Positions 1 through 64,000 of a stretch of DNA of 64,000 bases are shown one piece after another. The notes beneath the pieces were generated by a model, which searched no databases, was not told where the DNA came from, and saw only the letters and a program-made list of their open reading frames with translations. Numbering within the stretch: the first letter of the stretch is position 1; the number at the start of each line of letters is the position of its first letter. A program made the position numbers and the translations under genes. The DNA is from Saururus chinensis (lineage: Eukaryota > Streptophyta > Magnoliopsida > Piperales > Saururaceae), in NCBI GenBank assembly GCA_035235625.1, contig CP141146.1:17292501-17356500 (forward strand), written 5' to 3'.

Positions 1-195
1 GTCTAAAGTGAGTAACAGAGTATGCAACATTAGCCAATTGATGAATGAATGATGTGGAATATTATATTTGAACCAAATAAGGGATGTCCAATTCAGATTT
101 GGAAGATGTTTAGAAAGCACCTTGTACACTGATTTTGTTGAGAATTCCCTGAAGAACTAGGCTTTCATTTAACTTCATCCTTTTTCTCAAGAAAT
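1..195 (-). pseudogene. LINE ORF2 C-terminal remnant (zf-RVT region)
   Basis: The minus strand matches the zf-RVT segment that is better preserved at 14,181-14,477: the KSAY, SFINWLML and LTLDK-type stretches align base by base. Frameshifts and the window edge break it. zf-RVT is the zinc-binding tail following reverse transcriptase in plant non-LTR retrotransposons. Because the same LINE piece directly follows the right end of element A at 13,851 and 39,722, an A right end probably lies roughly 430 bp before position 1; this is inference. Confidence 0.6.
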
Positions 196-479
196 TATTA
201 GGTATGCTATAAGAAGGAGAAAAATGTGCACATGACCATTACTTGTTGGACACATGTAGTAATTTGTGGGGCCATATCAAAAACAACACACGCGTGTCCA
301 ACAGGTATTGTTGTTGAACAGGATTTTATTGTACTCTTTATAGGAACTCATAATTTATGCCTAGCCTGGGCCATCCCCCCACCCCGGCCCACCACCTTGC
401 ATATAGTAGAACATTAACATAAAAGAGAGAAGTAGTACAATAGCTTATTATGAAATATCACACTAATATCTCCTTCTTT
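196..479. other. Spacer of block X, copy 1
   Basis: Non-coding in appearance. A short open frame starts at 226 but corresponds to no recognisable protein and is broken in the other X copies. A cytosine-rich stretch near 370-390 recurs near 40,370-40,390. Confidence 0.4.
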
Positions 480-1320
480 ATCCCTAGAAAGTAGTTTCGT
501 TTTATTCATACTCATATTCGTAGATTAGTTTTTCATTAGTAAATAGTATGATTTTTATGTAAGACATATTCCGTAAAAAACTTCACAAGTATATGTGGGG
601 CGCCTACCATCCTATGAATTAGTTTGCTGCCTATGCACCAGCCTCAGGATTCCAACCTCTTCCATACTTCAGTTGGGGAAAGGATACCGACGGCGGTGTA
701 AAATTATTGGAAACTTTCTTGAGGAAACCCAGTGTTAGATGTGATCATAATTTGGACAGTTTTATACTCCTATGAGATGAGATTAAGAGTTCGTTTACCC
801 CTTGATTACAGACGCAGATACAACCAGCCAAGCTTAATATGAAATAGGTATCACCCCAATATCTCATTCTTTATCCCTAGAATGTAGTAAATAGTCAAGG
901 GTGATGAATTTATGCAAGACATTCCATTAAAAACTTCACTCTAATTTAGTGGGGACAAACTTCCCTCGTTATGGCTTGTTACCAAAGGCGGTTTTAAACT
1001 GATGGAAACTTTCCTAGTTGGAGCCATATTGATCAGGAAACTCGGAGACGAGTGCTTGTAATTTTGGACAGTTTTATACTGCTCTCAACCAAGCAGTTGA
1101 TGTTGCAGCCATGTACCCCTAAGAAGAAGATCTTCTTTAGCCCTTGATTACAGTTGTAGTCACGGCTCTTGGATTTCTTGCTCCAACCGCAGATACAACC
1201 AGCAGTAATCACCCTAACTCTTGTCACCTTGATCCTGCATAAGCGTGGAAGGTGAACCAAAAACAGAAGCATGACACCAAACATCCTCAACTTGTTAGAA
1301 TGAAAGTAGTACTGAAAACA
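480..1320 (-). repeat. Internally duplicated module of block X, copy 1
   Basis: A ~400-bp module occurs at least twice here. Landmarks are a stretch reading 'aaatagtcaagggtgatga', the 'gtaagacatattccgtgaaaaac' type segment, and a 'ggaaactttcctagttgga' segment, each seen near 540-740 and again near 890-1,020. The same module is repeated in the other X copies, with three successive copies of its first half at 40,540-40,800. On the minus strand the module includes the small cysteine-rich ORF. It looks like tandem duplication of an exon-bearing segment that later decayed. Confidence 0.5.
1033..1290 (-). CDS. Hypothetical small cysteine-rich protein, 85 aa (copy 1)
   Basis: Product not recognised. 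The frame starts with a hydrophobic leader (MRMFGVMLLFLVHLP, about residues 1-20) compatible with a secretion signal. Next come a CICGW motif, a basic KKSKSR stretch, and further cysteines in YNC and HGCNINC, giving about six cysteines after the leader. A nearly identical 85-aa frame lies at 41,334-41,591, differing only close to the C-terminus, and a frameshifted version lies at 15,419-15,643. A TATA-like site on the same strand lies about 500 bp upstream (1,787-1,795). It could be one exon of a longer gene or a chance frame in a repeated segment. The long-lasting frame in two copies mainly reflects recent duplication and is weak evidence of function. Confidence 0.35.
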   Translation of the reverse strand: MRMFGVMLLFLVHLPRLCRIKVTRVRVITAGCICGWSKKSKSRDYNCNQGLKKIFFLGVHGCNINCLVESSIKLSKITSTRLRVS

Positions 1321-1721
1321 AAGAAGAACTTGGAGCTAGAAGGCCTTGAATGTGTGTTAAACGGGAACTATCATGCGAATGAATTTCCGGTGTTTGTCCA
1401 AGACTCTTGGGGCTGAAGAAGACTCAGAAAGCGTAATGCCACCCCCTCTAGATCGCTTACACTATCAAGAAACTGTTTAACTTCGCATCTAGCTAGTCTG
1501 TGCTAAAATATGATTGTATAAGTGCAATAGGATTGTCTAAATAAATGATCTTTTAATTTACTCGAAAAAACAGAAATCCCATGTTGTTGTATGGCTGGTG
1601 CAAGTGCGACGGATGGGAACACCAGACTCCATTACGAGAGGTTCGAAGGCCACTTTGGAGGTGTAAGAGGGTAATGGAGAGTCACAGGACTTGATTCGGT
1701 CGGGCTAACAGGGATCTGTTA

Positions 1722-1795
1722 GTTGCCTACGTACCCTTCACAGGGATCAGACCTCACGTAGTTCTTAGCTCTCCAATACACTATTTCTTTATATA
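1722..1795 (-). promoter_or_regulatory. TATA-like box and LTR-style leader, copy 1
   Basis: On the minus strand TATATAAAG lies at 1,795-1,787, followed ~55 bp downstream by GTACGTAGGCAAC (1,734-1,722). A TATA box followed by a 'tacgtaggca' stretch resembles the R/U5 area of many plant LTR retrotransposons, so this may be an LTR remnant. No TG...CA ends or target duplication were found. It may drive the minus-strand ORF at 1,290-1,033. The TATA-like site recurs at 16,064-16,072 and 42,093-42,101. Confidence 0.35.
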
Positions 1796-2059
1796 GACGC
1801 TCAGTCTTCCTGAGTTGACTTGGGAAAGGCGGTTGTCTCCAATCCGGCTCTTGTAAATTTTCCTAGTTTGTAATCTTGTTTTATTGAGGAAACTCTATTG
1901 TAATTAGAAGTGTTTGTACCAGATGGTTGCCACATCTGTTCATTGAAGAGTGGTTATTACGAGTAAGTGGTCAATAACAGTTTCCTAAACAAGAGGAATT
2001 TTTATAGTTGTCACAGAACGTGATGAGGTTTCTAGTATTTATGCCAAGCTTAAATTTGA

Positions 2060-2880
2060 TGAGGTTAAGAATTCAAGATATGTTAAACAAGAGGTATTGA
2101 ACATCCTTTTTAAGTGTGGCTGACAGCAATATGAACCTTGTTCGGCTCTTCATAGGCACAATGCAGTAATAAGTATAAGGTTTTCTGAATCATATATGAT
2201 ATATGCTAGAGAGAGTAGAAAATGATACATGAGCTGAAATCTGCCATCTGAACAACAATATTGAATGATAACACAACTAGCAGAATTTTTTATTTATATT
2301 ATTTTTTCTCAATGATATGTGTGGAAAAAAAGTAATATAAAATCTGACTATTTTACATATATTTTTATACAAAAAATTCATTTAAATGGTTTGTAGAATA
2401 AATTCACATTATATTTGAAAGTCATGTAGCTTAAATTAACTGCATTTTACTATATTCACACAATGTTCACAACGAATTGGATTAAGAATTATATTTGATT
2501 AATTATATAATAGTGCAATATTTGTTTAATGTTATCTAACTAAAATGTTGATTTTTATTTATAATTTTTTTTCATACATAATTATGTCTAGGCATATCGC
2601 AATTTTATAAAAAGATATGGATTGAATTGTTTGTAAAGAAAACTGCTTAAGTTTTAAAATTGTAAATCGATAAATAATAAATTTTAAGAGTAATATTCTC
2701 TGATTAATAAATTACACATTTGAAGATTTCCCATTGTTTACCTAATGTTGCATTTTTGTTTCTAAAATATTGCCCGGCCAAAAAAGGGAATATTTCATAT
2801 TCCCTGATTTTTCTAAAAATTGCCAATAAACACGGACTTACATAATATAAGAAAAGTTTTGGATAAAAATACCCCTAGTC
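2060..2880. other. AT-rich spacer of block X, copy 1
   Basis: AT-rich DNA without a convincing gene. It is shared with 16,270-17,060 and 42,350-43,190, and part of it with 24,870-25,125. The other members carry small indels and substitutions spread evenly, with no sign of a conserved reading frame. Confidence 0.5.
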
Positions 2881-3892
2881 AAGGTTTAGGGTTTTATATC
2901 GTGTAAATCCTTTACACAGTTACATTTACACACAAACGACTTTACAGACTAGCAATTTCAATAGTTCGATAAGTGAGGAGTGAATCTTAGTGTGAGTTCC
3001 GATTTTTGACCCATCCCACCAGCGATTTCAAAAAAACTGCAAACAATTTCCAACATTCAAGCAATGAGACACGAAAAAACTCGGCAATGTTCGATTTTTC
3101 TTGTTTCCGATAGCCGATTTTAAATTTTTTGCCCCAAAGCGATTTTCGGCCATGAAGTGAGGTTCCATTCAACTGTACAGTGATGCAATCCTGATAAAGC
3201 AATGAACTTTGGTAAAGAAAAACCGATCGTTGGAGGGATTAATCCTGTTCGGATTAATTTTCTGGTAAGGCCTTTCTCTAACTCTAAATCTTATGTTCGT
3301 ATACACAATTTTTTATATATCCTGATATGGAACACACAACGTAGTTACTACTTTAATCTCCTCAATAGATTGTTGTGTTATCAAGTATATGATATGTAAT
3401 ATATCGTGTTATCGATAATAATATAATCGATATAGATGTCCTCCTATCGTGTATGCGTAGCATACATAACATGCTATTAACAACACAATATGCGAAAGGC
3501 GACATTCAAATGTCGTGCTATCATGTTTGAGAAGGCATCATATCGTGTGTCTAATAACACGATATATACAATTAGTGTGTATTTGTACGTTAGTTACATA
3601 ATTTTAATCAAAACAAATCATTGATTTTGGTCATGACTCATGACCCATTGTTGATGTTCATATGTATAACATCTTTTATAGATGAACAACTACAAGGGTC
3701 CAGTAAAATGGCGGAATTAGTGAAGGCATCAGAAGAGAAAAAGATATGCTTGGAATCGGACCAGGTCTCGAAATAAACCCGCTGGTCTTCGACTATCAAA
3801 AGACCTCGTTGAATTGATGTCGGGATGCAAGGCAATCTTTGAGGAGATTAGGTTCTGCCCAGTTTACGATTGCTAGCCAATAATTATCTCCA
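2881..3892 (+). pseudogene. Gene-like remnant of block X, copy 1 (product unknown)
   Basis: A telo-box-like 'ggtttagggtttt' at ~2,884 is followed by a leader, an ATG at 3,202 and a short open stretch (MNFGKEKPIVGG...) ending in a good donor-like CTG|GTAAGG at ~3,264. After ~400 bp comes an exon-like segment (about 3,680-3,892) preceded by 'cttttatag'. Here that segment is broken by an 8-base deletion relative to the copy at 17,869-18,072, which shifts its frame; the deletion is shared with the copy near 44,030. The two exon candidates do not join in a consistent phase, so the gene model is unproven. Product not recognised. Confidence 0.35.
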
Positions 3893-4770
3893 TGCCGCTG
3901 TTATACGTTCTAATAGGTAAGTGTCGGGACCACTCACAATAGGTTTTTAACATTCAGGGCAAACCATATGGAGCTATTAATGTGGGACAAAGGGGGTAGT
4001 ATTATTGTCTTGAAATTATTGAAAACAAAGAAGTACTGGGAGCAAGAAGGCCTTCAATATGTTAAATTGTTCTAGCGGTTTTCCAATATTTCCTTGTGAA
4101 TAAACTTTCCTACGTGATCCAATCAAGAGAAGTGGTCTTTCCTTTGAATGTCCATACTATCAATTCTAACAAAGATATATGGATATGGGCGCAAAAAAGA
4201 ATTGACTATGGGATTGTCCTCTAGTATGATGATTACCAACCTGAAGCATTAAATGACATTCAATTTTAAAGAGCTGCCATTTATTAGATTGTGAATGAAT
4301 AAAATCAATGTTTCATAACGTTTGTTAGCAGTTTCGACAACATAATGTTTAGTTTTGCTTCAATTTCACATTATTGCCATTGTGAAATGGCTTTTGTCTA
4401 TGAAAAAAGACTACTTATTGACGTATATTTTCTTCATTTTTTGCACTAAAGAACATAAACCCTAAATCTTTTCTTCATTCTTTATGACCATATCATTGTC
4501 ATTTGTCAATGCAAACTTGAAGAGCTTGAATATATGTTTTTGCTTTTTTATGCTAGTCTGTTTTGTTGAGAATTGATCTTCAAATGATGTATATAAATCA
4601 ATTGACCATTTGCAAATGCAACTAAGTACTTCCATATGAAGGAAAAGATGCAAGGATCACATAATTGACAAACTTACAAATTTTTTATGTTCTTGTTTAG
4701 AACCATATGTGTGAAACAAGAAATAGTCAATTAAAACTACATGTGTGAAATAAGAAGTAGTCTAAAATCC
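3893..4770. other. Spacer of block X, copy 1
   Basis: AT-rich DNA shared with 18,073-18,958, 25,890-26,706 and 44,229-45,141. Near 3,970-4,005 it contains 'ctattaatgtgggacaaaggg', which looks like one end of a Stowaway-type MITE. Small frames such as 4,462-4,653 (minus) are disrupted in sister copies. Confidence 0.45.
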
Positions 4771-4848
4771 TACTCCCTCTGTCCTATAGTAATAACTCCA
4801 TTTTTTTATAAAAAGTGATTTTTATTGAATGGAGGGATTCACAACTAA
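4771..4848. mobile_element. Left half of a Stowaway MITE, split by CACTA element A1
   Basis: It starts TACTCCCTCTGTCC, the terminal repeat of Stowaway (Tc1/mariner) MITEs with its TA target site, and runs through 'tttttattgaatgg' to the exact start of element A. An intact relative with both ends is at 60,450-60,612. The matching right half is absent from the right flank of A1. Confidence 0.65.
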
Positions 4849-5113
4849 CACTATAAGAAAAAGAAGAAAAGTTTCACTAATGACTATTAGCGACACTTTT
4901 TAAGTGTCGCTAATAGTACTACTATTAGCGACAATTTTTCTTTCTTTGCTAATATTAGTTTTTTTACAACGCTTTAAAAAGCGTATTATATACTCTTGCT
5001 ACAAAGTGTTGCTAATAATATAGTATTAGCAACGCTTATTAAGCATCGCTAATACGGAAACATATTTAAAAAATAATTATTAGAGATGTTTTTTAAATGT
5101 CGCTAAAATTTTT

Positions 5114-5620
5114 TTAGCGATGTGGTGGTAGAGGAACCGGGGCAGAGATGGGGCTGGGCAGGGTAGGAACGAGGGTAGTGAAAAATAGGGGAGAGGGTGG
5201 AAGGAAGTAGCTAGGACGACGGGGGTAGTTGGGACTGCGGCAATGAAGCCAGGAGGTGGGCAGAGCCATGGCGGCGGGTTGGACCATAGCAGGGTGGAGT
5301 GAAGAAAAATAGGAGAGAGGGCAGACGGGGATACTGGTAGGTAGGGGAAGCCGGGTGGCAGCAGAGGCTAATCTGTGGCTACGGGCCAAGCTAGAGAAGG
5401 GGAACAAGTGCGAGAGAAGGGGAGCGGGCGTTGACAGGTTGCAGACGGGCATGGTGAGGCAGCGAACAAGTGATGGATGAACAACGGAGAAATTTTAACG
5501 AAGAAGGGAGGAGTTGGCAATGGAAGGAGTGAGGGGGGGTGTGGTAGGGAGAAATTTTTCCCTGCCACATGAGGGAAGAAAATGCATGGAAATTTCACCC
5601 GCATTTAATTTTTTTGTGAC
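5114..5620. other. GC-rich module of element A (copy 1)
   Basis: A GC-rich block follows the subterminal motifs and begins near 'gatgtggtggtagagg'. Related blocks lie at 19,500-19,766 plus 24,058-24,440, 27,105-27,600, 29,096-29,580 and 45,490-46,000. Minus-strand frames are proline/serine/leucine-rich and change frame between copies, so they are probably not genes. Whether the block was captured from a host gene cannot be decided here. Confidence 0.5.
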
Positions 5621-5693
5621 GCTTTCCAATAGTCACAAAAATTATTTTTTGTGTTGTTTAGAAATAAATGTCACTTTAAATAAAACCACAAAG

Positions 5694-5925
5694 AGAGAGT
5701 GAGAGAGAGAGCATAGAGTAAAGGGAGAGAGAATAGAGAGAGCATAGAGAGAGTAGAGAGAAGAGGGAGAGAGACAAGATAGAAGAGAGAGACAAGAGAG
5801 AGAAAAGGGGGAGAGAGAGAGGAGTGATACGAGAGACAAAAAAAGATAAGAGAGTGGATAGAGAGAATGAAGAGAGAGGACAAGATCGAGAAGGGAAAGA
5901 AAAGAAAAGATGAGAGAGAGATAAG
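5694..5925 (+). repeat. GA-rich tract
   Basis: About 230 bp of almost pure purine (GAGA/GAGAGA with scattered A/T). Equivalent tracts occur in the other A copies at 24,440-24,575, 27,665-27,925, 29,630-29,860 and 46,070-46,280. Confidence 0.9.
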
Positions 5926-6149
5926 AACACATTTACTCTTGTTTTTAAAGTCTGTCTATTCTAAATCTAACTTAATCACAACAACTTCAAATCAAATTAT
6001 AAGACTCATTACATACACAAGGTTTTTTGACATAATTTTAACAAATAAATCGGTCAATAAACTAGACATATGACATATTTTTTTATAAACTTACTATTTG
6101 CGAAGCTCAATCAAGAGACTCACAAATAGGTTTTTTTTTATCTTTCTCC

Positions 6150-6433
6150 TCTCTCTATTCTCCCTCTCATCTCTCTCTCTTCTCCTGCCCTCTCTCTCTT
6201 CACACTCTCTCTAGCTCTCTCTTTCTCTATTTTCACTCTCCTCTTTCTCTCTCCACTCTCTGTTCTTTCTCTTCACTCTATGTTCCCTCTCTCTCTTCAC
6301 TCTCTCTCTCTCTCTTTTCACTCTCCTCTTTCTCTCTCCACTCTCTGTTCTTTCTCTCCACTCTATGTTCCCTCTCTCTCTTCACTCTCTCGCACTTCTC
6401 CTCTCTCTCTCCCCTCTCTTCACTCTCTCTCTC
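6150..6433 (+). repeat. CT-rich tract immediately left of B1
   Basis: About 280 bp of CTCT-type pyrimidine repeat. Element B1 starts directly at its right edge. The other B copies also start inside CT tracts (30,250-30,438 and 46,500-46,784). Confidence 0.9.
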
Positions 6434-6989
6434 CACTACAACAAATAGTACTATTAGAATTGCTTTTAAGTGTCGCTAATAGCATTGCTAAATGTATCAC
6501 TAAAAATGCAGTCGCTCTTTCTCATTAGCGATGCTTATGACAAAGCGTCACTAATAGTCTAACATTAGCGATGTTTATCTTTTTGTCACTAAATATTTTC
6601 TTTTTGTGACGCTGAATTATGTGTCGTTAATAAATTGTTTATTAGCGACGCTTAATTCTAAGCATCGCGAATAATTAATTATTAGCAACGCTAAGTTAAA
6701 CATCGTGAGTATAATTTCTTTTTAAGAAAACATAATATATTTTTATTATCGACGATTGTACATGCGTTGCTAACAATAAAAATTAAAAAAAATATTAGTG
6801 GTGCTTAAATACACATCGCTAATAAGAAAATTTTGAAAAAATAATAAAAAAGTCTATAGCAACACTTGAAGAAAGCTTCGCTAATCAAAAAACATATTTT
6901 AAAAAAAAATTATATTAGCGACTCTTTACAAATGTTGCTAAAAAATAAAAAAAGTGTTTAGCGAGGCTTTCTAAAAGCGTCACTAATAA

Positions 6990-7770
6990 CATAAAAAAAT
7001 TAAAAAAAATGCCCTGCTGGTGGCGGGATGACTGGAGGGGCGCCGGCGGGAGGTACTGGGGTGGGAAATGGGGGTGGCTTTAGAATCCGGCAAAGGTGCT
7101 GGATCCGGTGCCAGTTGGGGGATAGAGAGAGGGGTGACTAGGAAGAGAGGGGAGGGGTGACCGAGGAGAGGGGGTGACAAGGGAGAACGTGGAGGAGGGG
7201 TGCCTGATTCCGAGGGGGGAGCCAGCTCCCGCCCCTAGAGCCCCCTCCTCTGGCCAGACGACCAAAGGAGGGGGCGAAAATAGGGAACAAGGGGCAGGAG
7301 GAAAACATAGATGAGGGGTGACAGGGGAGAGGGGGTAGGAGGGGGAGCTAGAATCCGGCAGGGACCCGGATTCTTGACCCAGAGCCCCTTCCTCATGCCG
7401 GACAGACCCGAGGAGGGGGTGAAAATCAGGAGCAGGGGCGGGAGGAAAACAGAGAGGAGGTGGTGCGGGGAGAGAAAGGGGGTAACTAGGAAGAGGGGGA
7501 GGGGAGCCAGATTCCGGCGGGGAGTGGGATTCCTACCTCCAGAGCCCCCTCCTCCGGTCTGACAGACTGGAGGAGGGGATGGAAATCTGGAGCGGGAGAG
7601 GAGGAGGAATAAAGAGAGGGGGATGGGGGAGATCAGGGGGAGGGGGAGCCAGATTCCTGCCCCAAAGCCCCATCCTCCGGTTGGACAGACCAGAGGAGGG
7701 GGCAAAAATCTTGAGTGGAGGGCAGGAAGGGGGGCGCAGGGGAGAGAGGGGAGGAGGTGACCAGGGACAT
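6990..7770 (+). repeat. GC-rich tandem repeat, ~120-160 bp period
   Basis: The landmark 'gagccccctcctc' (with variants) recurs at about 7,238, 7,382, 7,542 and 7,664, each followed by 'gacagac..gaggaggggg' and preceded by 'agccagattcc'-type sequence. The same array occurs at 47,330-48,060. Long frames on both strands are proline/glycine-rich and are not conserved as proteins between the arrays. Confidence 0.7.
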
Positions 7771-7778
7771 TGGGTTTT

Positions 7779-8100
7779 GCGCTAGAATCGACGTACATGG
7801 CGGCGGGCACCATGCAGGGGCTGTCAATCTTTCCTTCAGCTCGTCGGCGAACCTCGAGATCTTCATGGTTGATTTCCAGTGCACCGTTACCAAGTTGCCT
7901 GTGGTAGGGGAGTGCTCCAACAGTGAGCGGTTCAAACGGCTGTCGTGAGGTAAGCCCACAGGACACACGGTGGGGCTGGTGGCGGGTGAGCTCGCCAATG
8001 GAATCATGGGCTTAAGGAATCCGGTGACAAGAATAGTGAGAGGAGAGGCTTTAAATGCGAAGAAACGTGGTCGAGCAAAAGTTTTGCTCAACTGTGCGCA
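7779..8100 (+). pseudogene. Captured SEC31 gene fragment (N-terminal WD40 region), copy 1
   Basis: SEC31 is the outer-coat WD40 protein of COPII vesicles budding from the ER. The plus strand reads [12 protein letters not shown], then after a 1-base shift [17 protein letters not shown], then [18 protein letters not shown] and, past a TGA, GLVAGEL...LRNPV. This matches, in order, the start of plant SEC31 ([47 protein letters not shown]). The TGA at 7,946-7,948 falls where the family has a tryptophan (TGG to TGA). The region has lost the rest of the gene and cannot encode SEC31. The order and length of the matches make this more than chance. Confidence 0.82.
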
Positions 8101-8638
8101 GGATGAGAGAGGGTGAGGAGAGAGAGAAGAGTGAGAGGAGAGAAGAAAGAGAGAAGAGAGAGAGGAGAGAGAGGGAGAGGATAGAGAGAGACGAGAGAGG
8201 CAAAAGAAGAGGAGAGAGAGCAAGGAGAGAGAGTGAAGAGATAGAGAGGGAAGAGGGAGGAGAGAGAGTGTAGAGAGAGATGAGAGAGAGGGTAGAGAGT
8301 GAAGAGAGAGTGTTTAGAGAGAGGAGAGAGAGAGTGAGGAGAGAGATGAGAGAGGAGAAAGAGAGAGTGGGTAGAGAGTGTGAAAACAGAGAGAGGGTAG
8401 AGAGAGTGTGTAGATAAAGGAGAGAGAGTGAGGAGAGATGGAAGAGAGAGTGCATAGAGAGAGTGAGGAGAGAGAGAGAAGAGAAAGAGAGAGGGCAGAG
8501 AGAGAGTGAGTGAGGAGAGAGAGTGAGGAGAGAGAGATGAAAGAGAGAGAGAGAGGAGAGAGTGTAAAGGGAGAGAGGGGGTAGAGAAAGGAGAGAGAGG
8601 GTAGAGAGAGGAGAGGTAGGGTAGAGACACTCAGCACA
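8100..8638 (+). repeat. GA-rich tract in B1
   Basis: About 540 bp of GAGAGA-type purine repeat directly after the SEC31 fragment. The equivalents are 35,315-35,780 and 48,425-48,880. Long leucine/serine frames on the minus strand here are translations of the repeat. Confidence 0.9.
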
Positions 8639-8639
8639 G

Positions 8640-9035
8640 AGCATCTCTATTAGACATAGTATTCGCGAATCTTACGTTTTAGCATCGCCAATAGTCTAAT
8701 AGCGACGTGCTAAGCATCGCTAATAGGCTTGCATATTTAAAAAAAGTTACACTATTTGTGACACTAAGTAATGAGCGTCGCAAATAGTGTATTGTATTGC
8801 AACGATTACAATTTAGCATTGCGATATATTAAACTATTAGCGACGCTCTTTACTTATCGTCGTAAATTGTGTAAACTTTTTTCCATATTCAAGCCTATTA
8901 TCGATGCTCACTAAAGAACGTATCTATTAGACTAAGTATTGGCGATGCTATAATTAAAGTGTCACTGATACTATGCCTAATAGTAACACTCTATATTGAG
9001 CATTGCTAATAGACTTATTTTTAAAAAAAACTTTA
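8640..9035. repeat. Motif array with TTTGCGACGCTC-type variants
   Basis: Inverted pairs such as 'ctatttgtgacactaag' and 'gagcgtcgcaaatagtg' alternate with TTAGCGACGC pairs. The same arrangement is found at 35,800-36,480. The motif resembles the subterminal motifs of A and B but carries TTTGCG in place of TTAGCG. Confidence 0.7.
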
Positions 9036-9039
9036 ATTT

Positions 9040-11060
9040 TCCCCCTCTCTACCCTCTCTCTCTTTACCCTCTTTCTCTACCCTCTCTCTCTCTCCTCTCC
9101 TCTCCTCTCTCTACCCTCTATCTCTTCACCCTCTTTCTCGTCTATTTCTCGTCTCTCTCTCCTCTTTCTGCCTCTCTCTTTTCCATCTCTCTCTCTTCTA
9201 TCTATCCTCTCTCTCTCCTCCCTCTACACTCTCTCTCATCCTCTCCTCTCTCTTTACCCTCTCTCTCTACCCTCTCTCTATCTTCTCTCTCTCCTCTCTC
9301 TCTCATCACACTCTCCTCCCTCTCTTTACACTCTCTCTCTACCCTCTCTGTCTCGTATATCTCTCTCTTCACTCTCTCTTCCCTCTCTCTCTTGACTCTC
9401 TATCTACCCTCTCTCTTCTCTCTCCTCTACCCTCTTTCTCTTCACTCTCTCTCCTCTCTCCCGCGCGTGTCAACGTATGCCCCGGCTCTGAGGACTAGAT
9501 GGGAGAGAGTAGAGGGATTTAATTTAAATTTTTTTTAGATTCTTTAATTACATATTATATTTGAAAAATAATAATATATCAAATAAAATAAATTTATTAC
9601 CGATGCTTAGGATAAAGTGTTGCTACTACCCTAGATAGTTGCGACGCTTATGCCTAAGCGATGCTAATACCTAGGGTAGTAGTCACGCTTTATCCTAAGC
9701 GTCGCTACTAAATTTATTTTATTTATTTTTAAAATATAAGATATAATTAAAAATACACTTATCCCTCTCTCTCCTCTCCCTCTCTCCTCTCTCTCTCCTC
9801 ACCCTCTCTCTTCTCTCTGTACACTCTCTCTTTTCTCTTTTCTCTTTCCTCTCTCTAATCTCTCTTTGCCCTCTCTCTCTTCTCTATCTTATCTTCAGTC
9901 TCTCTCCCTTCTCTATCTTATCTTCAATCTCTCTCTCTACCCTCTCTCTCCTCTTTCCTCTCTCTTCTCTCCTCTTTCTCCTCTCTTCTCTCCTCTCTCT
10001 CTTCTCCTCTCTACACTCTCTCTTATCACACTCTCTCTCCTCTTTTACTCCTCTTGCCTACACGCATCAATGTGAGTCCCAGCTCTGAGGACGAGAGGGG
10101 AGAGAGTAAGGGAATTTATTTTAATTTTTTTGAGATTTTTTAATTATATATAATATTTTAAAAATATTAATATATTAAATAAAAGAAATTTATTAGCGAC
10201 GCAATCGCTACTACCCTAGGTAGTTGCAATGCTTACCATAGTAGCGACACTTTATCCTAAGCGTCGTTACTAAATTTATTTTATTTATTTTTAAAACATA
10301 AGATATAATTAAAAAATACACTTATCCCTCTCTCTAGCATCTCTCTCTCCTCCCTCTCTCCTCTCCTTCTTTCTCTACCTCTCTTCTCTCTCTCTCTCTC
10401 CTCACTCTCACTCTCTACACACTCTCTTCTCTCTCTCCCTGCCCTCTCTCCTCACTCTCTCTCTACACTCTCTCTTCTATCTCTCCTCGCTCTCTCTCCC
10501 CTCTCTTTCCTCTCTTTGTCTCCTCTCCTCTCCTCTCTCTATCAACACACTCTCTCTCCTCCATTATCTTTTTACTCTTTTTTTATATATTATATTTTAA
10601 AATTAATAAGAAATTTTAAATATAATATATTAACGACGCAATTTCACGAGCACTAATATATTTTATTTTATAGTTTTTTATTTTTAAAATATAATAATAA
10701 ATTAATTTCTTCCCCTCTCAACTCTCTCTCATCTTCACTCTCTCTTCTGTCTCCTCTCTCTCTCAACTCTCTCTCATCTTAACTCTCTCTTCTGTCTCCT
10801 CTCTCTCTCCTCTCTTTTCTCTCACACTCTTCTCTCTACCCTCTCTCTCTTCTCTCTTCTCTCTCTAGCTCCTCTTCTCTCTCTTTTCACTCTCTCTCTT
10901 CCTCTCCATTCTCTCTCTTCTTACTCTCCTCTCACCCTCCTCTCTCTTTCTCTCTCTACCCTCTCTCTTCTCTCTCTCCTCCTCACTCTCACTTTCTATC
11001 AGTCACACACACATGCGTAAACTTGAGCCCTATCTATGAGGATGAGTGGGGATAAAGTAT
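9040..11060. repeat. Alternating CT tracts and ~600-bp repeat units
   Basis: CT tracts at about 9,040-9,465, 9,760-10,060, 10,323-10,570 and 10,710-11,000 are separated by a recurring cassette. The cassette holds a GC-rich 'ctgaggacgagagggg'-like stretch (9,487, 10,084 and a decayed form near 11,035), AT-rich DNA, and in the first two units a GTAGCGACGCTTTATCC-type inverted pair. The array is repeated at 36,495-38,060. Confidence 0.7.
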
Positions 11061-11109
11061 GAAAATTTTATTTGTTATTTACTATTTATTTATTATATAT
11101 AAAAATAAA

Positions 11110-11719
11110 TTATATTATATTTGATATGTTTATTTTAAATTTTTTAAATATTTATTTATTTAATAAAATTAATTAATAAAGCTATTAGTGGAAATATTAA
11201 AAGAGTCACTAATAGTTGTATTATTTGCACCGCTTTTAACAAAGCGTCGCTAATAAGCTTAGTATTTTAAAAAAAAATTATTTTATTTGCTATGCTTTCT
11301 TAAAAGCGGTGTTAATAATATAACTTTTACTTAAGCATAGCTATAATTAATACTATTTGCCAAGCTTTTTTAAAAACATCGTTAATAGTTCTAAATTATT
11401 TATTTTTTATCTTAAATTTACAAGTATTAATGACATTTTTGTTAAGTTTCGCTATTATTAAAGCTATTAGTGATGCTTTAAAAAACACATCGCTAATAGT
11501 TATAATTTTGTTTCTTTAAAACAAATAACTTTTACTCATGCTTTTATAATGCATTGCTAATAGCACAACTATTAGCGACGTTTGCTATGAATCGTGGCTA
11601 ATAGTTGTAATATTATAGACGATTTTTATTAAGAGTTGCTAATAGACGTACTATTAGTGACACTTTATAAAAAGTTTCGCTAATAGTTAATTTTTTTACG
11701 ATGCTTTTCTATGGGTCGC
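11110..11719. repeat. Right-arm subterminal motif array of B1
   Basis: Dense inverted pairs of TTAGCGACGCTT-type motifs, equivalent to 38,170-38,780 in element B2. It is interrupted at 11,720 by a solo LTR and resumes at 12,893. Confidence 0.7.
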
Positions 11720-12892
11720 TGATAAGTATAATTTATGCGTTATTTTACCCTTAATTATTCTATTTTCTAGTCTCATTTAAGTGTTAATATAGGTTAAATT
11801 ATTAAATATTAAATTTAATTAGGTTAGAAAAAGCTTCCATGGTGTTTTGAATTAAATTGACTTATTTTGCAGATTCTTCATTGGCGATCGAACGGGGTCA
11901 CTTACCGATCGATCGGTTACACGTGATTTTTAAGAAAATTCAGTTCAAGCGTTCGAACGGGCATGCAGGGCGATCGATCGGCATAACGCGCAGATTCCTT
12001 ATTTCACCCAATTTTGAGTCCTTCTCATATCCAACTCTTTTCTTACGGATCTAATGCCTATATAAAGACTTATTTGGCACGAAATTAAGAGAGAACAAGT
12101 AGATTTTCTGAAGAGAAGAAGGAAGAAGAAGATGGAGAAGAAGCCAAAGCTTTCAATGGAGATTCAAGTGTTTTCTTCTACCATGGAAGGCTAAACTATT
12201 CTTTTACTTAGGAGTTGATGAATCTATAGATAAGTTTCAATTTCTTTTCTTTTTAATTTAGATCTCAGTTGTGAATTATGACAATTGTATGATAAGGATT
12301 TCCTTTTTAATGGAAGAGTTTTTAATGTTTATTCAAATCTATGTTGATTTATTGTCTTGTAGATGATAGATTGATGTGGTTTTGATATTTGCATCAATTC
12401 TAATTTCTGTGATTTAGATGAGATGGTCATACAATAGTTTTAATGTTCAGATAATTAAGGACTTGGATGAGTTATACTAAGATTAGACGGGTCATGCCTA
12501 TAGCTATTTAGTGTAGATGATTCGTGCTATTGTCGAAGATAGTTCATGCCATGGAAATTAATTAATGATTCTTTCTGAAGTAATTCTAGCTTGTAGCTGA
12601 GAATACTTGTTCATATTCACACTAGATTTAGATTAAAAGTTAAGGAATTGTTATGGTTCTATAGTGGATTCGATTTCCTAAGTAAAATCTATCACATTAA
12701 TCTCTTGTTTTTAAACTAGTTGTTTTCTTTTCCTTTACTTAATTAAAGTTTAAGTTGTTTTACTTTTAAATCAGCAAATTCCTTTTTATATTTAGTAATT
12801 ATTCATCCGTCCCTGAGGTTCGACAACCCTTAAATACTCATCCTAGTACAATTACCTTGTACACTTGCAAAGGGTTTAATTATAAACGATCA
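11720..12892 (+). mobile_element. Solo LTR, family 1 (1,173 bp)
   Basis: It begins TGATAAG, ends CGATCA, and is flanked by perfect 5-bp duplications GTCGC (11,715-11,719 and 12,893-12,897). The empty site is visible in the sister element at ~38,775 ('tgggtcgcaagtagtag'). TG...CA ends, 5-bp duplication and an internal TATA box identify an LTR retrotransposon LTR. No internal retrotransposon body is present, so it is a solo LTR. A relative in opposite orientation is at 33,609-35,070. Confidence 0.88.
12058..12067 (+). promoter_or_regulatory. TATA box of solo LTR family 1
   Basis: CCTATATAAAG lies about 340 bp into the LTR. The matching box in the other family member is on the minus strand at 34,433-34,441, so it is a conserved feature of this LTR. 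Confidence 0.55.
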
Positions 12893-12957
12893 GTCGCAAG
12901 TAGTAGTTTTTAGCGACGATATTCATTGCATCGCTAATAGTACATTTTATTGTAGTG

Positions 12958-12970
12958 TTCTACTCTCTCT

Positions 12971-13007
<37 letters not shown>

Positions 13008-13850
13008 ACACTCTCTCTTTCTCTTCACTCACTCTCTCTCTCTCTTTTCACACACACACTCTCTCTCCTAGATTCCGACACCCCCCCCTCCCCTCATGCC
13101 CTACTCTATGGCTTCCTTGCCCGTCGCTCAGCTCTACCGCCGCCCTAGTTCCACTTTTGGTCATCCCCCTACCCTTTCCACTATCGGCCACCCCACCACC
13201 ACCACTTTGGCCCCGGCCTCTATCCCCTCTTGACTGTCGGAAAAGGAGGAGACAGGGGGGAGGCGGGTATTTTTTAAATTTTTTTTTAATTTTAGCGACT
13301 CTTAAACAAATGTTGCCAATATTGTTAAAAATTAATTTTCTTTTTAGTGACGCAAATGAAGAGTCACTAATAATTTTTTAAATAATATTCTATATTAGCT
13401 AAGGTTAGTGTAGCGATGCTTGATTAAATTTTAGGTTTTTTATTTTATTAGCGACGTTTTTTTCTAAAACATCGCTAAAATAATTTTAGCGATAGGTTAA
13501 AAACTTAGCTAATAATGTTTTTATATTTTTTCAAAATATGTTAACATATTAGCAATGTTTTAAAAAGTGTCCCTAATAATATATTATTAGTGATGCTTCG
13601 TGATAAGTGTCGCTAATAATCTATTATTAGCGATGATTTTAAAGCATCGCAAAATAACTACTATTAACGACAAAAAAATAGAGTGTCACTAATATCAATA
13701 CTATTAGTGACGCTTTTATATATGCGTTGATAATAAGCAGTTGCGATGAGACAATTATCGACGATTTTAGCGATGCCTTTTAAGCATCATTAATAGTCAT
13801 TAGTGACGCTTTGGGGACTAAGCAATGCTAATAGTCTTTTTTCTTGTAGT
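12958..13850. repeat. Right arm of element A1
   Basis: A CT tract (12,960-13,065), a cytosine-rich block (13,075-13,260) and a dense array of TTAGCGACGC motif pairs lead up to the A terminal repeat. It is collinear with 38,839-39,721. The cytosine-rich block gives proline-rich frames in both copies but no recognised protein. Confidence 0.65.
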
Positions 13851-13851
13851 G

Positions 13852-14500
13852 AGAATACAAACTTATAAAATTACATATGCTATTTATCAGCTATGATTTA
13901 GAACTGAACAACAATTTTAGAAAGATGATAATTAGCAAATACGTAGACTCTAACTTGGCTTTCACACTTCAAATAAAGTTTTTACTTATGAGTGAATTTA
14001 TTTATGAAAATGCGGCTATTTCTCTCTCCAAATGAAGTAAATTGTGTAGTTCAAGAAATATTTCATAAGCAAACCCAAGTATAGAGCGGAGTGACTTAAA
14101 AATTGGATGTGTTGGAGCACCTATTGAGCTTTATTAAAAGAAATATCCACTCAAAAGAATTTTAAAATATTACTCATCAACTATTTAGAGTAACTACAGT
14201 AGAAGAAAATGTGATGAGCCGATTCAAGTTCAGACTTGCATAGAATACATCTATTGACATTATGAATACCCCGAGCTTGGATCTTGTCTAAAGTGAGTAA
14301 CCAAACATGCAACATTAGCCAATTGATAAATGAATGACATGGAATATAATGTTTGAACCAAACAAGGGATGTCCAATTCAGATTTGGAAGATGTTTAGAA
14401 AGCACCTTGTACGCTGATTTTGATGAGAAGTTCCCTGAAGAACTAGGCTTCCATTTAACTTCATCCTTTTTTCTCAAGAAATTATTAGGTATGCTATAAG
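13852..14500 (-). pseudogene. LINE ORF2 3' part with zf-RVT domain (copy 2)
   Basis: The open part (14,181-14,477) carries the zf-RVT signature: KSAYKVLSKHLP, then VWFKHYIPCHSFINWL, then CILCKSELESAHHIFFYC with the Cys-x2-Cys...His-x4-Cys spacing. Further along the minus strand a degenerate TIYFIWREK corresponds to the usual tail after zf-RVT. This is the C-terminal part of a plant non-LTR retrotransposon polyprotein; the reverse transcriptase and endonuclease are missing. It directly abuts the right end of CACTA element A1. Confidence 0.8.
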
Positions 14501-15645
14501 AAGGAGAAAATTGTACGCAAGATTATTACTTGTTGGACACAAGCAGTAATTTGTGGGGCCATATAAAGAACAACATGTGCGTGTCCAATAGGTATTCGTA
14601 TTGAACAGGATTTTCGTGTAGCCTTTATAGGAACTTGATAATCATTAGTAAATAGTCATGGGTGATGATTTTTATGTAAGACATGTTCCATGAAAAACTT
14701 CACAAGTATATGGGGGGCGCGTAACATCCTATGAATTAGTTTCCTACATACCTTGCTGCCTATGCACCATCCTCAGGAATCAGACCTCTTCCATACTTCA
14801 GTTCGGAAAGGCTTCCCTCGTTGTGGTTTAATACCGACCGTGGTGTTAAACTGTGGGAAACTTTCCTAGTTGGAATTGAGGAAACTCAGTGTTAGAAGTG
14901 ATCATAATTTAGACAATTTTATACTCCTATGAGATGAAGAGTTTGTTTACCCCTTGATTACAGATGCAGTGACAGCTCTTATCTTTCTTGCTGTTTAATT
15001 TAGCTCCCACCACAGATACAACCAAAAGTGATCACCCTAACTTCGTCCCAACCCACCAAAGCTTAATATGAAATACGTATCACCCTAATATCTTTTCCTT
15101 TATCCCTAGAATGTAGTTTCGCATTATTCATAAGTAAATAGTCAAGGGTGATGAATTTATGTAAGACATATTCCGTGAAAAACTTCACCCCGGGATCAGA
15201 CTTCTTTGGTTCTTCCATAATTTAGTGGGGAAAAACTTCCCTCGGTGTGGCTTATTACCGAAGGCGGTGTTCAACTGATGGAAACTTTCCTAGTTGGAGT
15301 TGTTCCCATATTGATCAGGAAGCTCGGTGACAAGTGCTCGTAATTTTGGACAATTTTATACTGCTCTCAACCAAGCAGTTGATGTTGCAGTCATGTGCCC
15401 CTAAGGAGAAGATCTTCTTTAGCCCTTGATTACAGTTGTAGTCACGGCTCTTAGATTTCTTGCTCCAACCGCATATATCATACAACCAGCAGTAATCACC
15501 CTAACTCTTGTCACCTTGATCCTGCATAGGCGTGGAAGGTGAACCAAAAACAGAAGCATGACAATTGATGTGGAAGGTGAACCCAACATCCTCAACTTGT
15601 TAGAATGAAAGTAGTACCGAAAACAAAGAAGAACTTGGAGCAAGA
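14501..15645 (-). repeat. Internally duplicated module of block X, copy 2
   Basis: Collinear with 210-1,320 and 40,230-41,650, with two rounds of the ~400-bp module. It contains more small deletions and insertions than copies 1 and 3, showing that this copy diverged earlier from the other two. Confidence 0.5.
15419..15643 (-). pseudogene. Frameshifted copy of the cysteine-rich ORF (copy 2)
   Basis: A 74-aa frame shares FLVHLPRLCRIKVTRVRVI with the 85-aa frames at 1,033-1,290 and 41,334-41,591. An inserted 'ata tcat' near 15,476 changes the frame in the cysteine region, so the CICGW part is lost. The N-terminal leader is also displaced by an insertion near 15,565. Not a functional equivalent of the other two copies. 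Confidence 0.4.
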
Positions 15646-16063
15646 AGGCCTTGAATGTGTGTTAAACGGGAATTACTGAACTTGCATGCGAATGAATTTC
15701 CGGTGTTTGTCCAAGATTCTTGGGGCTGAAGAAGACTCAGAAAGCTTAATGCCTCTAGATCGCTTTCATCATCAGGAAAATTTTTAACTTTGCATCTAGC
15801 TAGTCTGTGTCAAACATGACTGTATAAGTGCAATAGGATTGTCTAAATTAATGATCTTTTAATTTACTCGAAAAAACAGAAATCCCATGTTGTTGTATGG
15901 CTGGTGCAAGTGCGACGGATGGGAACACCAGACTCCATACGAGAGGTTCGAAGGCCACTTTGGAGGTGTAAGAGGCTAACAGAGATCTGTTAGTTGCCTA
16001 CGTACCCTTCACAGGGATTAGACCTCACGTAGTTCTTACCTCTCCAATACTCAGACACCACTT

Positions 16064-16072
16064 CTTTATATA
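16064..16072 (-). promoter_or_regulatory. TATA-like box, block X copy 2
   Basis: CTTTATATA on the plus strand (TATATAAAG on minus), with 'gttgcctacgtac' at ~15,993-16,005. Same arrangement as at 1,722-1,795. Confidence 0.3.
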
Positions 16073-16099
16073 GACCCTCAGTTGAGTTCACTTGGAAAG

Positions 16100-17060
16100 G
16101 CGGCTGTCTCCAATCCTAGTTCGTGTTCTTCGTTTATTGAGGAAACTCAATTGCAATTAGAAGTGTGGTTATTACGAGTAAGTGGTCAATAACAGTTTCC
16201 TAAACAAGAGGAATTATTATAGTTGTGACAGAACGTGATGGGGTTTCTAGTATTTATGCCAAGCTTAAATTTGATGAGGTTAAGAATTCAAGATATGTTA
16301 AACAAGAGGTATTGAACATCCTTTTTAAGTGTGGCTGACAGCAATATGAACCTTGTTCGGCTCTTCATAGGCACAATGCAGTAATAAGTATAAGGTTTTC
16401 TGAATCATATATGATATATGCTAGAGAGAGAAGAAAATGATACATGAACTGAAATCTGCCATCGGAACAACAATTTAGAATGATAACACAACTAGCAGAA
16501 TTTTAGATTTATATTATTTTTTCTCAATGATATGTGTGGAAAAAAAGTAATATAAAATCTGACTATTTTACATATATTTTTATACAAAAAATTTATTTAA
16601 ATGGTTTGTAGAATAAATTCACATAATATTCGAAAGTCATGTAGCTTAAATTAACTGCATTTTACTATATTCACACAATGTCCACAATGAATTGGATTAA
16701 GAATTATATTTAATTAATTATATAATAGTGTATTATTTGTTTAATGTTATCTAACTAAAATGTTGATTTTTAGTTATAAATTTTTTTTTATACATAATTA
16801 TGTCTAGGCATATCGCAATTTTATAAAAAGATATGGATTGAATTGTTTGTAAAGAAAACTGCTTAAGTTTTAATATTATAAATCGATAAATAATAAATTT
16901 TAAGAGTAATATTCTCTGATTAATTACTTGCACATTTGAAGATTATCCATTGTTTACCTAATGTTGCATTTTTGTTTCTACATTATTGCCGAGCCGATGG
17001 TTTTTCCAAAAAAATGCCAATAAACCCGGACTTACATGATATAAGAAAAGTTTTGGACAA
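16100..17060. other. AT-rich spacer of block X, copy 2
   Basis: Collinear with 1,900-2,870 and 42,150-43,190. No convincing gene. A 60-aa minus frame at 16,751-16,933 is not preserved in the sister copies. Confidence 0.5.
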
Positions 17061-17868
17061 AAATACCCTTGGGTCATGGTTTAAGGTTTTGTATCGTGTA
17101 AACCCTTAACACAGTTGCATTTACTCACAAACAACTTTATAGACTGGCGATTTCAACCATTCGATTAGTGAGAAGCGAATAAATAGTGTGAGTTTCGATT
17201 TCTGACCCATCCCACCAGTGATTTCGCAAAAACTGCAGTCGATTTCAAACATTAGAGCATTGAGATGTGAAAAAACTCTGCAGTGTTCGGTTTTTCTTGT
17301 TTCCGAAAGCCGATTTTAAAATTTTCTACCCCAAAGTGAGTTTCGGTAGTGAAGTGAGGTTCCATCTAAGTGTACATTGACGCAATCCTGATAAAGCAAT
17401 GAACTTTGGCAAAAATAACCAGCCATTCGAGGGGTTACTCCGGTTCAGATTAATTTTGTGGTAAGGCCTTTCTCTAACTCTAAATCATATGTTCATATAC
17501 AAGATTTTTGATATATTGTGTTATTGAACACACAACATAGTTACTACTTTAATCTCCTCAGTTGATTGTCTTGTTATCAAGTATACGATACGTAATATAT
17601 CATGTTATTGATACTACTATAATCGATATAGATGCCCTCCTATCGTGTATGCGTAGCATACATAACATGCTATTAATAACACGATATGAGAAAGGCAACA
17701 TTCAAATGTTGTGTTATCATGTCTGAGAAGACATCATATCGTGTAGCTGATAACATGATATATGCATTTAATGTGAATTTGTATGTTAGTTAAATAATTT
17801 TAATCAATGCAACTCATTGATTTTGGTCACGACCCATTGTTGATAACATATGTATAACTTCTTTTACA
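17061..17868 (+). pseudogene. Leader, first exon candidate and intron candidate of the X gene-like unit, copy 2
   Basis: Collinear with 2,881-3,678. An ATG at 17,399 opens MNFGKNNQPFEG and reaches a donor-like GTG|GTAAGG at 17,460/17,461. One base has been lost relative to copy 1, so joining it to the next segment gives a stop codon. The telo-box is degraded to 'ggtttaaggtttt' at ~17,078. Confidence 0.3.
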
Positions 17869-18072
17869 GACGAAGAGCTACAAGAGTACAGTCAATTGGC
17901 GGAATCAGTGAAGGCATCAGAAGAGAAGAAGATATTCTATGGAATGAGACCGGGTCTCGGAACAAACAGTTTCCCCGCTAGTCTTAGACTATCAAAAGAC
18001 CTTGTTGAATTGATGTCGGGATGCAAGCCAATCTTGGAGGAGACTAGGTTCTACCCAATATATGATTGCTAG
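17869..18072 (+). CDS. Exon-like open segment, 67 codons plus stop (product unknown)
   Basis: Product not recognised. The segment follows an acceptor-like CTTTTACAG and reads DEELQEYSQLAESVKASEEK, then KIFYGMRPGLGTNSFP, then LRLSKDLVELMSGCKP, ending FYPIYDC and TAG. It is unbroken here, whereas copies at 3,680-3,892 and 44,030-44,228 share an 8-base deletion after GLG that shifts the frame. The composition (charged helix, few low-complexity runs) looks like genuine protein sequence. The first base of the frame overlaps the acceptor G, so the exact exon start is uncertain. It may be the last exon of a gene duplicated within block X. Confidence 0.45.
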   Translation, partial: DEELQEYSQLAESVKASEEKKIFYGMRPGLGTNSFPASLRLSKDLVELMSGCKPILEETRFYPIYDC

Positions 18073-18958
18073 CAAATAATTATCTCCATGCCGCTCTTGT
18101 ACATTCTAATAGGTTAGTGTTAGGACGACTCACAAGAAGTTTTTAACATTCAAGGCAAACCGTATGGAGCCATTAATGTGGGACAAAGGGGGTAGTATTA
18201 TTGTCTTGAAATTATTGAAAACAAAGAAGAACTGGGAGCAAGAAGGCCTTCAATATGTTAAATTGCTCTAGTGGTTTCCCAATATTTCCTTGTGAGTAAA
18301 CTTCCCTACGTGATCCAATCAAGAGAAGTGGCATTTCCTTTGAATGTCCATACTATCAATTCTAACAAAGATATACGGATATGGGAGCAAAAAGAATGAC
18401 TATGGGATTGTCCTCTAGTATGATGATTACCAACCGGAAGCAGTAAATGACATTCAATTTTAAAGAGCTGCCATTTATTAGATTGTGAATGAATAAAATC
18501 AATGTTTCATTCCATTTGTTAGCAGTTTCCACAACATGATGTTTAGTTTTGCTTCAGTTTCACATTATTGTCATTGTGAAATAGCATTTGTCTCTGAAAA
18601 AATACTACTTATTGACGTACTTTTTCTTCATTTTTTGCCTAAAGAAAATAAACCCAATATCTTTTCTTCATTCTTTATGACAATATCATTGTCATTTGTT
18701 TGCAAACTTGGAAGAGCTTGAATGTATATTTTTGTTTTTTTATGCTAGTCTATTTAGTTGAGAATTGGAAGTTGATCTTCAAATTGATGTATATGATTCA
18801 ATTGAGTATTTACAAATGCAACTAAGTACTTCCATATGAAGGAAAAGATGTAAGGATCACATAATTGACAAATTTGTTATGTTCTTGTTTTGAACCATGC
18901 ATATGTGTAGTCAATGAATTAAAACTACATGTGTGAAACAAGAAATAGTCTAAAATCC
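18073..18958. other. Spacer of block X, copy 2
   Basis: AT-rich DNA collinear with 3,893-4,770. No convincing gene. A 61-aa frame at 18,536-18,721 is broken in the other copies. Confidence 0.45.
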
Positions 18959-18990
18959 TACACCCTCCATCCTATAGTAATAACTCCATT
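18959..18990. mobile_element. Stowaway MITE left-end remnant
   Basis: TACACCCTCCATCC followed by 'tatagtaataactccattt', the start of the MITE seen at 4,771. Its inner part, together with the left terminal repeat of element A2, has been deleted. The corresponding right end is at about 24,740-24,776. Confidence 0.55.
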
Positions 18991-19570
18991 TAAAGAAAAG
19001 TTATAATAGTCTCATCGCAACTGCTCATTAGTGACACAAATGAAAAAGCATCGCTAATAGTACTACTATTAGTGATGCCTTTTCTTTCGTCGCTAATATT
19101 ATTTTGTTTGTCATGCTTTAAAAAGCATATTACATATCTATCTACAAAGCATCGCTAATATGAAAACATATTTTAAAAGAAATAAAAAAACATTATTAGA
19201 GATGATTTTAAACGTCGCTAAAAGTTTTTTTAGTGATTCTTTAGAAATAACATGGCTAATAAAATAAAAATTCTTATCTATATCTAAGAGCCGCTAATAA
19301 TATATTATTAGTGATGCTTATTATTAGAAAACATTGCTAATAATATATTATTAGTTACACTATAATAACCAACACTAATATAGATTTTTTTAATAAAAAT
19401 TATTAGACAATCTTTCTTTTTTTGAGTCGCTAAAAAGTAAAAATTTATTAGCGATGCTTTTTCAAGCATCTCAAATAATTCTTTTTTTAAATATCCTGCC
19501 TCCCCTCTCGTCTTCTCCACAGACGACAATCGGGAGGGGCGGGGAGGGTGGAGCTAGGTTTTTCTTTTTG

Positions 19571-19575
19571 TGCGT

Positions 19576-19606
<31 letters not shown>

Positions 19607-19611
19607 GGGGG
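19571..19611 (+). repeat. (GT)n followed by a ~23-base poly(G)
   Basis: A run of GT dinucleotides passes directly into an unbroken G run (about 19,589-19,611) inside the GC-rich module. The sister modules lack it. Confidence 0.85.
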
Positions 19612-20469
19612 GTGCAACAAATAGGGGAGAGGGAGAGGGTGAAGGAGATCCGCCAGGCCGGTTGGGCAGAAAGGTGGGCCGATGTGGCGGTAGAGGAACC
19701 AAGGCAGCGGTGGCGCCGGGCGATGGGCGGGGCAGGAGCGAGGGGAGTGAAAAATAGGGGAGAGGATGTCATGCCCCCACGCCCACCTGACCTGAGCTGA
19801 ACCCAGTCTAGGGGCCGGTTGAAGGAATGGGGGCGACTAAATTACATTGCGTAAGACTTTAACCCTTAATTGGGTATTCAACACATACATGAAGGTGCGC
19901 ACCTTTAGTCCTTTGTACAAGAGAAATAAGGTAAAATAAATGACAACAACATCTTTAAAATAAATCCTCAAACTTAACCCACATACATCATATCCTGAGC
20001 CAAAACACACGGCTCGAATAAGAAAATCTTAGACAAGTCTAAAAGCATCATATATACACAAGTCTGAAACATAATCATCCATACAAAGTGTTCTATGATC
20101 ATGATAGCATAAATCAGAAGACAAAATAACATAACCCCGCACATATCCCGATCATTCCTCATATAGGGAATCCTGATTAACTGCATGTCGTACCATGCAG
20201 CCCCAAAACAAAACTCAGATAGATGGGTGACTAGAAACTCAATAAGGTTTGCAATACGGTAACATTAATAAGAAAACAACCACGACACATCAACATGGTA
20301 ATTTAGATTCATATTTCACGTAATATCCCCATTTCTGATTAATTCCCTTATCATACCCCTATTTACCCATAAGTAATTATCCTGCATACAAGTATTTTCT
20401 ACATACTAATTATGGCACGAATAATCACATTATGACATAACATTCATCCTTCATAATAGGTGATTCACA

Positions 20470-21060
20470 CTCAATTACATCATGCATAAGCATCATATAT
20501 AACCTGCATGAGCAGTGTCTCTAACACACATTCATATCATATATAACCTGCATAGCACGTGTCTCCAACGCGTAATCACATCAAGCATATTCATATCATT
20601 CATCTATAGATCATTCACCCAACACGATGAGTGTCTCAATCACATGATACTAAATCATGCATAATAAATCATTTTCATATGTGTCCCATAATTTCACTTA
20701 TCCCTACACAACTTGTGTAACATGGGTATAATATTATCTCATACACATGCGTCATCAACAAATGGTGAATGTCTTCATCATGGAGAGAAATACAATCATA
20801 CCACCCGTTATGGATATCAATCCGATTTCCTACATGGAAACTAGGGGGCTTGGGGTAGTCAGCCCCTCTGCTCACCCTAGACAATCCGCAAAGGGAGGCC
20901 TGATTTCCTTGCAGAAACATAGAGCAGTCTGCTTGCCCTGGACAGTCCTGGCCGGGATGTCCGATCTCCTCATGAAGACCTAGAGCAGTGTGTTCACCTT
21001 GGATATCTCCTGCGGCGGAGAGAGTCTAATTTCCGCAAGGGAAACCTGGAAAATGTAATA
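20470..21060. repeat. Imperfect tandem repeats within the outer LTR
   Basis: Two sets. Near 20,480-20,640, 'catatcatatataacctgcat..' units each carry a 'gtgtctc.aac' stretch. Near 20,810-21,050, units of ~60 bp share 'gg.agtc...tttcc..c..gaaa.c.tag'-like sequence. The inner LTR lacks both, which accounts for much of the length difference. Confidence 0.55.
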
Positions 21061-21374
21061 GCCGGTGCACGAAGGCCTACCACTCTGGATTCTCAAGGCC
21101 ATATGACTTTATCAAGAAAATTTTAACCACATACACATCAATTCAGATCGACTCAACCCGGGGAGTATCCATGTTCCACACAGGATCTCAAATCAAAATT
21201 ATGTCCTTTCAGACCAACCAATTTCTGATAAGCCAACAATCGATCAATCCGGCACGCAACCTCACATCATTGCATCCAATCGATCATCCATGACTAATCT
21301 CAATAAAGTCTCATTTGGAAATTTGTTTCATGATGCATGCAACATGGTACATACATAGGCATCTCAGCCATTTG

Positions 21375-22940
21375 TGTAAGATCCTTGATCGTGTAACGGT
21401 TTGAATTCAGTTTGTTTAGCTGCTTTTGTGCGATTTAATATTAATTCTGATCAGTTCAGGACAAATTGTGAGATTTAAGTATTTTCTAAAGTTTTTAATC
21501 AAAAACAACTTCATATTTATGAGTTTTAATGATTTTGGGTCAAACCTAAATTTTTTGAATTTTTCACAAAATTTCCAAAAAATAGGGTTTGGTGGGACCC
21601 CCCTGTGGGCCCCACCGACGAAATTAGGGTTGTTGGTCCAAAATGCCCCATACATCGAAGGAGGTCACTATTAAAATTTTCAAAATTTTTCTAGTCCTAA
21701 TTTTGGGTCAAATTACCAAATTTTGGTTCTAGAATTGAGCTACTAGAATGGTGTGGAATTTATGATGGAGATTTATGCATGAAGTATGCTTAAGTATTTG
21801 TTATGTGGTAGAATATGTTGGTGGTTATACATGTTAACATTGAATTACCTTGAATCTTGGAATGTTGGAATTCTTATGCTTAGAGTATGTTTCTAGCAGA
21901 CACATTACATGGTAAATGGTAAGATATGTTATTTTATGATGCGAATGGATTGTAGGTAATGGATGATATCATGTTTTGGCTTCATGTGTAGAATAATCAT
22001 GTTTGTAGGAGTTGAACATTTGATTTCACATGGATGGATTTGAGCTTTATGGTAGACTTCACTTTGATTTCAGTTGGAAATCATTGTTTTAAATGTGTTT
22101 AAGCATGCGTATATTGCCTTGTGAGTTTATGTCAAAGCATTGGTCATATGCTTAGGATGTGCATGAACACACATGTATAGGAATCTACTATGAAATTGTA
22201 GTTAATTATGATGCATGAGGGAACTCATGGATCGGATTTCATTAATAATGTTTTACTGATGTTTAACCGAAATTGATCGATTGTATGCAATGATGTGAGA
22301 TTGCGTTCCGGATTAATCGATCGGTGATTTAATCGGAACTTGGTTGGTTCGAAAGGACATTATTTCAATTTGAGTTCCTGTGTGGAACATGTATACTCCC
22401 CAGTTGAGTCCAGTCAAATTGAGTTATGTGGGGATGAGTTGTGTACTTGTCTTGCGGATGAGATTTATTTATTGAGATAGTCAAACCTGGACCCTAACGA
22501 CATCTAGTCAAATAGGATCCTCTGTACGATGAACAGTCGGGGAGAGCATGGGATTTGGTGTGGAAGCCTGTAGACTTTGCATGTTTTTCTGATTATTTTG
22601 TTATGATGTTAGAACACCATGTAAGGTGGTTCTTGTTTCAGACTTGTGTTATATTGTGTCTTTAGATCTATTTGAGACCTTGATTTGAGCAAGGTGTGTT
22701 GGCTCAGAATTATAAGTATTTTGGTATAAGACTTGTGGACTACTTTAGAGTTAAAGCCTTCTTTTGTTCTACTTATTTATTCTTGCTCAAAGTAGTGTGT
22801 ACCTCCGCTAGTTAGACCGCCCATAGTAAGGGCATAAGTCTTCCGCTATTCAATTAATCATTTCAATTCCATCGCCACCATGCACTGGACCAGCCCTTGG
22901 ACCGGGTTCGGCTCGGGTAGAGCGGTGCCGAGGCATGACA
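21375..22940 (+). mobile_element. Solo LTR, family 2, inner copy (1,566 bp)
   Basis: It begins TGTAAGATCC and ends GGCATGACA, with flanks ATTTG (21,370-21,374) and GTTTG (22,941-22,945), a 5-bp duplication with one change. It is the same family as the LTR it entered, in opposite orientation: the pair share 'gtggaacatg.atactcccc', 'gcatgatgtgagattgcgt' and the end 'ggttcggctcgggtagag'-like stretch. Confidence 0.82.
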
Positions 22941-23642
22941 GTTTGATCGGCTGTCAGGCCATTCAATCGCCATAACGACAATCTTTGGTTCGTCTTCCCC
23001 ACTTCGAAATCAAAACCGAAACTCCACATACAAATCTTAAACTACCAAATCATACTCCCAAATATCATAATAATCGAATCCATGCTTAGAAAATATCAAA
23101 TCTAGCCATTGCTGAACAAAAACCCTAAGAAATCTCATCAAAGATTAAACCTTTCTCAAATCACCATTAAAGCTCATAACCATGGAACCCACTTCAAACT
23201 CTATCAAAACGTAAATCTGAAATCACAGCAGCATTTAAGACAAAAACACTTACCTTTAGCAAGCTTCTTCACTCGAAATAGCTCCTCAAACAACTTCAAA
23301 ACCGACCCAGCTTATGGTTTTTATTAATACCTTCATAAATCTGATTTAAAACACCTAAATCCTTCAAGAACTAGTAGATTATGGTTCAAGAGACTCAAAA
23401 ACGAAATTCCCATCATTAGGTTTTGAAATAGAAACCCAAATCAATAGTGTTTAAGTAAAAATCGAGATTAATCCAAAGGAAAGGAAGGGATTTGAAAGAT
23501 TTAAGAAAAACCCCAATAGATTAATTAAACATTAAGCAAATCCATACCTTAATCTCATTTCTCTTTTAGGAAAATGAGGATTAGGCTCCTAAGCTCCTAC
23601 TCTCAGCCCTTTTCCAATTGGGAAAGTGGCTAGGCTTTTCCT

Positions 23643-23650
23643 TTTATAGT
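23643..23650 (-). promoter_or_regulatory. TATA box of solo LTR family 2 (outer copy)
   Basis: Minus-strand ACTATAAAAGGAAAAGCC is followed by a leader-like sequence, in the LTR orientation. It is the expected U3/R boundary of the LTR. Confidence 0.5.
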
Positions 23651-24439
23651 AAAGGGTGGGGTAAACCTAATAGATTTGTGGGGTATAAATAGGGTTTTAC
23701 ACTAAAAATTGAAAATCTTGCTCATTTAAACCAAACTTTAAGTCTGAAAATTTTGAAATAATTATTTTATGTCTTAGGTTAATGTTAGGGTCATTTTGGA
23801 CTAATAACCCAAATTTTGCACGTGGGGCCCATGGTGGGTCCCACACCCTAACTTTTCAGGAAAAATAGTAAAAATTCTAAAAAATCCAAATAACTTAAAT
23901 TAACTTAAAAAACATGAATGTAAAGAATTTTTTTGCTAAAACCTTTGGTAACCATTTTAACTTTGAAAATAGTCAAAACCGGTCAGAATTAGCATTAAAC
24001 CACACAATAACAATTAAATAGAATAAAATAAACTGGTTCAAGCTTATGGATCTTACAGAGGGTGGATGGGAGTAGCTAGGACGGTGGGGGTGGCCGGGAC
24101 TGCAACAATAAAGACAGGAGATGGGCAAAGCAATGGTGGTAGTTTGGGTCGTTGCAGGGTGAAGCAGAGAAAAAATAGTTGAGAGGGGGGGACGAGGAGA
24201 ATGGTCGGTAGGGGAAGCCGAATTGGCTACGGAGGCTAATCCGTGGCTGCAGGCTAGGCTGGAGAAGGGGAACAATAGGGGAGAGAGGGAGAGGGGGCAT
24301 TTAAGGGTTGCGGACTAGCACTGATAGGCAGCGAATGGGCAGCAGACGTATAGCGGAGAAATTTTGACAACGGAGGGAGGAGTTGGGGGAGGAAGGAGGG
24401 ATGGGTTATTAAGCACAGTCGGGAGAAATTTTGATCTGC

Positions 24440-24575
24440 CGCGTGTGGGAAGAGAGAGAGAGAGACAGACAAAGATAGAGAGAGAGAGAGAGAGATAGAG
24501 ACAAAGGGATTGAGAGAATGAAGAGAGAGGGAGAGATACAAAAGGGAGAGAAAAGAGGAGAGAGAGAGATAAGAA
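24440..24575 (+). repeat. GA-rich tract of element A2
   Basis: GAGAGA-type repeat, the equivalent of 5,694-5,925. Confidence 0.85.
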
Positions 24576-24739
24576 CACATCTACTCCTATTTTTTAAGTC
24601 TGTTAATTTTAAATCTAACTCAACCACAACAACCTCAAATCAGATTATAAGACTCATTAATTACATACAGAAGGTTTCTTTACAAAATTTTAACAATAAA
24701 ATCTACCAGTAAACTAGACATATGACTTGTATATTTTTA

Positions 24740-24776
24740 AATCTCTAAATGGAGCTATTAAAATGGAATAAATGGA
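24740..24776. mobile_element. Stowaway MITE right-end remnant (after A2)
   Basis: 'aatctctaaatggagctatt' followed by 'aaaatggaataaatgga', a decayed form of the MITE right end preserved at 28,085-28,126. Confidence 0.45.
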
Positions 24777-26706
24777 CTTTTTTGTACATATTAAATTTAA
24801 TAGAAAATTCTTAAAAATGGTTTATGAATGAAGTCACTTATCACATAAAATAAACACACACAAAAATGTTGATCATTAAAAGTGTATTATTTGTTTAATG
24901 CTATCTAACTAAAATGTTGATCATTAATTTAAAAAAAAATTATACATAGTTATCTCTAGACATATCTTAATTTTATAAAAATATATGGATTGAATTGTAT
25001 GTAAAGAAAATTGCTTAAGTTTTAAAATTGTAAATTGATAAATAATAAATTTTAAGAATGATATTCTCTGACTAATAACTTACACATTTGAAGATTATCC
25101 ATTGTTTACCTAATGTTGCTTTTTTTTTCTTCTAAAATGTGGTCATATAGATATAAGTAAAGCTAAGAAAGAGATTTAGTAAGGGAGGCTCATTGTATAT
25201 ACTGGATGTAAACAAGAACACATGACGACCTTAAATTGCAAGTAAAAAGATTGTAGATGTGCACCTTTCATGAGGGAACATTCTGAAGATAATGGATTAG
25301 TTGTAGCAATTTCTTTTATAGAAACCCAAGCTTAAGTTAAAGTCCTGATGCTTAGCTTGTCAAGCACATTTATGTGAGAGAATGTTGATAGTACAGTGAA
25401 CAACCTTTTATTGAAATGGACTTTCTTCATTCCTTAATTCTAAAAATTTATAACTTATAGAATTTATTATTTAAATTGTGTGCATTACTAATGGCTGATT
25501 TTACATCAGTATAACTTATAGAATTTATTCCTTTAAATCTTTTCACTCCTCCAGTGTAGTTTTTTTTTGACAAATATGATTCTTGATGAGCTCACTTAAT
25601 AGAGTGTCCAGTATCCACCTATGCTTTTTAACATCGTGTTAAATTCATTCATTTAATCACTTGTCTTTGGCATGCCTCAATTTTTCGTTTTCCTCAACAT
25701 AAAATAGTCTCATACTGTGTAGTAAACATCAATTGCAATAGTTGACACCAATTATAACAAAAAATGATTACTGATTAAAGATAGTATGAAAAGCTGATTT
25801 GATACAAAGAGGGCAATCAACTTTTATAAATGCATTTAATATACTCCCTCCATCCCATGGCAGCTTCATTTGGTTTTTAAGTTCCTTTTGAAAAACCATA
25901 TGGAGTTATTAATGTGGGACAAAGGGGATAGTGTTATTGCGTTGAAATTACAGAAAACAAAGAAGAACTAGGAGCAAGAAGGCCTTCAATATTTTAAATT
26001 ATTGTAGTGGTTTCCCAATATTTCCTTGTGAGTAATCTTTCCTACATGATCCAATCAAGACAAGTAGCCTTTTCTTTGAATGCACATACTATCAATTCTA
26101 ACAAAGATATATGAATATGGGCGCAAAAAAGGTTAACAATGGGATTGTTCTCTAGTATGATGACTACCAACCTAAAGCAGTAAATGGCATTCAATTTTAA
26201 AGAGCTGCCATTTGTTAGAATGCAAATGAATAAAATCAATGTTTTGTTCTGTTTGTTAGCAGATTCGACTACATGATGTTTAGTTTAGCTTCAGTTTCAC
26301 ATTATTGCCATTGTGAAATGGCTTTTGTCTCTTAAAAAAGACTACTTATTGACATATATTTTCTTCATTTTTTGGACTAAAGAACATAAACACTATATCT
26401 TTTCTTCATTCTTTATGACCATATCATTGTCATTTGTCAATGCAAACTTGAAGAGCTTGAATGTATGTTTTTGTTTTTTTATGCTAGTCTGTTTAGTTGA
26501 GAATTGGAAGTTGATCTTCAAATGATGTATATAATTCAATTGACCATATGCAAATGCAACTAAGTACTTATATGAAGGAAAAGATGCAAGGATCACATAA
26601 TTGACAAACTTACAAATTTGTTATGTTCTTGTTTAGAACCATATGTGTGAAACAAGAAATAGTCAATTAAAACTACATGTGTGAAACAAAAAATAGTCTA
26701 AAATCC
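24777..26706. other. Partial copy of block X (copy 4)
   Basis: 24,870-25,125 matches 2,505-2,765 and 25,890-26,706 matches 3,955-4,770. The DNA between them (25,130-25,850) is different and includes a short CTCCCTCCATCC-type MITE end at ~25,850. The cysteine-rich ORF, promoter-like site and exon-like segment are all missing. No convincing gene. Confidence 0.55.
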
Positions 26707-26783
26707 TACTCCTTCTATCCTATAGTAATAACTCCATTTTAAAAAACTAGTGATTTTTATTGAATGGTGGGATTTACAACTAA
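26707..26783. mobile_element. Left half of a Stowaway MITE (before A3)
   Basis: TACTCCTTCTATCC to '..gggatttacaactaa', ending exactly at the A3 terminus. Its right half is at 28,085-28,126. Confidence 0.65.
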
Positions 26784-27104
26784 CACTGCAAGAAAAAAGA
26801 AGAAAAGTTTCACTAATGACTATTAGTGACACTTAAAAAGCGTCGCTAATAGTCTCGTTGCAAGTGCTTATTATTCACGCAAATGAAAAAAAACGTCGCT
26901 AATAGTACTGCTATTAGCAACACTTTTTCTTACGTCGCTAATATTAGTTTTTTGCGACGCTTTCAAAAGCGTATTAGATACTCTTGCTACAAAGTGTCAC
27001 TAATAATATAGTATTAGTGACACTTATTAAGCATCGCTAATACGAAAACATATTTTAAAAAAATTATTAGAGATGTTTTTTAAGCGGCGCTAAAAGTTCT
27101 TTTA

Positions 27105-27600
27105 GCGATGTGATAGTAGAGGAACCGGGGCAGAGATGGAGCCGGGCGGGGCAGGCGCGAGGGTAGTGAAAAACAAGGGAGAGGGGGGAAGGAAGTGGCT
27201 AGGATTGCGGGGGTAGCTAGGACTGTGGCAATGAAGCCGGTAGGTGGGCAGATCCATGGCAGCGGGTTGGACCATAGTAGGGTGGTGTAGAGAAAAACAG
27301 GGGAGAAGGTAGCCGGGGCGACTGGTAGGGAGGGGAAGCTGGGTGGCGGCATAGGCTAATTCGTGGCTGCAACCCAAGCTGGAGAAGGGGAACAAGAGGG
27401 AGAGAAGGAGAGGGGGTGTTGACGGATTGCAGACGGGCACGGATAGGCAGCAAATGGGTGGCGGAGAAATTTTGACGATGAAGGGAGAAGGTTGGGGTGG
27501 AAGGAGGGAGGGGGATTTAAGCGTGGCAGGGAGAAATTTTACCATGCCATGTGTGGGAAGAAAATGCAGGAAAATTTTACCTGCATTTTATTTTTTTGTG
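27105..27600. other. GC-rich module of element A3, first copy
   Basis: Collinear with 5,114-5,620; minus-strand frames are proline/serine-rich. It is followed by the GA tract (27,665-27,925). Confidence 0.5.
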
Positions 27601-27664
27601 ACGCTTTCCAATAGTCGCAAAAATAGTTTTTGTGATATTTATAAATAAATTTCACTGTAAATAA

Positions 27665-27925
27665 AACCACAAAGAGAGAGAAGAGGGAAAGAGAAAGCAG
27701 AGAGTAAAGGGAGAGAGATACAGCATAGAGAGAGAAGAGGGAGAGAGAGAGAGAGAAGATAGAAGAGAAAGAGAGGCAAAAGAGAGAAAAGGGGGGAGAG
27801 AGAGAGAGAGAGGAGAGATAAGGGAGACAAAAAAAGAGAAGAGAGTGGATAGAGAGAAGATAGAGAGAGAGTGAAGAGAGATGAAGAGATAGAGAAGGGA
27901 AAGAAAAGAGGAGAGAGAGATAAGA
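27665..27925 (+). repeat. GA-rich tract
   Basis: GAGAGA-type purine repeat, the equivalent of 5,694-5,925. Confidence 0.88.
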
Positions 27926-28084
27926 ACACGTCTACTCTTGTTTTTAAATTCTATCAATTCTAAATTTAACTCAACCAAAACAACCTCAAATCAAATTCTA
28001 AGACTCATTATATACACAAGGTTTTTTGACATAATTTTAACAAAGAAATCGGTCAATAAACTAGACATATGACTTGTATGTTTT

Positions 28085-28126
28085 TACATCTCTAAATGGA
28101 GCTATTAAAATGGGATAAAGGGAGTA
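28085..28126. mobile_element. Right half of a Stowaway MITE
   Basis: 'tacatctctaaatggagc' followed by 'tattaaaatgggataaaggg' and AGTA, the inverted form of the CTCCCTNNNTCC terminus with its TA site. Paired with 26,707-26,783 it shows that a ~1.3 kb A-type segment sits inside one MITE. Confidence 0.6.
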
Positions 28127-28310
28127 TCATTTTACAGATTAAATTTTATAGAAAAATCATTAAAATGGTTTAGGAATGAATTTAATATCATAGAAAATAA
28201 ACACATAAAAAAAGCCTATAGCCATAACTAAAATGAAGTATGACAAGCTCTTACTAAAGTTTGAACTATAAATTAGATTTCATAGAGTAAAAACAGACAA
28301 GGGAGAGGGT
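28127..28310. other. Short stretch related to block X
   Basis: AT-rich DNA with weak similarity to 2,345-2,420 and 24,785-24,850, leading into a second GC-rich module. No gene seen. Confidence 0.35.
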
Positions 28311-28374
28311 GTTGGGGGGGATCTGCTAGGCCGGCTGGGTAGGGGGGAGCCGATGTGGCGGCAAATGAACTGGG

Positions 28375-29095
28375 GTATAACAAACCTGGGCCGGGTCTTG
28401 AACCACATGGTTTGGGTCACCCGACCTGAACCTGCTCCCTCGTCCATCCAAAAGTGAGGGAGCCTCTGGCGGAGGCACATCTTGGCTACCATGGTGGGGC
28501 GAAGGCTGGGCCTCATTAGATTGCTGTCTAGCAGCAATTCAGATGGGCCTTGCCTCGCTGCCGCCCGGTGGCTGGCCGGGGCCAAAGATTCCTCTGCGGC
28601 CCACCAGAGGCTTAGCCTCTGGCAGTGCCACCCCTCACCGCGATGGAAAGGCGAGGTCTAGGTCTCACCGAATCGCCGCCTGGCGCCGATTCCGATGGGC
28701 CTAGCCTTTCTGCCTACTAGTGCCAGGCCGGGATCGAAAGCTTCGCCCTTTTTTTTGTTCAATGTCTGACCACTGCTAATGCAGCAGCCAGCTGCCACTG
28801 CCGGGTGATGGACCGGTCCAAACTGGATCGGCATCATTAAGCGAATCCGACAACCTTGGTCTGGTCTCCGGCCAATGGCTGCCCTTTCGCCGCATAGTCC
28901 CAATTCCTTGTTGTCTGATCCTCTCGTTGCCATGGGAGGAAAGAAGAGAATGGTTGCGGCCAATTCCCCAACTTCCATCAGCCTGCCCTAGTACCTAAGG
29001 CTTTGATGGAGAATTAACCATTGGCCATCCTGCCCACAAAACAAATCCAGCTGCCAGCGGCTCTACCCCTTCTCTCTCCAGTAAATAGTAATTAA
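28375..29095. other. GC-rich insertion of unknown type in the second module
   Basis: Compared with 27,105-27,170, the module is interrupted between 'aactgggg' and 'ggagccaggcgag' by ~720 bp. The insert contains two diverged copies of a ~165-bp unit ('gatgggcct.gcct..ctgcc' near 28,535 and 28,695). Minus frames up to 106 aa are present but match nothing I recognise. No clear termini or target duplication. Confidence 0.4.
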
Positions 29096-29860
29096 ATGGA
29101 GCCAGGCGAGGCAAGAGCGAGGGCAATGAAAAATAGGGGAGAGGGTGGAAGAGAGTTGCTAGGATGATGGGGGTAGCCAGATTGCAGCAATGAAGCCAAG
29201 AGGTTGGAAGAGCCATGGTGACAGGTTGGGCTGTAGCAGGGTGAGCAGAGAAAAAACATGGGAGAGGCAAGAGTCGGGGGGCGACTGGTCGGTAGTGGAA
29301 GCCTGGTTTGTAGCAGAGGATGATCCGTGGGTGCTAGCCAGACCGAAGAAGGGGAACAACAAGGGAGAAAAGGGGAGGGGATGTTGATGGGTTGTAGACG
29401 GGCGCGGATAGGCGGCGAACGGGCAGCATAGAAATTTTGACGATGGAGGTTGGATTTGGAGGTGGAAGGAGAGAGGGGGGATTTAAGCATGGTTGGGAGA
29501 AAATTTGCCCTGCCACGCGTGGGAAGAAAATGCAAACAAATTTCACCCACGTTTAATTTTTTTGTGACACTTTGAAAGCATCGCAAAGTTTATAGTTATG
29601 TTTAGACATAAACTTCACTATAAATAAAACCACAGAGAAAGAGAGGAGGGAGAGAGAGAGAGAGAGGAAGCAGAGAGTAAAGAGAGAGAGGAGAGAGCAC
29701 AGAAAGAGGAGAGAGAAGAGGGAGAGAAAGAAGATAGAAGAGAGCGAGGATAGAGAGAAGAGAGAGGATAGAGACAAAAAAAGAGAAGATAGAAAGATGA
29801 GAGAGTGTGCAGGAGATTGAGAGAGATAGAGAGAGGAGAGAGAGGGTTTTAGGTTAGAGA
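29096..29860. other. GC-rich module, second copy, plus GA tract
   Basis: 29,096-29,580 repeats the module at 27,130-27,600, and 29,630-29,860 repeats its GA tract. The tandem second copy supports a fusion of two A elements. Confidence 0.55.
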
Positions 29861-29879
29861 GAAGAGAGGGATTAAAAAA

Positions 29880-30240
29880 TAAATTTAGCCTCTTTGGGAC
29901 GCTCTATTAGGAGCATCGCAAATAGTATAACAGTTGTGACACATATTTGCAAATAGTATAACAGTTGTGAGGCTTCTAAGCATCCCAGCTATTATACTAT
30001 TTGCGATGCTCAATTGTGAGTGTTTAAATAGTACAATATTTTAAAAACAATGTTATATACTACTTTTTATGTTTAGAAGAAGCGTCACAAATAGATTAGA
30101 GTAATGATGCTAAATCATAAGCGTCACTACTATTTATACCATTTGCAATGCTATTTATGAGCGTCGTAAATAGTATAAAACTATTTTTTTATAAACATTA
30201 CTATTTGTGAAGCTTAGTAAAGAGCGTCGCAAATAGGCTT
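29880..30240. repeat. Array of TTTGCGACGCTC-type motif pairs
   Basis: Inverted pairs such as 'ctatttgcgatgctcaa' and 'gagcgtcgtaaatagta', with TTTGCG rather than TTAGCG. The last unit ('aagcttagtaaagagcgtcg') also occurs at the join near 46,455-46,485. Confidence 0.65.
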
Positions 30241-30469
30241 TGTTTTAATATCTCTCCTCTCTCTTCTCCCTCCCTCTCTACCCTCTCTCTCTCTCTCTTC
30301 ACAGTCTCTCTACCACTCTCTCTCTACCCTTTCTCTCTTCACACTCTACCTCTTTCTCTCTTCACTCTCTGTTCTCTCTCTCTTCACTCTTTGTTCCCTC
30401 TCTTTTCTCTCTCGCACTTTTCTCTCTCTTCTCCCTCTCACTACAACAAAATGTACTATTAGCGATGCA

Positions 30470-31020
30470 TTTATTAGCGACATAAACAAAAATGCAGCTA
30501 AAAAACACTACTTATAACACATACCAAATTATCCCAAAAAAATGAACTATTAGCGACACATATCATCTATTAGCGACACTTAATTTCAAGCATCGCTAAT
30601 ACTAACCATATTAGTGACACTTTCTAATAAATGTCGCTAATTAGTTAGGCTACTAGCAATGCTTTAAATAAGCATCGCTAAAAGATATTTATTTTTAAAA
30701 AAAAATAGAAAAAATCATAACTATTGGCGATGCTTTATCTTAAGTGTTGTTAATAGTTTTAATATATTTACTTATTATATATACAAATAGTAAATATTGA
30801 AAAAAAATATTATATTTAATAAGTTTATTTTAATTTTCTTAATATTTATTTATTATATAATGATTTATTAAATAAAATTATTTAATAAGGCTAATAGCAA
30901 CACTTGTAAACAAGCTTCTCTATTATCAATGCTATTTGCGATGCTTGTTAAAAAGCGTCGCTAATAAGTAAATATAAATTTTTAATTAAAGGTAGTGTCA
31001 AAAATAGATTAAAACTATCA
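30470..31020. repeat. Left-arm subterminal motifs of B2
   Basis: Dense TTAGCGACACTT/AAGCATCGCTAAT inverted pairs after the B terminus, interleaved with AT-rich DNA. Confidence 0.65.
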
Positions 31021-31084
31021 CTATTTATATATAATGTATTTTATTTCTTAAAATTTCTTATTAATTTTAATATATAATTTATAA

Positions 31085-32935
31085 TAAAAGAGAGTGAAGA
31101 GAACAAGAGAGAGGAGAGAAAGAAGAGAGAGTGTGTGATCAGGAGAGAGAGAAGGAGATGAGAGATAGAGAGAGAGAGAAGAGAGGGGTGAGGAGAGAGA
31201 GAAAGAGAGAAAGAGGGGAGAGAGGGTAGAGAGAAAGAGAGGGTGAGGAGAGAGAGAGGATGAGGAGAGAGAGAAGAGAGGGGGTGAGGAGTGAGAGAGA
31301 AGAGAAAGAAAGAGGGGAGAAGAAATAAAATTTTAATGATATATTATTTTTTACAAAAATTATAAATAAAAAAATGTGTATTAGCGACGCATAACCATAT
31401 ACGTCGCTACTACCTTAAGTTAGTAGCGACATACATATATGCATCGATAATACCCGTATGCTTTAGCGACACATATCCTATACGTTGTTAGTAGCGATGC
31501 ATATCCAATATGCATCGCTACTACCTTTGGCTGGTAACGACGCATATAGTTATGCGTCGCTACTACAAATTTTTATTTTAAAAAAAATTAAATAAAAGAG
31601 AGACAAGAGAGAGGAGATAGAGAAGAGAGGGTAGAGAGAGGAAGATAGAGAGAATGTAGAGAGAGAGGGAAAATTTTCATTCTAATTTTTTTATCTTTTA
31701 TTTAAAAATTAGTCAAAAAAATTAATAAATAAAAATGTATTAGTGACGCATATGAATATGCATCACTAATACTCTTGTTATTTGCGACCAATATTTATGC
31801 ATCTCTATAACCTTGGTAGTAGCGACGCATATTCCTATGCATCGCTATTACCTTATAATTTATTATATTATATTTAATATATGTAGAGAGAGAAAAAAAG
31901 AGGATATATAAAGAGAGAGAGGAGAGAGAGAGGATGAGAGAGGGGGAGAGAGAGAGAGGGAGGGGGATAGAGGGGAGAGAGAGGAGGAGGAGTGAGAGTA
32001 GACATAATGGGGGAGGGGAGAGAGTAGACATAATGGGGGTGAGGAGAGAGGGAAAATTAAAATTTAATTTGTTTAAAAATTAATCAAAAAATAAATAAAT
32101 GGACTCTTGTTATTAGCGACGCAAAAGAATATGCATCGCTGATACCCTTTTTATTAGCGACACATATTCCTATACATCGCTAATAACCTTGGTAGTAGCG
32201 ACGCATATTCTTATGCGTTGCTATTACCTTATAATTTATTATATTAATATTAAAATATGTAGAGAGAGGATATAGAGAGAGGAGGAGAGAGAGGACAAAG
32301 GGAGGAGAGAGGGAGGGAGAGGGAGACAGAGAGAGGAGAGACATAGACAGGGAGAGAGGGAGGATAAAGGGAGAGGGAGGACAGAGAAATGGAGGAGAGA
32401 TGAGAGAGAGGGAGGAGAGAGAAGAGGGAGGAGGTGAGGAGCGAGAGAGTAGAGAGAGGGAAAATTTTAATTTTAGTTTTTTTTATTTAAAAATTAATAA
32501 ATGGAAATGTATTAGTGTCGCATATGAATATGTGTCGTTAGTTCTCTTGTTATTAGTGACGCATAAGAATATGCATCGCAAATATCCTTGGTATTAGCGA
32601 CGCATATTCCTATGCATCGCTATTACCTTATAATTTATTGTATTGATTTTTAAATATGTAGAGATAGAAAAAAAAGGGAGGATATAGATAGAGTGGTGAG
32701 AGGGGGAGAGAGAGGAGGAGAGGGAGAGAGAGGAGGAGAGGGAGAGAGAGGGAGGAGAGAGAGAGAGATGGAGAGAGAGGAGAGAGAGAGAGGGAGGACA
32801 GGGAGGGAGAGAGAGGAGAGAGTGAGGGAGGAGAGAGAGGAGAGATAGAGAGGGAAGGAGCAAAGGGAGAGAGAGTGAGTGAGGAGGTAGGTGAGAGTGT
32901 TGAGACAGAGGAGAGAATGGGGGAGAAAGTAATAT
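31085..32935. repeat. Tandem array of ~380-400-bp units alternating with GA tracts
   Basis: Each unit has a GA tract, an AT-rich stretch, and inverted pairs of TTAGCGACGCATAT / ATATGCGTCGCTAC motifs. The marker 'ccttataatttatt' recurs at about 31,851, 32,227 and 32,628. A first variant (31,380-31,560) carries GTAGCGACGCATAT pairs. Confidence 0.75.
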
Positions 32936-33070
32936 TATTTGCGACACTTGTGGATAAGCGTCACAAAGAACAATTGGCAACGTTTAAAAAATGCCGCAAA
33001 TATAGAAAATTTGCGACGCTTTTATAAAAGCGTCGCCAAAAGATTGATTTTTGCGACACTTAGATTAAGC
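32936..33070. repeat. TTTGCGACGCTT-type motif pairs
   Basis: Three inverted pairs with almost perfect arms, such as 'tttgcgacgcttttataaaa' followed by gcgtcgc, mark the end of the GA/AT array and the start of GC-rich DNA. Confidence 0.55.
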
Positions 33071-33608
33071 ATCGCAAATGACATTCATTTGCGCGCACGC
33101 CATGCGAAAATTGCCCGGGTGATATATATTCGCGCATGTGGGTGTTTTTCGCCCAATCCCTCCCCCTCCTTGCCTCGCCCCGCCAAGTGTGCCCTCCGCC
33201 ATTGGCCGCCCCACTTTACCACTGCCGGCTTTCCGCCCGCCGCTCCTCCCCTCCTGCATCCGCCCCAACCATCCCCTACCCCCCAGTTGCACCCATGTGA
33301 CCAGCCGCTGCCCGTCCACCCATTGTACCCCTGCCACCCGTCTGACGCTCTGCCCCTGCCCGCCACCAGTGCGCCCCCAACAACCCCCCGCGGCACATGC
33401 GCACCTCCCGCTGCCTCTCGCTTCCTTGTGCCCCCCAGCCACCCTCAGCTGCCCACGGCCGCCCCGTGTCCGCCCCCTGCCCTCTCTCCCCTCGCGACCC
33501 GAGCCTCTCTCCCCAGCCTCCCTCCTCCCCTCCTCTCTCCCTGGGTCCACCCCCTGCTTCCCCTTCTCTATTTTAGAGGAGGGGGGCAGATCCAGGGGAG
33601 AGAGGGGG
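33071..33608. other. Cytosine-rich block of B2 with long low-complexity frames
   Basis: About 540 bp of C-rich DNA. Frames on both strands (up to 228 aa from 32,939) exist only because stop codons are rare in such DNA; the products are proline/alanine- or glycine/arginine-rich with no motif. Possible captured host 5' region, unproven. Confidence 0.4.
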
Positions 33609-34432
33609 TGATCGTTTATAATTAAACCCTTTGCAAGTGTACAAGGTAATTGTACTAGGATGAGTATTTAAGGGTTGTCGAACCTCAGGGATGGATGAAT
33701 TATTACTAAATCTAAAGAGGAATTTGTTGGTTGAAAACTAAAACAACTTAAACTTTAATTAAGTAAAAGAAAGGAATCAACTTGTTTAAAAACAAGAGAT
33801 TAATATAATGGAATTTACTTAGGAAATCGAATCCACTATAGAACCATAATAATTCCTTAACTTTTAATTTAAATTTAGTGTGAATATGAACAAGTATTCT
33901 CAGCTAAAAGCTAGAATTACTTCAGAAAGAATCGTTAATTAAATTCCATGGCATGAACTATCTTTGACAATAGCACGAATCATCTACCTAAACTAGCTAT
34001 AGGCATGACCCGTCTAATTTTAGTATAACTCATCCAAGTCATTAATTATCTAAACATTAAAACTATTGTATGACCATCTCATCTAAATCACAAAAATTAG
34101 AATTGATGTAAATATCAAAACCACATCAATCCATCATCTACAAGACAATAAATCAACATAGATTTGAATAAACATGAAAAGCTCTTCCATTAAAAAGGAA
34201 ATCTTTATCATACAATTGTCATAATTCACAACTAAGATCTAAATTAAAAAGAAAAGAAACTGAAACTTATATATAGCTTCATCAACTCCTAAGTAAAAGA
34301 AAAGTTTAGCCTTCCATTGTAGAAGAAAGCACTTGAATCTCCATTGAAAGCTTTAGGTTTTTCTCCATCTTCTTCTTCCTTCTTCTTTTCAGAAAATCTA
34401 CTTTCTAACCTTCAATTTCGAGCCAAATATAT

Positions 34433-34441
34433 CTTTATATA
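34433..34441 (-). promoter_or_regulatory. TATA box of solo LTR family 1, second copy
   Basis: TATATAAAG on the minus strand, at the same place as 12,058-12,067 in the sister LTR. Confidence 0.5.
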
Positions 34442-35009
34442 GGCCTAAGAACCGTAGGAAGAAGTCCAATATGAAAAAGACTCAAAATTGGCTTAAACAA
34501 GGAAACTGCGCGTTATCCCGTTTGAACGCCCTGCATGCCTGTTCGAATGCCTATACTGCATTTTTCTCCAAAATCACATTATCCCGTTTGATCCTTAAAA
34601 ACTCCCTGTTCGAACGGCTACACTATTTTTGCAATCTGAACAATTTTTATGGACAATCCATATTCATGTTCATTAAGCTCTTTCTTTTATGTCTATATTA
34701 ATTTCCAACATGTTTATTACTCCGAAAAGTTGTCCAAATCACTTTAAAGCATGTCAAGACTATTTTGACTTATTCCAAACATTGTCCAAGTACTTCGATA
34801 AGTGTATTTTACCTACAAAGCATTAAAACATCACATTTTAGACATGTAGAATATAATTAAAATACCAACTTGATTCAAATACATATCTAAACTACTAATA
34901 ACTACAAAATTATTAATAATTAAACTAAAATACTAATATCTATCTTAATCTAAATAAACCATAACTAACTCTAAATTAACATAATCTATACTAGCAAATA
35001 AGGTAAAAA

Positions 35010-35010
35010 G

Positions 35011-35057
<47 letters not shown>
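35010..35057. repeat. (TA)n microsatellite
   Basis: About 48 bp of alternating TA near the start of the solo LTR; absent from the sister LTR. Confidence 0.9.
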
Positions 35058-35059
<2 letters not shown>

Positions 35060-35079
35060 CGTACTTATCAGGGGGAGCA

Positions 35080-35185
35080 AGACTTATGAAATCCGGCGAC
35101 AAGGACAGTGAGAGGAGAGACTTTAAATGCGTAGAAACGTCGTCCAGCGAAAATTTTCCCTGCTGCGTGCAGGAAGAAACACCAT
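35080..35185 (+). pseudogene. Short remnant of the captured SEC31 segment in B2
   Basis: 'gacttatgaaatccggcgac' through 'ctgctgcgtgcaggaag' aligns with the tail of the SEC31 fragment at 8,015-8,105 and 48,335-48,425. The upstream, clearly SEC31-like codons are missing here, so identity rests on the alignment with the sister copies. Confidence 0.55.
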
Positions 35186-35314
35186 CAATTTCACCTGCAT
35201 TTAATTTCATTTTACGACACCTATCAAAAAAGAGTGATTGTGACATTTTAATAGAAATGATGCAATAAGCATTAAAGTAGCAACATTTACAACCAAACGT
35301 TGCTAAACATAAGA

Positions 35315-35780
35315 AACCGAGAAAAGAAAAAGAGAGAGAGGAAAGAAGAGAAAGGAAAGAGGAGAGAAAAAGAGTGACTGTGCAGAGAAAAAGAGGTAGA
35401 GAGAATGTGTGAAGAGAGAGAGGTAGAGAGAGGGCAGAGAGAGGAGTGTAGAGAGAGAAGAGAGAGAGTGAAGAGAGAGGAGAAAGAGAGAGTGAAGAGA
35501 TAGAGAGGGTAGAGAGAGATGGAAGAGTGAGGAGAGAGGGTGAGGAGAGAGAGTTTAGATAGAGGAGAGAGAGAGGGGGGAGAGAGAGGAGAGAGAGAGG
35601 GTAGAGAGAGGAGAGGGGGGAGATAGAGGAGAGAGAGAGGCTAGAGAGAGGAGAGAGAGGGTAGAGAAGGAGAAGAGAGAGATAGGAGAGGAGAGAGAGG
35701 GAAGAGAGAGAGAGTGTAGAGAGAGATGGGAGAGAGAGAGAGAAGAGAGAGTGTAAGAGAGAGAGGGTAGAGAGAGGGCG
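35315..35780 (+). repeat. GA-rich tract in B2
   Basis: About 465 bp of GAGAGA-type repeat, the equivalent of 8,100-8,638. Confidence 0.9.
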
Positions 35781-35799
35781 AAAAATAATTTTTTTTTTA

Positions 35800-36490
35800 A
35801 ATATGCCTATTAGCGACACTCACCACATAACGTCGCTATTAGACATAGTATTAGAGACGATTTAGTTTTAGCGTCACCAATACTTAGTCTAATAGCAACG
35901 CGCTTTACTAAGCGTCAATAATAGGCTTGTATATTTAAAAAAGTTACACTATTTGCGACACTCAGTAAAGAGTGTCTCGAAGAGTGTACTATATTGCGAC
36001 GATTACAATTAAGCGTTGCGATTTATTAAACTATTTGTGATGCCCTTTATGAAGCGTCGTAAATTGTGTAACTTTTTCTGTATTCAAGCTTATTAGAGAT
36101 GCTCAATAAAGATTGAGCATCTCTATTAGACTAAGTATTGGTGACTCTATAATTAAAGTGTCGCTAATACAATGCCTAAGAGCAATGCTAAGCGTTGATA
36201 ATAGGCTTGTATATTTAAAACTATTTACGACACTCAGAAAAGAGCGCCGCAAATAGTGTAATGACAATTACAATTAAGTGTTGCGATTTATTAAACTATT
36301 TGCGATACTATTTACTGAGCATCGTAAATTGTGTAACTTTTTTCTGTATTCAAGCATACTAGGAATGCTCACTAAAGAGCGTCTCTATTAGACTAAGTAT
36401 TGGCAACGCTATAATTAAAGCATCGCTAATACTATGCCTAATAGCAATGCTCTTTACTGAGCATCTCTAATAGGCTTTTTTTTAAAAAAA
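35800..36490. repeat. Mixed TTAGCGAC and TTTGCGAC motif array
   Basis: Collinear with 8,640-9,035 but duplicated internally: the 'ctaagtattgg.gac' unit appears twice (36,130 and 36,390). Confidence 0.65.
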
Positions 36491-36494
36491 TTAT

Positions 36495-38060
36495 TTAAAT
36501 TTTCCCCCTCTCTACCCTGTCTCTCTTCTCTCCTCTCCTCTCCTCTCTCTATCTCCTCTCTCTACTGTTTATCTCTTTACCCTCTCTCTTCTCTCTCTCC
36601 TCTATATCTCGTCTCTCACTCCTCTCTCTGCCTCTTTACCCTCTCTCTCCTCTCTCTACCCTCTCCCTCTCCCTCATCCTCTCAACTCTCTACCCTCTCT
36701 CTCTCTCTACCCTCTCTCTCTCTCTCTCTCCTCTCATTCTCTTTCCTCTCTCTTCTCCCTCTACCCTCTCTCTCATCCTCTTCTCTCTATCTACCCTCTC
36801 TCTCTCTCTTTACCCTCTCTATCTTTACACTCTCTCCACTCTCTCTCTACCCTCTCTCTCTTTCTCCTCTCTCTCTCTTCAATCCCTCTCTTCACTCTCT
36901 TCCCTCACTCTTGACTCTCTCTCCTCTCTCTTTATACACTCTCTCCACTCTCTCTACCTTCTCTCTTTCTCCTATCTCTCTCTCTCTCTCTTCACTCTCT
37001 TCCCTTGCTCTTCTCTCTCTACACTCTCTCTCATCCTCTCTTCTCTCTCCTCATTCTCTCTCCTCTCTCTACACTCTATCTACCCTCTCTCTCTTCACTC
37101 TCTCTACCCTCTCCTCTCTCCCGCGCATGTCAACGTATGCCCCGGCTCCGAGGACAAGAGGGGAGAGAGTAGGGGAATTTAATTTATTTCTTTTAGATTT
37201 TTTAATTACATCTTATATTTGAAAAATAATAATATATCAAATAAAATAAATTTATCACTGTTGCTTAGGATAAAGCGTTGCTACTACCCTAGGTAGTTGC
37301 GACGCTTACGCCTAAGCGACGCTAGTAGCTAGGGTAGTAGCAACGCTTTATCCTAAGCGTTGCTACTAAATTTATTTTTAAAATATAAGATATAATTAAA
37401 AAATACACTTATCCCTCTCTCTCCTCTCCCTCTCTCCTCCCTCTCTCTTCTCTCTCTCCTCGCCATCTCTCTCTACCCTCTCTCTTCTCTATCTCCTCCT
37501 CACTCTCTCTCTCTCTCTACACTCTCTCTTCTCTCTCCTCTCTCTATCTCATCTCTCTCTACCCTATCTCTCTTCTCTATCTCCTCCTCACTTTCTCTCT
37601 ACCCTCTCTCTCTTCTCTCTTCTCTCCTCTCTTCTCTCCTCCCTCTCTCCCCTCTCTCTCTCTACACTCTCTCTCTCCTCACTCTCTCTCCTCACTCTCT
37701 CTCATCTTTCTCTCCTCTCTCCTACACGCATCAACGTGAGCCCCGGCTTTGAGGACGAGAGAGGAGAGAGTAGGGAATTTATTTTTATTTGTTTGAGATT
37801 ATTTAATTATATATATATATATATATTTAAAATAATAATATATCAAATTAAGTAAATTTTTTAGCGATGTGTAGGATAAAGCGTCGGTACTAGCCTAGGT
37901 AGTTGCAATGCTTACGGTAGTAGCGATGCTTCATCCTAAGCGTCTCTCTCTCTCCTCACTTTCTCTCTCCTCTCTCTCTACCCTCTCTCTCTTCTGTCTC
38001 TCCTCCTCACTCTCTCACTTTCTATCTCTCACACACATGTGTAAACTTGAGCCCGCTCTT
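36495..38060. repeat. Alternating CT tracts and ~600-bp units in B2
   Basis: CT tracts at about 36,495-37,120, 37,410-37,725 and 37,945-38,030 alternate with the 'gaggacgagagggg' cassette (37,150, 37,750, decayed near 38,065). Collinear with 9,040-11,060. The first cassette has a clean inverted pair, 'gtagcaacgctttatcctaa' against 'gataaagcgttgctac'. Confidence 0.7.
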
Positions 38061-38169
38061 TGAGGAGTGGGGATAAAGTATGGGAATTTTATTTATTATT
38101 TTACTATAAATTTATTTTATATATAAATTATTAAATAAATTATATTATATTATATTTGAGAAGTATATT

Positions 38170-38820
38170 TTAAATTTTTTATTATTTATTTATTATATAT
38201 TTATTTATTTCATAAAATTAATTTATAAAGCTATTAGCGGAACTATTAAAAGAGTCGCTAATAGTTGTATTATTAGAGTTGTTTTTAACAAAGTGTGGCT
38301 AATAAGCTTAATATTTTTTAAAAAAAAGTTACTTTATTTTCGATGCTTTCTTAAAAGAGGTGTTAATAATATAACTATTAGCGCCGCTTTTACAAAAGTG
38401 TCGCTATAATTAATACTATTGTCCACGCTTTTTTAAAAGCATTGTTAATAATTCAAAATTTTAAAATTTACAACTATTAGTGATGTTTTTTGTTAAGAGT
38501 CACTATTATTAACACTATTAGCGATGTTTTAAAACAATGCATCGCTAATAGTTATAATTTTTTACTTTTTTCTTTTAAACATATAACTTTTAGTGATGCT
38601 TTTATAAAGCATCGCTAAAAGCACATCTATTAGTGATGTTTACTATGAAGTGTGGCTAATAGTTGTAATATTAGAGACGTTTTTTATTAAATGTCGCTAA
38701 TTAGATCTACTATTAGCATTGCTTTATAAAAAGTGTCGCAAATAGTTAATTTTTTTACGACTCATTTCTATGGGTCGCAAGTAGTAGTTTTTAGCGACGA
38801 GTTTCATTGCGTCACTAATA
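38170..38820. repeat. Right-arm subterminal motifs of B2
   Basis: Collinear with 11,110-11,719 plus 12,893-12,940, but without the solo LTR. This provides the empty site for the LTR insertion at 11,720. Confidence 0.7.
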
Positions 38821-38838
38821 GTACATTTTGTTGTAGTG

Positions 38839-39721
38839 CTCAACTCTCTCTATCCTCTCTCAACCTCTCTCTCTCTCCCTCTCTCTCTTCACACTCTCTC
38901 TTTCTCTTCACACACACACACTTTCTCTCTCTCTCTCCCAGATTCCAACACACCTCCACCTTCCCCTCCTGCCTCACTCTTTGGCTCCCCCACACACTTT
39001 GCCGCCCCAATTCCACTGTCGGCCATCCCCTTACCCCCTCAACTATCGACCACCCCCCCCCCACCACCAACACTTCGGCCCTAGCCTCCATCCCCTCTTG
39101 ACTACCGGAAAAAGAGGACACAGGGGGGAGGTGGGTTTTTTTTTTGAATTTTTTCTAATTTTAGCGATTCTTAAACAAATGTTGCCAATATTGTTAAAAA
39201 TTAATTTTCTTTTTGGTGATGCAAATGAAGAGTCGCTAATAATTTTTAAAATAATATTCTATATTAGCTATTATTAGTGTAGCAATGCTTGTTTAAATTT
39301 CAGGTTTTCTATTTTATTAGCGATGTTTTTTTTCTAAAACATCGCTCAAATACTTTTAGCGACAGGTAAAAAACTTCGCAAATAATGTTTTTATATTATT
39401 TTAAAATATGTTAACGTATTAGCAATTTTTTAAAAAGTGTGCCTAATAATATATTATTAGTTACGCTTTGTGATAAAGAGTCGTTAATAATCTATTATTA
39501 GCGATGATTTTAAAGCATCACAAAATCACTAATATTAGTGACAAAAAATATAGTGTCGCTAAGATCAGTACTATTAGTGACGCATTTATATGTGCATCGC
39601 TAATGAGCAGTAGCGACGAGACTATTATTGGCAATTTTAGCGACGCCTTTTTAAGCATAACTAATAGTCATTAGCGATGCTTTGGCGACTAAGCGTCGCT
39701 AATAATCTTTTTTCTTGTAGT
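38839..39721. repeat. Right arm of element A3
   Basis: CT tract, cytosine-rich block (38,940-39,130) and TTAGCGACGC motif pairs, collinear with 12,958-13,850. Confidence 0.65.
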
Positions 39722-39722
39722 G

Positions 39723-40230
39723 AGAATACAAACTGATTAAATTACAAATGCTATATATCATCTATGATATAGGATTAAACAATTTTAGAAAGATGATAAT
39801 TAGCAAATACATAGACTCTAACTTGGCTTTCACACTTCAAATAAAGTTTTCACTTATGAGTGAATTTATTTGTGAAAATGCGGTTATTTCTCTCTCCAAA
39901 TGAAGTAAACTGTGTAGTTCAAGAAATACTTCATAAGCAAACCCAAGTCTAGAGTGGAATGACTTAAAAATTGGATGTGCTGGAGGGCCTATTGAGATTG
40001 ATTACAAGAAATATCCACTCAAAAGAATCTAAAAATGTTACTCATCAACCATTTAGAGTAACTGCAAGAAAAGAAAATATGATGATCTGATTCAAGTTCA
40101 GACTTGCATAGAATACATCTATTGACACGATGAATTCCCCGAGCTTGGATCTTATCTAAAGTGAGTAACCGAGCATGCAACATTAGCCAATTGATGAATG
40201 AATGGCATGGAATATGATGTTTGATTAATA
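39723..40230 (-). pseudogene. LINE ORF2 3' part with zf-RVT domain (copy 3)
   Basis: The minus strand shows IPCHSFINWLMLHARLLTLD, CILCKSELESDHHIFFSC and, in another frame further on (39,874-39,894), ERNNRIF, a typical LINE tail. A deletion near 40,226 joins the zf-RVT segment to later X sequence, giving an artificial 119-aa frame (40,019-40,378) whose N-terminal half is not LINE. It abuts the A3 right end, as at 13,852. Confidence 0.75.
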
Positions 40231-41650
40231 GAATACATCTATTGGACGCACGCAGTAATTTGTGGGGCCATATAAAAAACAACGTGTGAGTGTCCAATAG
40301 GTATTGGTATTGAACAAGATTTTCTGTACTCTTTATAGGAACTTGATAATTTATGCCTAGCCTCGGGCATCCCCCCACCCCTGCCCACCGCCTTGCTTAT
40401 AGTAGAACATTGACATTAAAAGAGTGAGAAGTAGTCCATAACTTTTTTATGAAATATCACCCTAATATCTCCTTCTTTCTCCCTAGAAAGTAGTTTCGTT
40501 TTATTCATACTCATATTTGAAGATTAGTTCTTCATTAGTAAATAGTCAAGGGTGATGATTTCTATGTAACATTCCGTGAAAATCTTCACAATTATATGTG
40601 GGGCGCCTAGCGTCCTATGAATTAGTTTTCCATTAGTAAATAGTAAAGGGTGATGATTTTTATGCAAGACATTCCGTTAAAAACTTCACTAGTATATGTG
40701 GTAGCATCCTATGAATTAGTTTTTCATTAGTAAACAGTAAAGGGTGATGATTTTTATGTAAGACATTCCGTGAAAAACTTCACAAGTATATGTGGTAGCA
40801 TCCTATGAATTAGTTTCCTACATACCTTGCTGCCTATGCACCATCCTCAGGAATCAGACTTCTTCCATACTTCAGTTGGGGAAAGGCTTCCCTCGTTGTG
40901 GCTTAATACCGACGGTGGTGTTAAACTGTTAGGAAACTTTGGTTGGAATTGAGGAAACTCAGTGTTAGAAGTGATCAAAATTTGGAAAGTTTTATACTCC
41001 TATGAGATGAAGAGTTTGTTTCTGTTTTAGCTCCCACCGCAGATACAACCAAAAGTGATCACCCTAACTTCGTCCCAACCCACCAAAGCTTAATATGAAA
41101 TACGTATCACCCTAATATCTCCTTCTTTATCCTAGTTTCGCATTATTCATAAGAAAATAGTCAAGGGTGGTGAATTTATGTAAGACATATTCCGTGAGAA
41201 ACTTCACCCCGGGATCAGACTTCTTTGGCTCTTCCATAATTTAGTGGGGAAAAACTTCCCTCATTGTAGCTTATTACTGAAGTCGGTGTTAAACTGATGG
41301 AAACTTTCCCAGTTGGAGTTGTGCCCATACTGATCAGGAAACTCGGTGACAAGTGCTCGTAATTTTGGACAATTTTATACTGCTTTCAACCAAGCAATTG
41401 ATGTTGCAGCCATGTACCCCTAAGAAGAAGATCTTCTTTAGCCCTTGATTACAGTTGTAGTCACGGCTCTTGGATTTCTTGCTCCAACCGCAGATACAAC
41501 CAGCAGTAATCACCCTAACTCTTGTCACCTTGATCCTGCATAAGCGTGGAAGGTGAACCAAAAACAGAAGCATGACACCAAACATCCTCAACTTGTTAGA
41601 ATGAAAGTAGTACTGAAAACAAAGAAGAACTTGGAGCTAGAAGGCCTTGA
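40231..41650 (-). repeat. Internally duplicated module of block X, copy 3
   Basis: Collinear with 210-1,320, but the first half of the module is present three times in a row (about 40,545, 40,645 and 40,735; period ~90-100 bp for 'tagtaaa.agt.aagggtgat'). Confidence 0.5.
41334..41591 (-). CDS. Hypothetical small cysteine-rich protein, 85 aa (copy 3)
   Basis: Almost identical to the frame at 1,033-1,290: same leader, CICGW and HGCNINC motifs. The last residues differ (STCHRVS against STRLRVS). Product not recognised. The strand and distance to the TATA-like site at 42,093-42,101 are conserved. Confidence 0.35.
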   Translation of the reverse strand: MRMFGVMLLFLVHLPRLCRIKVTRVRVITAGCICGWSKKSKSRDYNCNQGLKKIFFLGVHGCNINCLVESSIKLSKITSTCHRVS

Positions 41651-42092
41651 ATGTGTGTTAAACGGGAACTATCATGCGAATGAATTTCCGGTGTTTGTCC
41701 AAGACTCTTGGGGCTGAAGAAGACTCAGAAAGTGTAATGCACCCCCTCTAGATCTCTTACACTATCAAGAAACTTTTTAACTTCGCATCTAGCTAGTCTG
41801 TGCTAAAATATGATTGTATAAGTGCAATAGGATTGTCTAAATTAATGATCTTTTAATTTACCCGAAAAAACAGAAATCCCATGTTGTTGTATGGCTGGTG
41901 CAAGTGCGACGGATGGGAACACCAGACTCCATTACGAGAGGTTCGAAGGCCACTTTGGAGGTGTAAGAGGGTAATGGAGAGTCACAGGACTTGATTCGGT
42001 CGGGCTAACAGGGATCTGTTAGTTGCCTACGTACCCTTCACAGGGATCAGACCTCACGTAGTTCTTAGCTCTCCAATACTCAGACACCACTT

Positions 42093-42101
42093 CTTTATAT
42101 A
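42093..42101 (-). promoter_or_regulatory. TATA-like box, block X copy 3
   Basis: TATATAAAG on the minus strand with 'gttgcctacgtac' nearby at ~42,022; same arrangement as at 1,722-1,795. Confidence 0.3.
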
Positions 42102-42149
42102 GACGCTCAGTCTTCCTGAGTTGACTTGGGAAAGGCGGTTGTCTCCAAT

Positions 42150-43190
42150 CCGGCTCTTGTAAACTTTCCTAGTTTGTAATCTTGTTTTATTGAGGAAACT
42201 CTATTGTAATTAGAAGTGTTTGTACCAGATGGTTGCCACATCTGTTCATTGAAGAGTGGTTATTACGAGTAAGTGGTCAATAACAGTTTCCTAAACAAGA
42301 GGAATTTTTATAGTTGTGACAGAACGCAATGGGGTTTCTAGTATTTACGCCAAGCTTAAATTTGATGAGGTTAATAATTCAAGATACGTTAAACTAGCTC
42401 ACGGGAGCTATTATATTGCATTGGTTGATGGAGGTATTGAACATCCTTTTTAAGTGTGGCTGACAGCAATATGAACCTTTTTCGGCTCTTCATAGGCACA
42501 ATGCAGTAATAAGTATAAGGTTTTCTGAATCATATATGATATATGCTAGAGAGAGTAGAAAATGATACATGAACTGAAATCTGCCATCTGAACAACAATA
42601 TTGAAGGATAACACAACTAGCAGAATTTTATATTTATATATTTTTTTTTCAATGATATGTGTGGAAGAAAAGTAATATAAAATCTCACTATTTTACATAT
42701 TTATTTATACAAAAAAATAATTTAAATGGTTTGTAGATTGAATTCACATAATATTCGAAAGTCACATAACTTAAATTAATTGCATTTTACTAAATTCACA
42801 CAATGTTCACAATGAATTGGATTAAGAATTATATTTGATTAATTATATAATAGTGTATTATTTGTTTAATGTTATCTAACTAAAATGTTGATTTTTAGTT
42901 ACAAAATTTGTTTTATACATAATTATCTCTAGGCATATCGCAATTTTATAAAAAGATATGGATTGAATTGTTTGTAAAGAAAATTGCTTAAGTTTTAAAA
43001 TTGTAAATTGGTAAATAATAAATTTTAAGAGTAATATTCTCTGATTAATAAATTACACATTTGAAGATTTTCCATTGTTTACCTAATGTTGCATTTTTGT
43101 TTCTAAAATATTGCCCGGCCGAAAAAGGGAATATTTCATATTCCCTGATTTTTCTAAAAATTGCCAATAAACCCGGACTTACATGATATA
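42150..43190. other. AT-rich spacer of block X, copy 3
   Basis: Collinear with 1,900-2,840. It holds an extra ~35 bp near 42,395-42,430 not present in copy 1. Bases 42,828-42,943 were copied to the array end at 48,897-49,012. No gene seen. Confidence 0.5.
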
Positions 43191-44228
43191 AGAAAAGTTT
43201 TGGATAAAAATACCCCTGAGTCAGGGTTTAGGGTTTTGTATCGTGTAAACCCTTTACACGGTTACATTTACACGCAAACGAATTTACAGACTGGTAATTT
43301 CGATAGTTCGATCTGTGAGAAGCGAATATCATTGTGAGTTCCGATTTCCAACCCATCCCACCAGCGATTTTGAAAAAATTGCAGTCGATTTCCAACATTC
43401 AAGCAATGAGACATGAAAAAACTCTTCAATGTTCGGTTTTTCTTGTTTTTGAAAGCCAATTTGAAATTTTCTGCCCCAAAGCGATTTTCGGCCATAAAGT
43501 GAGGTTTCATCCAAGTGTACATTGATGCAATCCTGATAAAGCAAGGAACTTTAGTAAAGAAAAACATGTCGTTCAAGGGGTTAATCCGGTTCGGATTAAT
43601 TTTCTGGTAAGGCCTTTCTCTAACTCTAAATCTTATGTCCACATTCACAATTTTTTATATATCATGATATGGAACACACAACGTAGTTACTACTTTAATC
43701 TCCTCAGTAGATTGTCGTGTTATCAAGTATATGATATGTAATATATCGTGTTATCGATAATACTATGATCGATATAGATGTCCTCCTATCGTGTATGCGT
43801 AGCAAACATAACATGCTACTTACAACATGATATGCAAAAGGCGACATTCAAATACCGTGCTATCATGTCTGAGTAGGCATCATATTGGGTATCTAATAAC
43901 ACGATATATATAGTTAGTGTGTATTTGTACGTTAGTTACATAATTTTAATCAATACAACTCATTGATTGTGGTCATGACTCATGACCCATTGTTGATATT
44001 CATATGTATAACATCTTTTTACAAACGAAGAGCTACAAGGGTCCAGTAAAATGGCAGAATCAATGAAGGCATCAGAAGAGAAGAAGATATTCTATGGAAG
44101 GGAACCGGGTCTCGGAATAAACCCGCTGGTCTTAGACTATCAAAAGACCTCGTTGAATCGATGTCGGGATGCAAGGCAATCTTGGAGGAGATTAGGTTCT
44201 ACCCAGTATACGATTGCTAGCCAATAAT
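43191..44228 (+). pseudogene. Gene-like remnant of block X, copy 3
   Basis: Telo-box 'gggtttagggtttt' at ~43,218. The first-exon ATG is mutated ('aaggaac' at ~43,542) but the donor-like CTG|GTAAGG remains at ~43,606. The acceptor before the exon-like segment is lost ('tttttacaaac' instead of 'tttacagac'), and the 8-base deletion shared with copy 1 shifts its frame. Clearly decayed. Confidence 0.4.
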
Positions 44229-45141
44229 TATTTCCATACCGCTCTTGTATGTTCTAATAGGTAAGTGTCGGGACCACTCATAAGAAGTTTTTAACATTCA
44301 GGGCAAACCATATGGAGCTATTAATGTGGGACAAAGGGGGTAGTATTATTGTCTTGAAATTATTGAAAACAAAGAAGTAGTGGGAGCAAGAAGGCCTTCA
44401 ATATGTTAAATTGTTCTAGCGGTTTCCCAATATTTCCTTGTGAGTAAACTTTCCTACGTGATCCAATCAAGAGAAGTGGTCTTTCCTTTGAATGTCCTAA
44501 CAAAGATATATGGATATGGTTGCAAAAAAGAATGACCATGGGATTGTCCTCTAGTATGATGATTATCAACCTGAAGCATTAAATGACATTCAATTTTAAA
44601 GAGCTGTCATTTATTTGATTGTGAATGAATAAAATCAATGTTTCATTCTGTTTGTTAGCAGTTTCAACAACATGAAGTTTAGTTTTGCTTCAGTTTCACA
44701 TTATTGCCATTGTGATATGGCTTTTGTCTATGAAAAAAAACTACTTATTGACGTTTGTTTTCTTCATTTTTTGCACTAAAGAACATAAACCCTATATCTT
44801 TTCTTCATTTTTTGCACTAAGGAACATAAACCCTATGTCTTTTCTTCATTCTTTATGTCCATATCATTGTCATTTGTTAATGTAAACTTGAAGAGCTTGA
44901 ATGTATGTTTTTGTTTTTTTATGATAGTCTGTTTAGTTGAGAATTGATCTTAAAATGATGTATATAATTCAATTGACCATTTGCAAATGCAACTAAGTAC
45001 TTCCATATGAAGGAAAAGATGCAAGGATCACGTAATTGACAAACTTACAAATTTGTTATGCTCTTGTTTAGAACCATACGTGTGAAACAAGAAATAGTCA
45101 ATTAAAACTATATGTGTGAAATAAGAATTAGTCTAAAATCC
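44229..45141. other. Spacer of block X, copy 3
   Basis: AT-rich, collinear with 3,893-4,770. A ~55-bp local duplication of 'tttgcacta..gaacataaac' lies at 44,770-44,835. No convincing gene. Confidence 0.45.
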
Positions 45142-45219
45142 TACTCCCTTTGTCCTACAGTAATAACTCCATTTTTTTTAAAAAAGTGATTTTTATTGAA
45201 TGGTGGGATTCACAACTAA
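45142..45219. mobile_element. Left half of a Stowaway MITE (before A4)
   Basis: TACTCCCTTTGTCC to '..gggattcacaactaa', ending exactly at the A4 terminus, as at 4,771-4,848. Confidence 0.65.
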
Positions 45220-47329
45220 CACTACAAGAAAAAGAAGAAAAGTTTCACTAATGACTATTACCGACACTTAAAAAGCATCGCTAATAGTATTACTATTAGC
45301 GACACTTTTTCTTTCGTTGCTAATATTAGTTTTTTTACAACGCTTTAAAAAGTGTATTAGATACTCTTGCTACAAAGCATCGCTAATAATATATTATTAG
45401 CGACACTTATTCAGCATCGCTAATTCGAAAACATATTGAAAAAAATTTATTAGAGATGTTTTTTAAATGTAGCTAAATTTTTTTTAGCGATGTGGTGGTA
45501 GAGGAACCAGGGCAGAGATGGGGCCGAACGGGGTAGGCGCGAGGGTAGTGAAAAATAGGGGAGAGGGTGGAAGGAAGTAGCTAGGACGACGAGGGTAGCT
45601 GGGACTGCGGCAATGAAGCCAAGAGGTGGGCAGAGCCATGGTGGCGGGTTGGACCATAGCAAGGTGGAGTAGAGAAAAACAGGAGAGAGGGCAGCTGGGG
45701 ATACTGGTAGGTAGGGTAAGCCGGGTGGCAGCGGAGGCTAATTTGTGGCTAGGGGCCAAGCTAGAGAAGGGGAACAAGAGCGAGAGAAGGGGAGGGGGCA
45801 TTGACGGGTTGCAAACGGGCATGGATAGGTGGCAAACAGCTGATGGACGAACAACAGAGAAATTTTGACGAAGAAGGGAGGAGTTGGCAGTTGGCAGTGG
45901 AAGGAGGGAGGGGGGATTTAAGCATGGTAGGGAGAAATTTTTCCTGCCACATGTGGGAAGAAAATGCATGCAAATTTCACCCGCATTTAATTTTTTTGTG
46001 ACACTTTCTAATAGTCACAAAAATAGTTTTTTGTGTTGTTTAGAAATAAATGTCACTTTAAATAAAACCACAAAGAGAGAGAAGAGGGAAAGAGAGCATA
46101 GAGAGAGTAGAGAGAAGAGGGAGAGAGAGAAGATAGAAGATAGAAGAGAGAGACAAGAGAGAGAAAAGGGGGGGGAGAGAGGAGAGATACGAGAGACAAA
46201 AAAAGATAAGAGAGTGGATAGAGAGAATGAAGAGAGAGGAAGAGATAGAGAAAGGAAATAAAAGATGAGAGAGAGATAAGAACACATTTACTCTTGTTTT
46301 TAAAGTCTGTCAATTCAAAATCTAACTCAACCACAACAACCTCAAATCAAATTATAAGACTCATTACATACACAAGGTATTTTGACGTAATTTTAACAAA
46401 GAAATCAACCAATAAACTAGACATATGACTTGTATTTTTTTATAAACATTACTATTTGCGAAGCTTAGTAAAGAAAGTCACAAATAGGTTTTTTTCATCT
46501 TTCTCCCCTTTCATCTCTCTCTTCTCCCTCCCTCTCTACTCTCTCTCTCTCTCTTCTCCCTCCCTCTCTACCCTCTCTCTCTCTCTCTTCACACTCTTTC
46601 TACCACTCTCTCTCTTCACACTCTCTCTACCCTCTCTCTCTTTTCACTCTCCTCTTTCTCTCTCCACTCTCTGTTCTTTCTCTTCACTCTCTATTCCCTC
46701 TCTCTCTTCACTCTCCCTTTTCTCTCTCGCACTTCTCTCTCTCTTCTCCCTCTCTCTCTTCTCTATGTACCCTCTCTCTCTCTCCACTACAACAAATAGT
46801 TCTATTAGAATCGCTTTTAAGTGTCGCTACTAGCGTTGTAAATGTGTCACTAAAAATGCAATCGCTCTCGCTCATTAGCGACGCTTATGACAAAGCGTCA
46901 CTAATAGTCTAACATTAGCAACGTTTATCTTTGTGTCACTAAATATTTTCTTTTTGTGACGCTGAATTATGTGTCGCAAATAAATTGTTTATTAGCGATG
47001 CTTAATTCTAAGCATCGCGAATAATTAATTATTAGCGATGCTAAATTAAACATCGCTAAATAAATTTTTTTTAAGAAAACCTAAATTTTTATTATTATCG
47101 ATGATTGTATATTTGTCGCTAACAATAAAAATAAAAAAAATATTAGTGGCACTTATATACACATCGCTAATAAGAAAATTTTGAAAAATAATAAAAAATA
47201 GTCTATAGCAACACTTCAAGAAAGTGTCGCTAATCAAAAAACATTTTTTTATATTAGCGATGCTTTCTAATAGCGTCGCTAATAACTTCAAAAAAAATTA
47301 AAAAAAAATGCCTTGTTGGCAGCGGGATG

Positions 47330-48060
47330 ACTGGAGGTGCGCCGGCGGGAGGTACTGAGGTGGAAAATGGGGGAGGTGGTAGAATCCGGCGGAGGTGCCA
47401 GATCAGGTGCCATTGGGGGGACAGAGGGGGGTGACTAGGAAGAGAGGGGAGGGTGACCGCGGAGAGGGGGCTGACCAGGGAGAAGGTGGAGGAGGGTGTG
47501 CCGGAATCCAGCGGGGAGCCAGCTTCCTCCCCCAGAGCCCCCTCCTCTAGTCGGACAGACCAGAGGAGGGTGCGAAAATAGGGAACAAGGGGCGGGAGGA
47601 AAACATAGATGAGGGGTGACCAGGGAGAGGGGTTAGGAGGGGAGCTAGAATCCGGCGTGGACTCGGATTCTCGACCCAAAGCCCCCTCCTCAAGTCGGAC
47701 AAACCCAAGGAGGGGGTGAAAATCAGGAGCAGGGGGTGGAAGGAAAACAAAGGGGGGTGGCGCAGGGAGAGAAAGGGGGTAACTAGGAAGAGGGGGAGGG
47801 GGAGGGGAGCCGGATTCCAACGGGGAGTGGGATTCCGACCCCCGGAGCCCCCTCCTCTAGTCCGACGGACTAGAGGAGGGGATGGAAATCTAGACCGGGA
47901 GAGGAGGAGGAATAAAGAGAGGGAGAAGGGGGTGATCAGGGAGAGGGGGGAGGAGGGAGGAGGGGGAGCCAGATTCCTGCCCCCTAAGCCCCCTCCTCCA
48001 GTTGGATAGACCGGAGGAGGGGGCAAAAATCTTGAGCGGGGGGCAGGAAGGGGGGCGGAG
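47330..48060 (+). repeat. GC-rich tandem repeat of B3
   Basis: 'agccccctcctc' units at about 47,536, 47,680, 47,846 and 47,986; collinear with 6,990-7,770. Confidence 0.7.
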
Positions 48061-48099
48061 GGCAGAGAGGGCAGGGGGTGACCAAGGACACTGGGTTTT

Positions 48100-48430
48100 G
48101 CATTGGAATCGACGTACATGGTGGCGGGCACCATGGCGGGGCCGTCAATCTATCCTTTAGCTCGTCGGCGAACCTTGAGATCTTCATGGTCGATTTCCAG
48201 TGCACCGATACCAAGCTACCTGTGGTAGGGGAGTGCTCCATCAGCGAGTGATTCAAACGGCTGTCGTGAGGTAAGCCCATAGGACACATGGTGGGGCTGG
48301 TGGCGGGTGAGCTCACCGGTGGAAGCATGGGCTTAAGGAATCCGGTGACAAGGACAATGAGACGAGAGGCTTCAAATGCGAAGAAACATGGTCGAGCAAA
48401 AAATTTGCTCGACTGCACGCAGGATGAGAG
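48100..48430 (+). pseudogene. Captured SEC31 gene fragment, copy in B3
   Basis: Same SEC31 segment as at 7,779-8,100: STYMVAGTM, then in the +1-shifted frame [38 protein letters not shown] and LRNPV. It shares the 1-base shift after GTM and the TGA at the family tryptophan. It has an extra stop where copy 1 still has arginine (SER to SE-stop), so it has decayed further. Not translatable as SEC31. Confidence 0.8.
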
Positions 48431-48880
48431 AGGTTGAGGAGAGAGAGAAGAGAGTGAGAGGCAGAAGAAGAGGAGAGAGAGATGAGAGAGCAAGGAGAGA
48501 GAGTGTAGAGAGAGATGACAGAAAGAGGAGAATGAGAGAGGGTAGAGAGTGAAGAAAGAGAGTGAGGAGAGAGATGAGAGAGAGAGGAGAAAGAGAGCGG
48601 GTAGAGAGAGTGAAAACAGAGAGAGGGTAGAGAGAGTGTGTGGATAGAGGAGAGAGAATGAAGAGAGAGGGAAGAGAGAGTGGAGAGAGAGAGTGGGGAG
48701 AGAGATAAGAGAAAGAGAGAGGGTAGAGAGAGTGAGGAGAGAAAGATGGGAGAGAGAGAGAGAGAGAGAGAGCGGAGAGTGTGTAAAGGGAGAGAGAGAG
48801 GGTAGAGAAAGGAGAGAGAGGGTAGAGAGAGGAGAGGTAGGGTAGAGAGAGGAGAGAGAGGGTAGAGACACTCAGCACAG
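48425..48880 (+). repeat. GA-rich tract in B3
   Basis: About 455 bp of GAGAGA repeat, the equivalent of 8,100-8,638. Long Leu/Ser frames on the minus strand are translations of the repeat. Confidence 0.9.
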
Positions 48881-48896
48881 AGCATCTCTATTCGAC

Positions 48897-49012
48897 ATTA
48901 TATTTGATTAATTATATAATAGTGTATTATTTGTTTAATGTTATCTAATTAAAATGTTGATTTTTAGTTACAAAATTTGTTTTATACATAATTATCTCTA
49001 GGCATATCGCAA
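48897..49012 (+). other. 116-bp filler copied from block X at the array boundary
   Basis: Matches 42,828-42,943 with about one substitution. It carries the copy-3-specific variants ('tagttacaaaatttgtttta'), so the template was copy 3 or its immediate relative. The left side is truncated B3, the right side is unrelated DNA. Confidence 0.8.
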
Positions 49013-52000
49013 AATACTGATGTTGTGATAGTAATTTATCACATAGTTGAGATTATGGAAAGATTAATCAATGGGGGATAGATAGTTTTAGGTTGGGTGA
49101 TTATACCTAATCAAGATAAAGAGTTAAATACCCTTAGAGGGATATGAGACCAATTTATAGAGTTAACAAGGCACTTGACCTAACAATTTTCCTTAGGTAA
49201 TGAACCGATGGTAGGTTCAAGTTTTGACCCTAGTCTTAGATAGACTGATAGGGTTTGGGATAGTTATTTTGAATCCTTGCTTATTGGATAAGTATGGATA
49301 CAATTCAGGATGTTTTTTTTGGGTATTAGCTTTATTGATGAGTTGATTATGTGGCTGATGTTGCACCTCCTCTTTGGAGGAAGCTCTACATGAGCCTTGC
49401 TCGCAACTGATCTATTTAGGATCATTTAGTCTACACATAGTTGGAGTCGCTAACATCCTACTTGGTTGATGTCTCTCACCACTTCTATTCAGGTGCAGTT
49501 GTGGGTCATATGTTTCCACTCTGATTAAGTCTTTAGGGGTAAGTTAGGTCATAGCACTTCCTGGTAGATTCCAAGGCCTCACTATGGATAGTACCCTTTC
49601 GAGGATAGTCCATGATGCTTGTATAATTTGTCACTTAAGTTGACATTTGATGAGTCAGTCTCTATAGGATTAGATGAGGATATTAATTACTAAACAATTA
49701 TGTGTGAGATAATTAACAAGATTGGTTATTATTGATTGTTTAACTAGAATAAGTGGAACAACTAAAGAACTTGCATAAAATGTATGCTAGTTTAAAAACA
49801 CTTAAGCATTGAATGTATGATATTATGCTTCTTGAGATGGTGATAGTTTATAGGCAAAACTACAAGTAGATCCAATCTTGTTGGAAGCAACATCAGAGAT
49901 ATTGCCCAATGAGTACATAGGCAACAAATATTTTTGCAATATTGACCCAATCTAAAAAATATTAATTAATATTATTATTTATTTGGAAATTATATTCCGG
50001 AGGGAGAAGATGTTCCATTATTGTTTGGTCTTGTTGGTTGTAGGTTCTTCTAGTGAGGACTAACGAGACCAAGATCATCAGTTTCGTTGTTGTTTGGTCT
50101 TGTTGGTTGCAAGTTCTTCTACTGAGAACTACTGAGACCAGGGTCATCGATGGGGATTGAGGACGACATTGCATTGGTAGGATATAGTTTCCTACTTATG
50201 CAATTTTGTAAGTAATTTTGATTTACTGGCATGAAAGCCAACTTTACTTAGTTATTTATTTTTATATGGATGATAGACTTGTACTTAGAAACTTAGCCTA
50301 CTATTTATAGACTTTTGACATATAGTAATATCATATATTTCCATATTAGTATTTGCAACCTCATTTATCATAACTTGGATATTTAATCAGATGATTTAAT
50401 TTTTATTTAAGAAAGAAAAAATTTCTTGTGATTTATCAAACATGTTTTTATTAAAAAGTGGTTTAAAATCTGGTTTGTGATAGAAGCCCCTTGGAGATAA
50501 AGAAAGCAAATCAATAATATTGTAGGAGTGAATTGAAGCTTTGTCTAAAAGTTGGAAGAGCTTGTCATAAACAATAGATAGGAACTACTCTTCTTCTACC
50601 TTAGGTTATCATGTTAGGGTTAGAGATGACTGAATTGAATGATTTATGGGTGTTTATAGCATGATTGTATGAGTTAGTAAATTGGCATGAACTAGGGTTT
50701 AATCCATGTTATAAGTTTTGATTTTTCTTGAATGTACGTGTTGATTGTATGCTGAACTATCAAATTTTCCATTATTTCCTACCATTTAGAAATCATGTTG
50801 TGGGATTAGCATCATCGTTGTTCATGAGTTATGAAGCTATATTAATAAAAAAATTCAGGTAAAGCATGCTTAGTTCCTTCTCTACCTTGATGCCTTATTT
50901 CTATTTTCACTACACACCCAGAATGACTGATTTGGTTCATGATCTTCTAATAGCCTTTTTGTCTTAAAATTACTCTAAGATTTTAAGGACTTCCTCAATG
51001 TCCTATGATAAAATGTTTAGATTTTTTGTAATGTTTTCACTGGTTAACCATTAAGGTTTTCCTGATTCTTAAATTCTGTTAGATGGCACAATTCTGAGTT
51101 TTGAGTACTGTTTTGGGACTTTGTCTTATTGTTTAGCCTAAGGAAACTTTCTATAGATTCCCTGATGCGTCTAGTTAGATGTCATATTTTTTAGGAATTT
51201 TCCCGATTATGCATTATTTACTAGTTTTTATGTAAGACAAGTGGGTTAGATTTTATAGTTTTGCAATCCAAGTTCAAACGTATCTCCCATTTTGAAATTG
51301 AATCAAAATTCCCTGAAATTCCTTTTGGTCGTTTTTCCATAAGTCCCGGGTCCAATGGAAAAGCCCAGAGTCTATTTGTAATTGTTTGGACTGAGATATG
51401 ACCCTAAGAGTCCTTAATGTACTAGAATTGTTGCACTATGCAGTAATTTTCAAATTTTGGGATAATTAGTCAATTTCCATATTATAGCCATGAAATAATT
51501 ATATGCCCTAGACCCTTAATTTTGACTGTGGTCAAAAGTTTGTGACAATCTGACATCTACATGTATTTTTTCAAAAAATTAGAACTTTTAGCAATGTCAA
51601 AATTAGGGTTTTGACATATTGATCTTTGACAAGTAATGTGTTATGTCGATTTAACTAAGTTTTACCCGATGGACTTTGATGCTTGAAAGTGGTGGTTTTG
51701 TAACTTGTTTAATCATGGTAAGAGTTGGAAAGATGCAGGTAAAATATAATTGAGTAATGGGTAGCTTTATCATGTGTAAAGTTATAAATTGCTATGCAGG
51801 CTATTTGGGTAAGTAGCTTGTTGGGTATATGTATGTGAATAAAGATCTAAGGATTGAAGCATGTTTATATATGAGCATGATTAATGTTTATTGTTATTTT
51901 TTACTCCTATGTTCTATGCCTTGATTTGTGTTAATTAGGATTGGGTATGGGATTAGCATAATGTGTAGACACAATAACAAGTAGAGACTAAATGGGTGTT

Positions 52001-52900
52001 AAAGAACACCATGGTTATTAATTGAGTGCAGTAACATCTTTTGGTTGTTTTGATATCATGTGATTATTTACTTGTTTTCTTACATATTTTCAATCGTCCT
52101 TCATTTTCCATGGGTTGGGAATGTGATTATTTAGGTAAGGTAAAAGATTGGAAATTGGAAAGTTTTAAGTGCACCTACAGTCCACAATGCAAATTGTACA
52201 AAAATAGTCTGAGACAACTCATGTAGACTTTTGGAGGATCGAAATATAATACCTTCAGCACCAGTGCTAGATGCATATGGGCGGTCGAGGACGTGGCCCC
52301 TTGGGTGGATGTTTGGGTAAAGTAGAAGATCTACGACTATTTGAGTAAATTTGGGCATATGGTTTACTTGAATATGTTTTCAAGGTAGTAATGCATCATG
52401 GTTATTTATTTTAGTGGTATATTATGATTGTTTTTGTGGTGTTTAGGATATTTGGAATGATATGTCTGACTTTATAGTTATGTGAGTATGATGTTATGAT
52501 TAATGTAATGCATGACATAGTATGTTGTATGTTAACTTAAATTAAGGGTATAATTCGATTTGCATTCATATTTGTATGTCTCATATAGTTTCATGTAATA
52601 TGTTTTAGAGTCCATCTAGTTGCATGTTCTTTATAATTTAATGTAGAGTAGGTGGATGGTTTTACACTGCAAGTATTTTATACATATAGGTACACAATGA
52701 TTTAATAGAAGATGGATGACAAGACTATGCTATTTAATGATCATGTGTCTTCAACTTAATACTTCAATTCCTCAAGAAAATAGTTTTATTCAAAATTTTA
52801 TTAAAATTATTTATTTTTTTCTAAATTATTCGGGGAGTTGTGTCATAATAGTCAAATTGGCAACCCAGTCGACTGGGCTGATATGGTTTTGTCCAAATGA
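49013..52900. other. Intergenic DNA, no convincing gene
   Basis: AT-rich plant DNA with no long frame and no repeat from the left array. Parts (50,480-50,620 and 52,180-52,330) read like LTR/leader sequence of an old retrotransposon, but no ends, primer-binding site or coding motif can be fixed. A 69-bp tandem duplication lies at 50,023-50,160. Confidence 0.4.
50023..50160. repeat. 69-bp tandem duplication
   Basis: 'gtttggtcttgttggttg' starts at 50,023 and 50,092; both units continue 'ttcttcta.tgag.actaa.gagacca'. On the minus strand the frame 49,962-50,174 contains the duplicated peptide LVS-VL-RRT-NQQDQT, which therefore repeats every 23 residues. Confidence 0.75.
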
Positions 52901-54290
52901 AAAGAAAATTTGAAGATTGAAAACCCTAGTTCCTAATAGCTTTTCCCCAACAGCACCACCCTGAGCTAGTACTGGAAGAGAAGCATTTCTCCTTGTCAGA
53001 CCTAGGACAACCCCAAAAGTCTCTACTTTTCTATCATCGGTGGGGAAATCATGGGCTTGTCAATTGTTGCTGCGATGAAAGCTTCCTCCAACAACAGAAA
53101 GAGCGTAAAGGGTAGCTATTGTTGTTGGACCAAGGTATGGGCTCGGGCCCATTTTGGTCCACATTGATCGCAGTCCTAGTGAGCTAATACGGGCCACGGG
53201 GTCCAAGGGTGGCGGGGGCAGTCGCGCCGACCTCACATGAGCCATCATGACACTAAATTAATGGGGACCCGCATTCATCACACACGCTTACTAAGCATGT
53301 GACTAGGATGTGCATTAACATGTTGTGGGGCTCGACACACAAATTATGTTTCGATGGTCGGACCCGTGGTTAGCGAGGGTTCAACCCTATCACGGCCCTC
53401 AAGGGATAAGAGGAAGAGGAGAAGCCCTAACCTTGGTGCGTCCCCCCTCTCTTCTCTCTCAGCCCAATCCGCCCCCTCCTCTCTCCCTTTGGTGTGGCCT
53501 CTCTTAGTTTTCGGGAAGAAAAATTGCTTGCCACCCCTCTCTATTCCTCTCTCACACTCCCTTGGTGAGGCAAATGAAGGAGAAGATTCTCCTCACTGAT
53601 TGGGACGTCATCCCTTGCTGAGTTTTCATCCAAGATCAAGGTGGTAGAGGGATCAACACATACAAGATACAATCCCTTCTCTTCTTGATTCTATTGTGAT
53701 CTAATGCATCCGGATGATGGCTTGAAGAGTATGATGGTGTGTTAGGGGCTGATCAGCCCAAGGTCAGTGTGTATTGGTTCCTTAATTTCGTTTTGACTTA
53801 TGCATGCTCTGATTTGGATAGGTAATTGCTCTTAGTTTTTCAATTGCGTGTTGTATTGTGTAGATAATTGTGTAAAGTTTTAATTTTTAATCAGTGCGCC
53901 ATCCCCAAGGCCTTGGGACAGCCACGCTTCCGCCGGCCAGCCACTCTACAATTGCCACTCACTCCTCCTTAGCAGCTGCTTTTTAATTGTTGACAGGGAA
54001 ATCATTGTTGCCACAGCTGAAGCCTTCAAATTCGAGGGGACAAAGATACAATGGCGAGGAGGTGCGGAGGTTGGGGCAAGTGGCACTGTGGCAGAGAGGT
54101 GAGGGTGGAGGCTTGGTTTACACAAGGGAGGAGAAAGAGGGGAAGCTAGGAAGGCAGGGCTGGCTGTCATGTCTCTGGTCGGGGTTGGGGAGGAGAGGGT
54201 GGTGGATCCAAAGGGAAAGGAAGAGAGGAAGGACCAAGTCAATGGCCAAGTCAGGTTTTAAAACACAGGTGTACAGTGTTTGAAGGCTAT
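52901..54290. other. GC-richer intergenic patches, no recognised gene
   Basis: 53,110-53,580 and 54,030-54,230 are GC-richer than their surroundings. Frames of 60-98 aa occur on both strands but match nothing recognised and lack clear splice context. The stretch 'gggctcgggcccattttgg' and its surroundings resemble LTR U5-type DNA; unproven. Confidence 0.35.
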
Positions 54291-54343
54291 TTTTGTTTTC
54301 AATATAATGAAAATCCTATCTTAAAATGTTTGAAATATATAGG

Positions 54344-54416
54344 TTGAAAGTTGGTTATTCTAAATATATAGACTATTTTTCTTTTAGAACTAAATGTTTG
54401 AAAGTTGGTTATTCTA
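54344..54416. repeat. Short tandem duplication (~55 bp)
   Basis: 'ttgaaagttggttattc' appears at ~54,344 and ~54,399, each followed by 'ta.atatata'. Confidence 0.6.
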
Positions 54417-54419
54417 GAT

Positions 54420-55146
54420 ATATATATTCCCTCGTTATTAAAATCCTATATTGGTTGTCAATTCTATCTTACGATGTATATCTGTGTTTTCGCCCCTTTT
54501 CAACCAGGACTTCGACCTTGTATCCCGTGGTAACTTGAGCATACGACACTGCTGTTGAGTTGAATTTCGTTAAAAGTGGCATTATTATTGAGTCAGAAGT
54601 TCGCAAACAACCACTCTTAAAATGAAATTACCAAGTTAGGTTTTGGGAATGGGAAGTCATTTGTGATATGCTTTGCCAAATATTTTTGGAATGGATTTGA
54701 AAGATAAGGTGTGTTTTCTTTCAAACGTGATGCTTGGAATTGCTAACTCGTATAAAGGATTTGCCTTATAGTTTGGCCTGTGAGGTAACAATGTTTACAT
54801 GACAAATAAATGTGTTCCAAATATTAGAAAAGATTACTAGTTAGTTTCAAATATATTTTACTTGGAAAAACAACACAATCTAATGTTCTGATCGTTTGGA
54901 AGGGAATGGGATGGCAGTTGTTTTTAATTATGTTTAGTTTAGTTATTGCATACCTTATAATTAGAGGTGGTGCTCGCAGGTGTTTGATTTTTGGACGCAC
55001 AATTAAAGGGGTATGATACGGGGTGGATGAGTAGCAAATCACGGGAGTATGGATCTTGTAAAGCTTGGGCCCATATTAATGAATAATGAATAGGATCCAC
55101 TCATCAACATCAGCCAATGGGAAGAGTTTTTTTATATTCCCTTCTA
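54420..55146. other. Intergenic DNA, nothing recognised
   Basis: AT-rich sequence without a plausible gene or repeat structure. Confidence 0.4.
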
Positions 55147-55218
55147 ACAATGAGCCCAACGTAAGAAATATATGTGAGCCCTTGATATTTGAGATAGACG
55201 GCATACATTGCACGTTAT

Positions 55219-57913
55219 TGTCACGGCCGGGGTTTTCTAAGTAACATTTTTGAAATAAATGCAGCGGAAAAATCGAGTAAATTTAATTTTCTTTTTTTTT
55301 TTACTCAAATTAAAATCATGCAAACCATCGATTAAAATAAACTCCAATCCGTGACTATCATTTTTCCAACATACTAATATCATCAAACCATGAATAACAA
55401 TAATAGTTGATAAAATTCATTAAATAAAGAGTCAGGACTCATCCATGTGCAGAATCTAATAACCAACTGAGAATAACAAATAAAGTATGTAATGGCAACT
55501 TTCGTGCCTTATTACAATCTAATGGAAATAAAACAAATCTTACTCGGAAGTAGTGAGTCTCTGCTCCACGAATTCAGCTACTCTACTACTACTCCTCTGA
55601 GGTACCTACATCACGAAGATGCATGAGTATACCCACTTATATTTAATAAGATCAAATAAGTTTATAAAACCCGTTAAGGGCCTAAGCTTTGGTTTTTAAT
55701 TATTATTTATAGGTCATCGATAATAATTCTATCGTTATCTTGCTTTGTTATAACCAAGCCCTCAACCCGTTCTCACAGTGTTAAAAGCCTTGAAACAATA
55801 AAGTCTCAATAACAAAGACTAAACCACCAAAATAATTAAAATTGATGCAAAGGTTAATATTTGCAACAACTCAGAATGCTAGACTTCAGCCTTAGAATAG
55901 ACTGTTTTCCATAAGCTTGACCCAAACCCCCAAAGCTCACAATAGCCTGCTACAAATCTAGAGAAATGGATCACAATTGTACTCATGGATACATATTGAT
56001 GAGGAACACAAGTCTTTTATGATGCTCATGCAACTCTGTTTTTCATATGCACTATATGGTCCTAGGAAGACCTGTGGGAGACCCACGGTAGAGACCTCTC
56101 TGGTCAATATCTAAACCGTCGTGACAATGAAGAAAGCGTATCGCAATCCCCACCATTCCCCAACTCTGGTAAAATAAGTTTTTGCAGACTTTTCAGTTAA
56201 AACTCTAAGGAACCTAAGACTCTATGGCTCAAGGTTCTGCATAGTCAAAGCACAATCCATAATAATTTAATTAGGCCACACGTTCGCTCCAAAGGAACGA
56301 AATCATTCTCACAACATTTATTAACCCATAATCACCACTAAAGGTAAATTAGTATGGTTAATATATTAATGAGGGTACTATTAGACAATTAAAACCCCCC
56401 TTGACCCATGGTAAGTCTTTAACTAATTATTTATTATTTTCACAATTTGTAAATATATTTTATTATTTTATTTTGTTTTTTTAATATAAGTGAATTTGAC
56501 CTGAACCGGACCAAAATCCATTTGAACCGGGCCGGCTCTGATCACCTGACCCGGCCAGACCCGCAACCAATGCGAGCCGGCTCGGGATTCAAATCATCTT
56601 CCTCACGATGCTCAGCAATTCAACCTTACAGACCAGGGCGAGGAGATACGGCCGGCGTGCCGCCGCCGGCCTTTCCGCCCTGGTCTTCCGGAGAAATTCC
56701 ACCGCCGCTCGGAGGTTCTTCCGGATCTTTCAGCGCGCTTCAGAACGTTGAAGTTGTTATATATTTTTTCACCCCGTACGCACCCAAGGAGGAGGCGGCT
56801 GCGGCCTATGAGCCGCTGGTCGTCCAGCCACCCAGGACCACCGGTGACTCTATCCGTACAGCATGAGTTCAGTTTGGATATACTTCCGGCACCGCCGACG
56901 CCAGCTGCCATCAAATCTCTATTGCCTCCGGCAAGGAAAAACAGAGTCCGGTCCTACACTGCCCCTTCGACTGTCCGGCAGCCCTAAGGTCACCGAACCT
57001 CCGCTGCACTACCACTTATAACCTCTGACCCTACCTTCGGATTAAGATTATACTAGCGGCAGCCCCTGGCCACCCTTTCTCTCTTCGCTCAGGCCACGGA
57101 AAGATTTAGCCAGAGGATTGCTAGGGAGTTTCAAGCCAAGTCGGACGGTTTCTCGCCGGAGGTGGCTTCTCTCCGTCCGTGGCAGAACTCGTAGGCTTGC
57201 CAGCCTAAATCCTTCCTCCACCGAGTTTGCATAGGGAGTCCTCCCGTCATCCAGCTCTGACGGGACGATTTCCTTGGCATCGGCGAGGCCGGGCCAAACT
57301 CTGTTCATTAGATAATCTATATACATAATCTTACGTAACAGTTTGGATTAACAGATAACACCCGTTGGCGAAAAGAGAGAACTCACACACCCATCACCTC
57401 GCATGAGAAAATAACACACAGTCCATTCTTCACAAATTTATACGGAAGGTTTTAATGGCTTAAAGTTCTTAAATTAATACTTAAGCATATTCCTACTAAC
57501 AGAAATTATAAAGAAGTATCCTACTTCTTCCTGTATGTCTTCACACATTTTCTTCCTCCTCGCTTCCTTTGCCGGTAACAAACCCTCTTTCTCTGGTCAC
57601 CGGAACGTCCAAGCTCTTATCTTTAATGACTTCTCCCAAAGTTTATGAAGGAGATGGAAGCTAGAGTTTACTTAAGGAGAGTTTAAATAGAGGAAGAGAG
57701 AGGGGAGCCTTGTTTTCAAAGATGAATCTTGTGGTAGATGATTGTCAATTACTCCTAAGCCAAGTGGTCCCCACTAGGTGACCCTACCCAAATAAAAACC
57801 CCTAATAAATAAAAATCATAACTATGCTAATTTCTCCATCAAATAATTCTAAAAAAATATTAAAAGAATGTTACAAATTTTAGAAAATTACCTTGAAATT
57901 CTCCGACGTTACA
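55219..57913 (-). mobile_element. LTR-like element, ~2.7 kb, probably a solo LTR
   Basis: On the minus strand it starts TGTAACGTCGG and ends CCCCGGCCGTGACA, the TG...CA layout of plant LTRs. It interrupts MITE 1 at the expected place. It includes a GC-rich part (56,500-57,300) and a TATA-like CTATTTAAAC (minus, ~57,686). The 5-bp flanks GTTAT and ATTAG do not match, so the exact ends are tentative. No retrotransposon protein is recognisable; frames at 56,522-57,326 are unassigned. Confidence 0.55.
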
Positions 57914-57987
57914 ATTAGTGTCAATACTACTAGGACTAATGTGCGCTAGCATATGCATCGTTAATTTCATGGATAAAGGGTTCTTAT

Positions 57988-58537
57988 TAGGGCTGCAAGA
58001 ATGTGGGCCAACCTGCAAGCCTAAACCGGCCCGTAAATTTGCGGGCTTGGGTCGTAAAATATAAATTGCGGGCCAGGCCTAGGCCTAGACCAAAAAATTT
58101 TGAAAGTCTGGCCCGGCCCGTAAAATTTAAGCCCGTCATGATCTGGGCAGATTTTAAGGCATATCATTTTCAACTATTAGATCCTTTCAGATATTCTAGA
58201 AAAGCTTTTATGATTTGAGCACATCCACCTGACACCCGACCAAAAGCATTATGTCTTCTTTGACCCACCAAAACTCAAGCCCAACCTTAGGGTTAAGTTA
58301 AAAACCCATTTTTTTAATTTTTGAACGAAGATGCCAAGAGTCCGTGTTCAATTCTGTAGGCTCTGTTGCGGCGACATCACCTCCACCGGGACCACTCCCG
58401 TTTCGTTCCCTCCCTTATTAAGCCCAAAAGCCCGTAGCCTGGGCCCATGTAAATTTCAAGCTGGGCCAAAATTTTAGCCTTACCTCCGGGCCCGGGCTGA
58501 CCCCTGCTCGTAAGGGCCTGGCTTGTTTGCACCCCTA
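57988..58537. mobile_element. Non-autonomous hAT element, 550 bp
   Basis: Ends TAGGGCTGCAAG and GTTTGCACCCCTA form imperfect terminal inverted repeats. The interior is rich in GGGCC/GGCCCG stretches near both ends, typical of hAT-derived MITEs. Flanks GTTCTTAT and GCTCTCAT match at 6 of 8 positions, consistent with an aged 8-bp hAT target duplication. Confidence 0.72.
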
Positions 58538-58540
58538 GCT

Positions 58541-59220
58541 CTCATGCATTCCTTACGCTAGGCTCATTGTCATAATGGAACATTAAAAATGCTTCCTAGT
58601 CAATATCACGACCATAAGTTAATGGCTGAAATTTAATGAGGTTAATGGATGGTGCCTCACATATTGGAATGACTGAATTTGGAAGACCCATTATCATTTG
58701 GTATCTTTAAATCGTAATTGATCCTGCTCCTAACTTGGACCTCTAGGGAGCCAAATTCTAAATTGCAATATCTAAGTGTTGATTTGAAAGTAAGATTAAA
58801 GTGCAAGCCGAAGGGGGCCACATAGCTAAATGAGCCCAAAATATATGGTTCCCTATTTTTTATGGGAAACATTTTCTATTAACAATGCACCCGGCGCAAG
58901 GAACGCTTGGGAGCCCTTCATCCATAAAATCAATATCACACGTCAATGTCATTACCATTGGCACTAATATTTACTGAAATATGTACCATCGGTCTTAAAT
59001 AGCTAGAGTTTTCATGCGTTCCTTACACTAGGCTCAATGGTCAATGGGGAACATTAAAAATGCTTCATTAATGATGCCACTTCTAGGGACCCAAATTCTA
59101 AATTAGTTCAAAAGTGAGATTGAAGAGTGAGATTGAAGTGCAAAATAAATGTGGGTTATATATCCAAATGGGTCCAAAATATATAGCCATCTATTTTTTA
59201 TGATGTCCTTTTAATTTTTT
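58541..59220. repeat. Imperfect tandem duplication, offset ~470 bp
   Basis: 58,541-58,870 ('catgcattccttacgctagg', 'aacattaaaaatgcttc', 'ccaaattctaaatt', 'aaaatatatgg') recurs in the same order at 59,011-59,220 with a deletion. The duplicated unit includes MITE arms. Confidence 0.6.
58880..59046. mobile_element. MITE 2, uninterrupted relative of MITE 1
   Basis: Arms 'acaatgcacccggcgcaagg' and the inverted 'ccttacactaggctcaatgg'; ~167 bp. Confidence 0.55.
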
Positions 59221-59264
59221 TAGTCCACTCTCCACAAACACTAATGGCCCATTTTTAAAAGAAA

Positions 59265-59440
59265 AATAATAATGCTACATTTTGATCTGCACATGAAACC
59301 CATGCACCTATGAGGTGGTGGATTTGTGTTGGACAAATGAAAAAGTGAGCTATGTGAGGCCTACTCACTTTTTCAGTGCCTATGAAACGTTCACCACCTC
59401 ACCAATGTATGAGTTCAGTGTATAGATTTAGTATCCCATT
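59265..59440. mobile_element. Hairpin-forming MITE-like sequence
   Basis: Inverted arms: 'cctatgaggtggtgga' pairs with 'ttcaccacctcacc', and 'gaaaaagtgag' with 'ctcactttttc', extending outward with mismatches ('gcacatgaaacccatgcac' against 'atacattggtg'). The whole ~150 bp could fold into one stem. Superfamily unknown. Confidence 0.45.
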
Positions 59441-60447
59441 ATCAACACTTTTGAAAATTAACTTGAGAGAATCTTTTCTTTGGTTGAGCAACCTTTTCAT
59501 TATGGGATAGAAACTTGTTTAATGCCAATCACATTACCTCTTTAAATAATGCACATTTTTATTACTCAATAAATGGAGTATGTCGGTACTTACCCATCCC
59601 CAATGTTTACAGGTAGTCTCGACTTAACAAATAGACGTGTGACACCACAATACTTCGTAGCACTTTGTATTTTGAGGATTGTTGTATCCCAGGCAAGTGT
59701 TATAATTTGTGCAAGCAATCCACAGATTTTTGTAAATAACGTATAGTGAAATATCATATGGATACCTTGGCGATCATGTTATCTTGTTCTACACAGAGCT
59801 TGAGATAGATGTTTTAACTTATACACTTCACGTTGAGTACATATAATGCTTAAGCATATCCTGGGTATGATATTTGGAAACAGGTTTATAAATGCATTGT
59901 TAAGACAGTAGGTTGTAAAAATCAACCGTTTCGAACAGTATGCAACAGAAATGTTTTTAAGGACACATGGTTTCTTGGGGATGTTTTTTTCTTTTTGCTT
60001 GATTCAAAAGAGACCTCACTAACTTAACTAAGGCTGTCCTTGCTATTGATATAAAACCCTATCTCCGATAAGGGTATTTTTGTCCAAATCTTACCTTATA
60101 TCGTGTTATTCTAAGTTTTATGTCATTACCATTTAAAATCCAAGGAATATAGAATTTTTCATTCTTTGGCCGGACAATATGAGAAAAACTTAAGATTTAA
60201 ATCCCAAGGGGTGATAGAGATTGTTGTAGGCAAATGACAAAAAAAATTGCTCCCAAAATATGGAATGCCGACAGTTTTTTCACCTGAAAAATTGAATTGT
60301 TGCAAGGGGAAAGGATTGAGCAGGCCTTGGAAAAGGAGATCTATGACCTAGTTATCTTGTTGGGAATAATGAGGGCATCTCTCACAAAGTTCTATATGCA
60401 AAGTGAGTTTTCAAGAAACTCCTGGAGTTTTTTGTAATGCATAGTAA
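59441..60447. other. Intergenic DNA
   Basis: No recognisable gene or repeat, except that 60,060-60,130 shows weak similarity to the 2,860-2,900 part of block X ('aaaccctatctccgataagg', 'tttttgtccaaatctta'). Confidence 0.4.
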
Positions 60448-60449
60448 TA

Positions 60450-60612
60450 CTGCCTCTGTCCTATATTAGCCAATTTTTTTTAAAAAAAATTGGTTTTTAT
60501 TGAATGGTGAAACTCACATCTAACATAAGGAAAAATAATCTGATACTTTTTCTTTAAGTACTCAACTACTTAAATTTAACAAAATGGATATATTAATTTA
60601 GGACGGAGGGAG
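60450..60612. mobile_element. Complete Stowaway MITE
   Basis: CTGCCTCTGTCC at the left and GGACGGAGGGAG at the right, flanked by TA on both sides (60,448-60,449 and 60,613-60,614), ~163 bp. This is the Stowaway terminal repeat of Tc1/mariner-type MITEs and the intact relative of the split MITEs in the left array. Confidence 0.85.
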
Positions 60613-60614
60613 TA

Positions 60615-60861
60615 TTAATTTGGCTGAAACAGCAAAAAAAAAGAGAATCTTGTACTGGGGTTATATTGGGATTACTTATATAGTGTACATGCTTCACAAA
60701 CGATCAAGAAGAGAAGCACAGATAAAGAAGTCAGGCTGTGTTCTATCCTATTGCTATTATATGCTAATAATCGTGGAATAGACCAAGTAAAGAAGAAAAA
60801 ACTACGGTTCCCACTTGTAATCATTTCATTACATATACAGGGAGAAAAAAAACAAAAGAAT
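60615..60861. other. Presumed 3' UTR/downstream region of the minus-strand gene
   Basis: AT-rich; lies downstream of the TAA stop at 60,862-60,864 on the minus strand. No clean polyadenylation signal could be chosen. Confidence 0.4.
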
Positions 60862-63621
60862 TTAGTTACTATGGGTTGGTACAAGGGCTAATACCTGGGA
60901 CTTGATACTCCCCATGCATTGTTCTATATCTCTGTACAAAGGAAGGTTATGAGAGCAGCAAGGATACAATCTTGTCACTGCATAATCCAGTATCTGAGCC
61001 ACTTCTCCTGGAGGATACTTGCAATCTGAGCATGTCTATACACGTTTCAAGTAAACATGAAAAGCAAGATTAATCCTTCTGATATACAAGAAACTTATTT
61101 GCGAATATTTGTCAAAGACTAACTATTTTAAGTTACCTGTATCATGAGAAGAGTTGCAATACAGGTCGATGCAAGCTCTATAGGAAGGTGTAGCTCATCC
61201 CTATTGGAAGACGCTATAAGCTTATCATCTGGAACTCCAATTTCCAACTCTGCTGAAGTTGCATGATCCCAGTCAGCAGGAGGGCAATGGCCATGGTCCG
61301 GAGCTGGCCCAGAGCATCTCATTTCCAGAAAATTGGGATCACCACTACGAGAATGATCATCCTTTGAAATATAGAGCTCACCAATCTTCAGTAAAGAAAG
61401 TTGGCCTTCCTTTAGAGAGGATATGACCTGAAATTACATCGAAGGGAGGGTTACAATCTATACATTTAGAATTCGAACACCATAAAAATGCTTATAATCA
61501 AATCTTATAGAAAGGATATGACCAGAAATTTTCATCAAAGGGAGGGTTACAATCCACACATTTTGAAGTGGAACACCAAAAAAACGCCAATAATCAAATC
61601 TTTCAAATGTGATATGATGGTAACTGACTAAATTAATACAAGTGCATTTTTAAGGAAAATCTCCTACTTTGGCTAAGGATAAAATCTTTTCTTGAAAGGA
61701 TGAACCCTGTTCCATATTAGGAAACATATGTTGAGGACTAAATTGGTGTAATAGCAAACTTTCAGCTTCATATGTTGTTCAATTCACATATATCCGTTGT
61801 TAATTAACTTTAAGCAAAAATTATGAATATTTGTGTAATAGAGAACTTTCAGCTTCAGATGTTGCTCTATTTATATATATCCGCTGTTAATCAAGCAAAA
61901 ATAATAAAAGGTTACAATTTGAACTGCAAACACGGTCAACAAGATACCAAAGGAACAAAAGATTTTACATTTCTTATTTAATAAGACACACCTCAAAAAC
62001 CAGAAAACAGTGTGCTCTATCATCTGTTGACTTGTAGTTTTATGGATTTCTTCACTCTGTTGAATCTAAATCAGTACAATGGCATAATCTTTTTTATTTT
62101 TTTGAAAGCATATAAAGGGAGTCAAAAGGCCTCTTGCAAACATCAAATTATAACGTAGAATAATGTGATAAGCAGCTTCTACCTCTGAAGACACCATTTT
62201 TCTTGCTTCGCGAATTGAGCTACTGAGAATTCCACTCACATGAGAGCCTATTTCTTGGCTCTGAAAACCAGAATTCTGCAAAGCGTTTGGAAAATGAGCA
62301 GCTACCTTGAAATTGCTATCTAGCCCTACAGATATCGAATGTCGGAAACGGTATCCCAGTTTTCCAAGAAAATGAATAGAAGACACCAGGATGAGTTGGC
62401 CCACACTAAATTTATAATAGAAAACATTGTCAGAAACTCGGGCTAAATGCAGGATTAACTAGAACATTTGCTTTGTTCATCAATATTCTTGAACTGCTCA
62501 ACTTTTAGAGCATACCGCTCCTGGAAATCACTACATATAATTTTCCAGTAAACTTTTCTACACGTGATACAGCAGAATCTGGCATCAAAAAAGTAATTAA
62601 ATCCATGTACATTGACACTAAAGAAAATGATATGCAGAAAGATTGCCAAAGAGTCACATTTCACAAATAAAGCAATCAAATCTGTATAATCTCATCTACA
62701 AGGATAAGTGAAGGTTTTAAGTATAACACTAAGCTCTATAAACCAAAAAAAGGGTCACATGTGCAGGTCCAAATTATGTAAGTAAGAGATAGACCAATAT
62801 ATAGGTTATCTTGGATTTCAACAGCATTCAATTAATTACTAATTGCTAAAAAATCAATTTATAGAGCAATGCCTACTATTGAGGTTTATGGTAGTACTAC
62901 AAACGAGTAGAAGGCTGTTAACTCCTTCATAAAAAGCAAATTTATCTGCATAACAATGTGATCTGAATGAATAACTGAAGATATGTATTCAAAAGAGCAA
63001 AGACAAAAGGCTAGTAACTTGGAAGGGGCTTCAAACCTAGATAATAAAGGGAAAAAATGAACTAAAATCCTCTGCCGAGGAGGATATTGCACATAATTAC
63101 AAAGAGAACGAAAAAGTAAATTGCATTTTTTAGTCACAAGTTAATATATACACAAAAACGCTTCATACCTCTACCTGCTTCTCGAGTGTGCAAAACAAGT
63201 CACATAAAGGTATAGTTTCAATCCTTCCAGCATCTACTTTTTCGGTAGCAGCTTCACCCACAGTAGCTTTAACTTTCCCAGCTGAAGTAAGTGAAGCTTC
63301 CTGTGAAAAACAAGTGTTGTTATAGTATAATTTTGAAACAACTGATACTCAATGACTTTAATATCTAAAATACCAAACCTCATTCTGTTTAGCTAATGAA
63401 GTGAGAAGACAGCTCGTGGAATCAAAACTTGATGGGCCCTCTTTTTTAACCAAGCTTTCGTCAAAAAAGAAGACCTTACAATCTTCCCTTTTCCAATCTT
63501 TACAATTGATTTCCAATTTCGATCCATGTAGGTTCTCACGCGATTTATTTGTTGCAAAATTTAGTGCTCCCAGAGGTATAGGTATAATGTTGAGTGGATT
63601 TAGACACATACAATCAATATC
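60862..63621 (-). CDS. 3' part of a multi-exon plant gene, product not recognised
   Basis: Exons on the minus strand with canonical AG/GT borders and intact phase: 63,621-63,379 (81 codons, DIDCMCLNP...AKQNE), 63,300-63,175 (42 codons, EASLTSAG...TLEKQ), 62,405-62,183 (VGQLILVSSIHFLGKLGYRF...KMVSSE), 61,427-61,137 (97 codons, VISSLKEGQ...TLLMIQ) and 61,035-60,862 (57 codons plus TAA, TCSDCKYPPG...LVPTHSN). A likely extra exon at 62,520 to ~62,461 (ERYALKVEQFKNIDEQSK) follows an acceptor-like TTTCCAG, but its donor does not give the phase needed by the next exon. At least 351 C-terminal residues are covered. The helical, hydrophobic SIHFLGKLG and IELASTCIATLL stretches suggest an alpha-helical repeat protein, but I cannot name a family. 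The start lies beyond the right edge. Confidence 0.72.
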
Positions 63622-64000
63622 CTAAAAATTACAACAGAAAAAATAATAAGATCCACGAAGTATAAACTGAAATATCCAAGATAATTATGGCTGGCATACT
63701 CAATCCATATTTCATTCAACTTATCTTAGTATTGTTATCCAAAAACCAGATTTCCATTGTTAGTTAACCACTTCCAAAAGTACATCTGTTAAGGAACAGC
63801 TTAACTTATTTACATTAATTATGATAACATTCCTCCACATGTCCAAGCACCACTAAGCATTACTCACAAACAACAACAAGGGGCACACAACCACAACAGA
63901 TACACTGAAACCAGAACCTATGCTCTCATACCATGTTGATTTACTTGTCCTAAAAGCTTTAGCTGTTAGGGAAAAGATTAAATTTTTTATATTAACCACA
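63622..64000 (-). other. Probable intron of the minus-strand gene
   Basis: AT-rich sequence upstream of the acceptor TTTTTAG at 63,622-63,628. No further exon is obvious before the edge. Confidence 0.4.

What the first reader, a model, noticed from the sequence alone, without database searches (positions are those of the whole stretch)
7779..8100. CACTA elements carry a captured SEC31 (COPII coat) gene fragment
Seen: the plus strand encodes, in the correct order, [44 protein letters not shown] and LRNPV. Known: this order is that of the N-terminal WD40 start of plant SEC31. A second copy is at 48,100-48,430 and a remnant at 35,080-35,185, all at the same place in element B. Inferred: an ancestral B element captured one exon of a host SEC31 gene and spread it by transposition and duplication. 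Both long copies share a 1-base shift and a TGG-to-TGA change, so the capture or first damage predates the copies. If transcribed, antisense or small-RNA effects on the host SEC31 gene are possible.
Basis: partly seen in the sequence, partly recalled or inferred. Interest (0 to 1): 0.75.

Follow-up and report, generated by a model that had tools for sequence, protein, structure and literature searches.

The report
Dead SEC31 fragment inside CACTA transposon
A transposon in this plant-like DNA carries a broken piece of a gene for the cell's vesicle coat (SEC31), copied along with a larger block of DNA; this is a well-known kind of event and the piece looks like decaying junk.

Summary
tblastn of a Sec31A piece (PDB 7sul_A, chain positions 40-110) against the whole window ranks 7805-8002 first (E 2.8e-4) and 48144-48323 third. 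The read-through fragment finds one PDB sequence of 177,635 at E<=10, that same Sec31A (E 0.0056). 0 of 5000 shuffles reach either copy's score.

It lies in a CACTA-type element ("B") whose ends match at 24/30 and 28/30 bases, amid many subterminal repeats; no transposase was seen in the open stretches scanned. It is a pseudogene: both copies share a one-base frame change and a TGA; copy 2 has one more TGA.

Homology between the two copies runs from 524 to 8663, through the left ends of elements A and B into the outer flank, so they come from duplication of a block, not from separate transpositions. Divergence is like that of the surrounding element: no sign of selection. The 'remnant' at 35,083 keeps at most the last codons.

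Parent gene, exon borders and small RNAs could not be tested. A new member of a known kind (Pack-CACTA-like gene-fragment capture); low interest.

The parts
7779..8031 (+). SEC31 N-terminal pseudogene fragment, copy 1 (frame change near 7815, TGA inside)
48100..48352 (+). SEC31 fragment, copy 2 (same frame change and TGA, one more TGA)
35083..35177 (+). remnant of the 3' border, 81% identical to 8011-8106
6434..12957 (.). CACTA-type element B, unit 1 (6524 bp, ends 24/30 alike), holds copy 1
30439..38838 (.). CACTA-type element B, unit 2 (8400 bp, ends 28/30 alike), holds the remnant
46785..48896 (.). element B, unit 3, right part missing, holds copy 2
7061..7778 (.). GC-rich, partly tandem-repeated stretch directly 5' of the SEC31 fragment
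8036..8106 (.). stretch 3' of the fragment shared by the three B copies; SEC31 or element sequence, undecided

Best explanation
A non-autonomous CACTA element (B) carries a captured, dead piece of a host SEC31 gene (253 bases, about 84 codons, of the N-terminal WD40 start). Shown: the SEC31 similarity, its place between the ends of B, the shared lesions, the shared outer left flank of the two copies. Inferred: the piece was acquired by one of the routes proposed for Pack-CACTA elements (aberrant excision of neighbouring elements, or gap repair), B sat once inside element A, and the whole block was later duplicated to give three units, of which two keep the fragment. Since then it has decayed like the rest of the element. 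It makes no SEC31 protein.
For: SEC31 similarity. CACTA ends. Subterminal repeats: 108 matches of TATTAGCGAYGC with one mismatch allowed, 0.26 expected; 102 of 108 lie inside the spans 4849-13851, 26784-39722 and 45220-48896, the other six at 19048-19457. Shared lesions. Block duplication: 524-8663 with 40715-48904 (86%), 824-5121 with 15053-19237, 14642-19160 with 40724-45388, 12893-14356 with 38774-40224. Neutral decay: 26 of 256 sites differ in the fragment (10.2%), against 10.2%, 14.3%, 12.2% and 11.5% in four neighbouring element stretches; by codon position 4/72, 7/72, 9/73; 20 of 26 changes are transitions, densest at CG (11/44) and CHG (5/29) sites against CHH 7/84, as in methylated transposons.
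Against: The flank outside the elements (524-4848) differs less (6.3%), so the block did not decay evenly; gene conversion or faster decay of methylated element DNA would both explain it. The order CG>CHG is not seen in all neighbours: CHG is about equal or higher in two of four other stretches. The target-site duplication of B is unclear (CTC/TTC and TCT/CTC). The left flank of B in unit 2 matches that of unit 1 only at 77% in CT-rich sequence (6076-6336 with 30182-30439). No parent gene was seen, so host origin is inferred from similarity only. No plant proteins were at hand, and Pfam gave nothing.
Confidence: 0.82

Rival explanations
1. The SEC31 piece was not captured during transposition of B but fell into B later (for example as filler DNA in a break repair), or was a pseudogene already there.
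For: The units carry rearrangements: an inverted piece 33609-34577 alike to 11923-12892 and a 116-base copied piece at the broken end of unit 3. The fragment sits between a GC-rich array and, after a short stretch, a GA-rich array.
Against: It lies well inside the two ends of B, and the stretch just 3' of it is present in three units. A later filler insertion into B would itself be a form of capture.
Confidence: 0.12
2. The copies in this window spread by transposition of B.
For: B has recognisable ends in two of three units.
Against: Homology of units 1 and 3 continues through the left ends of A and B into the outer flank, and that of units 1 and 2 through the right ends of B and A.
Confidence: 0.04
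3. The fragment is kept because it yields small RNAs or antisense RNA against the host SEC31 gene.
For: Conflict between captured fragments and their parent genes is proposed in print (Muyle et al. 2021, seen only as a reference title in PMC13317346, and an 'epigenetic conflict model' passage in PMC8978399). A CT-rich stretch just outside B (6141-6431) and a GA-rich stretch (8225-8522) are inverted repeats at 74% and enclose the fragment, though both are of low complexity.
Against: Divergence like the rest of the element; one of three units has lost it; no RNA data.
Confidence: 0.05

Closest known systems
Pack-CACTA / Pack-TYPE elements (PMC8903248, passages; Catoni et al. 2019 not held)
   Same: non-autonomous element with CACTA ends carrying host coding DNA
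   Different: target-site duplication not clear, internal tandem arrays, parent gene not found; copies here multiplied by block duplication
CACTA-like elements of Chenopodium with captured AP2 and Neprosin fragments and satellite arrays (PMC8978399, passages)
   Same: short gene fragment, and in some elements tandem arrays, within a CACTA element
   Different: there a TAD conserved domain is named in the elements; here no transposase-type domain was seen; different genes
Tgm-Express of soybean (PMC1947982, listing and start of abstract only)
   Same: CACTA transposon mobilising host gene fragments
   Different: its title reports alternative splicing of the fragments; here one fragment, expression unknown

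Membership tests
CACTA superfamily, non-autonomous | CACTA terminal inverted repeats | tested here: met
   B1 24/30, B2 28/30 identical between ends; right end of B3 missing
CACTA superfamily, non-autonomous | 3-bp target-site duplication | tested here: inconclusive
   B1 CTC/TTC, B2 TCT/CTC, in a CT-rich target
CACTA superfamily, non-autonomous | subterminal repeats in both orientations | tested here: met
   108 matches to TATTAGCGAYGC on both strands, 0.26 expected, 102 of them inside the element spans
CACTA superfamily, non-autonomous | no working transposase gene of its own | tested here: inconclusive
   of 59 open stretches of 75 aa or more with normal composition, 20 were scanned with Pfam and none gave a transposase: both of the 2 in B1, 3 of the 5 in B2, none present in B3.
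Pack-CACTA | host coding DNA between the ends | tested here: met
   SEC31 similarity; that it is the host's own gene is inferred
Pack-CACTA | parent gene elsewhere in the same genome | not testable with these tools
   genome search not answered in six tries
functional SEC31 gene | open reading frame | tested here: not met
   frame change and TGA in both copies

The most novel reading that the evidence does not exclude
The captured piece, enclosed by CT-rich and GA-rich inverted arms, is transcribed into partly double-stranded RNA and feeds small RNAs that act on the host SEC31 gene, a COPII coat gene.
Probability: 0.05. Interest if true: 0.5.

Novelty: new member of a known kind. Interest (0 to 1): 0.2.

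Why it matters
It adds one more gene to those found inside CACTA elements, and shows that several neighbouring copies of a captured fragment need not mean repeated transposition: here the flanks show block duplication. I found no report of this capture in the held library, within these searches: 0 papers hold both whole words CACTA and Sec31; 0 hold sec31, transposon, plant and pseudogene together; 6 hold sec31, transposable element and COPII, none with a title about capture (listing only); of 93 papers with three of CACTA, gene fragment, capture and SEC31, the 20 listed have no SEC31.

Tried and rejected
Pfam on the fragments: no SEC31 or WD40 model; one sub-threshold Romo1 match for copy 2 (E 0.0085, 16.9 bits against a cut-off of 27.6) taken as chance. 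Relatives in public collections: none in viral contigs by protein (13 pattern matches, none confirmed) or by one DNA pattern, none in prokaryote genomes (55 pattern matches, none confirmed), none in plasmids; as expected for plant DNA. The phage and E. coli collections were not searched. Exon borders and parent gene: no source. An age was left out because it would rest on a recalled rate and an unknown host. Whether 8036-8106 is still SEC31 could not be decided. Recalled, not from a call: that the window is plant DNA, the plant SEC31 sequence pattern, that 7sul_A is the human and 2pm9_A the yeast protein (the calls name only Sec31A and SEC31), the defining features of CACTA elements, and gap repair as a capture route.

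Full report
Observation. The forward strand at 7779-8031 encodes, across two frames and one TGA, a stretch that reads [12 protein letters not shown] / [43 protein letters not shown] / GKPTGHTVGLVAGELANGIMGLRNPV. A second copy lies at 48,100-48,352 (90.8% identical over 261 bases). Both share the frame change and the TGA; copy 2 has a further TGA.

Is it SEC31? Three tests agree. (1) The read-through piece finds 1 of 177,635 distinct PDB sequences at E<=10: Sec31A (7sul_A, chain positions 40-109), E 0.0056, ungapped. The part downstream of the frame change alone gives the same chain in the same register, but only at E 1.2, 4th of 5 weak hits. As a yardstick, that Sec31A piece finds another solved SEC31 (2pm9_A) at E 0.092. 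(2) In the other direction, Sec31A 40-110 against the whole window gives 7805-8002 first (E 2.8e-4, 66 residues, 30% identity) and 48144-48323 third (E 0.045), with a low-complexity hit between them (E 0.032); filter and composition correction were off. A profile of the two solved SEC31 pieces ranks the two loci first and second, at 5.6 and 3.4 bits against -0.4 for the next. (3) 0 of 5000 shuffles reach the score of copy 1 (82, largest shuffle 43), copy 2 (73, 47) or the single-frame piece of copy 1 (52, 41). The closer match to the plant SEC31 start is recalled, not tested: no plant proteins were available.

Anatomy. Element B has CACTACAA ends at 6434 and 12957 (unit 1) and 30439 and 38838 (unit 2), and a left end only at 46785 (unit 3). 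It lies inside sequence bounded by other CACTA-type ends (element A; left 4849, 26784, 45220; right 13851, 39722), but the two ends of A do not show a target-site duplication and are less alike (15/30 and 21/30, ungapped), so A as a single element is less sure. Subterminal motifs TATTAGCGAYGC abound (108 matches, 0.26 expected, 102 inside the spans named). The SEC31 piece follows a GC-rich array whose similarity to its own upstream units ends at 7757, 7766 and 7789 in the three longest matches of copy 1 and at 48088-48097 in copy 2, that is, at the start of the fragment. After it come a 71-base stretch shared by three units and then a GA-rich array.

How the copies arose. Self-comparison suggests three units: 1 to about 14285, 14286 to about 40230, and 40242 to 48896. 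Homology of units 1 and 3 runs from 524 to 8663 (40715 to 48904), through the left ends of A and B. Units 1 and 2 share the right ends of B and A and what follows (12893-14356 with 38774-40224) and the left end of A (3961-6085 with 25893-28086); the left flank of B in unit 2 matches only weakly (77%, CT-rich). So B appears to sit at the same place in the three units, which I read as duplicates of one block. This corrects 'spread by transposition'. In unit 2 the region 5' of 35083 is AT-rich and, further up, inverted sequence, and only the last codons of the SEC31 similarity can remain; I read this as loss, not as a state before capture, with moderate confidence.

Fate. The copies differ at 26 of 256 sites in the fragment, 58 of 571, 101 of 705 and 9 of 74 in neighbouring B sequence, 175 of 1521 in A, and 271 of 4297 in the outer flank. 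Differences by codon position, downstream of the frame change, are 4/72, 7/72, 9/73. Changes in the fragment are mostly transitions (20 of 26) and densest at CG (11/44) and CHG (5/29) sites (a site counts for a class if either copy has the context, so only classes can be compared; in two of four other stretches CHG is as high as CG or higher). This is what a silenced, decaying transposon shows, and gives no sign of selection on the piece.

Function. No SEC31 protein can come from it. Effects on the parent gene through small RNAs are possible in principle and conflict of this kind is proposed in print (reference title in PMC13317346; passage in PMC8978399), but nothing here supports it.

Known context. 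CACTA-like elements with short gene fragments and tandem arrays are described in Chenopodium (PMC8978399, passages), and Pack-CACTA elements in Arabidopsis and maize (PMC8903248, passages); a proposed capture route is summarised in PMC13317346 (passages). The present case is a new member of that kind.

Noticed in passing
48897-49012: At the broken right end of unit 3 lies a 116-base piece 99% identical to 42828-42943 in the same unit, like templated filler DNA in a break repair.
   Followed up: partly
14184-14522 and 40022-40396: zf-RVT remnants of a LINE-like element (Pfam E 8.1e-20 and 5.5e-13) span both junctions between the units.
   Followed up: partly
33609-34577: Piece inverted relative to 11923-12892 in B1, 91% identical, inside unit 2.
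   Followed up: no
7171-7481 and nearby: GC-rich tandem units of about 144 bases; several contain, by eye, a CCCCCTCCTC...GAGGAGGGGG palindrome.
   Followed up: partly
8316-8521 and 9218-9423: GA-rich and CT-rich arms inside B form inverted repeats (71%), though of low complexity.
   Followed up: no
4849-6433 against 524-4848: Between units 1 and 3 the element part has diverged nearly twice as much (11.5%) as the outer flank (6.3%).
   Followed up: partly
60448-60535: 79% match to 4771-4862 and 45142-45233, across the left end of element A, far outside the repeated units.
   Followed up: no
61131-63621, minus strand: Several open stretches of normal composition, perhaps exons of a host gene; four scanned, none reaches a Pfam cut-off.
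   Followed up: no
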